A stretch of DNA of 38,812 nt from a virus (IMGVR_UViG_3300029922_000161:1-38812); one strand, 5' to 3'; counted from the stretch's first letter, positions 1 through 38,812 are shown. The notes: generated from the sequence alone by a model not told the origin. Made by a program: numbers and translations.

Positions 1-2
1 CT

Positions 3-1616
3 ATTGCGATAACAATTGCTAGTGCAACATCTAGTACTGGAAATCTAATAACATGTTCGAGTGTAGCCGGTTTTATTACTAATCAATATGTACAGTTCTT
101 TGGAGTAGCCAACGTTGGTAATGTCAAGGTAGATGGAACTATGTATTTTATTGATACTATTAATTCTATGACAAATACATTCACTATTATGGACCAATAT
201 GGAACACAAATTGTATTGACAACAGCAACCGGTACATTAGAAGTTGTAGTGGGAGGGATTACAACTACTAGAGTGAAAACTTCTACTGCACATGGATTTA
301 CACAGAATGAACTCATTAGAATTGATGGTACTTTAGGATCGTTACAACTTAATAACAATGTCTATTATGCTAGAGTATTAGATAACTATACGTTTGATCT
401 TTATCAAAGCGGTATTGTAGGGTATTCTGGTTATACATCAACTATTGGTGCAATAAATTATCCTGTATACTGCTCTAATTATTCCGGTGGTGGCTTTGCT
501 TGGGAAGCAGGGCTATTCTATCTGGCTACAACCACAGCAACCGCAACATCTAGTACTGGAAATATTATAACCGTTGCTTCTACAGCAAATCTGGTTATTG
601 GTACTCCGGTATATTTTAGTGAAACAGGAACGACATTTGGTACTAATTTAGGATTTGGCGGATTGATCGCCGGGACAGAGTACTATGTAAATTCAATACC
701 TACATTGTACACCTTTACGGTATCATCAACTCCTCAGGGACTTCCTATAACACTGACTAACTATTCAGGCCCGAATACATTCAATGTTACCCAGTGGTCG
801 CAAGTTAATGTTGATAGAATTTGGGTTACAATCAATGGATTACGAGTACCTTCCTCTAATATTCGTGTTAATCCAGTCAATGAAATTAGTATTCTAAATG
901 AAATTCAATCATCGGATACAGTAATAATAACGAGCATGGTTCCGTCGGCGACACCTAACGAAGAAACTTATATGAATCTAGTAGATAAAAACGGAGAAGT
1001 AACCATCTATCAAGCAAATTCATTGTCTAGAACTTGGTTGACTCAACCTATATATGATTTAAGTAGTATTATATATGTTAATACTGTTACTAATCTTACT
1101 AACCAGATTATATACGATGTTGTTACTCCGTCGGAATCCGGAGGTTACTATACTATTGGTATTCCTGCAGACAAGAAGTCTTTATCAGCAGTAACAGTTT
1201 ATAATTCGACCACTGAGCAAACTATTGCAAGTAGTGATTATCAGGTTATACTGACTAGTTTAGCCCCCGCGATCCAGATCACTCCCGGCTCATATATCAG
1301 TACAGGAAATCAACTGGTAATTACTATACTAGAAGGTAATCTTATCTACGTTAATGGTGAGATGATTGGGTTTAGCTCGGTTAATTTTACAAATAATTCA
1401 CTATCTGGATTGCAACGTGGTATAAATGGTACAGGTGTTCCTACTTATACAGCAGAATATTCAGAGGTATATAGTCTACAAGATAGTAATATTCTACCAA
1501 GTGAATATTACAATCAAGTTTGGAATTCTTATAACTTTAGTACGTCTGGCGATCCATTACAGATTAGTACAACAGTTCCTGCAGAATTCTTATCAGACAA
1601 CCCATATATGGCATAA
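3..1616 (+). CDS. Tail/baseplate structural protein, 5' end outside window
   Basis: The frame is open to the left edge, so the start lies outside the window; an internal ATG at 141 is not the true start. The visible part is about 537 residues, rich in Thr, Ser, Asn and Gly, with beta-type repeats: the motif ATSSTGN followed by an I-T-V/C-S pattern occurs twice (about bases 24-62 and 546-580). A segment STAHGFTQNELIRIDG followed by a TFDLY motif is typical of phage tail spike and baseplate proteins. The ORF stops at 1614-1616, but the -1 frame continues with sensible protein (see 1613-1732), so the stop probably results from a frameshift. The position upstream of other tail genes supports a virion role. 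The exact T4 counterpart is not recognised. Confidence 0.75.
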   Translation: MAITIASATSSTGNLITCSSVAGFITNQYVQFFGVANVGNVKVDGTMYFIDTINSMTNTFTIMDQYGTQIVLTTATGTLEVVVGGITTTRVKTSTAHGFTQNELIRIDGTLGSLQLNNNVYYARVLDNYTFDLYQSGIVGYSGYTSTIGAINYPVYCSNYSGGGFAWEAGLFYLATTTATATSSTGNIITVASTANLVIGTPVYFSETGTTFGTNLGFGGLIAGTEYYVNSIPTLYTFTVSSTPQGLPITLTNYSGPNTFNVTQWSQVNVDRIWVTINGLRVPSSNIRVNPVNEISILNEIQSSDTVIITSMVPSATPNEETYMNLVDKNGEVTIYQANSLSRTWLTQPIYDLSSIIYVNTVTNLTNQIIYDVVTPSESGGYYTIGIPADKKSLSAVTVYNSTTEQTIASSDYQVILTSLAPAIQITPGSYISTGNQLVITILEGNLIYVNGEMIGFSSVNFTNNSLSGLQRGINGTGVPTYTAEYSEVYSLQDSNILPSEYYNQVWNSYNFSTSGDPLQISTTVPAEFLSDNPYMA

Positions 1617-1732
1617 ATAATGCTGTCGTCTCTTTAGAGCGTCAGATGAATGCGAATTATTTATATAATATAGCCTCAGGTGATAAATATCAACATGAAA
1701 ATGCGTTACCAGTACCGAATATGCCCAAATAA
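1613..1732 (+). pseudogene. Frame-shifted continuation of the tail protein
   Basis: Starting from base 1613, one base back from the stop of the tail ORF, the frame reads INNAVVSLERQMNANYLYNI and on for 39 codons to a TAA at 1730-1732. The composition fits the C-terminal region of a tail protein. No slippery heptamer is visible at the junction, so I read this as a one-base deletion after the gene was interrupted, rather than programmed frameshifting. The last part overlaps the start of tnpB. It could also be an assembly error or chance. Confidence 0.4.
1682..1689 (+). promoter_or_regulatory. Late promoter motif GATAAATA before tnpB
   Basis: GATAAATA matches NATAAATA, the motif proposed for T4-like late promoters. 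Five bases (TCAAC) separate it from the tnpB ATG, so a T4-type start site would fall on the A of the ATG. No Shine-Dalgarno sequence is visible. Confidence 0.45.
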
Positions 1733-2915
1733 AACCAAAATTCAGCAATTGGCAAATATTGGCGGTGCATGTAGGTATGTATACAATTATTTTCTTACGG
1801 TTAATAAAGACCAATATGCAATAGATCAAAAATTCATCTGGTATTCAGATATGTGCAAGCAATTAACATTGCTCAAAAAACAACCAGGTAAAGAATGGTT
1901 AACCCAAGTATCGGCCCAAGCACTTCAGCAATCACTCAGAGATTTAGACCAAGCACTCAAAAACATTAAACATGGGAAAGGTTTTCCCGTTTTCAAAAGC
2001 AAATATACAACACCTTACAGTTTTCGTCTTCCGCAGAAAGTAATTATCTCAGAAGACAAGAGATATGTCTCACTACCGAAAGTTGGGGAAATACGGATAA
2101 AATTACATAAAAATCTACCGGAATATAAAAGTTGCACTTTCTTTCAAGATACAACGTCAAATTGGTATAGCTCTTTTGTTGTGGAAGGTCAAGGGGAAGC
2201 ATTACCATCTGATATTACTAATTACGTTGGTGTAGACATGAATTCAGAGCATACGGCTCTTTCTGATGGTACCCTAATACCAAATCTTAGACCTATGCGA
2301 TCTAAGAAAGCCAAACATAAGCTCTATCAGCAAAGATTATCACGCAAGAAAAAAGGAAGTAAAAACAGAAGAAAACAACAAATTAAATTGGCAAGATTAG
2401 ACAAACACATTGCCAATCAACGAAAAAATGACCTCCATAAGACCAGCAAGCGAATAGCCAAAGCCAATGATCTCGTGGTAGTTGAGACCCTAAGTGTCAA
2501 AGAAATGATGCAAAAATCCCACCTAACAGCAAAAGCAGCAGCCGATGTAAGTTGGGGTATGTTTGCACAATTTCTTGCATATAAGTCCAGGTTATATGGT
2601 ACCCATTTTATTAAGTTAAACAAGTGGTTGCCTAGTAGCAAGAAATGCTCTGCATGTGGGCACAAGAAGGATAAGATTCCTCTGTCAATAAGGGAATATA
2701 TCTGCGAATCTTGTGATTATACCGAACACCGAGACATTAATGCGGCTAAAAATATAGCCAAGTGGGGTTATCAACAATGGTCAACAGAACAAAAGACAGG
2801 GCAGGAATTGCCCGGTGTGCCTGTGGATCTGGCTTGGGATATATTACTTCATTCGGGTGATATAACTCAGACAGAGATGAAGCAGGAAGCTATTTTAGCC
2901 TCTATAGGGCAATAG
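1695..2915 (+). CDS. tnpB: TnpB RNA-guided nuclease (IS200/IS605-type OrfB)
   Basis: A 406-residue TnpB, ancestor type of Cas12 nucleases. The N-terminus MKMRYQYRICPN is the family signature and fixes the start at ATG 1695; an in-frame GTG at 1680 is less likely. RuvC residues look intact: D in YVGVDMNSEHTALS, E in LVVVETLSVKEM, and D in TEHRDINAAKNIA. The zinc ribbon has C-x2-C pairs (CSACG and CESCD). The tail contains LPGVPVD and MKQEA, seen in many TnpB proteins. There is no tnpA, so the element must move with help or be resident. A guide omega-RNA would be expected from the 3' end of the gene and just downstream, but its ends cannot be set here. It sits inside what looks like a disrupted tail-protein gene. 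Confidence 0.93.
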   Translation: MKMRYQYRICPNKTKIQQLANIGGACRYVYNYFLTVNKDQYAIDQKFIWYSDMCKQLTLLKKQPGKEWLTQVSAQALQQSLRDLDQALKNIKHGKGFPVFKSKYTTPYSFRLPQKVIISEDKRYVSLPKVGEIRIKLHKNLPEYKSCTFFQDTTSNWYSSFVVEGQGEALPSDITNYVGVDMNSEHTALSDGTLIPNLRPMRSKKAKHKLYQQRLSRKKKGSKNRRKQQIKLARLDKHIANQRKNDLHKTSKRIAKANDLVVVETLSVKEMMQKSHLTAKAAADVSWGMFAQFLAYKSRLYGTHFIKLNKWLPSSKKCSACGHKKDKIPLSIREYICESCDYTEHRDINAAKNIAKWGYQQWSTEQKTGQELPGVPVDLAWDILLHSGDITQTEMKQEAILASIGQ

Positions 2916-2926
2916 TAGTTCACAGC

Positions 2927-3082
2927 ATGACAAATAATATACCAGAAGATGATAATAGTAAGAAAGCACAAGCTTCTCCTGTTTTTAAGCCAGATGAGAA
3001 TGCTGGATTCTATTTTTCATCTGGCATAAAGATTTTTGACCCTAATACAAAAGAAGTTTTGCTGCATAAACGAGGCGATTAA
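2927..3082 (+). CDS. 51-residue protein, probable remnant C-terminus of tail protein
   Basis: Short frame beginning MTNNIPEDDNSKK and ending GIKIFDPNTKEVLLHKRGD. The motif IKIFDPNT(K/M)EV recurs in the next gene, so both may share a small virion motif. The frame upstream of the ATG is open into the end of tnpB. The likely reading is that this was once the C-terminal part of the tail protein ending at 1616 and was cut off by tnpB. It could instead be a genuine small virion gene with its own start, though no clear ribosome site is seen. Confidence 0.5.
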   Translation: MTNNIPEDDNSKKAQASPVFKPDENAGFYFSSGIKIFDPNTKEVLLHKRGD

Positions 3083-3088
3083 TAAGTA

Positions 3089-3703
3089 ATGATCAATATT
3101 GGATTAAAAGTAGAAGGCCACATCAAGATATTCGATCCTAACACTATGGAAGTGTTTGTCGATAAAAAAAATGCTGTGAACTATGAAGCTATTTCTGTAG
3201 CTATTGCCGATACATTGAGTGATCGTGGCTATGGTACGATTTATCAAATGGCCTTTGGTAACGGTGCAGCATCGGTTTCTGATACTGGCGTAATTACTTA
3301 TTTGCCACCCAATGTAACCGGACAAAATGCAGCACTTTACAATCAGACTTATGTAAAAGTCGTAGATGATACGAGTGTATTCAATCTTGATCCTACTAGA
3401 AACAATATGACAGTCTTGCATACTGCAGGTAATATGTACAGTGATATATTGATTCAGTGTTTGTTAGACTATGGTGAGCCAGCTGGACAAGCTGCTTTTG
3501 ATAATAGCACGCAAACTGTTTCCAATTATACATTCAATGAGCTAGGATTGCTAACTAATTATGGTACTGATGCATATGGTAACGTAATAACATCATTGAT
3601 CACAATGGTAGTATTTTCTCCGGTCGAGAAATCATTGAACCGTCAGATACAAGTGGATTATTCATTGCGCATACAAAGCATAAGTAATCAGGTAACGGTG
3701 TGA
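3089..3703 (+). CDS. Conserved phage virion protein, function unknown
   Basis: A 204-residue protein starting MINIGLKVEGHIKIFDPNT, with a middle part IYQMAFGNGAASVSDTG and ITYLPPN, and a C-terminus VEKSLNRQIQVDYSLRIQ. It is rich in Asn, Thr and Gly and has no signal or membrane segment. This type of sequence sits in tail/baseplate clusters of T4-like environmental phages, and its neighbours here are tail genes. I do not recognise the exact T4 equivalent. It shares the IKIFDPNT motif with the small ORF just upstream, which lies 6 bases away. Confidence 0.65.
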   Translation: MINIGLKVEGHIKIFDPNTMEVFVDKKNAVNYEAISVAIADTLSDRGYGTIYQMAFGNGAASVSDTGVITYLPPNVTGQNAALYNQTYVKVVDDTSVFNLDPTRNNMTVLHTAGNMYSDILIQCLLDYGEPAGQAAFDNSTQTVSNYTFNELGLLTNYGTDAYGNVITSLITMVVFSPVEKSLNRQIQVDYSLRIQSISNQVTV

Positions 3704-3707
3704 CATA

Positions 3708-5417
3708 ATGAAGTATGATGATTTTTATATGACAGCCTGGCTTAAAGATGTATTACAAAATTCTGGAACCAATAAACATAAGTTTAATGTAGCTAAATAT
3801 CCAGAATTAGTTCAGTGGATTAATGAAAAAACTAAAGATGAACCGGCCGATTCATCTTTCTTACAAAGAATATATGTAGCATTGACAGGATTAAGTAGTA
3901 AATGTGGCACGGGTAATTTTAAAAAATTCTCAGGGAGCCTGGTCGTAGGATTTGGTCACTGCGGGAATGTGCATGTTTGTGTATGTGCAAAAGAAAATCA
4001 TAGTTCTAAAATTAAAAATGCGAAACAAAACATGTCGGATGAAGCCATAATGGTATCTAATGAGCGTAGACGTAAAACAAATTTCGCAAAATACGGATAT
4101 GAATTTACTGGGCAAGTTCCCGAATATAAAGATAAAATAAAACAAACCAATATAGAAAAATATGGACATTCTACTAACTTATTGAATGCAGAATGTATTG
4201 ATAAGATAAAAAATACTTTAATATCTAGATACGGAGTAGATAATCCTAGTAAATCATCTAAGATTCGAGAAAAAACTGAAAAAACTAATCTGGAAAAATA
4301 CGGAAATGTATGTTCTCTGCAGGCCACTGAGATTCGTGATAAAATAATAGAAAGAAATCAAAATCTATACGGAGTTTCGTTCTTTCATCGTGCAATGTTT
4401 AATGAGATACAAGAAGAATTTCTTTCGGACAAAAATAGATTTATAGACGAAGTAAGTAAATACGGTGTTCTAGCAGTAAGTAAAAAATATGATATACACC
4501 CGGATAGGATTTGTACTAGATTAAATACATGGGGAATTTCATATGATAAAAGATATTCAAAGCCGGAAGAATTCATTAAAAAAATATTAGATGACGAGAA
4601 TATAGAATACGACTTTCGTAATAGAAAAATTATATCACCGTATGAACTAGACTTTGTAATACCAAACATGTGTATTGCAATAGAAGTATGCGGGTTGTAT
4701 TGGCATTCTGAAAAATTTATAGACAAGAATTATCACATAAAAAAACTTGAATTGTGTGCAGAAAAAGGTTATGATCTTATCACTATATTTTCAGATGAAA
4801 TAGATAACACACCAAATATCGTTATCTCTAGATTACGTCATATATTGAAATGTAATAATAAAGCAATTTATGCGCGTAAATGCATAATAAAAGAAATTGA
4901 TATGAATATTTCAAAAGAATTTTTGAATAAATATCATTTAATGGGTAATGCTAAATCTAAAATTAAGTTAGGTGCATTTTTCGAAAATCAATTAGTTGCA
5001 GTCATGACATTTAACGAGAATAGACAGTTTACTGGGGACAAAAGCAAATACATAGAGTTAGTTAGATTTGCTGTGGCTATTCCGGTAACCGGAATAGCCA
5101 GCAAAATGTTCAACTATTTCATAAAGAATTATAATTTCGAAAAAATTGTTACTTATGCAGATCGGCGATGGAGCACAGGTAATATGTATAAAAAGCTTGG
5201 ATTTATACAGACTAAGGTAAGTTTACCTAATTATTGGTATACGCAAAAATTTATAGAAAGAGAACATAGATATAATTACACTAAGGCAAGGTTAGTAGAG
5301 TTAGGGTATGATAAAACCTTATCTGAGACAGAAATAATGAAACAGGCGGGATATAGTAAAGTCTGGGACTGTGGAACTATTAGATTTGAGTATACCGCAA
5401 AAAGAGATGTAATATAA
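3708..5417 (+). CDS. Free-standing Vsr-like (PD-(D/E)XK fold) homing endonuclease
   Basis: A 569-residue protein. The N-terminal ~100 residues hold a possible Cys/His metal site (CGTGN, GHCGN, CVCAKE). Residues ~120-220 carry about four modules of the type NxEKYGxxxxLxxxEIRDK, likely DNA-binding repeats. The C-terminal half holds the nuclease signature YELDFVIPN, IAIEVCGLYWHSE and DYH-like residues, then a domain with YARKC, GASK/IASKMF and YADRRWS, shared with the protein at 33216-34721. These motifs belong to the Vsr-like homing endonuclease family known from phages. It is inserted between virion genes without interrupting a recognisable frame. Its stop overlaps the start of the next tail gene. 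It is AT-richer than its neighbours by eye, fitting transfer. Confidence 0.82.
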   Translation: MKYDDFYMTAWLKDVLQNSGTNKHKFNVAKYPELVQWINEKTKDEPADSSFLQRIYVALTGLSSKCGTGNFKKFSGSLVVGFGHCGNVHVCVCAKENHSSKIKNAKQNMSDEAIMVSNERRRKTNFAKYGYEFTGQVPEYKDKIKQTNIEKYGHSTNLLNAECIDKIKNTLISRYGVDNPSKSSKIREKTEKTNLEKYGNVCSLQATEIRDKIIERNQNLYGVSFFHRAMFNEIQEEFLSDKNRFIDEVSKYGVLAVSKKYDIHPDRICTRLNTWGISYDKRYSKPEEFIKKILDDENIEYDFRNRKIISPYELDFVIPNMCIAIEVCGLYWHSEKFIDKNYHIKKLELCAEKGYDLITIFSDEIDNTPNIVISRLRHILKCNNKAIYARKCIIKEIDMNISKEFLNKYHLMGNAKSKIKLGAFFENQLVAVMTFNENRQFTGDKSKYIELVRFAVAIPVTGIASKMFNYFIKNYNFEKIVTYADRRWSTGNMYKKLGFIQTKVSLPNYWYTQKFIEREHRYNYTKARLVELGYDKTLSETEIMKQAGYSKVWDCGTIRFEYTAKRDVI

Positions 5418-7207
5418 TGTCATATGTAATCTACAGAACTGATGGTACGATATTCACGACTATTCCGGACGGCGTAGTCAATACAACCTCTAGCCCTCAG
5501 GGACTTCCGGGACGAAATTATCCCGGTTACGGACAAGTCTTTGATACTAACTTTGTTCACCAACTTGAAAATTTTGCAAACGTTACTCCGCCACCTGATC
5601 CTGTGCGCGGACAGCTATGGTATAATACAACAACCACATCATTAAATGTTTGTCCAACAGACGGACAAACAAATCCTACAATGTGGATTCAATTAGTTCC
5701 AACAGTTGGTACAGGAAATCTCACTATCGGTAACGTATCTGTTATCAGTAATGTTGCTGCAAATAATGCAAATATCACTAACCAGTTAAATGCAAATGTA
5801 ATATCCGCAAATTATCTTACAGTAAACGTGAGTGCAACTATTTCGAGTGCTAATATCGTCAATTCTATATTCACTGGAAATACAAATGTTGCAAATCTAC
5901 TCACGACAAATATTACTACAGGAAATGTAGCTAATAATGGTATACTAACTGGTACTTGGACTGTAGCTGGATCCGGCACTGCAAACGGTATATCCGGTAC
6001 AGCACTTTCTGTAATTGACGGTAACTTATTAATTCAGGGCGCCAATTCAATTGGTATACGTACTGATAATTATTACTATGCTAATGGCTCCCCACTTTCT
6101 TTCACTGGTACATATTCTAATTCTAATGTGTCATCTTATCTTCCTACGTATACAGGAAATGTCGGAGCGAACGGCGGATCAACAACTTTCAATGGTGTGG
6201 TATTGAGTGCTGGAGCTAATACTACCCCCGGAACAATTATTGGTAATTGGACGTTAACAACCGGATCCAATATTAATGGTATAACAGTTAGCGGTGCTAA
6301 TGTTACTAGTCCAGTAGCTAATTCCAATTATGCGAATTTTTCGGGTAACTCTGTTAATTCTACTAATGCAAATGTTGCGCTTACTGCCAACCTTGCTAAC
6401 TATGCAATAACAGTAACCGGAAATGCTCAACCGAATATCACATCAGTTGGTACTCTCACTTCACTTTCGGTAGCTGGTAGTATATCAAATGCAACATGGA
6501 ACGGCAATGTAATTCAGCCGGCCAATGGGGGTATTGGTCTCACTACTAGCCCAACTGCTGGACAAGTTCCAATTGGTACAGGTTCTGGGTATGCATTGAA
6601 TACCATAACTGCTGGTACTGGTATTAGCATCACAAACGCCCCAGGTGTAATTACTGTTTCAACTACAATCAGTGCGTTTCCGTCCGGCGGCATTATTATG
6701 TGGTCGGGCGCAATAGCAACAATACCATCTGGATGGGCATTGTGTAACGGTAGTAATGGTACACCTGATTTGCGTGGCCAGTTTGTTGTTGGCGCCGGTG
6801 GAACATATGCACCAGGTGCATCTGGTGGTTCTTCGATCATGACTATTACAGTATCAGACACCGCATTGTCTGTTGCGCAAGTTCCGCCACATACTCACGT
6901 TCCTACTCTATACGATCCAGAACATTATCATACATATACTGATAACGGGCACGATCACAATCTCGAAGGAGTCTGGGTTTATCTTCTTGGTGGACCAAAT
7001 CAGGAACCGATACTTTCGTATGAGCGCGGTCCTGAATTTACAGACACAGTAGATACCTCAGTCACTGGAATCTCAATCAATAGTGCTGCAACTGGTATTA
7101 CAGTATCTATAGCCAACACTGGTGGAGGCGCGGGCCATACTCACGCCGCCTCCGCTACAACTAATCTTCCGCCTTACCTGGCACTTGCCTATATTATGAA
7201 ATTGTAA
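5417..7207 (+). CDS. Tail fibre protein with Collar-type tip
   Basis: A 596-residue protein. Residues 1-85 form an attachment-like N-terminus (MSYVIYRTDGTIFTTIPDG, then GQVFDTNFVHQLENFA and GQLWYNT) almost duplicated in the next gene. The middle is a long Asn/Thr/Gly-rich repetitive shaft (TGNV, NANI, SNAN motifs). The C-terminal ~190 residues are a phage Collar domain: GGIIMWSGA, IPSGWALCNGSNGTPDLRG, FVVGAGG and AQVPPHTH, followed by several H-x-H pairs and GHTHAASATTNLPPYLALAY. In T4 gp12-type tips such His pairs bind metal along the trimer axis. It is inferred to be a trimeric receptor-binding fibre. Confidence 0.88.
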   Translation: MSYVIYRTDGTIFTTIPDGVVNTTSSPQGLPGRNYPGYGQVFDTNFVHQLENFANVTPPPDPVRGQLWYNTTTTSLNVCPTDGQTNPTMWIQLVPTVGTGNLTIGNVSVISNVAANNANITNQLNANVISANYLTVNVSATISSANIVNSIFTGNTNVANLLTTNITTGNVANNGILTGTWTVAGSGTANGISGTALSVIDGNLLIQGANSIGIRTDNYYYANGSPLSFTGTYSNSNVSSYLPTYTGNVGANGGSTTFNGVVLSAGANTTPGTIIGNWTLTTGSNINGITVSGANVTSPVANSNYANFSGNSVNSTNANVALTANLANYAITVTGNAQPNITSVGTLTSLSVAGSISNATWNGNVIQPANGGIGLTTSPTAGQVPIGTGSGYALNTITAGTGISITNAPGVITVSTTISAFPSGGIIMWSGAIATIPSGWALCNGSNGTPDLRGQFVVGAGGTYAPGASGGSSIMTITVSDTALSVAQVPPHTHVPTLYDPEHYHTYTDNGHDHNLEGVWVYLLGGPNQEPILSYERGPEFTDTVDTSVTGISINSAATGITVSIANTGGGAGHTHAASATTNLPPYLALAYIMKL

Positions 7208-7224
7208 TGTACAATGGCCACAGC

Positions 7225-7232
7225 AATAAATA
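7225..7232 (+). promoter_or_regulatory. Late promoter motif AATAAATA
   Basis: A match to NATAAATA, 21 bases before the ATG of the second tail-fibre gene. A start about six bases downstream would give a leader of about 16 bases containing GGAGAG. Confidence 0.5.
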
Positions 7233-7253
7233 TCTCTTGGAGAGAACACTAAT

Positions 7254-8459
7254 ATGTCATACACAATCGTTAACAGTGATGGGACAGTCCTTACTACAAT
7301 AGCGGACGGCACAATCAATACAACAAGCACAACGCTTGGGTTACCAGGCCGAAGCTATTCTGGTTACGGTCAAGCATTTGATACTAACTTTGTTCAAATG
7401 TTGCAAAACTTTGCATATACAGCTCCACCCGCCAATCCAATTCAAGGACAACTTTGGTATAATACTACAAGCCAAACTTTGCTAGTATGTCCTACCACAG
7501 GAGAAACGAATTCAGCAGCCTGGTTGACTCTTGCTCAATCTGGTTCAGGTGGTACTACTACTTTCGGTAATGTGACTGTTACTGGTAATGTAAGTGCGAA
7601 CAATATTACATCTATTAATACAGTGAGTGCTAATGCTGCATCACTAAGCTACTTGACCGTTACTGTTTCGGAAACTATAGCAAATTCAAACATATCTAAT
7701 GCCTCAATCGGTAATCTCACAACTGCAAACATTACATCTGGTAATGCAAATACAGCCGGGTCATTGACGGGTATATGGACTGTCAACGGTAATGCAACCG
7801 GCGCTGGAGCCACTGCTATGCTCTTTAACACCGGCGGTATAGCAGTCAGCAATTCAGCAGGCGCCAATCTTTATGGTATCAAGTGCGACAACTACATGTA
7901 TGCTAACGGTACTCCGGTGTCATTCTCAGGTACCTATTCTAATTCAAATGTCGCTTCATACTTACCGACATACAATGGTAATATTCTTGCTACAACTATT
8001 CAATCAACTACACTTACTACTGGTGCGAATTCTACTGCTGGTACAGTAACAGGAAATTGGTCATTGAGCGCAGGCTCTAGATTCAATGCAACTTACGCGG
8101 ACATCGGCGAACGTCATAATTCAGACGCAATATATCCAATTGGTACAGTGGTTAAAGTCGGCGGTGAAAATGAAATTACTGCTGTTGGTGCAAATGATGC
8201 GCCCGGAGATGTTCTAGGTGTAGTATCAAATACTGCTGCGTATATTCTTAATGCTGATGCCGGAAATGATGACACACACCCGGTTATAGGTTTAGTAGGA
8301 CGAGTTCCTGTGCGGATACTAGGCCCTGTTAATAAGGGAGATAAAATTGCTCCTGCTAGTAACGGGTGCGCTAGTAATAATAGCTTAGCTGGATTCGGCT
8401 GGGCACTGGAAACAAATAAGAGCGCATCTGAGAAGCTAGTATTGTGCGTGATCAAGTAA
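7254..8459 (+). CDS. Tail fibre paralogue with G2-peptidase-like C-terminus
   Basis: A 401-residue protein. The N-terminal ~85 residues closely match the preceding fibre (SDGTVLTTIADGTINTTS, DTNFVQMLQNFA, GQLWYNTTS). An Asn/Thr-rich shaft follows. From about residue 280 a different C-terminus begins: RFNATYADIGERHNSD, YPIGTVVKVGG, GDVLGVVSN, VIGLVGRVPVRILGPVNKGD. That pattern resembles the C-terminal domain found on phage fibres and tail spikes that act as trimer-folding or self-cleaving tips (peptidase G2 type); whether it cleaves cannot be told. It has a good ribosome site GGAGAG. The two genes look like a duplication of the attachment end with exchanged tips. Confidence 0.8.
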   Translation: MSYTIVNSDGTVLTTIADGTINTTSTTLGLPGRSYSGYGQAFDTNFVQMLQNFAYTAPPANPIQGQLWYNTTSQTLLVCPTTGETNSAAWLTLAQSGSGGTTTFGNVTVTGNVSANNITSINTVSANAASLSYLTVTVSETIANSNISNASIGNLTTANITSGNANTAGSLTGIWTVNGNATGAGATAMLFNTGGIAVSNSAGANLYGIKCDNYMYANGTPVSFSGTYSNSNVASYLPTYNGNILATTIQSTTLTTGANSTAGTVTGNWSLSAGSRFNATYADIGERHNSDAIYPIGTVVKVGGENEITAVGANDAPGDVLGVVSNTAAYILNADAGNDDTHPVIGLVGRVPVRILGPVNKGDKIAPASNGCASNNSLAGFGWALETNKSASEKLVLCVIK

Positions 8460-8460
8460 T

Positions 8461-9396
8461 ATGTCTTACTCACAGTACCAAACAGTTCAGGCATCTGATT
8501 TTAATACATTAGCTTCTGCTAACTTGAATGTTGTCTGGTCTACTGGATCAGGTAGTCTAGGATATGGCCAAACTGCTGTAAGCAATGTTACTGTTGGCTC
8601 AAACATAGCAGCAGCTAAATGGGCAAGTTTGATTAATGATACCGCAAATGCTGCGATACATCAAGGAACATCGATTACAACTGTTACTCCACCGTCGACA
8701 GGTAATACAGTAACATATTTGTCTGCTATACCAAGCAATCTTACTACAATATATAACAATCGTTTTAATGCAATATTGCAAGGTGCAAATGTTGCAAATG
8801 CAAATGTCTATAATTCTACTTGGGCAAATGCAATCACTTTTGCTCATACAGTATCATTTGCAAACGGAGATGCTGCTAGATACTTCTTTAATTCTGGCGG
8901 ACAGATAAAGGTTGCTACTTCTCATTCACCTACAACTACAGCACTAGATACTGTATTTCACAATCTTACTGCAAATGTAGGAACTGTTGTTATATCAGCA
9001 CCTACTTCCGGTAATGCTACAATTACAGGTAATGTATTCACTGGCATAACACAAGTAGGCGGCGGCGGAAACGCGCCTACTATTTTACCAAACAATGGAT
9101 ATTATTCATTGACAACATCTAATGCGGCAGTGTTTAGTCAAGTGTCCACTGGCGCCCCTATTAATTACACTGGTTCATATATAGAGGTAATGACTGCATC
9201 CAATGGTACGCAAGGATCTAATTCTGATGCTGGCAACATAATTAGCATTTATACCACGTGGGCCGAAGCACCTAGTACCGGACAAACCGTTTCTCCCGGA
9301 GCCACAACGACTGTTACTGCGATAGCTCCTGAAACCACAAACATCTCAAATAGCTGGGGTGCTATTACAATCACGAGTACCGCATCCGGATCTTAA
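8461..9396 (+). CDS. Phage tail structural protein
   Basis: A 311-residue protein beginning MSYSQYQTVQASDFNTLAS, one base after the stop of the fibre gene and so probably co-translated. Recognisable segments are the N-terminal Q-A-S-D-F-N motif, a helical stretch around NRFNAILQGANVANAN, YFFNSGGQIKVATSH and a C-terminus with NISNSWGAITITSTASGS. The combination of a parallel-beta-type Asn/Thr-rich body and this C-terminus is seen in tail or fibre-associated proteins of T4-like environmental phages. No enzymatic motif is visible. It is the last gene of the virion block; the next gene has its own strong promoter. Confidence 0.65.
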   Translation: MSYSQYQTVQASDFNTLASANLNVVWSTGSGSLGYGQTAVSNVTVGSNIAAAKWASLINDTANAAIHQGTSITTVTPPSTGNTVTYLSAIPSNLTTIYNNRFNAILQGANVANANVYNSTWANAITFAHTVSFANGDAARYFFNSGGQIKVATSHSPTTTALDTVFHNLTANVGTVVISAPTSGNATITGNVFTGITQVGGGGNAPTILPNNGYYSLTTSNAAVFSQVSTGAPINYTGSYIEVMTASNGTQGSNSDAGNIISIYTTWAEAPSTGQTVSPGATTTVTAIAPETTNISNSWGAITITSTASGS

Positions 9397-9405
9397 AATT
9401 CTGCA

Positions 9406-9434
9406 TTGACATCTCCTGCTCTTTTTGTTATATT
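9406..9434 (+). promoter_or_regulatory. Sigma70-type promoter, cassette copy 1
   Basis: TTGACA (9406-9411), 17-base spacer, TATATT (9429-9434). The spacer TCTCCTGCTCTTTTTGT is nearly the same in copies 2 and 3. A start near 9441 gives a leader of about 48 bases to ATG 9489 with an AGGAG site. Confidence 0.85.
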
Positions 9435-9488
9435 GAGTCATAGGAAATAAACTCATTCGGTATTGGAATTAGATTCTAGGAGATTGAA

Positions 9489-9701
9489 ATGGAAATTCTA
9501 TCGTATGCAGAACACCGCGATCAACTTATCGAAAATGCTCCGCGCGAAAACTTAGAAAGAGCAATCAGACTTATTCTAGCTTTGCATATTGGTCGTAATC
9601 CAACAGTCACAGGAAATGCTGTTCGGGACATCCTCCAAGGAGAAGAATCTCAGTCTGTCCAAACCGCCGAACGTTGGGTTACTAATGGAGTTAGACTGTA
9701 A
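9489..9701 (+). CDS. Small protein of unknown function (70 aa)
   Basis: Starts at ATG 9489 after an AGGAG ribosome site and a strong promoter, so it is very probably expressed early. The protein is helical and charged (YAEHRDQLIENAPRENLERA, then LALHIGRNPTV), with no Cys and no membrane segment. I do not recognise a family. It is monocistronic, as the next gene has its own copy of the same promoter cassette. Confidence 0.6.
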   Translation: MEILSYAEHRDQLIENAPRENLERAIRLILALHIGRNPTVTGNAVRDILQGEESQSVQTAERWVTNGVRL

Positions 9702-9716
9702 AATCTTAAATGCAAG

Positions 9717-9745
9717 TTGACATCTCCTGCCCTTTTTGTTATGAT
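9717..9745 (+). promoter_or_regulatory. Sigma70-type promoter, cassette copy 2
   Basis: TTGACA (9717-9722), 17-base spacer TCTCCTGCCCTTTTTGT, TATGAT (9740-9745). A start near 9752 precedes ATG 9784 by about 32 bases, with a GTAGGAA ribosome site. Confidence 0.85.
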
Positions 9746-9783
9746 CGATAATTAGAGTATAACTTCCCATCGTAGGAATATAA

Positions 9784-10071
9784 ATGTCACTACCTGAATT
9801 ATCCGACAAAGATTGTATGTGGTATATCCTCAAGGGGTATGATATCACTATAACTCCTTACGGAGATCGGGAATGGTGGCTAGACGGCAAACGTCATCGT
9901 ACAGACGGCCCTGCTAGAGAATATGTAAACGGAACTTGTATATGGTACCTAAACGGCAAACACCATAGAGAAGATGGCCCTGCAATGGAATTTGCAGACG
10001 GAACTAAGGAATGGTTTTTAAACGGTAAATATATGACTGAAGAAGAATATCGAATACGCCTTCACCTATAA
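9784..10071 (+). CDS. HREDGPA-repeat protein (2 repeats)
   Basis: A 95-residue member of the repeat family dispersed over this window. N-terminal cap: LPELSDKDCMWYILKGYDI. Two 23-residue units follow (GKRHRTDGPAREYVNG, GKHHREDGPAMEFADG). The C-terminal cap is YMTEEEYRIR. The units resemble MORN/YwqK-like tandem beta-hairpin repeats, which usually form binding surfaces; no catalytic residues are seen. It stands alone between two copies of the strong promoter cassette. Function unknown. Confidence 0.7.
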   Translation: MSLPELSDKDCMWYILKGYDITITPYGDREWWLDGKRHRTDGPAREYVNGTCIWYLNGKHHREDGPAMEFADGTKEWFLNGKYMTEEEYRIRLHL

Positions 10072-10079
10072 ATTCTCTA

Positions 10080-10108
10080 TTTACATCTCCTGCCCTTTTT
10101 GCTATATT
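10080..10108 (+). promoter_or_regulatory. Sigma70-type promoter, cassette copy 3
   Basis: TTTACA (10080-10085), 17-base spacer TCTCCTGCCCTTTTTGC, TATATT (10103-10108). The downstream bases ATTGAGACATAGGAA also match copy 1. It drives the ATPase gene at 10147, with TATGGAG as ribosome site. Confidence 0.82.
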
Positions 10109-10146
10109 GAGACATAGGAATTAAACTCTCTTATGGAGAACGTCAA

Positions 10147-11493
10147 ATGAACTCGATCCTTTTGGGACAAGCTGAAGCAGGGCCACAAAGCCTGCTTCTC
10201 TCCAGAGCAAATCGTCATGGCATTGTCGCTGGGTCGACCGGGACGGGCAAGACCGTTACGCTACAAACATTGGCCAAGGCATTTTCAGATGCTGGTGTGC
10301 CGGTGTTTGCAGCCGATATCAAAGGTGATGTCTCAACGATAGCTAAAGTTGCTCCCACAAAGTTCTGGGATTTGTACGGAACGTCTGGACAAACAATCCG
10401 TATCAGCGTTGCTGATATGGGTCCGATGTTGTTCTCTTGCTTGCTTGAGCTTAACGAAGTTCAGTATGGCATAATCAACATTATGTTCGAACTAGCTAAG
10501 GCTGACAACAAGCCTTTGAATACGATTGCAGATGTTTCGTCTCTGCTTCGTTACATCAATCAAAACACATGTTCGATTTCTAATCGTTATGGTCACGTGA
10601 AGGCTTCGACGGTAGGAACAATCCAACGTAAGCTGCTGATCCTTAAGACGAACCAAACGGCCGACTTGTTCGGACCAACTAATTTCAAACTCGGTGATCT
10701 TATTCAGCGACAAGGTTCAGCTGGTGTCATTAACATTCTGTCTAGCCAACGCTTGATTGAAGATCCGCAGATGTACACAATCTTTCTGTTCTGGCTGTTG
10801 AATGAACTGTTTCGCCAGCTTCCAGAAGTTGGTGATCTAGAAAAGCCGAAGCTTGTGTTCTTCTTTGATGAAGCACACTTGCTTTTCCGAGATGCACCTA
10901 AGATGTTCGTTTCGAAGGTTGAACAAATTGTTCGCCTAATTCGATCTAAGGGTGTTGGGGTTTATTTCGTAACTCAGAATCCAGCGGACCTTCCGGAACA
11001 AATTCTCGCTCAGCTTAGCAATCGTATTCAACATGCATTGCGAGCTTACACCCCGGCAGAACAAAAGGGGTTGCGTGCTGCTTCACAATCGTTCAGGCCA
11101 AATCCGGCATTCGATACAGCAGAAGCAATTCAACAACTCGGAATTGGCGAAGCTCTTGTTTCAGTTCTTGATGAACAAGGAGTCCCTAGCCAAGTTCAAA
11201 AGACCAAGATTGGTGCAGTGAAGATTCCGGCGGCGCCGGCCTTGAATACTGTTGTTTCTGCTCCCGCTATTAATTCATCCGTTAATTTGGATTTGATGCT
11301 TCCGAAGAATGAAGGCCTTAAGACCTTCGTTGTTCAAGAAACACCGAAAGCACCAGCAAAGATTATTCAAGTCACAAAACAACGTAGTAGCTTCGGACAC
11401 TTTATTAAGAAGTGTGTTTCACTAGCAGCGTGTGTGATGGTGTTTTGGTCTTTGCCGATTGCAGTTTCTTTTTCGTTTGCTTTTGCTGGGTGA
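10147..11493 (+). CDS. YjgR/HerA-like ATPase (DUF853 type) with C-terminal membrane segment
   Basis: A 448-residue P-loop ATPase. The start NSILLGQAEAG, then ANRHGIVAGSTGTGKTVTLQ (Walker A GSTGTGKT, about residues 30-37) and VPVFAADIKGDVS are diagnostic of the bacterial YjgR family in the HerA/FtsK group. Walker B is LVFFFDEAHLLF (about 237-248), followed by a sensor region VYFVTQNPADLP. Cellular members are somewhat longer; here the end is replaced by a Pro/Lys-rich linker and a hydrophobic stretch around residues 420-447 (CVSLAACVMVFWSLPIAVSF), which would anchor it in the inner membrane. HerA-type ATPases translocate DNA or act as hexameric motors; this subfamily's role is unresolved. Its GC content looks higher than its neighbours. 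Confidence 0.85.
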   Translation: MNSILLGQAEAGPQSLLLSRANRHGIVAGSTGTGKTVTLQTLAKAFSDAGVPVFAADIKGDVSTIAKVAPTKFWDLYGTSGQTIRISVADMGPMLFSCLLELNEVQYGIINIMFELAKADNKPLNTIADVSSLLRYINQNTCSISNRYGHVKASTVGTIQRKLLILKTNQTADLFGPTNFKLGDLIQRQGSAGVINILSSQRLIEDPQMYTIFLFWLLNELFRQLPEVGDLEKPKLVFFFDEAHLLFRDAPKMFVSKVEQIVRLIRSKGVGVYFVTQNPADLPEQILAQLSNRIQHALRAYTPAEQKGLRAASQSFRPNPAFDTAEAIQQLGIGEALVSVLDEQGVPSQVQKTKIGAVKIPAAPALNTVVSAPAINSSVNLDLMLPKNEGLKTFVVQETPKAPAKIIQVTKQRSSFGHFIKKCVSLAACVMVFWSLPIAVSFSFAFAG

Positions 11494-11496
11494 AAA

Positions 11497-11856
11497 ATGT
11501 CATTACCTGAACTTTCAGAACAAGATCGTAATTGGTATATCCTTAAGGGATATAAAATTGAAGAGACACCTTTTTATCGGGTATGGTATCTAAACGGCAA
11601 ACCACATCGAGAAGATGGTCCTGCTTTTGAACATGTAAACGGTGCCCGGCGAGAATGGTATCTAAACGGCAAACGTCATAGAGAAGACGGCCCTGCAGTT
11701 GAATTTGCAAACGGAATCCGAGAATGGTATCTAAACGGCAAACGTCACCGGGAAGATGGTCCGGCGGCTGAATGGGCAAATGGAAATAGATTCTGGTATT
11801 TGAACGGCAAGAATATGACCGAAGAAGAACATCGAAAAGCTGTTAGAGAGAGATGA
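11497..11856 (+). CDS. HREDGPA-repeat protein (3 repeats)
   Basis: A 119-residue repeat-family member, beginning 4 bases after the ATPase stop and so in its operon. Cap LPELSEQDRNWYILKGYKI, then three 23-residue units with the core HREDGPA (at FEHVNG, VEFANG and AEWANG), then the C-terminal cap MTEEEHRKAVRER. The unit length and the W-Y-L-N-G-K turn are very regular. Function unknown; MORN-like binding surface is an inference. Confidence 0.7.
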   Translation: MSLPELSEQDRNWYILKGYKIEETPFYRVWYLNGKPHREDGPAFEHVNGARREWYLNGKRHREDGPAVEFANGIREWYLNGKRHREDGPAAEWANGNRFWYLNGKNMTEEEHRKAVRER

Positions 11857-11863
11857 TGAAAAA

Positions 11864-12133
11864 ATGTCAACTGTAATTGCAGAATGTGAACATTTCATAC
11901 TATGTAGACAAAACCAAACTCGCCGCGGGCTCCCACACAAGAAACGGGTATTTTCAATAACTACTAAATATAGGTCTCGGTACAATTTTGTTAATCCCGA
12001 AGGAGACCCTAACGGAAAATTATTAGAAGTTGTTCGGGATGAAATAGATCCGACTCATGTTCTAGGAAAAATAGAAGGGTTTAGTTGGCAATTTTTAAAA
12101 AAGCACAGGCTGACAAAGTTTGGGCATGGATAG
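11864..12133 (+). CDS. Hypothetical protein (89 aa)
   Basis: Starts at ATG 11864 shortly after the repeat-protein gene and probably belongs to the same transcript. Basic N-terminal half with two Cys (CEHFILCRQNQTRRG), then a more acidic part (PEGDPNGKLLEVVRDE) and a C-terminus WQFLKKHRLTKFGHG. No family recognised and no ribosome site of note. Confidence 0.5.
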   Translation: MSTVIAECEHFILCRQNQTRRGLPHKKRVFSITTKYRSRYNFVNPEGDPNGKLLEVVRDEIDPTHVLGKIEGFSWQFLKKHRLTKFGHG

Positions 12134-12142
12134 TGTTGAAAT

Positions 12143-12355
12143 ATGGCTAATTTTGTTCCCGCTATAATTGCTCCCGGAATCTTTTTTAAATATGAATGGC
12201 TTTTGATTATTGCCGATCCAGCATATTGGGTAAGGAATGAAAATGATATTTTAGAGTGGCTAAATAGATGTACACCTGATCATCATTATAAGGGTATGAT
12301 TATTGAATTCAAAAATGACGAAGATCGTTGTGCATTTCTCTTGTGTTGGGGGTGA
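12143..12355 (+). CDS. Hypothetical protein (70 aa)
   Basis: Compact 70-residue protein: FKYEWLLIIADPAYWVRNE, then ILEWLNRCTPDH and MIIEFKNDEDRCAFLLCWG. The pattern (beta strand, helix, beta strand with a closing F-x-x-x-W) resembles small conserved proteins of T4-like phages, but I cannot name a family. It ends just before the promoter of the ligase gene. Confidence 0.5.
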   Translation: MANFVPAIIAPGIFFKYEWLLIIADPAYWVRNENDILEWLNRCTPDHHYKGMIIEFKNDEDRCAFLLCWG

Positions 12356-12361
12356 AACTAG

Positions 12362-12390
12362 TTGACAACCAATAGTAATCACATTATAAT
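12362..12390 (+). promoter_or_regulatory. Consensus sigma70 promoter of the DNA ligase gene
   Basis: Perfect TTGACA (12362-12367), 17-base spacer, perfect TATAAT (12385-12390). A start near 12397 lies 24 bases before ATG 12421. AAAGG at about 12402 is the nearest purine-rich site and is rather far from the start codon. Confidence 0.88.
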
Positions 12391-12420
12391 GCAAAATTAC
12401 GAAAGGTAATATCATACAGA

Positions 12421-13248
12421 ATGTCTTCCGCCTGGGTACATAAATTGAATGAAAGTGATAGTCGTCTCCATAAAGAAGAAATTCTTAGACAGGCTCTGCT
12501 CGCAGCCCAGCTTGGTAATGAAATTTCTATTAACTTTCTTACACTGTTGCGTACCTGTTACGATCCTTTTGTGACATTCGGTGTCAAGCAAATTCCATCA
12601 ACATCTGGAATAACTAACGCCGAAAATCCAATAGATAGATATAAGCTTCTCTTACAACGCCTGCGCACACGATACCTTTCCGGAAACGATGCGAGAGATG
12701 CAATCAATGAAATCTCTCAACGATTTGATTCTGAAGAATGGAATAACTTTTATGCTCCGGTTCTCCGACGAGATATTCGTGCAGGAATTAGCGAAAAAAC
12801 TATCAACAAGGTATGCAAAGGAATTGACCAATATGAGGTCCCGGTATTTTCTTGTCAGCTAGCTACCAATTGTGAAAATCGTCCCGAGATGCAAGGGCAA
12901 AAAAGATTAGAGGCTAAACTCGACGGCTGTTTATCTGAAAGTTGGATTGTAGAATTTGAAGATGGGTCTAAAGTTACAATTAAAGAAGTAGTAGATAAGT
13001 CACTTAGTGGAAAAATTAAATCATTTAATACTATATCAGGTAAGATAGAGTTTAATGAAATATTAGGGTGGGCAAAAGATGGTGATGATATAGAAATTAA
13101 TAACTATGAGTGGTTTGAAATAGAATTAGAAAACGGAAAAATATTGCCTCCGTTAACAGGTAACCATCTAGTATATTTACCTAAACTAAAATGCTATCGT
13201 AGAGTTGATCTTCTAGTTGAAGGTGATCTCCTTTTAGAAGACGCCTAA
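12421..13248 (+). CDS. ATP-dependent DNA ligase (T4 gp30 type), N-half fused to split-intein N-part
   Basis: Residues 1-169 are the N-terminal part of a T4-type DNA ligase: the region VLRRDIRAGISEKTINKV matches the helical domain of T4 gp30, and EAKLDG holds the adenylated lysine (K166) of the KxDG motif. Immediately after KLDG the sequence turns into an intein N-part beginning with Cys170 (CLSESWIVEFEDGSKVTIKE), ending with LVYLPKLKCYRRVDLLVEGD at the stop, 106 residues in all. The ligase C-half is encoded at 14146 after an endonuclease gene. Trans-splicing would restore KLDG-CRM and a ligase of about 463 residues, close to T4 ligase. Without splicing the active site is incomplete. Confidence 0.9.
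   Translation: MSSAWVHKLNESDSRLHKEEILRQALLAAQLGNEISINFLTLLRTCYDPFVTFGVKQIPSTSGITNAENPIDRYKLLLQRLRTRYLSGNDARDAINEISQRFDSEEWNNFYAPVLRRDIRAGISEKTINKVCKGIDQYEVPVFSCQLATNCENRPEMQGQKRLEAKLDGCLSESWIVEFEDGSKVTIKEVVDKSLSGKIKSFNTISGKIEFNEILGWAKDGDDIEINNYEWFEIELENGKILPPLTGNHLVYLPKLKCYRRVDLLVEGDLLLEDA
12928..13245 (+). other. Split intein N-part in DNA ligase
   Basis: Begins with the splicing Cys directly after the ligase motif KLDG. Block A-like CLSESWIVEFEDGSKV; a block B-like segment LPPLTGNHLVYLP with T-G-N-H in the place of T-x-x-H; ends VEGDLLLEDA then stop. Length 106 residues, the classical split position used by gp41- and DnaE-type split inteins. Confidence 0.88.
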
Positions 13249-13269
13249 CCATCAAATTTATGCTAGTGG

Positions 13270-13277
13270 TATAAATA
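13270..13277 (+). promoter_or_regulatory. T4-type late promoter TATAAATA
   Basis: An exact match to the T4 late consensus, 18 bases before ATG 13296. The predicted leader carries AAAGGAG. It would drive the endonuclease and the overlapping ligase C-half. Confidence 0.6.
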
Positions 13278-13295
13278 CTGCAAAGGAGCAGTATA

Positions 13296-14165
13296 ATGCC
13301 TATATGTCATATATGTAAGAAAAAAGTGCCTAAGTTAGAATATCATCTTTTAGCAGAACAGTTTGCTAATACTATTTTGGAAATGTTATCATCAGGTTAT
13401 TCGGTTTTGTATTTGAATAAAAATTCTAAAACTTTATTTGGTATTGAATTATCATATACCCGTATACAAGTAGTTTTGAATCATAGAAATTTATCTTCTC
13501 CTACACTTAGGGATACGGCGAATAGTAAAGTTGTTAGAGACTTATATAAACAAACCGTTGAAGAAAAATATGGGAGTGGAATTACAAACGTTTCACAAGC
13601 ACTCGAAATAAAATGCAAAAAAGATAAAACAAACTTAGAGAGATATGGTGTAACCAACCCGTTTCAAAGACCGGAAATAATAAAAAAGTCAAAAGAAACA
13701 CTGTTTACTAATTACGGGGTATATCACAGTTGTGATATACCAAATAGGCCAGGTCGGAGTGGACGATACTCTGCCCCGCATAGAAAAATATCACAGTATT
13801 TAACAGATATAGGTGTTTCACACGTAAATGATTATCCGGGTATGTTTAGAAAATTTAATACAAATCTAGGGCGGTATTATTCACCTATTCCGGACATATT
13901 TATCCCTGAAATAAATTTAGTAATTGAAGTTTTTGGTGATAGATGGCATATGAATCCAAACATGTATTACGAAACTGATGTTGTTAAATTTTTTGCCGGA
14001 TTTTATACTGCTAAAGAAGTTTGGGAAGGTGAGCAAATACGCAATGAACATATAAAATCATTCGGTGTTGATTTATTAATAATATGGGAGTATGATATAA
14101 AACATAATTTAATCGAAACCAAAACTCGTTTGATGGAGAAAATTAGTGAGTTATCAAAAAATTAA
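13296..14165 (+). CDS. Vsr-like homing endonuclease between the ligase halves
   Basis: A 289-residue protein. The N-terminus has C-x2-C (CHICKKKVPKLEYH), a likely zinc finger. Residues ~90-150 hold three KYG modules (EEKYGSG, LERYGVTNPFQRPEI, FTNYGVYH). The C-terminal half is a Vsr-type nuclease: PIPDIFIPEINLVIEVFGDRW with D and E ligands, then WHMNPN. Endonucleases of this type are known in fractured genes where a split intein interrupts a phage enzyme; they spread the intein to intein-free alleles. It is very AT-rich (one 60-base line counts 15 G+C), unlike the ligase. A good ribosome site AAAGGAG lies upstream. Confidence 0.85.
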   Translation: MPICHICKKKVPKLEYHLLAEQFANTILEMLSSGYSVLYLNKNSKTLFGIELSYTRIQVVLNHRNLSSPTLRDTANSKVVRDLYKQTVEEKYGSGITNVSQALEIKCKKDKTNLERYGVTNPFQRPEIIKKSKETLFTNYGVYHSCDIPNRPGRSGRYSAPHRKISQYLTDIGVSHVNDYPGMFRKFNTNLGRYYSPIPDIFIPEINLVIEVFGDRWHMNPNMYYETDVVKFFAGFYTAKEVWEGEQIRNEHIKSFGVDLLIIWEYDIKHNLIETKTRLMEKISELSKN

Positions 14166-14262
14166 AGCAATAAAACGCATGATACCTGAAAATCAAACTA
14201 GATATGATATTCAAGTAAAAAATACTAGTAATTTTTTTGCAAATAATGTGTTAGTGCATAAT
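14146..14262 (+). other. Split intein C-part in DNA ligase
   Basis: 39 residues with block F-like RYDIQVKNTSNFFANN and block G VLVHN followed by Cys. Size and motif order match C-parts of gp41-type split inteins. Confidence 0.88.
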
Positions 14263-15147
14263 TGTAGGATGCTTTTATTTGTTTTTGTATCTACAGGCGA
14301 TCCTAATTTTATCGTGACTACAGCTACATCTTATAGTCGTAATGGTAAGGTCTTTGAAAATTTTAGCAACATAGAAGACCAAGTTAGACAAAAAGCTACA
14401 GCATTGCTGGCTTCGAGATTATCATTCAAGGGTCTTCCTAGCAATACATTAGCTCATGGGTTTGTTCTAGATGGGGAAGTCGTTAGTAATAGCTTTCAGA
14501 CATTAATGAAGCAGGCCCGCCGAAAAGAAAACGTGGATGCTGATGATAGCATATATCATGTGTTCGACATCATTCCAGTGAATGATTTCCGTAGAGGATA
14601 TTGGAATGCGTCACAGAGTACACGAAATGAATTGCTTGAATCAATGCGCCCTGTTTTTGAACAAATGCAAAATGTGAAATTACTTCCGCATCTGGATGTA
14701 AATCTCGATACGCTAGAAGGTAAAAACCAACTTGATCGCTATGCTGCTGATACAGTTGCAGCTGGGTTTGAAGGTATTCTGATAAAGAACGTAGATGCGC
14801 CGTATCTCTGTAAGCGAACAGTCAATTGGTTAAAATATAAACCGGTATTGACCGTTGATTTGACTGTTGTAGCACTTGAGGAGGGTTCTGGTAAGCATGC
14901 GGGTCGGCTCGGCGCTCTGGTGTGTGAGGGTATTGATGACGGTAAGTTCATACGAGTTAATGTTGGATCAGGACTGAGTGATACCCAGCGTGATGAAATA
15001 TGGGGAGATCAGAATAATATTATTGGACAGGTAGTTGAAGTGAAGGCAGATTGTATTACTAAAAATCAAAATTCAGAAACAGAGTATAGCCTGCGCTTTC
15101 CTAGGTTTGAACGTTTTCGTGGATTTGCTCCGGGTGAGAAAATTTAG
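14146..15147 (+). CDS. ATP-dependent DNA ligase, split-intein C-part fused to C-half
   Basis: Starts at GTG 14146 inside the end of the endonuclease gene, with GGAG seven bases upstream. Residues 1-39 are an intein C-part (YQKIKAIKRMIPENQTRYDI, ending FFANNVLVHN) with the usual His-Asn end. Residue 40 is Cys, the +1 extein nucleophile. Residues 40-333 are the ligase C-half: motif III SYSRNGK, motif IIIa FVLDGEVV, motif IV EGILIKN, motif V WLKYKP, then the OB-fold domain (VVALEEGSGKHAGRLGALV). All nucleotidyltransferase motifs missing from the N-half are here, so the two halves are complementary rather than redundant. Confidence 0.9.
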   Translation: MSYQKIKAIKRMIPENQTRYDIQVKNTSNFFANNVLVHNCRMLLFVFVSTGDPNFIVTTATSYSRNGKVFENFSNIEDQVRQKATALLASRLSFKGLPSNTLAHGFVLDGEVVSNSFQTLMKQARRKENVDADDSIYHVFDIIPVNDFRRGYWNASQSTRNELLESMRPVFEQMQNVKLLPHLDVNLDTLEGKNQLDRYAADTVAAGFEGILIKNVDAPYLCKRTVNWLKYKPVLTVDLTVVALEEGSGKHAGRLGALVCEGIDDGKFIRVNVGSGLSDTQRDEIWGDQNNIIGQVVEVKADCITKNQNSETEYSLRFPRFERFRGFAPGEKI

Positions 15148-15152
15148 CAATT

Positions 15153-15404
15153 ATGCTACCTGAACTTTCAGATCAAGATCGTAATTGGTATATCCTAAAG
15201 GGATATGAAATTGCTGAATGGCCGAGCACTTTCTATACAAATAAAACTGTACGAACGTATAAATTAAATGGTAACCTTCATCGAGAAGATGGTCCTGCTT
15301 TTGAACGGTCAGATGGTGATATATCCTATTATTTTAACGGTAGCTACATATCTACAGAAAAAGAATATCAATCAGTAATTCAGAAGAGGTCAGTTGTTAC
15401 CTAA
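15153..15404 (+). CDS. HREDGPA-repeat protein (1 full, 1 degenerate repeat)
   Basis: An 83-residue member. N-terminal cap LPELSDQDRNWYILKGYEI, one clear unit (NGNLHREDGPAFERSDG) and a drifted unit (ISYYFNGSY). The C-terminal cap is weak (STEKEYQSVIQK). Five bases downstream of the ligase C-half and probably co-transcribed. Overlaps the next repeat gene by 11 bases. Confidence 0.65.
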   Translation: MLPELSDQDRNWYILKGYEIAEWPSTFYTNKTVRTYKLNGNLHREDGPAFERSDGDISYYFNGSYISTEKEYQSVIQKRSVVT

Positions 15405-15636
15405 ATTATCCGATCAAGATCGTAATTGGTATATACTTAAGGGATATGAAATTAGAGAGACACCTTTTTATCGGGTATGGTATCTAAACGGCGAATTTCA
15501 TCGTCTAGACGGCCCAGCAGTTGAATGGAGTACCAGTGCCTGCGAATGGTACCTAAACGGCAGGCCTGTGACCGAAAAAGAACACCGAATTGCAGTTAAT
15601 GAGATGATGAAGAAGGAAGAAACATATGATAATTAA
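15394..15636 (+). CDS. HREDGPA-like repeat protein (1 repeat), TTG start
   Basis: An 80-residue member. The family start motif LPKLSDQDRNWYILKGYEI places the start at TTG 15394, preceded by AGAGG. One unit (NGEFHRLDGPAVEWSTS) and the C-terminal cap VTEKEHRIAVNEMMKKEE. It is a tandem duplicate of the preceding gene, overlapping its end. Its own end overlaps the zinc-ribbon gene. Confidence 0.65.
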   Translation: MLPKLSDQDRNWYILKGYEIRETPFYRVWYLNGEFHRLDGPAVEWSTSACEWYLNGRPVTEKEHRIAVNEMMKKEETYDN

Positions 15637-15823
15637 TATACGAGCACATCCATACGGCCGATGTGAACTTTGCGGCGCTATCGATGAACTCCGGCCCTAT
15701 GGCCTCAATCATGAAGAAATTTGTTATGATTGTGGAAAAAAAGACGTAACAGTAACCGAAATGCGAATGAAGGACTCTCTGTTGTTTGAAAATGATCATA
15801 TAGATGACAACAACAGAAAATAA
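15626..15823 (+). CDS. Small zinc-ribbon protein (65 aa)
   Basis: Contains CELCGAIDELRPYGLNH and ICYDCGKK, that is two C-x2-C pairs about 22 residues apart, which would bind one zinc ion. The RPYG motif is common in small zinc-ribbon proteins of environmental phages. Ribosome site AAGGAAG. Role unknown; nucleic-acid binding is an inference. Confidence 0.65.
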   Translation: MIINIRAHPYGRCELCGAIDELRPYGLNHEEICYDCGKKDVTVTEMRMKDSLLFENDHIDDNNRK

Positions 15824-16082
15824 TGTACCGCAGTTTGATCCGTTCAGTGAGGATCCTATAGACTATGAAGCTTTGCAGTCGATGATAGGTAATAAATATA
15901 CGTTTTCAGATGGTGATAGTTTAGAAATCATTCAAGTAAAAAGGCGAGATACTGGTCCATGGGTAATCTTTTATGCTCAACAAGGACCCGGAATCCCGCG
16001 CAAACTAATGATGCAACTGGATGAATTTCAAGAAGTATATGGTCATTTGTTCGATGGGACTGAAAATCCTGAAGGACTATGA
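15804..16082 (+). CDS. Hypothetical protein (92 aa)
   Basis: Overlaps the zinc-ribbon gene by 20 bases. Acidic N-terminus (PQFDPFSEDPIDYEALQSM), then a beta-rich part (YTFSDGDSLEIIQVKRRD, WVIFYAQQGPGIPRKLMMQL) and a final helix LDEFQEVYGHLFDG. Looks like a complete small single-domain protein. No family recognised. Confidence 0.55.
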   Translation: MTTTENNVPQFDPFSEDPIDYEALQSMIGNKYTFSDGDSLEIIQVKRRDTGPWVIFYAQQGPGIPRKLMMQLDEFQEVYGHLFDGTENPEGL

Positions 16083-16089
16083 ATACTAC

Positions 16090-16097
16090 CATAAATA
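16090..16097 (+). promoter_or_regulatory. Late promoter motif CATAAATA
   Basis: Matches NATAAATA and lies four bases before ATG 16102. A T4-type start site would be within one base of the ATG, giving a leaderless message. No Shine-Dalgarno sequence is present. Confidence 0.45.
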
Positions 16098-16101
16098 GAA
16101 G

Positions 16102-17667
16102 ATGATATTGAAATTACAAGACAAAATTTTTAGTTTTGCTACGGTCACGCTGCTTTCTGCGTTGACGCTGGGTGGAATTGCGGCCTGGTATTCTATTCAG
16201 GGGTTGATTGCTATATTCTCAGCCGCTGTAATTCCTATTATGATAATGGGCGGCGCGTTAGAAGCAGCTAAGGTTGTCACTACTGTCTGGCTCCATCGTT
16301 ATTGGAAACGTGCATCTTGGTTTATGAAGTCGTATATGATTACGGCTGTTTGTCTCCTTGCATTTATTACATCCATGGGTATTTTCGGCGCTCTATCTAA
16401 ATCACACAGCGATCAAGCTCTCGTGAGTGGAGATGTTACTGCTGCTATTGCTGTCTATGATCAAAAAATTGATGCAGCAAAACAAAATATTGATACTGAT
16501 CGAAAAGCATTATCTCAGATGGATGCTCAGGTTGACCAACTTCTAGGAAGAAGTACTGACACTATAGGTGCAAGTAGGGCTGTTACTATTAGAAAACAAC
16601 AAGCTACAGAACGTACATCACTAAATAAAGATATTGAAACAAATCAGGTATTATTGTCTCAACTCAGTGATGAATCTATTCCTATTCGAGCAAAGGGACG
16701 TAAAGTAGAAGCAGATGTCGGTCCGATAAAATATATTGCAGCATTGATATATGGCGATCACCCTAGCAATGATCTTTTAGAGAGGGCTGTACGTTGGGTA
16801 ATTATTATTATTGTGTTCGTGTTTGATCCATTGGCGTTAACATTGGTTCTTGGTGCACAAAGTAGTTATGAATGGCTAGAAGAAGATCGCGCAAACAAGG
16901 TAAAGGATACCAATGAAACATTGGTATCAGATGTCGAAACAAATTTTGGACCGTTTGGTCCTACTACAAATTTCTTTGAGCCAATTATTGATCTTCCGCT
17001 TGTTCCTAGCGGCGATGAATATATTCCATGGACTCCACCTATCGGATCACCTCCTAGGAAGTATAATGAAGAAAAATTACTCACAATAGAAGAAGAGGAA
17101 ACTCCACAAAATGTATTACAATCAAATGATGTTGGATATGATGAACCAGATGGAGACGAATTACCAGAAGAACATATTACCTATGCAACTAAGGTTTCTA
17201 ACCAATTGGAACCAGACGAAATCTCATTATCAGAGTCAGATTTCTACGATGCAGAAGAGGTCCATGGTCCAACAGAAACAATTATTGTCGGACATGACGT
17301 TTCCCCTCTTTTAGAAAAAGAAGAAGAATCTTCTTCTTCTGAACATAAATGGTTTACTGCATCCAGATTAGCTGTAACTCCGGATCATGAAATCATTAGT
17401 ACTGGTTTCGGAACTAAATTCCCTATTAATCCAAATGGCGGAGATTTATTCGTAAGAATAGACCAGATACCCAATAAGGTCTTTAAATTCGATAACACTC
17501 AGTGGATAGTGATCAATAAGGATCAAACCAATTCTTATCTTTATGATAATAATTATTTGAACTATCTTATTGATAGGATAGATTCAGGTGAATATGATTT
17601 AGATTTACTATCTGAAAATGAAAAGATTGAAATCGAACACTACTTGTTAAAGAATATTAAGGCTTAA
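16102..17667 (+). CDS. Multi-pass membrane protein with coiled-coil region
   Basis: A 521-residue protein. Predicted membrane segments lie near residues 11-33, 36-58, 78-100 and 231-255 (WVIIIIVFVFDPLALTLVLG). Motif GGALEAAKVVTTVWLHRYWK joins segments 2 and 3. Residues ~115-200 form a charged coiled coil (YDQKIDAAKQNIDTDRKAL). The second half is a long acidic tail (EEEETPQNV, EEDGDELPEEH-like stretches). Similar proteins occur in T4-like cyanophages without known function. It ends four bases before clpX, so the two may be co-transcribed. Confidence 0.7.
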   Translation: MILKLQDKIFSFATVTLLSALTLGGIAAWYSIQGLIAIFSAAVIPIMIMGGALEAAKVVTTVWLHRYWKRASWFMKSYMITAVCLLAFITSMGIFGALSKSHSDQALVSGDVTAAIAVYDQKIDAAKQNIDTDRKALSQMDAQVDQLLGRSTDTIGASRAVTIRKQQATERTSLNKDIETNQVLLSQLSDESIPIRAKGRKVEADVGPIKYIAALIYGDHPSNDLLERAVRWVIIIIVFVFDPLALTLVLGAQSSYEWLEEDRANKVKDTNETLVSDVETNFGPFGPTTNFFEPIIDLPLVPSGDEYIPWTPPIGSPPRKYNEEKLLTIEEEETPQNVLQSNDVGYDEPDGDELPEEHITYATKVSNQLEPDEISLSESDFYDAEEVHGPTETIIVGHDVSPLLEKEEESSSSEHKWFTASRLAVTPDHEIISTGFGTKFPINPNGGDLFVRIDQIPNKVFKFDNTQWIVINKDQTNSYLYDNNYLNYLIDRIDSGEYDLDLLSENEKIEIEHYLLKNIKA

Positions 17668-17671
17668 AATA

Positions 17672-18916
17672 ATGTCAGAAAATAAAATATCCTCATGTTC
17701 ATTCTGTGGATCATCAAAAGATGATGTATCCAAACTGATTTTCAGTGAGGGCGTAGCTATCTGTAGCGGGTGTATAGAATTATGTAATCAGTTAATAGCC
17801 GCTGAAACTTCACTACACCCAGCCCCCGATGTCGTTGAAACAGACAATAAACTAGATGCATATAGCATTAAAGAGTATTTAGACCAATATGTCATAGGGC
17901 AGGATAATGCAAAGGAAGTACTTTCAGTAGCAATATCAAATCATTATAAAAGGATTAATAATCCTTCAAAAGACATTCAGGTACATAAAGGCAATCTACT
18001 TATAATCGGCCCGTCAGCCTCAGGGAAAAGTTTGCTAGCGAAAACAGCCGCGAAATATCTTGATGTACCTTTCGTTATAGCTGATGCTACTAGTTTAACT
18101 GAAGCCGGCTATGTAGGAGAAGATGTCGAGTTTATGATATCAATGTTATTATCTTTAGCAGACAATGATGTATCCAAAGCCGAGCGAGGTATTGTATTTA
18201 TAGATGAAATTGATAAGATTTCTCGTAAGAGTGAAGGTGCAAGCATTACTAGAGATGTAAGCGGTGAGGGAGTACAGCAAGCTCTATTAAAACTTATTGA
18301 AGGTACTAAGTGTAGAATAAGTACTACCGGAAAGAGAAAACATCCGCAAGGTGATATGATAGAAATAGATACAAAGAATATTTTGTTTATCGCGGGCGGG
18401 GCCTTTGTCGGCTTGGACAATATTATCAAAAGTCGAACAAGTGGATCGTCGATTGGGTTTGGGCCATCTGTTCGTGCTAAAACTGATAAAGTAGAATTAA
18501 ATAATGTAATACCAGAAGATATGACCAAATTTGGAATGATCCCGGAGTTTATAGGAAGATTTTCCACAATAGTGACATTGAGTAATTTGACTACTGATCA
18601 ATTAGTAGAAGTTTTAACAAATGTTAAGAATAATTTTATCGATCAATACAAATATCTGTTTAGTTTAGACGGAATATCTTTGAGTTTTACTGATGCAGCT
18701 ATAAGAAAAATTTCTCAGAATTGTACAGATTTAAAGTCTGGCGCGCGTGGACTACAAACAGAAATTGAACGGGTATTAATGAAACCTATGTTCCATATGA
18801 AATTATTCAAAGAGCATGGTGTATTTCATATAACTATAGATGAAAAACATGTTAATGATCCTGCATTAATCATTCGGGAATATCTACCAATGGTAAAACT
18901 TATTGACCCAAAATAG
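17672..18916 (+). CDS. clpX: ClpX, AAA+ unfoldase of ClpXP
   Basis: A 414-residue full-length ClpX (E. coli has 424). The zinc-binding domain has four Cys (C9, C12, C31, C34). The AAA+ module shows VIGQDNAK, Walker A GPSASGKS (about 112-119), pore loop GYVGEDVE, Walker B IVFIDEIDKI, an RKH loop (KRKHPQGD), PEFIGRF and the sensor-2 motif LKSGARGL. The ClpP-docking loop IGF is present in GSSIGFGPSV, so pairing with ClpP is likely. Substrates enter through the pore and are delivered to ClpP. A phage copy could redirect the host protease or pair with the phage ClpP at 21152. ATG start without an obvious ribosome site, just after the preceding stop. Confidence 0.96.
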   Translation: MSENKISSCSFCGSSKDDVSKLIFSEGVAICSGCIELCNQLIAAETSLHPAPDVVETDNKLDAYSIKEYLDQYVIGQDNAKEVLSVAISNHYKRINNPSKDIQVHKGNLLIIGPSASGKSLLAKTAAKYLDVPFVIADATSLTEAGYVGEDVEFMISMLLSLADNDVSKAERGIVFIDEIDKISRKSEGASITRDVSGEGVQQALLKLIEGTKCRISTTGKRKHPQGDMIEIDTKNILFIAGGAFVGLDNIIKSRTSGSSIGFGPSVRAKTDKVELNNVIPEDMTKFGMIPEFIGRFSTIVTLSNLTTDQLVEVLTNVKNNFIDQYKYLFSLDGISLSFTDAAIRKISQNCTDLKSGARGLQTEIERVLMKPMFHMKLFKEHGVFHITIDEKHVNDPALIIREYLPMVKLIDPK

Positions 18917-18950
18917 TCGCACTTTATGAGAGAACCTATATAATAAGTAT

Positions 18951-18979
18951 TATTGCAGTTGCTTTTAAGGACTGCAATA
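18951..18979 (+). promoter_or_regulatory. 5' leader hairpin of hsp20
   Basis: TATTGCAGT (18951-18959) and ACTGCAATA (18971-18979) form a perfect nine-base-pair stem with an 11-base loop. Loop bases CTTTTAA (18962-18968) are complementary to TTAAAAG (18993-18999), which overlaps the hsp20 ribosome site AAAAGGAG. A TATAAT at 18939-18944 has no clear -35 partner. Confidence 0.5.
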
Positions 18980-19010
18980 AGTCATTCTTGCTTTAAAAGG
19001 AGAACAACAA

Positions 19011-19475
19011 ATGACACAACACCAACTAACCCTTCCACGTGGGGTAGATTTCCCACAAATTCATCGTTTTTCTGTAGGATTCGATAATCTATTCGATGAA
19101 CTGTTGCGAACTACCGTACAACAACAAGCTAACAACGCGAATTACCCTCCATACAATATAATCAAACACTCTGAGGATAAGTTCAGTATCGAACTTGCTG
19201 TGGCAGGTTTCACTGAAAAAGAGCTTGACGTGACCCTAGAAAAGAATATACTGTCTATTAGAGGTAGCAAGCCTGCACCTGATACTGAAGGACATGATTA
19301 CAAGGATTATTTGCATCACGGAATTTCTTCCAGAGATTTTGTCAGAACATTTACTTTGGCAGAATATGTTGAGATCATTGAAGCTAAGATTGCCAATGGT
19401 ATTTTGACAGTAGAACTAGAACGTCAAATTCCTGAGGCAGCAAAGCCTAAGACTATTCAAATTAGTTCTATATAG
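19011..19475 (+). CDS. hsp20: Small heat-shock protein (Hsp20/alpha-crystallin)
   Basis: A 154-residue holdase chaperone. The N-terminal arm has VGFDNLFDELLR; the alpha-crystallin domain follows: YPPYNIIKHSEDKFSIELAV, AGFTEKELDVTLEKNILSI, and the closing AKIANGILTVELERQIPE (A-x-x-x-N-G-I-L motif). The C-terminal IQISSI supplies an I-x-I-type oligomer motif. It binds unfolding proteins without ATP. Hsp20 genes are common in T4-like environmental phages. Strong ribosome site AAAAGGAG; the leader carries a hairpin with complementarity to that site. Confidence 0.93.
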   Translation: MTQHQLTLPRGVDFPQIHRFSVGFDNLFDELLRTTVQQQANNANYPPYNIIKHSEDKFSIELAVAGFTEKELDVTLEKNILSIRGSKPAPDTEGHDYKDYLHHGISSRDFVRTFTLAEYVEIIEAKIANGILTVELERQIPEAAKPKTIQISSI

Positions 19476-19498
19476 GCATACTTCGAAGTATGTCTATA
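19471..19498 (+). terminator. Hairpin after hsp20 (terminator-like, no T tract)
   Basis: A stem of 12 base pairs with one G-U pair around loop TCGA; the core CATACTTCGAAGTATG is a perfect palindrome. It overlaps the hsp20 stop. There is no run of T after it, so it may protect or process the mRNA, rather than terminate. Confidence 0.45.
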
Positions 19499-19531
19499 GC
19501 TCTAGTTGCTTGCGCGAACAAGTGAACGAGG

Positions 19532-19567
19532 GTGGTTGGGGACAGGTACGCCTCTCCCGCGAACCAC
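19532..19567 (+). ncRNA. Structured segment in the hsp20-clpS gap
   Basis: GTGGTT (19532-19537) pairs with AACCAC (19562-19567), followed inward by GGGG/TCCC and GG(TACG)CC. It is GC-rich for this genome and lies outside any ORF. It may be part of the transcript linking hsp20 and clpS, or a small RNA. Not a tRNA by inspection. Confidence 0.3.
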
Positions 19568-19583
19568 ATTTCTTAGAAATATC

Positions 19584-19591
19584 GATAAATA
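19584..19591 (+). promoter_or_regulatory. Late promoter motif GATAAATA before clpS
   Basis: A NATAAATA match giving a predicted leader of about 26 bases that includes the AAAAGGA ribosome site of clpS. Confidence 0.5.
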
Positions 19592-19622
19592 CACTTGAAT
19601 TCTAACAAAAGGATTAGCACAA

Positions 19623-19934
19623 ATGACTACAGCAGAACCGAATATTAAGCAAAAGATCAAGCCAAATATGTCCTTGAAGGAACCGCCACTTTATAAGATC
19701 ATCTATATTAACGATGAATTTACCAGTATGGAATTTGTTGTTTCTTCGCTTATTGAGTATTTCAACTATAATCCTGACACCGCTGGCGTGATTACGTGCG
19801 ATATTCATGAAAAGGGTAGCGCAGTTGTTGCAGTTTTGCCAGCCGAGCTAGCTGAACAAAAAGGAATCGAAGTTACTTTGGATGCTCGCGCTCAGGGATA
19901 TCCGCTTCAGATAAAAGTTGAATCAACTGATTAA
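19623..19934 (+). CDS. clpS: ClpS, N-degron adaptor for ClpAP
   Basis: A 103-residue ClpS (E. coli has 106). The N-terminal arm of ~20 residues is followed by the core PPLYKIIYINDEFTSMEFV. Residues expected in the N-degron pocket are present: N30, D31, M36 and H62 correspond to E. coli N34, D35, M40 and H66. E. coli D36 is replaced by E32. ClpS binds proteins with bulky N-terminal residues and hands them to ClpA, whose N-domain is encoded at 28062. The C-terminus overlaps the stop of the convergent pseudo-phosphoesterase gene by four bases. Confidence 0.93.
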   Translation: MTTAEPNIKQKIKPNMSLKEPPLYKIIYINDEFTSMEFVVSSLIEYFNYNPDTAGVITCDIHEKGSAVVAVLPAELAEQKGIEVTLDARAQGYPLQIKVESTD

Positions 19935-20641
19935 CTTTTTACGGCTATTCTAGCCGCATAATACGGAGTATTTCGTATATACGGATTGTGAATGAAAGTC
20001 GTATAGTTGCTAAGTGTATCGACATATTTCCCATACGATCCGAACACCCAGTGTTTAATTTTGTGTTCGGTATCTGAATGTATTGCAATTTGTAATACAG
20101 ATTGTGTATGAGTGATGTTAGGCTCTTCACCGAAATATAATGAAGGATCTGGAACAGCGTTGGACACAACAATTATGTTTCGTACATCTAAGTGCCTTTG
20201 TATCTTTTCAATTGCAGCATGTAGGTAGTTTATATCTTCGTGTCTAGCGGAGACCGGCATTAAATTATTAACAGTGAGATCATCATTGATTGTGTTGTTC
20301 CAACCATTTATACCGATGATGGCTACACCATCAATTATTACTATATTTTGATAAAGCATTCCTATTTTGGGTATATGACTAGTTATAGTGATTAGCTCAG
20401 ATGTCCTGTCAGATATCTTTGTTGCAGTTTCATATTCCAGAGTACCTGGAATAAAAAAGATACCCTGATAGAACCTACTCAAATGAATCAGAGTTTGCAT
20501 TAATATCTTTAAGTCAGAACTTATGTTTCCAGCAACAATACAATATAAGCTGGTAGCCTTTCCCTCCCAATTGAATTTTGACGATTCATTCGGAGTAAGG
20601 TTCAAATCACTAATAACATCAAATCCTATATCCTGTGACAT
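19931..20641 (-). CDS. Calcineurin-like phosphoesterase homologue with lost metal ligands
   Basis: A 236-residue protein whose layout follows metallophosphoesterases: DVISDLNL (normally D-x-H), VAGNIS (normally AGD), FFIPGTLEYE (normally PGNHEYY), IIVVSNAVPD (normally V-T/S-H-H), and KHWVFGSYGKY (normally GHTH). Thus the His, Asp and Asn metal ligands are replaced at every motif (for example H to N14, D to N39, NH to T67-L68). The fold is likely kept but hydrolysis is unlikely, so a binding or scaffold role is inferred. It is the second gene of a minus-strand pair with the membrane protein upstream. Confidence 0.6.
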   Translation of the reverse strand: MSQDIGFDVISDLNLTPNESSKFNWEGKATSLYCIVAGNISSDLKILMQTLIHLSRFYQGIFFIPGTLEYETATKISDRTSELITITSHIPKIGMLYQNIVIIDGVAIIGINGWNNTINDDLTVNNLMPVSARHEDINYLHAAIEKIQRHLDVRNIIVVSNAVPDPSLYFGEEPNITHTQSVLQIAIHSDTEHKIKHWVFGSYGKYVDTLSNYTTFIHNPYIRNTPYYAARIAVKS

Positions 20642-20645
20642 TTTC

Positions 20646-21020
20646 TTACAGGATATTCAGCTTGGGCTTCCGAGGCTTCCGCGAAGATTTAGTAGGAATT
20701 GGATCCTCTTGTGCAACCGGTAATTCTGATTCAATATCGGCTTCGGGTGTTGAATCAATGATCTTTAATACGTTGGGCTTTCTAGTCTTCTTAACTAGTT
20801 CTGTATTATCTTCTTTGCTTAGAATGGGACCAACGCCGGGAATCTTGAACCCCTCTACTTGTAACTGGGATTCTGGCGTCGAAAGCGTTTCGGTTTCTAC
20901 GGATACTAGAGTGTTCACTGAAGCATTATCACTTTCATCAACAGACGGTATTGATTTGATTACTAATAGTCCAGCCAGCAGCAAAATGATTATCAATAGT
21001 GCTCCTAATAATATAAACAT
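20646..21020 (-). CDS. Single-span membrane-anchored protein, Lys/Pro-rich tail
   Basis: Starts with a strongly hydrophobic segment (MFILLGALLIIILLLAGLLV), then an acidic/Ser-Thr linker and a basic Pro-rich end (KSSRKPRKPKLNIL). The ATG at 21020 is preferred because AAGGAG lies nine bases upstream; an in-frame ATG at 21044 would add eight residues but has no ribosome site. One N-terminal membrane segment with the rest in one compartment. Function unknown. It lies five bases upstream of the pseudo-phosphoesterase on the same strand. Confidence 0.55.
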   Translation of the reverse strand: MFILLGALLIIILLLAGLLVIKSIPSVDESDNASVNTLVSVETETLSTPESQLQVEGFKIPGVGPILSKEDNTELVKKTRKPNVLKIIDSTPEADIESELPVAQEDPIPTKSSRKPRKPKLNIL

Positions 21021-21118
21021 TAAAAATTTCTCCTTATTTCTCATGTATTTAGTGTGATATCTTGTCTATAAGAAAATATTACCCGAGTTGTTTGCTTTCT
21101 GATTCAATACCGTGCAGT

Positions 21119-21133
21119 ATGTATTACATACAT
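21119..21133. repeat. Small palindrome upstream of clpP
   Basis: ATGTAT-TAC-ATACAT, six-base arms, 19 bases before the clpP ATG in the gap between divergent genes. It could be an operator or leader hairpin. Weak evidence. Confidence 0.3.
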
Positions 21134-21151
21134 AATCAAAGAAGGAAAAAT

Positions 21152-21745
21152 ATGTCAAACTTAGTACCAATGGTAGTCGAACAAACCGTAAAAGGTGAAA
21201 GAGCATACGATATCTTCTCCAGGCTTTTGAAGGACAGAGTAGTTCTGTTAGAGGGGGAAGTTAATGAACATATGGCTAGTATTGCGGTTGCACAATTATT
21301 GTATCTAGAATCTGAAAGTTCTACGCAGGATATTTCAATATACGTTAATTCTCCAGGTGGGAGCGTAACAGCCGGTCTCGCAATCCTTGATACAATGGAT
21401 TTTATCAAACCGGATATCAGTACAATCGCAATTGGTCAAACAGCTAGTATGGGAAGTTTGTTGGCACAAGCAGGGACTAAGGGAAAACGATTTATACTCC
21501 CGAACACCCGTGTAATGATACATCAACCATCAGGCGGCGCAGGCGGCAAGCAAAGCGATATTGAAATTTCATACAAAGAAATTACTTACCTTAAGCGGCG
21601 CCTTACTCAGATATATGTTGATCATAATACCGCCGGCAAGACATTTGAAGAATTTGAAGCAGCAATGGATCGTGATTTCTTTATGTCTGCACAAGAGGCA
21701 GTAGATTTTGGCCTAGCAGATATGGTACTAAGCCGCAGGCCTTGA
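21152..21745 (+). CDS. clpP: ClpP protease, proteolytic core
   Basis: A 197-residue ClpP. The start at ATG 21152 is set by AAGGA and by the N-terminus [11 protein letters not shown], which corresponds to the mature E. coli enzyme; no propeptide is present. The catalytic triad is intact: S99 in GQTASMGS, H124 in MIHQPSGG, D175 in [11 protein letters not shown]. Other family marks are [15 protein letters not shown] and the handle region. It should form 14-mers. Both phage unfoldases carry IGF loops that dock in its hydrophobic clefts. Head-maturation ClpP-like proteases of phages lack this close match to cellular ClpP, so a role in regulated proteolysis is more likely. Confidence 0.96.
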
Positions 21746-21758
21746 TTTTTTATAAGTT

Positions 21759-21784
21759 AGGTGATATGCTTAAGCATGTCACCT
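21759..21784. promoter_or_regulatory. 26-base palindrome at the Toprim gene start
   Basis: AGGTGA, one mismatch position, ATGCTTAAGCAT, one mismatch position, TCACCT; symmetrical about 21771/21772 with a single G-T pair as RNA. It contains the ATG at 21776, so it could be an operator or a hairpin hiding the start codon. Confidence 0.4.
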
Positions 21785-22303
21785 TTAGAAGAACATCTCA
21801 AAGAACGTCATTTAGACCTTAATTTGCATCGTCCTTACGTTGACGATGCAGAAGGTGTGGTGACGTTTTTCCTTTGGAATCTTAGTGGGAACATTGTCGG
21901 GTACCAGACTTATAGGCCAGCTGGTTCAAAAAAAGTAGACAACAATCCAAAATTAGGGAAATATTTTACCAGAAAGACCTATCCCTCTATTGCTGTATTT
22001 GGGGTTGAGAGTCTTCATCTTACTCCTAATCTTGTTTTTTTGACAGAAGGCATATTCGATGCCGCCCGGCTAACTGAGCGTGGCTATAGTGCTTTGGCAG
22101 CATTATCAAATGATCCAAAAAAGGAACTTAGAAACTGGTTGTTTTGCTTGAATCGAAAAGTTGTTGCGGTATGTGATGATGATTCTGCCGGAAAGAAACT
22201 TGCAAGGTTCGGTGATGAGGCGGTATTTTGTGAGTCTGGGCAGGATTTGGGTAACAGCACTGATGAATTCGTTTCTAAATTAATATATAAGTATAGTAGA
22301 TAG
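21776..22303 (+). CDS. Toprim-domain protein (primase-like)
   Basis: A 175-residue protein. The start could also be GTG 21761. An N-terminal part resembling the substrate-binding region of DnaG/gp4 primases (VVTFFLWNLSGNIVGYQTYR) is followed by a Toprim domain: VFLTEGIFDAARL with the catalytic Glu, and VVAVCDDDSAGKKLA with the D-x-D metal site. There is no zinc-binding or helicase domain, so it is shorter than a full primase. A role in priming or RNA/DNA processing is inferred. It follows clpP by 30 bases. Confidence 0.7.
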   Translation: MSPLEEHLKERHLDLNLHRPYVDDAEGVVTFFLWNLSGNIVGYQTYRPAGSKKVDNNPKLGKYFTRKTYPSIAVFGVESLHLTPNLVFLTEGIFDAARLTERGYSALAALSNDPKKELRNWLFCLNRKVVAVCDDDSAGKKLARFGDEAVFCESGQDLGNSTDEFVSKLIYKYSR

Positions 22304-22312
22304 GATGATATT

Positions 22313-22699
22313 ATGGAACTAACTGAAAATAGCAAAGCCAGATTAAAGAATACCTTCGAAGGGTTTAATGTTCCGCCTGATTTCTATGAGCCGGTATATA
22401 ATTATCTTGTATACGGGCACCAGCCGGGTGGATTTTTTACCTCTATTTTGGCAAATGATTTTATGGGTGCAATGCCTAGATCACATCATAGCAATTCAGT
22501 GGTGTCTTTATCGAATCTCGCTAAATGGATATCGTATTATCTTCCTGAATATAGTGCCTGGGGTTCATATGATACAGTTAAATATTGGTTGATGATGTCT
22601 TCGGAAGATCGCAGGAAAGTATTAGAAAAATGTAAGCTGATATTCACAGAACAAGAAGAAGTCATTATGATTCTTAAAGACGAAAAATTTCATGCTTGA
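22313..22699 (+). CDS. Conserved phage protein with G-G-F-F-T-S-I-L-x-N-D motif
   Basis: A 128-residue protein. The segment YLVYGHQPGGFFTSILANDF and following MGAMPRSHHSN resemble a widespread small phage family in which a G-x-P-x-G-F/S-F-x-x-A-V-L-x-N-D signature is followed by a Trp/Pro-rich helix (here YLPEYSAWGSYDTVKYWL). No function is known for that family. Starts nine bases after the Toprim stop, with GGATG as ribosome site. Confidence 0.55.
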   Translation: MELTENSKARLKNTFEGFNVPPDFYEPVYNYLVYGHQPGGFFTSILANDFMGAMPRSHHSNSVVSLSNLAKWISYYLPEYSAWGSYDTVKYWLMMSSEDRRKVLEKCKLIFTEQEEVIMILKDEKFHA

Positions 22700-22724
22700 G
22701 ATGTGATTGATAATATGTTATTGT
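22696..22724 (+). promoter_or_regulatory. Sigma70-type promoter
   Basis: TTGAGA (22696-22701), 17-base spacer, TATTGT (22719-22724). A start near 22731 precedes ATG 22744; AAAGGAG at about 22730 serves as ribosome site. Confidence 0.55.
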
Positions 22725-22743
22725 GAATGAAAGGAGTGTTGTT

Positions 22744-22911
22744 ATGGAACGAAATTATTTTCGAGAAGGGTACGATGCCTGGTATGAAGGTGATCGATAT
22801 CGTCCGAATGATGCTGAAGCATATGATGAATTCATGCGCGGGATGGCCGCGGCATGTGAAGAAGAATATAAGCACAGATTAGAAATTGACCAGTACGCGG
22901 ATCATTATTAA
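22744..22911 (+). CDS. Small acidic protein (55 aa)
   Basis: The start at ATG 22744 is set by AAAGGAG eight bases upstream. Sequence: MERNYFREGYDAWYEGDRYR, then a helical part FMRGMAAACEEEYKHRLEID. Aromatic-rich motif Y-x-x-G-x-x-A-x-x-x-G, seen in small phage and plasmid proteins of unknown role. Probably complete. Confidence 0.5.
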   Translation: MERNYFREGYDAWYEGDRYRPNDAEAYDEFMRGMAAACEEEYKHRLEIDQYADHY

Positions 22912-22914
22912 TTA

Positions 22915-23292
22915 ATGGCTATTGATTCTTCACTATACAAGCCTAATGCATTTATAGATACGGTTCGTCGAAACTTTTGCATGGCTGGATATCCTGTTAA
23001 AAGTTTAACAGTAGATAGCACAGAGTATGAACTGAATCATGAGCCGGATAAAAAGATATCTTTATCATCATCGGTATTTCTAAATATATCATATAGTGAA
23101 AAATCATTTACTTCTCCGGTGTTTCGCTGGGAATTCGAAGATGGTCGTAGATTTCAGGCACGACCAGAATGTGATGTGAAAGTCACTAAGCATAGAGCAT
23201 GGCCATGTACTTGGGAAACTGCTGAGTTTGATGATCAGAAAATGATGAAAAATCTTTATGAGTTAGTCAAATCCTCATATGATGATATTTAA
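22915..23292 (+). CDS. Hypothetical protein (125 aa)
   Basis: Begins three bases after the preceding stop. N-terminal helix (FIDTVRRNFCMAGYPVKSL), then beta-rich segments (SLSSSVFLNISYSEKSF, PVFRWEFEDGRRFQ) and a final helix. No motif of known enzymes. No family recognised. Confidence 0.5.
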   Translation: MAIDSSLYKPNAFIDTVRRNFCMAGYPVKSLTVDSTEYELNHEPDKKISLSSSVFLNISYSEKSFTSPVFRWEFEDGRRFQARPECDVKVTKHRAWPCTWETAEFDDQKMMKNLYELVKSSYDDI

Positions 23293-23305
23293 AATGGAGA
23301 TACAA

Positions 23306-23593
23306 GTGTCATCACTACCTAAACTATCCGATCAAGAGCGTAATTGGTATATCCTTAAGGGATATGAAATAATCGAGTACCCAGAATTGCGCTTCTGGCG
23401 ACTAAACGGCAAACTTCATAGAGAAGACGGCCCAGCAGTTGAATATCCGTCCGGTACTAAATGTTGGTATCTAAACGGCAAATATCATCGCGAAGATGGT
23501 CCTGCTATTGAAGATGCAGACGGAACTCGGGAATGGTATTTGAACGGAGAACTTCATAGAGAAGTTGCTCCGCCGGATTCCCAAATGAATTAA
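23306..23593 (+). CDS. HREDGPA-repeat protein (2-3 repeats), truncated end
   Basis: A 95-residue member. GTG 23306 is preferred: GGAG lies six bases upstream and the protein then starts SSLPKLSDQERNWYILKGYE like its relatives; ATG 23294 is possible. Two full units (NGKLHREDGPAVEYPSG, NGKYHREDGPAIEDADG) and a third cut short (NGELHREVAPPDSQMN). The C-terminal cap is missing, so this copy looks truncated. Its stop overlaps the end of the convergent phoH. Confidence 0.65.
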   Translation: MSSLPKLSDQERNWYILKGYEIIEYPELRFWRLNGKLHREDGPAVEYPSGTKCWYLNGKYHREDGPAIEDADGTREWYLNGELHREVAPPDSQMN

Positions 23594-24393
23594 TATAGAT
23601 TAAGTATTTTTCCTATTAATTCGTGTCTTCTAATATCAGCATTCGTAAAGTAACATGATTGTATTCTCTTTATCGGAGTGATATTTAATTTATGTTGAAT
23701 ATCCAATAGTCCATTATCTTCTGTTTGACGATCTGCTTGTTCTATATCACCACACACTATTATTTTGCTTCCCTCGCCAAGTCGTGTGAGGATCATTTTC
23801 ATCTGTGATTTGGAACAATTTTGTGCTTCATCTAGTATGACATAACTATTTTTAAAACTTCTGCCGCGGCAGAAGGCTAATGGTGTAATCTCGATAATTT
23901 GTTCCTTCATGAAATATTCTAATTCAGTAGCAGTATAAACTTCACGAAGCACATCAAATAGCGGTCTTACCCAGGGTTCCATTTTTTCATTTAGACCACC
24001 TGGTAGAAAGCCATGCTTTTCTTCATCTACTGCTACGGCCGGCCTAGTCAATACCAGCTTATGACAATCTCCTTGTTTCAAGGCTCTTACTGCGGCTAGT
24101 ATCGCAAGATATGTCTTACCAGTCCCAGCTGGGCCACTCACCACTACGATATCGGTTTCAGGGTTTGTCAATGCAATTATGTATTTTTCCTGGCCCACTG
24201 TTTGTGGGATTAATTCGATTGGTTTTTTGTTGGCTCTTCTGGGCTGGGTTTGATTAAAGTCTATTGTTTTAGTTTCTCTAGTGTAATACGTTTTACCTTC
24301 GTCTGATGCTTGTTGATAATGTGATTTTCTGTTAGAATATCTTGTTTGTGATGCATTTTCTTTGTGAAGTTCGGAAGTTTTACGACGGCTCAA
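23590..24393 (-). CDS. phoH: PhoH-like ATPase
   Basis: A 267-residue protein. A basic N-terminal extension of ~60 residues precedes the PhoH domain: NPETDIVVVSGPAGTGKT (Walker A, about 86-93), LVLTRPAVAVDEEKHGFLPG, YVILDEAQNCSKSQMKM (Walker B) and KIIVCGDIEQAD. PhoH proteins are P-loop ATPases related to the helicase superfamily, linked in some bacteria to RNA metabolism; in phages they are frequent but their role is unsettled. It starts at TTG 24393 with GGAG eight bases upstream. Minus strand, convergent with the repeat-protein gene. Confidence 0.92.
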   Translation of the reverse strand: MSRRKTSELHKENASQTRYSNRKSHYQQASDEGKTYYTRETKTIDFNQTQPRRANKKPIELIPQTVGQEKYIIALTNPETDIVVVSGPAGTGKTYLAILAAVRALKQGDCHKLVLTRPAVAVDEEKHGFLPGGLNEKMEPWVRPLFDVLREVYTATELEYFMKEQIIEITPLAFCRGRSFKNSYVILDEAQNCSKSQMKMILTRLGEGSKIIVCGDIEQADRQTEDNGLLDIQHKLNITPIKRIQSCYFTNADIRRHELIGKILNLY

Positions 24394-24567
24394 ACTAAAG
24401 TCTCCTATTATGTTATGAACAAGAGTGTGACTAATCTTTCTTGCACAAACTATTTACTAGCTGCTATTAAGCAAATTATACCCGGCTAGGAAACTTCACC
24501 CGGTACTAAATATATTACTCAATGGTATGTCAATAACTCATACAATGTAACCTATATTTGGTTTGGT

Positions 24568-24575
24568 GATAAATA
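24568..24575 (+). promoter_or_regulatory. Late promoter motif GATAAATA
   Basis: Five bases (CTCAG) separate it from ATG 24581, which places a T4-type start site on the A of the ATG. No Shine-Dalgarno sequence is visible. It heads the three-gene group 24581-26396. The rest of the 187-base gap to phoH shows no clear feature. Confidence 0.5.
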
Positions 24576-24580
24576 CTCAG

Positions 24581-25195
24581 ATGAGCAATAAGAAAAATTT
24601 ACCCAGTGATGCGTTTTTCAATTCGGTTGATTTCGTAGGTATAGTAGACAATATAAAAAATATTTATATGTCAGACGGCGCAATGTCTACGCTTCTGGAT
24701 TTTGAAAGGTGCCTGGATATGGCAGATATCTACGCTTTCAAAAATTGGATTAAAGGTGAATTAGTCGACGGCCCGATCATCGGCCGATATTCATGCAAAT
24801 GTACATTCATGTGGCCACATAAATTGATGCCAGATCCAAGAGGCGGCGCCAGACTTGAAAAAATTGGTTGTACAGTTGTATATGGTAAAAAGGAAATTCG
24901 GGTACCGGTTGAGATAAAAGATTATGATGATTTTGTTCCTGGTACAAGATATCCTAGAATGAAAGAACGTAAAGTTTGGTTTGTGCAAATCACAATACCA
25001 AACGAATTAATGAATGATGTCAAAGAGGGCACAATTCAATTGGCTGATGAGGTTATCGACCTATCTGATATCGACGAAGCATATGATGAGGATTTGGACG
25101 ATTCGACACAATCAGATACTGGTCCAGAAACAGATGCAGAACAGAATCAGAATTCAGAACTAGAACCTAACCCAGCAATGCCACAGATACAATGA
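24581..25195 (+). CDS. Conserved phage protein, probably virion-associated
   Basis: A 204-residue protein. ATG 24581 is chosen because it directly follows the late promoter motif and the alternative upstream start lies inside it. Conserved-looking core: AFKNWIKGELVDGPIIGRYS, FMWPHKLMPDPRGGARL, VWFVQITIPNELMND. The C-terminal 50 residues are acidic and low-complexity. This pattern appears in T4-like environmental phages next to genes like the following two. No enzymatic motif is visible. Virion association is inferred from the neighbourhood and the late promoter. Confidence 0.55.
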   Translation: MSNKKNLPSDAFFNSVDFVGIVDNIKNIYMSDGAMSTLLDFERCLDMADIYAFKNWIKGELVDGPIIGRYSCKCTFMWPHKLMPDPRGGARLEKIGCTVVYGKKEIRVPVEIKDYDDFVPGTRYPRMKERKVWFVQITIPNELMNDVKEGTIQLADEVIDLSDIDEAYDEDLDDSTQSDTGPETDAEQNQNSELEPNPAMPQIQ

Positions 25196-25205
25196 GAGAG
25201 AGCAC

Positions 25206-25793
25206 ATGTCTTTTTTAACTGAATCATTAGATTATCTAGATATGGAAGATCAAATTTCTTCTATTATTACTGTGGATGAATATGCAGCCAAGGTAGGATC
25301 TGATTCAGCTATAGTAACTGTCACTTTCACTGTATTTTCAAAGTTAGTGGCTACAGATTTAGTTATCTGGTTCGAACGTGGATACGATTGGATACTTGAT
25401 GCTAGTGTATCTGACGGTGAAATATCGCCTAACCAGTGGTTAGTATTTGCTGAATTAGAGCGTAGATCAACCGTGCCTAAAAGAATTATTTCTTTATTGT
25501 CTGATTTAGAAACACTAACCGGCCTAAAATTGAAAGATTGGACGGTTGATGTTGAAGGGGAAGAGTATGATGCTGATGAAGAAATTTTACATCAGGCAAT
25601 AACATGCAATCCAAATGAATATAAGATTGATCACGGAGATGATGATGCCGATTCAGAAGAAGCAGAGAGTAAGGACACTATAGATCAAGAAGACCTCAAT
25701 GAAGTCAGAGTCCGTGCCGGATTGCAACCTAAAATACCATCATATTACGAAGATGAGTATATTAAAAATATTAAAGCCATGGCAGGAATGTGA
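25206..25793 (+). CDS. Conserved phage protein, probably virion-associated
   Basis: A 195-residue protein with ISSIITVDEYAAKVGSDSAI, VIWFERGYDWILDASVSDGE, VFAELERRSTVPKRIISLLS and DLETLTGLKLKDWTVDV. A Glu/Asp-rich spacer precedes a C-terminal segment (EVRVRAGLQPKIPSYY). Ribosome site GAGAGAG. It occurs between the preceding gene and the holin-like gene, an order seen in related phages as I recall. Function unknown. Confidence 0.55.
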   Translation: MSFLTESLDYLDMEDQISSIITVDEYAAKVGSDSAIVTVTFTVFSKLVATDLVIWFERGYDWILDASVSDGEISPNQWLVFAELERRSTVPKRIISLLSDLETLTGLKLKDWTVDVEGEEYDADEEILHQAITCNPNEYKIDHGDDDADSEEAESKDTIDQEDLNEVRVRAGLQPKIPSYYEDEYIKNIKAMAGM

Positions 25794-25802
25794 AGGATAG
25801 TT

Positions 25803-26396
25803 ATGACTGATCAAAATGATTTATTTACTCCTATCGACAATACCAGTGTTGCCCCGTCCGCAACTTTCGTATTACCAGACCGCAGTCAAAATCAAGAATT
25901 AGTTGTTATAGGAACGGACGATGATCATTATAATTCTATGGTTAATGATCCAGTTTTCTATAAGACAATGCAACAGAGAAACTCAGAGTATAACAACATG
26001 AAAAATTTAAATAATCCTGAATTAACTAAAGCAGGACAGAACGCAGCCGATGGCGCAGATGTCTTGGTACCAAATACCAATGAGAATTGGATCAATACTA
26101 AGTGGCGCCCGGCAATGTCCTGGATGTATATGATTGTTTGTATATGCGACTTTATTTTGTTCCCGATTGGATGGACTGCGGTACAAGCATTGACTAAAGG
26201 TAGTATCACTACACCATGGCAGCCAATAACTTTAGAAGGCGCCGGGTTGTTTCATATTGCTATGGGTGCGGTGATTGGTGTAACCTCATTCGGTCGTACT
26301 CAGGAAAAGATTCAAGGTGTTGCAGGTCCGAATATAGGCATTGGTCCCGGAACAACACCTTCGACTCCGGTAAACTCAACAACTAATGATTCCTAG
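25803..26396 (+). CDS. Holin-like membrane protein
   Basis: A 197-residue protein. A hydrophilic N-terminal ~95 residues leads into two or three membrane segments: WRPAMSWMYMIVCICDFILF, the following PIGWTAVQAL, and LEGAGLFHIAMGAVIGVTSF. The end is Gly/Pro/Thr-rich. The W-R-P start of the first span and the GRTQEKIQG after the last are typical of phage holin-like proteins with three short spans. If so it would permeabilise the inner membrane at lysis. No endolysin gene is in the window. Confidence 0.6.
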   Translation: MTDQNDLFTPIDNTSVAPSATFVLPDRSQNQELVVIGTDDDHYNSMVNDPVFYKTMQQRNSEYNNMKNLNNPELTKAGQNAADGADVLVPNTNENWINTKWRPAMSWMYMIVCICDFILFPIGWTAVQALTKGSITTPWQPITLEGAGLFHIAMGAVIGVTSFGRTQEKIQGVAGPNIGIGPGTTPSTPVNSTTNDS

Positions 26397-26407
26397 CAAG
26401 ATAGCAA

Positions 26408-26436
26408 TTGACAGGTCATTTAATGGCTGATATAAT
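26408..26436 (+). promoter_or_regulatory. Consensus sigma70 promoter of the J-protein gene
   Basis: Perfect TTGACA (26408-26413), 17-base spacer, perfect TATAAT (26431-26436). The ATG at 26448 is only 11 bases after the -10 box, so the leader would be about five bases and lacks a ribosome site. Confidence 0.85.
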
Positions 26437-26447
26437 GTTTAATACAA

Positions 26448-27296
26448 ATGGATCATTATCATACCCTTGGCGTCACGCGAGATGCTACTAAAGATGACAT
26501 AAAAAAGAAATTCAGGGAATTGGCCAAGAAAGCCCATCCTGATTGCGGCGGAGATTTGGCTAAATTTCAAGAAATTACTCTAGCATATGAAGTACTTTCG
26601 GATGATGATAAGCGAACAGCATATGATAATCCGGCGCCACAATTTAGTTTTGGTAGTGGTGATCATGGTGTTGACTTAAGCGATATTTTCGCACAGGCAT
26701 TTGGACAGCAATTTGGCCAGCGGTTTGATTTTAGTATGAATGGTCGGCCAGCCCCCGGTCAAGGATTCAATAACAATTATCAGCAACAAACTGTTTATAG
26801 GACAACGGTGTCAATACCGCTGTCGGCCGCGTATTACGGTGCTGAACAAACATTTTCGATTAATATACCAGGTGGAAGTAGCAAGACGATTAAAGTGAAG
26901 GTTCCACTCTCTACCAAAACCGGCGATCAAATACGACTGAGTGGGTTACTAGGAGATAATTCGTTTCTTATCGTAGAATTCAACGTACAAAATGATTCGA
27001 AGTTTGAACGTCGTGGAACAGAATTTCATTCAGAATATCCTATATCAGTATTAGACTTGATCACTGGTAAGACAGTAAAATTCGTGACATTTTCTGGAAA
27101 TACGATAGAAATTGATATCCCAGCTGGTACACAACCGAATATCAATATACAAGTACCAGGTTATGGTATGCCAATGGGTAATGGAACATACGGAGATCAA
27201 TTTTTGAGATTGACACCGTTTGTTCCGAATAATATACATGAAGATATTATCGTCGCTATTAACCGAAGTTACACCAATGAAATCCAGAATTCCTGA
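26448..27296 (+). CDS. J-domain co-chaperone, class B (CbpA/DnaJ-like)
   Basis: A 282-residue protein. The J-domain (residues 1-60) starts YHTLGVTRDATKDD and has the HPD motif at 30-32 that stimulates Hsp70. There is no Cys-rich zinc domain, so it is class B like CbpA. A short G/F-rich linker (FSFGSGDHG, GQQFGQRFDF) precedes two C-terminal substrate-binding domains (TTVSIPLSAAYYGAEQTFSI, GGSSKTIKVKVP, then GNTIEIDIPAGTQPN). It should work with host DnaK, as no Hsp70 gene is in the window. The strong promoter leaves almost no leader. Its 3' end overlaps the next repeat-protein gene. Confidence 0.92.
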   Translation: MDHYHTLGVTRDATKDDIKKKFRELAKKAHPDCGGDLAKFQEITLAYEVLSDDDKRTAYDNPAPQFSFGSGDHGVDLSDIFAQAFGQQFGQRFDFSMNGRPAPGQGFNNNYQQQTVYRTTVSIPLSAAYYGAEQTFSINIPGGSSKTIKVKVPLSTKTGDQIRLSGLLGDNSFLIVEFNVQNDSKFERRGTEFHSEYPISVLDLITGKTVKFVTFSGNTIEIDIPAGTQPNINIQVPGYGMPMGNGTYGDQFLRLTPFVPNNIHEDIIVAINRSYTNEIQNS

Positions 27297-27804
27297 AATT
27301 TCTGATCAAGACCGTATCTGGTATATCCTTAAGGGGTATGAAATCAAGATTGGACCTTCTGGAACTCGTTACTGGTATCTAAACGGCAAATATCATAGAG
27401 AAGACGGATTCCCTGCAATTGAATGGGCAGACGGACATCGGGAATGGTATCTAAATGACAAGGTTCATAGAGAAGATGGACCTGCTATCGAATATGCGAA
27501 CGGAGATCAGGAATGGTATCTAGACGGCAAACGTCATAGAGAAGATGGCCCGGCAATTGAATATGCAGACGGAACTCGGGAATGGTGGGCAAACGACAGA
27601 CCTCATAGGACAGATGGCCCTGCTTATGAGAATGCAGACGGAACTCGGGAATGGTATCTAGACGGCAAACGTCATAGAGAAGATGGCCCGGCAATTGAAT
27701 ATGCAGACGGAACTCGGGAATGGTGGGTAAACGATGTAAGTATGACCGAAGAAGAACACCGAAAAGCCGTTCAGAAAATGAAGATACAAAATGGCATTGC
27801 CTGA
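27277..27804 (+). CDS. HREDGPA-repeat protein (6 repeats)
   Basis: A 175-residue member, the longest in the window. Start at ATG 27277 inside the J-protein gene. Cap IPEISDQDRIWYILKGYEI; units follow at 69-base spacing (HREDGFPAIEWADG, HREDGPAIEYANG, HREDGPAIEYADG, HRTDGPAYENADG, HREDGPAIEYADG). C-terminal cap MTEEEHRKAVQKM. Units three and five are identical over about 79 bases, showing a recent internal duplication of 138 bases. Overlaps the next family member. Confidence 0.7.
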   Translation: MKSRIPEISDQDRIWYILKGYEIKIGPSGTRYWYLNGKYHREDGFPAIEWADGHREWYLNDKVHREDGPAIEYANGDQEWYLDGKRHREDGPAIEYADGTREWWANDRPHRTDGPAYENADGTREWYLDGKRHREDGPAIEYADGTREWWVNDVSMTEEEHRKAVQKMKIQNGIA

Positions 27805-28006
27805 ACTTTCAGAACAAGATCGTATGTGGTATATCCTTAAGGGATATGAAATTAAGGAATCACTGAATGGCTATTGGAGAGAATGGTGGTTAAACGGCGA
27901 ACTTCATAGAGAAGATGGGCCTGCCTTAGAAAGTACTATTTTTGCCGACCAGTTCTATTCACATGGCAGATTAATAGCAAATTTAATAAGCCAAAGTTGC
28001 ACTTGA
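27791..28006 (+). CDS. HREDGPA-repeat protein, truncated (1 repeat)
   Basis: A 71-residue member. Cap LPELSEQDRMWYILKGYEI, one unit (NGELHREDGPALEST), then an unrelated end FADQFYSHGRLIANLISQSC. The loss of the C-terminal cap suggests a truncated or diverged copy. It overlaps the end of the preceding family member by 14 bases. Confidence 0.55.
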   Translation: MALPELSEQDRMWYILKGYEIKESLNGYWREWWLNGELHREDGPALESTIFADQFYSHGRLIANLISQSCT

Positions 28007-28031
28007 CATACACACCAAACATCACTATATT
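28003..28031 (+). promoter_or_regulatory. Sigma70-type promoter of clpA N-half
   Basis: TTGACA (28003-28008), 17-base spacer, TATATT (28026-28031). A start near 28038 gives a short leader with AAAGGAG (28048-28054) before the proposed ATT start. Confidence 0.85.
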
Positions 28032-28061
28032 AAATATTAAAGAAAACAAAGGAGCACTATT

Positions 28062-29609
28062 ATTAATCAGTCCCCGGAAATTGAAAACATCATTGAGCAC
28101 GCTATTGAGGCTGCTAAACAACGAAAACACCAGTATGTGGCAGTTGAACACCTACTATGGGCGTTGATTTCGCATCCACCATTCAAGAAGTGTGTTAGTC
28201 TGATGAATGTGGATGTTGATATGATGTTGGCGGAGATTGAAGCATATTTGGATGGACTTCATGCAATCGAGTCAACTGATCCGAATATTCAGCCTAAGCG
28301 CACCAACACACTAGAACGTGTTATAAATCGTTCAGTGACTCAGGTGTTGTTTACTGGTCGTAGGCAAGTTGCTACTCTCGATTTGTATATGAGTATTGCA
28401 ACCGAAACAAATTCACATGCATCATACTTTCTGCTTAAGTACGGAATCAATAAAGCAGAATTCCTCAATCACTGGCAGAAGCACTATGCTAGCGGCGACC
28501 ATTCAGCTATTTCTCCAAATCAAGCAGATGATATTCTTGCAGAATATACGATCAATCTTACTGAACTTGCTAGACAAGACAAGCTTGAACCGGTTATTGG
28601 GCGACATAAGGAAATCGAAGATATCATTCATGTCATGGCCCGACGTTTCAAGAGTTCCGTGCTCTTAGTGGGCGATCCTGGCACCGGCAAGTCGGCTATT
28701 TTAGACGGCATTGCAAACGCCATCGTTGCTGATGCGGTTCCGGATTTTCTGAAGGGCCATGAGCTTTATTCTCTAGAGATTGGGTCGCTGCTGGCCGGCT
28801 CTCGGTATCGTGGTGATTTTGAAGAAAAAGTTAAGAATGTTCTTGATGCATTGTCTGTAAAAAAGAATGCAATTCTTTTTATTGATGAAGCACACACCAT
28901 GCAGGGCGCTGGCGGCTCGACGTCCGGCTCTGTAGATTTCGCAAATATGATCAAGCCTGCACTTACAAAGGGTATACTTAAGGTTATTGCATCTACAACC
29001 TGGGAAGAATATTATCAATCCTTCGAAAAGGATAGGGCTCTTATGCGTCGGTTCTATCGTATTACGGTTAATGAACCTAGCCGCGATACCACTGTTCGTA
29101 TTTTGAGTGGCTTAGCTCCTAGACTAAATGATTACCACGAGGTCGAAATCACGAACGAGGCTATTGAAACTGCGGTTGATTCTGCTGAACGATATATCCA
29201 TGATCGAAAGAACCCGGACAAGTCAATTGATTTGATTGATGCCGCATGCGCAAAGCAGCGTGTCTTAGAAAACAAGAATGCAAAAATCACCAAAGAACAT
29301 ATTCATGAACAAGTTGAAAATTTTACTGGTGTTTCAGCAAATAAGATGAATGGTGATAATTATGATATCATTAGTAATCTTGAGTCCAATATTAAAAGCA
29401 AGCTGTACGGACAGGATGAAGCCGTTGATCAGGTTCTAGATCGCGTCTATGCATCTTTTGCGGGAATTAGTAACGAAAAGAAACCAGTTGCTAGCTTCTT
29501 GCTGCTAGGTCCTACAGGTAGTGGTAAATGTTTGGCTAGAGAACAACAGGTTACGATTCAAATGGATGATGATATGTATAATTTTGCTGTTATGAATAAC
29601 CTAATTTAG
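28062..29609 (+). CDS. clpA: ClpA unfoldase, N-half fused to a 26-residue split-intein N-part
   Basis: Extein residues 1-489: the ClpA N-domain that binds ClpS (SPEIENIIEHAIEAAKQRKH, YVAVEHLLWALI), ATPase ring D1 with Walker A GDPGTGKS (about 204-211), SLLAGSRYRGDFEEK and Walker B AILFIDEAHTM, then the start of ring D2 ending exactly in Walker A GPTGSGK. The intein follows at once: CLAREQQVTIQMDDDMYNFA and seven more residues to the stop. The frame has no ATG or GTG before 28137, yet homology begins about 25 codons earlier, after AAAGGAG. The start is therefore placed at ATT 28062 (ATT 28059 is possible). Spliced ClpA would have about 754 residues; E. coli ClpA has 758. Confidence 0.92.
   Translation: MNQSPEIENIIEHAIEAAKQRKHQYVAVEHLLWALISHPPFKKCVSLMNVDVDMMLAEIEAYLDGLHAIESTDPNIQPKRTNTLERVINRSVTQVLFTGRRQVATLDLYMSIATETNSHASYFLLKYGINKAEFLNHWQKHYASGDHSAISPNQADDILAEYTINLTELARQDKLEPVIGRHKEIEDIIHVMARRFKSSVLLVGDPGTGKSAILDGIANAIVADAVPDFLKGHELYSLEIGSLLAGSRYRGDFEEKVKNVLDALSVKKNAILFIDEAHTMQGAGGSTSGSVDFANMIKPALTKGILKVIASTTWEEYYQSFEKDRALMRRFYRITVNEPSRDTTVRILSGLAPRLNDYHEVEITNEAIETAVDSAERYIHDRKNPDKSIDLIDAACAKQRVLENKNAKITKEHIHEQVENFTGVSANKMNGDNYDIISNLESNIKSKLYGQDEAVDQVLDRVYASFAGISNEKKPVASFLLLGPTGSGKCLAREQQVTIQMDDDMYNFAVMNNLI
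29529..29606 (+). other. Atypically split intein N-part (26 aa) in ClpA
   Basis: Starts with the splicing Cys right after GPTGSGK: CLAREQQVTIQMDDDM, then YNFAVMNNLI and stop. Only the first intein strand pair is present; the TxxH-type block is on the C-part. The length is close to that of the AceL-TerL split intein (25 residues), a known atypical split. Confidence 0.85.
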
Positions 29610-30678
29610 AAATATGTTCAAGTATAGTAGGAATAGTAATAGAAACTTCAGAGGAGAATACCTCAAATAAGTTCCATCCATTATCTCTCGCTGTTTTATT
29701 CTTTAATTCAGTCTTTTTAGCAACATCAGCACTAGAATGGTTAGTTACTACCTGTCTCCATTGTTCTAGTTTTTCTTTTTCCCATCTAGGATTTGGATGC
29801 CATGCTTCACCATGATATTCTATTATAATATCCAGACTTGGAATAGTTAAATCATAAAAGAAAAATTGTTTTTGTTCATCACTATAGATACACCATTCTC
29901 TGTTATCAGGAACTCCTATGTAATATTTTAATGAGTGTTGATCTAATATATCTAATATTAAAGTGAAGGCTTTGATAGATTCTAATGATGCATTTCCTAC
30001 ACTGCTATGATCATTTTTCTTTTTGCGCATAGCCTTATATTTCTCTTGGCCTTCTTCAGGCCCATACCGTTCAATATATCTCCATAGACCTAAACTACGC
30101 TTTCTACATATTTCTGGATTATCATTCATTTTTCTAACCCATTTTTCATTACGTTCTTTAAACTTAATAGGACCTTCAGCTTCTCCGTATTTCTTGATAT
30201 ATCTAGAAACAGTATTGGTTGCTTGTATGTTAGCAACTTTAGTCGTTGCTTCCTCTTTAGTAAAACCTTTGTTTATCCAATATCCAATATTTCTTACACT
30301 AAAACTTTTATTGCCTCTAGATTTAGCCGCAGATTTTTCTGCCCTTGCTCTTTGAGTTTCCGAAGAATGATCAAAACTGGCGGTTTTCTTTTTATTCGTT
30401 TTTATATATCTAGCAGTTCCATCTTCTTCACCGTATCTGATTATTAAATAAGGTAAAGTGCCATTATGAAGTTCTTTTAGTTTTTTCCACATTATTCCCC
30501 AATCTTCATACGAAAACTTAATACAAGAAATAATAAAAGCAATGCGGTCTGGGGTATATCCTATATTTTTATGAAATTCTTCTAATTTTTTGACCTCACA
30601 ATCTGAAAGTTTTCTATCATCAAATTCTCTTTTATATACAATTGAATTAGTTAATCTATTCGCTAATGGTTTACCCAT
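29590..30678 (-). CDS. Vsr-like homing endonuclease, antisense between the clpA halves
   Basis: A 362-residue protein on the strand opposite to clpA; its last 20 bases overlap the end of the clpA N-half. The middle holds modules of another type from the other endonucleases: IIRYGEEDGTARYIK, YIKKYGEAEGPIKFKERN, YIERYGPEEGQEKYKAM. The C-terminal ~120 residues are a Vsr-type nuclease: EWCIYSDEQ, FFFYDLTIPSLDIIIEYHGE and AWHPNPRWE, with the D, E and H expected in the active site. Its start has GGAG upstream on its own strand. Spread of the intein allele is its inferred job. Strongly AT-rich. Confidence 0.82.
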   Translation of the reverse strand: MGKPLANRLTNSIVYKREFDDRKLSDCEVKKLEEFHKNIGYTPDRIAFIISCIKFSYEDWGIMWKKLKELHNGTLPYLIIRYGEEDGTARYIKTNKKKTASFDHSSETQRARAEKSAAKSRGNKSFSVRNIGYWINKGFTKEEATTKVANIQATNTVSRYIKKYGEAEGPIKFKERNEKWVRKMNDNPEICRKRSLGLWRYIERYGPEEGQEKYKAMRKKKNDHSSVGNASLESIKAFTLILDILDQHSLKYYIGVPDNREWCIYSDEQKQFFFYDLTIPSLDIIIEYHGEAWHPNPRWEKEKLEQWRQVVTNHSSADVAKKTELKNKTARDNGWNLFEVFSSEVSITIPTILEHISKLGYS

Positions 30679-30717
30679 ATCCTGTGTCTCCTATATAATC
30701 TATTTAGTAATAGACAC

Positions 30718-30746
30718 TTGATTTTTAAAATTTAGTAAGTTATAAT
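30718..30746 (+). promoter_or_regulatory. Sigma70-type promoter of clpA C-half
   Basis: TTGATT (30718-30723), 17-base spacer, TATAAT (30741-30746). The ATG at 30745 lies inside the -10 box and so cannot be the start of translation from this promoter. Confidence 0.6.
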
Positions 30747-30749
30747 GTC

Positions 30750-30757
30750 TATAAATA
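30750..30757 (+). promoter_or_regulatory. T4-type late promoter TATAAATA of clpA C-half
   Basis: An exact match to the T4 late consensus. A start at about 30763 gives a 12-base leader with AAAGGA before ATG 30775. Confidence 0.6.
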
Positions 30758-30774
30758 TTTGCAAAGGATCACAA

Positions 30775-31185
30775 ATGATTGAAGTAACTCTGCCTGTCTC
30801 TAGTCTTTTTTCAATTTTAGAAAAATATGAAAAGATAACGTTTATTCCGGAACAAGAACAATTTCTGAATTCTGTTTTAAGAATTAAGAATGAAAATGGA
30901 GTCTGGGTAGATATCAATGCTGCGATTACCAAGAAAACCTCAGGAAGAAAAGTATTTTTTGATTCCGGAGATATTTTACATGCGGCTAATAAGCATTTAG
31001 TTTTTGATGGAAAAACATGTGTATTTCTAGATTCTTTGTCGGTCGGTGATATTATTACTAAATTTTCCGGAACGGTAATTACAGTAACAGATATTCAACC
31101 GTCTGATGAGGAAATTTTTTATGATCTGAGTGTAGATAGTGATTCTCATTTATATCAAACAGCAAACGGTATCATTAATCATAAT
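30775..31185 (+). other. Split intein C-part (137 aa) in ClpA
   Basis: Contains a block B-like segment (SGDILHAANKHLVFDG, with A-N-K-H in place of T-x-x-H), a block F-like segment (IFYDLSVDSDSHLYQT) and the ending NGIINHN with penultimate His and terminal Asn, followed by extein Thr. There is no endonuclease domain inside; that function is encoded by the antisense gene. Confidence 0.85.
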
Positions 31186-31983
31186 ACTGAAACCGCAAAG
31201 TTGCTTGCTGAAAATCTGGATTGCAAGTTACTCAAGTACGATATGAGCGAATTTAGTGAAAAGCATTCGGTTAGTAGTTTGATTGGTCCTCCGCCTGGAT
31301 ATGTAGGATTTAGCGATTCTCAGGTTCAGGGTGGGCGCCTGATTTCTGATCTTAGCAAGCATCCGCATGCGGTATTATTGTTTGATGAAGTCGAAAAGGC
31401 CCACCCGGATATTTTCAATATCTTTTTGCAGATGTTGGATGAAGGTCGTTTGACCGGCTCTAATGGTAAGGAAGTCTCTTTAAAGAATTGCATCATTATT
31501 TTGACTTCTAATCTCGGGTCAGCAGATAATGAAAGAAACAATATCGGCTTTGGTTCGCAAGAACGCACCGGAGAAGATGATAAGGCCCTTAAAGAATTCT
31601 TTAAGCCAGAGTTTCGTAATCGTCTTGATCTGGTTTGCAAGTTTAATAAATTGGACCAATTATCATTGAAGAAGATTGTAGTTAAGTTTCTTGAAGATAT
31701 TAAGAAACCACTTATGGATAAGCACAACATCACGTTGAATCTTTCTGAGGCAGCAATCGAATATCTTGCTGATAAGGGATATGACCCGAAGATGGGCGCA
31801 CGTCCGCTATCTAGAAAGATTGACGAATTGGTCCGTGTTCCGCTAGCAAAGAAAATCTTGTTTGAGAAAATTTCTAATTCAAACGTTATGGCGGTGATGG
31901 AAGGTGATCAAATCGTTTTCCAAGCGACCCCTAAGCTAGTTGCAGTAATTGGTGAAGGAGGAATCATTGAAGTTCAAGAGTGA
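30775..31983 (+). CDS. clpA: ClpA unfoldase, split-intein C-part fused to C-half
   Basis: Start at ATG 30775, with AAAGGA seven bases upstream. Residues 1-137 are the intein C-part; residue 138 is Thr, the +1 extein residue. The extein (138-402) continues ring D2 from TETAKLLAENLDCKLLKYDM: SEFSEKHSVSSLIG, pore loop GPPPGYVGF, Walker B VLLFDEVEKAHPD, ILTSNLG, the ClpP-docking loop IGF (in NNIGFGSQ), FKPEFRNRLD and the sensor-2 region MGARPLSRKID. Together with 28062-29528 it rebuilds a complete ClpA with GPTGSGK-TETAK. It has its own promoters, so the two halves are made from separate messages. The stop overlaps the next gene. Confidence 0.92.
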   Translation: MIEVTLPVSSLFSILEKYEKITFIPEQEQFLNSVLRIKNENGVWVDINAAITKKTSGRKVFFDSGDILHAANKHLVFDGKTCVFLDSLSVGDIITKFSGTVITVTDIQPSDEEIFYDLSVDSDSHLYQTANGIINHNTETAKLLAENLDCKLLKYDMSEFSEKHSVSSLIGPPPGYVGFSDSQVQGGRLISDLSKHPHAVLLFDEVEKAHPDIFNIFLQMLDEGRLTGSNGKEVSLKNCIIILTSNLGSADNERNNIGFGSQERTGEDDKALKEFFKPEFRNRLDLVCKFNKLDQLSLKKIVVKFLEDIKKPLMDKHNITLNLSEAAIEYLADKGYDPKMGARPLSRKIDELVRVPLAKKILFEKISNSNVMAVMEGDQIVFQATPKLVAVIGEGGIIEVQE

Positions 31984-32653
31984 AACACGACAAAGACTGT
32001 ATCGTGGTCAGTTTAAATATAAAATCAACTTCAAGTTAACAAATAACACTATTCGTCGTGCTATTAGTAGAAATAGTCCGGTATATGTTATTGCCAAAAA
32101 CCCACATAAATTAGAATCAGCATTACTTACTTTTTACACTACTATTTTTAATGCACGTCAGAATAATTACGATGGCGGCGGCAAAGAGAGAAGTGAATAT
32201 GGCAGTTTATCTATATTCACGAATGATTATGCTTTGTGTGAAAATTTTGTGCGTGAATATGAGGTGTATATTCAGTCCTCACCAAAGATACAAGCAACTG
32301 TAATTGTATATGAAGCTGATATAATGCCTGACGGTATTAAGTATTTCAGCCGAACTCCACCAGCTGCATTTCGTACCTATATCAAGAGTGTCAGGTTCAC
32401 AAATGAAGAAAAGGTAGAATTGTTAAATTTTCTCAGTACTACGAAAGGCCTACGACCTAGCCCCGCGTTCCAGTCCTGGCTAACATATGAGTCAAGGTAT
32501 GGAATGTCTTGGTCTAGAGACAATTTTTTTATTGACTATGATAATGATGGTACGTCTTCGTATCTATACCTTATGTATCCTGAATATATAGGGAAGACCT
32601 ATCAATTGGAAAAGAAACCTCTACCTAACACAAATAATACCACGATACATTAA
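31967..32653 (+). CDS. Hypothetical protein (228 aa), TTG start
   Basis: TTG 31967 is chosen as start because a full AAGGAGG lies five bases upstream, inside the end of clpA; translation is probably coupled to it. Basic N-terminus (KSETRQRLYRGQFKYKINFK), a central alpha/beta part (PVYVIAKNPHKLESALLTF, ANDYALCENFVREYEVYI-like) and a Tyr-rich end (SYLYLMYPEYIGKTYQLEKK). No family recognised. Confidence 0.6.
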   Translation: MKFKSETRQRLYRGQFKYKINFKLTNNTIRRAISRNSPVYVIAKNPHKLESALLTFYTTIFNARQNNYDGGGKERSEYGSLSIFTNDYALCENFVREYEVYIQSSPKIQATVIVYEADIMPDGIKYFSRTPPAAFRTYIKSVRFTNEEKVELLNFLSTTKGLRPSPAFQSWLTYESRYGMSWSRDNFFIDYDNDGTSSYLYLMYPEYIGKTYQLEKKPLPNTNNTTIH

Positions 32654-32890
32654 ATGCAGCCTCGGGTAACCTCTGTAGATCAAGAGTATTTTCCCGGAAG
32701 AAAGCGGCGGGTGATTTCGGTATTGACAACATCCGAAGAGATCATTAAGATCCGGTCTAGCCTGGAACATGTTCTTATTGAAACCGGATACAAACAAACG
32801 GTAGCAGTACGAATCGAGGCTCTCCCGGAATTAATTAAAGCTCTAAAGAAAATTCAAGTGGGACAATCATTGTCAGGTAAAGCTAAATGA
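32654..32890 (+). CDS. Hypothetical protein (78 aa)
   Basis: Begins right at the stop of the preceding gene. PGRKRRVISVLTTSEEIIKI, then VLIETGYKQTVAVRIEALPE and LIKALKKIQVG: alternating strands and helices of a small single domain. No known motif. The stop overlaps the next gene by four bases, so it lies in one operon with its neighbours. Confidence 0.5.
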   Translation: MQPRVTSVDQEYFPGRKRRVISVLTTSEEIIKIRSSLEHVLIETGYKQTVAVRIEALPELIKALKKIQVGQSLSGKAK

Positions 32891-33243
32891 TCAAAGAATT
32901 ATCAGAACAAGATCGTAACTGGTATATCCTCAAGGGGTACGAGATAGCTGAGTTCGATGATTATCGTGGATGGTTTTTAAACGGTAAACGTCATAGAGAA
33001 GATGGCCCCGCGGCTGAATATGCAGACGGGCATCGGGAATGGTGGTTAAACGGCAAACGGCATAGAGAAGATGGCCCCGCGGCTGAATATGCAGACGGAG
33101 GACGGGAATGGTATCTAAACGGCAAACGGCATAGAGAAGATGGCCCCGCGGCTGAATATGCAGACGGAGATCGGTATTGGTTTCTAAACGGAATAGAAAT
33201 ATCCGAAGAAGAATATCAGGAAGCTTCCCACAAGAACTTGTAA
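32887..33243 (+). CDS. HREDGPA-repeat protein (3 near-identical repeats)
   Basis: A 118-residue member. Cap KELSEQDRNWYILKGYEI, then three units whose DNA repeats every 69 bases from 32992, 33061 and 33130 with very few differences (each HREDGPAAEYADG). C-terminal cap EISEEEYQEASHK. The near-identity at DNA level shows recent expansion of the array. Its last 28 bases overlap the convergent endonuclease gene. Confidence 0.7.
   Translation: MIKELSEQDRNWYILKGYEIAEFDDYRGWFLNGKRHREDGPAAEYADGHREWWLNGKRHREDGPAAEYADGGREWYLNGKRHREDGPAAEYADGDRYWFLNGIEISEEEYQEASHKNL
32992..33198 (+). repeat. Tandem 69-base coding repeat, three copies
   Basis: Units starting CATAGAGAAGATGGCC at 32992, 33061 and 33130. 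Each encodes one 23-residue HREDGPA unit. They are in frame and coding, so the array is a protein-repeat expansion. Confidence 0.8.
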
Positions 33244-34721
33244 TTTCCGCAGTCATATATTCTATGCCCACCAATCTCCTTCATTATTTGAGACTCAGTT
33301 TTATTAGGATTGTTCCCTTGTTTAACCAAAGCAGCTTTGGTAAAATTGCTGCGATGGTATCGAATATCATTCTTGATGTACCAGTAACCCGCATTCCGTA
33401 TGTTTTCGGTAATATCAGTGAAACCTAATTGACGATAGAGACCACCATCACTCCAGCATCGATTTGCATAGCTCACAATAGATTTAGGATTGTATGTTTT
33501 CACAAAATATTTGAATAATTTGCTGGCACCCCCAACTATTGTTCCATTTGAACAAAACCTAATCATTTCATATTCTGTTTTATCATATCTAGCTTTTCCA
33601 AAACTCATGACTGCAACTAAGTCATTATTATGGTATAATCCTAGTTTTACAGATGCGCCGGCATATCCTTGCAAATGATGTTTTTCAGTGAATTCTTTGT
33701 ATGCCTGGCCAGGAACAGTTCGAACTTCACATTTTCTAGCGTATATTCTAGGACTCAACCCCAAAATATTTGTTATTCTTGATTTCACAATATCAGGTTT
33801 GCTGTCCCATTCATCAGAGAACACCTGAATTAGTTTGATGCCTATTTCTTTACTAGCCAGATATTTGTTCACATGATAATCCGCATCTCGATATTCTTCG
33901 GAATGCCAATAAACCCCATTGTATTCTAATGCTATTTGTTTGCTTGGAATAAAAATATCGTATTCTAATTTACCAATGATGCCGGTTACGTTGTTAATGG
34001 TCTCTATTCCTAGTGAATTTACAAATTCTCGTAATTGTATTTCTCCTTCTGAGATTTTTTTAGGATAACAAACATAACAGCGCGGGATATGTCCGTAATC
34101 AACATGATCGGTAAATATGGTTTGGCATGTATTACATTCCCATGGATATTTGTTTTTTGCTCTGCTACCAAAATAATCATCTCTCGCGAATTTAGGTGAA
34201 ACTTTTTCAGAAACTCTATCAATCACTTGATGAAATCCAACAGTTTCTTTATTTTTCCTAGTACGGTGTCTTGTCACTGAATTATCTTTGGCTGCAACAG
34301 TAGCTTTTGCTTTTGCCTTAACTATTTCGCTTTGTGAGGCATTTTCTACTCCATATTTTTCCAACCAGGTTTTCTTGCGTTTTTCAATTACGTCTGACAT
34401 ATCTCTTGGTTGATATGTTTCCACCCAGTGTTCTCTAAGACACTGACAATGCTTCATATTATTACAAAAACCATAATCTGATGTTTTGGGTCGAAATGTT
34501 CTTTTTTTGTTATTTTCACAAAAAACATTTGGCTTGCCTGTAATTAGATACCACACTTTTTCGGTTATAGTCACATCGCCCAATTCGGTTGTATTCTGAT
34601 CCAACCACTCTCGTAACTCTTTGTTCTTTCGGCTACATATTACTTGCCCCAGGGCCCTGGATGACGTAGAATCTATAATTGTTTGTAATTGGGACATCCA
34701 ATGGTCATAAATAACATGCAT
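33216..34721 (-). CDS. Free-standing Vsr-like homing endonuclease
   Basis: A 501-residue paralogue of the protein at 3708-5417. The frame is open further upstream, but ATG 34721 directly follows a late promoter motif and avoids the region of the VWA gene. N-terminal Cys-rich part (FCNNMKHCQCLREHW), a module LEKYGVENASQSEIVKAK, a zinc ribbon (CNTCQTIF and CYVCYPKK), then the nuclease signature LEYDIFIPSKQIALEYNGVY with WHSEEYRD, and the C-terminal domain (YARKCEVRTVPGQAYKEF, YANRCWSDGGLYRQLGF, YDCGNYKF). Free-standing, lying between a repeat-protein gene and the VWA gene. Confidence 0.82.
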   Translation of the reverse strand: MHVIYDHWMSQLQTIIDSTSSRALGQVICSRKNKELREWLDQNTTELGDVTITEKVWYLITGKPNVFCENNKKRTFRPKTSDYGFCNNMKHCQCLREHWVETYQPRDMSDVIEKRKKTWLEKYGVENASQSEIVKAKAKATVAAKDNSVTRHRTRKNKETVGFHQVIDRVSEKVSPKFARDDYFGSRAKNKYPWECNTCQTIFTDHVDYGHIPRCYVCYPKKISEGEIQLREFVNSLGIETINNVTGIIGKLEYDIFIPSKQIALEYNGVYWHSEEYRDADYHVNKYLASKEIGIKLIQVFSDEWDSKPDIVKSRITNILGLSPRIYARKCEVRTVPGQAYKEFTEKHHLQGYAGASVKLGLYHNNDLVAVMSFGKARYDKTEYEMIRFCSNGTIVGGASKLFKYFVKTYNPKSIVSYANRCWSDGGLYRQLGFTDITENIRNAGYWYIKNDIRYHRSNFTKAALVKQGNNPNKTESQIMKEIGGHRIYDCGNYKFLWEAS

Positions 34722-34726
34722 AAAAG

Positions 34727-34734
34727 TATTTATC
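34727..34734 (-). promoter_or_regulatory. Late promoter motif GATAAATA (minus strand)
   Basis: Read on the minus strand, GATAAATA is followed by five bases (CTTTT) and then ATG 34721. A T4-type start site would fall on the A of the ATG; there is no Shine-Dalgarno sequence. Confidence 0.5.
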
Positions 34735-34749
34735 CCGTTCGTTTGCGGC

Positions 34750-34778
34750 TTGACAAATTCATTGTCATTTGTTAGAGT
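34750..34778 (+). promoter_or_regulatory. Sigma70-type promoter of the VWA gene
   Basis: TTGACA (34750-34755), 17-base spacer, TAGAGT (34773-34778). The -10 box is weak. The leader contains AAGAGGATTAGAGA before ATG 34812. Confidence 0.5.
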
Positions 34779-34811
34779 ATCACTATCAAATACTATTAAG
34801 AGGATTAGAGA

Positions 34812-36146
34812 ATGAGCACCAAGAATACGACTATTGTTCCTACTGCTACCCAACATAAGGGCAAGACCCGCACACGGAGCAAGAAGTTTGAAAATCTTGT
34901 GGGTCCGACAGACCCTAAGGTCGACAATGAAGCCCGAGAAAAGCTGATTACAGCGCGAGTTGGTTTGTACTTGAAGCATTCTTTCTTCGGCAATCTCGCA
35001 ACTCGCATGCGTATGATCAATGCGGATGAATGGTGCACTACTGCTGCGACTGACGGGAATGTTCTGTATTACAATTCTCGGTTTATCATGATGCTTAAGA
35101 CGAAAGAGGTTGAGTTTCTGCTCGCACATGAAATCGGACATTGCATCTATGATCATATGGATCGCCGAGATCGCAGGCATCCTGAGCTGTGGAACATTGC
35201 AGGTGACTATGCAATTAACGCTGATTTGAAGCGACATAAGGTCGGCGAATTCATTACAACTGTTCCGTGTTTGTATGAAGCCAAATATGATGGTATGGCT
35301 TCCGAAGCCATCTATGATGATCTAATGAAGAATGTTCAGAAAATCAACATTGATGATTTGCTGGACAAGATGATTGACGATCACCTTGATTCCAGTGAAG
35401 AAGGAGAAGGTTCAGTGTCTGGCGATCAAGGTGATGGTGATGGTGATGATAAGAAGGGCAAGGGTCGTCCTAAGTTGTCACAGGAAGAACGTGATCGAAT
35501 TCGTCAGGAAATGAAGCAGGCTATGATCCAGGCGGCGTTAAGTCAAGAGGCTGGTACTCTGCCGGCTGGCATTGAACGCATGATCAAGCAAATGACTGCT
35601 CCGGTTATGCCATGGCGAGAACTTATTCAAACCAATCTCACTTCTGCTATACGTTCAAACTATAGCTGGATGCGGCCTTCTCGGCGCGGTTGGCATATGG
35701 ATGCGGTTTTGCCCGGCTTGCTTCCTGGCGAAGAGATTGACGTTGTTGTGTTTATCGACTTGTCGGGCTCTATTTCAATGAAGCAGGGACAAGATTTTCT
35801 ATCAGAAGTCGCTGGCATGATGGAAGCATTTGATGGATTTAAGATCAGGGTAGCATGCTTTGATACTGAGGTCTATAATATGCAAGAATTCTCGTCTGAA
35901 AATCTTGATACCATCGATGGATACAAGATGCAGGGCGGCGGCGGGACCGACTTTATGTGCATGTTTGAGTACCTCAAGGAAGAAGGCATTGTTCCAAATC
36001 GGATGATCGTGTTTACAGATGGTATGCCCTGTGGAAACTGGTGCCCTGATGAAGACGATTTTGAGATCACCTGGATAATTCATGGATCAAAAAGCATTAC
36101 TCCCCCGCGCGGACAATGGGCATACTATGATGATCATCAAAAGTGA
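34812..36146 (+). CDS. Metallopeptidase-like / VWA protein (DUF2201 type)
   Basis: A 444-residue protein. N-terminal domain with the zinc-protease motif FLLAHEIGHCIYDH (H-E-x-x-H, about residue 106) and the region NIAGDYAINADLKRH. A Gly/Asp-rich charged linker (about 200-225) follows. The C-terminal domain is VWA-like with a MIDAS site: VVVFIDLSGSIS, GGGGTDF and VFTDGMP. This pairing is the DUF2201 family, which in bacteria usually sits beside a MoxR-type AAA ATPase; none is adjacent here. Its GC content is clearly higher than that of the flanking endonucleases (31 of 60 in one line). Substrate unknown. Confidence 0.85.
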   Translation: MSTKNTTIVPTATQHKGKTRTRSKKFENLVGPTDPKVDNEAREKLITARVGLYLKHSFFGNLATRMRMINADEWCTTAATDGNVLYYNSRFIMMLKTKEVEFLLAHEIGHCIYDHMDRRDRRHPELWNIAGDYAINADLKRHKVGEFITTVPCLYEAKYDGMASEAIYDDLMKNVQKINIDDLLDKMIDDHLDSSEEGEGSVSGDQGDGDGDDKKGKGRPKLSQEERDRIRQEMKQAMIQAALSQEAGTLPAGIERMIKQMTAPVMPWRELIQTNLTSAIRSNYSWMRPSRRGWHMDAVLPGLLPGEEIDVVVFIDLSGSISMKQGQDFLSEVAGMMEAFDGFKIRVACFDTEVYNMQEFSSENLDTIDGYKMQGGGGTDFMCMFEYLKEEGIVPNRMIVFTDGMPCGNWCPDEDDFEITWIIHGSKSITPPRGQWAYYDDHQK

Positions 36147-36158
36147 CAGGAAAATTAG

Positions 36159-37028
36159 TTAACCACTATTTACATCCACGCTTTCTGTCTTAGAGTGCCC
36201 CTTTTTATTCTTTTCTCTCAATGAGGGGCAACTATTTTTATGTGGTAGACAACACCATTTCCCACTAGGATATTTATAGTGAGCATCCGTCTGGCAGTAA
36301 GTGCATTTTCCTAGTTCATCAGTATAAACTGAGGTTGGGTGTTTGTGCCCGGCCCTAAAAAATCCTCGTTTAGGCAAATTATCATATGCTGCAGGATCGA
36401 ATGGTATATCTTTAGACGATTCGTAATATGTGTTGTATCTATGAAATAATTCATCGGCAGTTAATGAATTAGTTTGCCGTTTTGTCTCATTGACTATTCC
36501 AGGCAACATCTCTAAATTATTTATGTCTCCGATAATATATGCGGGTATTCCAGTACAAAATCCATAATATCTACTAATCATATGGTCCAAATGCCAATCA
36601 TTCCCGCGCATTCTATCAGGATCAAGTTGATTGATATGCTTTCGATAATTCCATTCAGTTATTTTACCTACTAATTTATAATATTGCTTTTTGGTTAGAG
36701 TTTGTTCTCCGTGTTTAGCTGTCTCTATTAATTTTTGTGTAGCCGCATCTTTTGTTGCTTTTATCTTTTTATATGTAGCTTCTTTTTCTTCTAATGGTAT
36801 AGCAGCAATGCGTTCTATTCCACTTTTGCTTTTTAATTCTTTAATTTCTGGTAACAAACTTATATTAGGCACGCCATATCGTTTTATAGATGTTTCTTGC
36901 ATTTTATTACGTACAGCCGAACAACCAGCTGGTCTCTTTGAGCAAACAGCTTTTCCTTTTAAAGTGAATCTAATAGCCTGGTTCCCGCAACCATTTTCGC
37001 ATTGCGGCATTCTTTGGTCTAAATACAT
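36159..37028 (-). CDS. HNH homing endonuclease
   Basis: A 289-residue protein. N-terminal zinc-binding Cys (CENGCGNQ) and one KYG-type module (KRYGVPNISLLPEIKELK). The HNH core is DWHLDHMISRYYGF with GDINNLEMLPGIVNETKRQ, giving H, N and the metal His in the usual spacing. A C-terminal zinc ribbon (CTYCQTD) and CCLPHKNSCPS follow. Ribosome site AGGAAGGA on its own strand. It converges on the VWA gene, 12 bases apart. The nuclease class differs from the other four, yet it shares their repeat module. Confidence 0.85.
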   Translation of the reverse strand: MYLDQRMPQCENGCGNQAIRFTLKGKAVCSKRPAGCSAVRNKMQETSIKRYGVPNISLLPEIKELKSKSGIERIAAIPLEEKEATYKKIKATKDAATQKLIETAKHGEQTLTKKQYYKLVGKITEWNYRKHINQLDPDRMRGNDWHLDHMISRYYGFCTGIPAYIIGDINNLEMLPGIVNETKRQTNSLTADELFHRYNTYYESSKDIPFDPAAYDNLPKRGFFRAGHKHPTSVYTDELGKCTYCQTDAHYKYPSGKWCCLPHKNSCPSLREKNKKGHSKTESVDVNSG

Positions 37029-37092
37029 TTCTGATGATCCTTCCTGATCGTTAGAGCGGGTAGATGCTTCAACATCGTGATCCGCACATTTC

Positions 37093-37100
37093 TATTTATC
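37093..37100 (-). promoter_or_regulatory. Late promoter motif GATAAATA (minus strand)
   Basis: Minus-strand GATAAATA, giving a predicted leader of about 59 bases to the HNH endonuclease start at 37028. Confidence 0.45.
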
Positions 37101-37112
37101 CCAATTATTGGC

Positions 37113-37140
37113 TTGACTTTAAAAGTGAAACTAGTATAAT
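37113..37140 (+). promoter_or_regulatory. Sigma70-type promoter
   Basis: TTGACT (37113-37118), 16-base spacer, TATAAT (37135-37140). The ATG at 37148 comes seven bases after the -10 box, so the leader would be zero to two bases. Confidence 0.75.
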
Positions 37141-37147
37141 AGATCAT

Positions 37148-37351
37148 ATGAACCCAGACGAAGACGAAACTTTCAACGAAGGGTTTAAAGACATTGATAC
37201 TTTATTTACTAAATTAAGGGAGCAAAACTATCCGCCGGCTATACGCGAGAGATTGAATATGATGCGAAACATAGTGTTGCTTGCTGAAACCAATGCAACG
37301 ATTAACGATTTGTTGTGTCAAGTAGAGGAAGCCTATCTATTACTAAAATGA
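37148..37351 (+). CDS. Small protein (67 aa), paralogue of the next gene
   Basis: ATG 37148 is chosen over 37064 because the promoter lies between them. Acidic N-terminus MNPDEDETFNEGFKDIDTLF; C-terminal helix RLNMMRNIVLLAETNATIND, nearly the same as in the following gene. Probably a leaderless message. ATGA overlap with the next gene indicates coupled translation. Function unknown. Confidence 0.55.
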   Translation: MNPDEDETFNEGFKDIDTLFTKLREQNYPPAIRERLNMMRNIVLLAETNATINDLLCQVEEAYLLLK

Positions 37352-37686
37352 CTAGAGAACACACGACCGGTCCACCCTATGACTATCTGAAAGCTAAAAC
37401 TATATTAGGTATAGGAGATACTGTATATGAGCAATGGACTCATGTAAATAGACAGGGACCCGATCTGATTTACGGACTCATGAGGGGTCATTCAGTGAGG
37501 GGTCATTCAGAATTACGAATTCTGATTCCAGATTTGCAAAATGAACTGAAGCAGATAGAAGGTACTCCAGAAAGAATACGCCGCAGATTAACCTTAATGA
37601 GAGACATTGTGTTGCTAGCCGAAACCAACCCAACTATTAATGATTTGCTTAAGCAACTAGAAGAAACTTATCAATTGGTGAACTAA
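37348..37686 (+). CDS. Hypothetical protein (112 aa), paralogue of the preceding gene
   Basis: Starts at ATG 37348 in an ATGA overlap. The N-terminal part (TTGPPYDYLKAKTILGIGDT, then YGLMRGHSVRGHSELR) contains a short internal direct repeat MRGHSV/VRGHSE. The C-terminal ~35 residues (RLTLMRDIVLLAETNPTIND) match the preceding protein, suggesting duplication. TAATG overlap with the next gene. Function unknown. Confidence 0.55.
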   Translation: MTREHTTGPPYDYLKAKTILGIGDTVYEQWTHVNRQGPDLIYGLMRGHSVRGHSELRILIPDLQNELKQIEGTPERIRRRLTLMRDIVLLAETNPTINDLLKQLEETYQLVN

Positions 37687-37937
37687 TGAAAACATTAGAT
37701 GACATCAATATCAATCAATGGTTTATGACCCGTGAGTTAGCATTTGTTCCGGATCATTTTACTCAGACGACTATTGATCTAACTACAGACTCTCATACCT
37801 GGATTAGAGAAAAGCTGTCGGGTAGATATGCATTAATAACTGCACCGGAAGTAAGGGTTTATTATGATGGATTACCACAGCAACCAGCATTCGAGGATTC
37901 TAAAGAAGCTATGCTCTATATTCTAACTTGGGGCTAA
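37686..37937 (+). CDS. Hypothetical protein (83 aa)
   Basis: Translationally coupled to the preceding gene (TAATG). WFMTRELAFVPDHFTQTTID, then a beta-rich middle (YALITAPEVRVYYDGLPQQP) and a helical end SKEAMLYILTWG. Looks like a complete small domain; no family recognised. Confidence 0.5.
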   Translation: MKTLDDININQWFMTRELAFVPDHFTQTTIDLTTDSHTWIREKLSGRYALITAPEVRVYYDGLPQQPAFEDSKEAMLYILTWG

Positions 37938-37938
37938 T

Positions 37939-38328
37939 ATGACCAGAAACAGTCCACGCGCGCGATATGTTATTTCTGAACTTTCAGAACAAGATCGTAA
38001 TTGGTATTTTCTTAAAGGTTACGAAATTAGAGAAAATAAATTCTTGCGAGAATTTCGATTGGGCGGATCCTTTCATAGAGAAGATAGCCCTGCTAAAGAA
38101 TATTCGGGAGGGGCACAAGGCTGGTTCCAACACGACAGACTTCATAGAACAGATGGACCCGCCTATATCACGACCGAAGGCACTCAGTACTGGTATTTGA
38201 ACGGCGAACGTCATAGAGAAGATGGCCCTGCTATCGTCCGCATAGATGGATATCAGGAATGGTGGTTAAACGGTAAACGAATATCATACAGAGCACACAA
38301 AGAAATGAAGCGATATGTCACTTCCTGA
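37939..38328 (+). CDS. HREDGPA-repeat protein (3 repeats, diverged)
   Basis: A 129-residue member. Extra N-terminal residues (TRNSPRARYV) precede the cap ISELSEQDRNWYFLKGYEI. Units: GGSFHREDSPAKEYSGG, HDRLHRTDGPAYITTEG and NGERHREDGPAIVRIDG, then a changed C-terminal cap (ISYRAHKEMKRY). More diverged than its relatives. Overlaps the next member. Confidence 0.65.
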   Translation: MTRNSPRARYVISELSEQDRNWYFLKGYEIRENKFLREFRLGGSFHREDSPAKEYSGGAQGWFQHDRLHRTDGPAYITTEGTQYWYLNGERHREDGPAIVRIDGYQEWWLNGKRISYRAHKEMKRYVTS

Positions 38329-38758
38329 ATTATCCGACAGAGATCGTAACTGGTATATCCTTAAGGGGTATGAAATCAACGAAGCCAGTGGAGTTCGCGA
38401 ATGGTTCCTAAACGGCGAACGTCATAGAGAAGACGGCCCTGCTGTTGAATATGAAAACGGAGATCGGGTATGGTATCTAAACGGCAAACTTCATCGAATA
38501 GACGGCCCTGCTGTTGAATGGGCAGACGGAACTCGGCATTGGTATCTAAACAACAAACGACATCGTGAAGATGGCCCTGCGGTTGAATATTCAGACGGAT
38601 CTCGGTCATGGTGGCTAAACGACAAACTTCACCGGGAAGACGGTCCTGCTTATGAGAGTGTAGACGGACATCTTTATGAATGGTTTCTAAACGACGAAAA
38701 GATAACCGAAAAACAACACCGAAAAGCCGTTCAGAAAATGAGGGTATATGCTACCTGA
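38315..38758 (+). CDS. HREDGPA-repeat protein (4 repeats)
   Basis: A 147-residue member. Cap LPELSDRDRNWYILKGYEI, four units (HREDGPAVEYENG, HRIDGPAVEWADG, HREDGPAVEYSDG, HREDGPAYESVDG) and the C-terminal cap ITEKQHRKAVQKM. It overlaps the previous and next family members, forming a tandem cluster of three at the right edge. Confidence 0.7.
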   Translation: MSLPELSDRDRNWYILKGYEINEASGVREWFLNGERHREDGPAVEYENGDRVWYLNGKLHRIDGPAVEWADGTRHWYLNNKRHREDGPAVEYSDGSRSWWLNDKLHREDGPAYESVDGHLYEWFLNDEKITEKQHRKAVQKMRVYAT

Positions 38759-38812
38759 ACTTTCAGAACAAGAGCGTAACTGGTATATTCTTAAGGGATA
38801 TGAAATTAAAGA
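38748..38812 (+). CDS. HREDGPA-repeat protein, 3' end outside window
   Basis: ATG 38748 begins the cap LPELSEQERNWYILKGYEIK, which runs off the right edge. By the cap alone it is another family member, overlapping the preceding gene by 11 bases. Confidence 0.6.
   Translation, partial: MLPELSEQERNWYILKGYEIK

What the first reader, a model, noticed from the sequence alone, without database searches (positions are those of the whole stretch)
28062..31983. ClpA fractured at its D2 Walker A by an atypically split intein with an antisense endonuclease gene
Seen: the N-half ends GPTGSGK, then an intein-like stretch of 26 residues starting with Cys, then stop. The second half starts with a 137-residue intein C-part ending NGIINHN, followed by TETAKLL, exactly the rest of the Walker A helix. 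Between them a Vsr-like endonuclease lies on the opposite strand and overlaps the N-half by 20 bases. Known: fractured genes with split inteins and Vsr-like endonucleases have been described in phages, and one atypical split intein (AceL-TerL) has a 25-residue N-part. Inferred and possibly new: this in ClpA, with the endonuclease antisense, making a protease unfoldase depend on trans-splicing.
Basis: partly seen in the sequence, partly recalled or inferred. Interest (0 to 1): 0.92.

Follow-up and report, generated by a model that had tools for sequence, protein, structure and literature searches.

The report
Phage ClpA split by a mobile intein
A phage gene for a protein-unfolding machine (ClpA) is cut in two exactly at its ATP-binding loop by a self-splicing, mobile split intein, so the two halves very probably have to be joined after translation; the DNA-cutting gene that spreads the intein lies backwards between them, and the same insertion recurs in several unrelated phage lineages.

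Summary
ClpA (TIGR02639) is split at the second-domain Walker A: GPTGSGK|26-aa IntN|stop, an antisense 362-aa endonuclease gene overlapping IntN by 20 bp, then a 137-aa IntC|TETAKLL. 77 related viral loci carry the uninterrupted gene, with the two flanks abutting exactly there. IntN+IntC match inteins by profile (VidaL, E 4.8e-4; TIGR01443 above cut-off), and the IntC model matches solved inteins (Z 13). The endonuclease model's best matches are Vsr and I-Bth0305I. The same arrangement recurs in other ClpA lineages: two more with intact antisense endonucleases, two with only antisense remnants, one with a different antisense ORF, and one in which ClpA is in three pieces, with an antisense-endonuclease split intein in both Walker A motifs. 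The intein-bearing ClpAs are not one clade (AU p 5e-44), so the element has moved. Related endonucleases in other fractured genes lie in sense. It is a known kind (fractured gene with an atypically split intein) with a new host protein and an inverted, conserved endonuclease layout. Trans-splicing and homing are inferred, not assayed. That ClpA and this layout are unreported rests on a limited open-access search.

The parts
28062..29528 (+). ClpA N-extein (N-domain, D1 ATPase, start of D2 up to Walker A GPTGSGK); start codon probably ATT at 28062 (28059 also possible), by alignment to TTG starts of relatives
   Evidence: TIGR02639 ClpA positions 25-501 of 734; PHROG 4871 31-510 of 764; start codon alignment
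29529..29609 (+). IntN, 26 residues CLAREQQVTIQMDDDMYNFAVMNNLI, then stop
   Evidence: same length and end in L006, L092, L095, L096; aligns with the N-terminus of a contiguous intein
29590..30678 (-). antisense Vsr-like homing endonuclease gene (362 aa), overlapping IntN by 20 bp
   Evidence: 45% identical antisense homologues in L006 and L092; AlphaFold2 model best matches Vsr 1vsr/1cw0 and I-Bth0305I 3r3p; PHROG 22677
30679..30774 (.). divergent spacer between the endonuclease start and the C-half start; sigma-70-like site 30718-30746 (TTGATT-17-TATAAT) pointing at the C-half
   Evidence: p about 0.06 by shuffling here; perfect site in L092, p<0.001; none in L006
30775..31185 (+). IntC, 137 residues, MIEVTLPVSS...HLYQTANGIINHN
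   Evidence: model with intein fold; TIGR01443 above cut-off
31186..31983 (+). ClpA C-extein starting T(+1)ETAKLL: rest of D2 with an IGF tripeptide like the ClpP-binding loop, and D2-small domain
   Evidence: Pfam AAA_2 and ClpB_D2-small; TIGR02639 490-729; sequence

Best explanation
A mobile, atypically split class 1 intein in a phage ClpA gene. The 26-residue IntN and 137-residue IntC, made from two genes, associate into one HINT domain. Cys1 and Thr+1 act as the nucleophiles, the terminal Asn cyclises, and the exteins are ligated as GSGK-TETAK, which restores the D2 Walker A. Until then D2 lacks a complete P-loop, so the ATPase that should work with the phage's own ClpP and ClpS depends on trans-splicing. 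The intervening Vsr-like endonuclease, encoded on the other strand with its 3' end inside the IntN codons, cuts intein-free clpA alleles at the P-loop codons, and repair copies the whole IntN-endonuclease-IntC cassette. Shown here: anatomy, homology, fold, empty sites, horizontal distribution, endonuclease loss with the intein kept. Inferred: splicing, cleavage, homing, promoter use.
For: Exact empty sites in 77 loci near the window and in 79 of the 80 best relatives of L095's ClpA, the 80th being L095's own contig. Intein profiles: VidaL 6vgv E 4.8e-4, DnaE intein, CatC; TIGR01443 19.7 bits against cut-off 15.6. IntC model pLDDT 79; the 50 best VIA entries are intein or Hedgehog/Hint-type structures, best Z 13.1. 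Across the five ClpA lineages the Cys1, the N3 His (H74), the C-block Asp and His (D117, H125), the terminal His-Asn and Thr+1 are all kept, including two lineages in which the endonuclease survives only as an antisense remnant (L096, L095). Antisense endonuclease in window, L006, L092 and twice in L202. ClpA tree: window and L095 each sit inside intein-free clades; one intein-bearing clade rejected, p-AU 4.6e-44. Endonuclease fold Vsr / I-Bth0305I.
Against: No splicing or cleavage was measured. Pfam Intein_splicing stays below its cut-off (17.0 against 35.8), so the intein is divergent. The block-B Thr is replaced by Ala (ANKH). IntN and IntC could not be folded together. The sequences are metagenome assemblies. 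The ATT start would initiate weakly.
Confidence: 0.9

Rival explanations
1. Genes in pieces: the two halves work as a two-chain ClpA without ligation, the intein remnants being inert tails (as reported for the nrdA gene of phage Aeh1).
For: A split gene that keeps function without a self-splicing element is known (nrdA of Aeh1, as described in PMC3653736).
Against: The break lies inside the Walker A motif (GK|T), where a two-chain P-loop is hard to imagine. All intein catalytic residues are kept over 42-60% identical lineages, also where the endonuclease is lost.
Confidence: 0.05
2. Decaying insertion: the element has inactivated clpA, the fragments being pseudogenes and the function supplied by the host's ClpA.
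For: An ATT codon where most relatives examined have TTG; the phage could use the host ClpA.
Against: All three ORFs are intact over about 3.9 kb. L004 (97.7% identical DNA over 2.7 kb) has a 100% identical C-half. Five lineages keep IntN length and catalytic residues, and the window's N-half hits ClpA over its length.
Confidence: 0.04
3. Group I or II intron, or programmed frameshift, rather than an intein.
For: Endonuclease genes in phages often sit in introns.
Against: No Rfam family in the window; intein profile and fold matches; coding up to both splice residues; exact codon-boundary insertion.
Confidence: 0.01

Closest known systems
Fractured genes with split inteins and a free-standing homing endonuclease (Dassa et al. 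2009, NAR 37:2560; not held here, cited through PMC13014065 and PMC7891396)
   Same: Gene cut in two by a split intein, endonuclease gene between the halves, phage hosts
   Different: Host protein is ClpA; endonuclease is antisense and overlaps IntN. In at least ten other loci found here with related endonucleases (topoisomerase II, NrdA, UvsX, helicase, clamp loader, PhoH) it is in sense to the IntC gene
Atypically split inteins AceL-TerL (25-aa IntN) and GOS-TerL, split after the first helix; VidaL (16 aa), split after strand 2 (PMC13014065)
   Same: Short IntN (26 aa) and long IntC (137 aa); cysteine-dependent; best profile hit is VidaL
   Different: Only distantly similar in sequence (19% over 122 residues to VidaL in structure alignment); ClpA P-loop site; inverted endonuclease
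Vsr-like / EDxHD homing endonucleases (I-Bth0305I)
   Same: Catalytic domain fold; D276, H289 and H294 in the order D...YHG...H, which I take (from memory of Vsr) to mirror its active-site Asp and His residues
   Different: Very low sequence identity; long helical N-terminal part without a named domain; antisense
Split PolB1 intein of Aeromonas phage Aes123 (JN377899)
   Same: Split phage gene with a Vsr-type endonuclease gene between the halves
   Different: DNA polymerase; cysteine-less intein; endonuclease in sense
Contiguous intein in the clamp loader of an uncultured 484-kb phage (LR756508, L088)
   Same: Aligns over IntN plus IntC and sits at Walker A GTGK|T
   Different: One unbroken chain, no endonuclease inside

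Membership tests
Split intein (class 1) | Nucleophilic residue 1 (Cys/Ser/Thr) at the end of the N-extein | tested here: met
   Cys1 in all lineages
Split intein (class 1) | Terminal Asn with penultimate His and Cys/Ser/Thr at +1 | tested here: met
   HN|T invariant in the five lineages; TIGR01443 above cut-off
Split intein (class 1) | Block B (N3) Thr-x-x-His | tested here: inconclusive
   His invariant (H74), Thr position is Ala (A-x-x-H)
Split intein (class 1) | HINT fold | tested here: met
   IntC model matches inteins, Z up to 13.1; joint fold of both parts not run
Split intein (class 1) | Trans-splicing activity | not testable with these tools
   needs expression of both halves
Atypically split intein | IntN of about 15-37 residues (PMC13014065) | tested here: met
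   26 residues in five ClpA lineages
Fractured gene | Two separate genes for one protein, intein halves at the break, endonuclease gene between | tested here: met
Vsr-like (EDxHD) homing endonuclease | Vsr-type catalytic fold | tested here: met
   1vsr Foldseek prob 1.00 (E 0.017), 1cw0 Z 8.0, 3r3p Z 7.5, the top matches
Vsr-like (EDxHD) homing endonuclease | Full EDxHD motif and site-specific cleavage | tested here: inconclusive
   D276, E287 and H294 invariant and H289 nearly so in 15 relatives; no residue-by-residue check against I-Bth0305I; cleavage not testable here
ClpA | N-domain, two AAA modules, no ClpB middle domain, ClpP-binding tripeptide | tested here: met
   TIGR02639 is the best NCBIfam model for both halves, which together cover positions 25-729 of 734; IGF in NNIGFGSQ by eye

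The most novel reading that the evidence does not exclude
In this ClpA-intein group the endonuclease is stably inverted and 3'-overlaps the IntN codons, and the cassette brings a promoter that drives the downstream half. The two halves of the unfoldase are then transcribed separately and their joining couples Clp activity to the mobile element; in one phage (L202) ClpA needs two trans-splicing events, at both P-loops.
Probability: 0.2. Interest if true: 0.75.

Novelty: new variant of a known kind. Interest (0 to 1): 0.62.

Why it matters
It adds a proteolytic AAA+ unfoldase to the proteins that phages assemble by trans-splicing. It gives natural 26/137 split inteins from five lineages for protein engineering. 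It also offers an unusually complete homing series in one site: empty, full, endonuclease reduced to a remnant, endonuclease position taken by another ORF, and a double insertion, with the same strand-inverted layout throughout.

Tried and rejected
Intron: no Rfam match in the window. T4-type late promoter TATAAATA in the spacer: no more frequent in the window than expected (6 found, 5.7 expected). Promoter in the divergent spacer as a general feature: strong only in L092, borderline in the window, absent in L006. Sequence search of the endonuclease against PDB: nothing significant; the fold search was needed. IntC in bacterial genomes: one short match only, in a 3.3-kb contig. IntC in deposited phages: only remote inteins, in TerL and the L088 clamp loader. 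The GIY-YIG look of the L197 antisense ORF found no Pfam, PHROG or PDB support. L026/L027 first looked like partial inteins but are uninterrupted genes. Papers naming a ClpA intein: none found in the held open-access library; the Dassa 2009 paper is not held.

Full report
What is there. The N-half frame, open from 28041, reads through the ClpA N-domain and D1 into D2 up to GPTGSGK, then CLAREQQVTIQMDDDMYNFAVMNNLI and a stop at 29607-29609. The next plus-strand gene starts at ATG 30775 (30745 is also in frame). It carries 137 residues ending NGIINHN and continues TETAKLL to 31983. Both halves hit the ClpA model TIGR02639 best, at positions 25-501 and 490-729 of 734, and PHROG 4871 at 31-510 and 510-753 of 764. 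Between them, on the minus strand, lies a 362-aa ORF (29590-30678) that overlaps the IntN codons by 20 bp.

Start codon. The aligned codon in most of the relatives printed is TTG behind a similar AAGGA-type ribosome-binding site. A 754-residue product follows from that start.

Empty sites. In 77 viral loci the two flanks abut with not a base between them, giving GPTGTGKTE[LM]AKLL. This is direct evidence for a precise insertion.

It is an intein. A profile of IntN+IntC from five ClpA lineages plus a contiguous relative finds VidaL first in the PDB (E 4.8e-4), then a DnaE intein and the CatC consensus intein. TIGR01443 is above its cut-off. Pfam Intein_splicing is hit by all six, but below its cut-off for the window's own sequence. 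The AlphaFold2 model of IntC (pLDDT 79, seven sequences) matches inteins, Z up to 13.1. A contiguous intein in the clamp loader of an uncultured 484-kb phage (LR756508) aligns over both parts, at GTGK|T.

Recurrence. IntC scans gave further ClpA loci with the break at the same D2 codon. L005/L006: 26-aa IntN, antisense endonuclease 45% identical to the window's. L092: the same, antisense endonuclease overlapping IntN by 23 bp. L096: only the last 30 or so codons of the endonuclease remain, antisense, overlapping IntN. L095: the two genes are 30 bp apart and the 24 bases after the IntN stop resemble the L092 endonuclease tail (16 of 24; about 1 in 10,000 L095 24-mers do as well), a faint remnant. 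L197: a different 267-aa antisense ORF stands between the halves, overlapping IntN by 65 bp. L202: ClpA is in three pieces, with split inteins at both the D1 (GEPGCGK|T) and D2 (GKTGVGK|T) Walker A; each has an antisense endonuclease, the first frameshifted, and the two IntCs are 42% identical.

Orientation. Relatives of the endonuclease in other fractured genes (topoisomerase II, NrdA, UvsX, helicase, clamp loader, PhoH) lie in sense to the IntC gene, as does the endonuclease of the DNA ligase fractured in this same window. Among the split-intein loci examined, antisense was seen only in ClpA.

Mobility. In ClpA trees the window sits inside an intein-free clade. L095 also sits inside an intein-free group: 79 of the 80 best relatives of its C-half are uninterrupted, the 80th being its own contig. 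Relatives of L092's ClpA are uninterrupted too. Holding the five intein-bearing rows together is rejected (p-AU 4.6e-44); long branches make the number itself unsafe, but not the nesting of the window and L095. IntC identity between lineages is 55-64% whether the exteins are 42% or 60% identical, as expected of a transferred element.

Endonuclease. The AlphaFold2 model (pLDDT 78) matches E. coli Vsr (prob 1.00, E 0.017; 1cw0 Z 8.0) and I-Bth0305I (Z 7.5). Foldseek E-values are weak, but these are among the top rows and agree with the conserved D...EYHG...H pattern.

Mechanism. Established for class 1 inteins and inferred here: the parts associate, Cys1 makes the thioester, Thr+1 takes it over, Asn cyclises, exteins join. 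The insertion between the Walker A Lys and Thr means that unspliced D2 should not bind ATP normally. The phage also encodes ClpX, ClpS, ClpP, Hsp20 and DnaJ homologues (Hsp20 by eye), so ClpA is likely used. The convergent endonuclease may limit co-transcription of the halves; a promoter-like site in the divergent spacer could serve the C-half, clear in L092, borderline in the window, absent in L006.

Known or new. Fractured genes with split inteins, short-IntN inteins (15-37 aa, PMC13014065) and Vsr-type endonucleases between halves (Aes123 PolB) are known. Antisense endonuclease genes are known in group I introns (PMC9548176). New as far as the held papers show: ClpA as host, the conserved inverted layout, the three-piece ClpA. 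The 2009 paper that defined fractured genes could not be read, so priority for the antisense layout is not certain.

Noticed in passing
window 12421-15147: A second fractured gene: ATP-dependent DNA ligase split at its active-site motif (KLDG|C) by a conventionally split intein (long IntN, short IntC), with a sense endonuclease gene between the halves (13296-14165).
   Followed up: partly
L202 839-6284 (IMGVR_UViG_3300033146_007470): ClpA in three pieces: split inteins with antisense endonucleases at both Walker A motifs; the first endonuclease is frameshifted.
   Followed up: partly
L197 3780-4583, minus strand: A 267-aa antisense ORF, unlike the Vsr-like endonuclease, stands between the ClpA halves and overlaps IntN by 65 bp; it looks GIY-YIG-like by eye but no profile supports this.
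   Followed up: partly
L004 3021-4361: In the near-identical phage contig, past the point where it diverges from the window (33218), a helicase-like gene starts with a long IntC-type stretch ending SHN|SGKS; its IntN partner was not found.
   Followed up: partly
L114, L206, L207: Clamp-loader genes split at Walker A with related IntCs and sense endonucleases; a short IntN was read in L114 (29 aa) and L206.
   Followed up: partly
window 17672-21745, 26448-27296: Phage-encoded proteostasis set: ClpX, Hsp20-like, ClpS, ClpP and DnaJ near the fractured ClpA.
   Followed up: no
window 9784, 11497, 23279, 27220, 27791, 32887, 37939, 38315: At least eight dispersed copies of a small repeat protein (LPELSEQDRNWYILKGYEI ... 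WYLNGKRHREDGPA), some next to the point where the sister contig L004 diverges; possibly recombination hot spots.
   Followed up: no
window 1680-2915: A TnpB (RNA-guided nuclease) gene lies inside the phage genome (NF040570).
   Followed up: no
window 3708-5417 and 33216-35237: Two more large endonuclease-like genes (PHROG 3339, with a Mom-like C-terminal stretch).
   Followed up: no
window 28062: The clpA start codon appears to be ATT where most of the relatives examined have TTG.
   Followed up: partly
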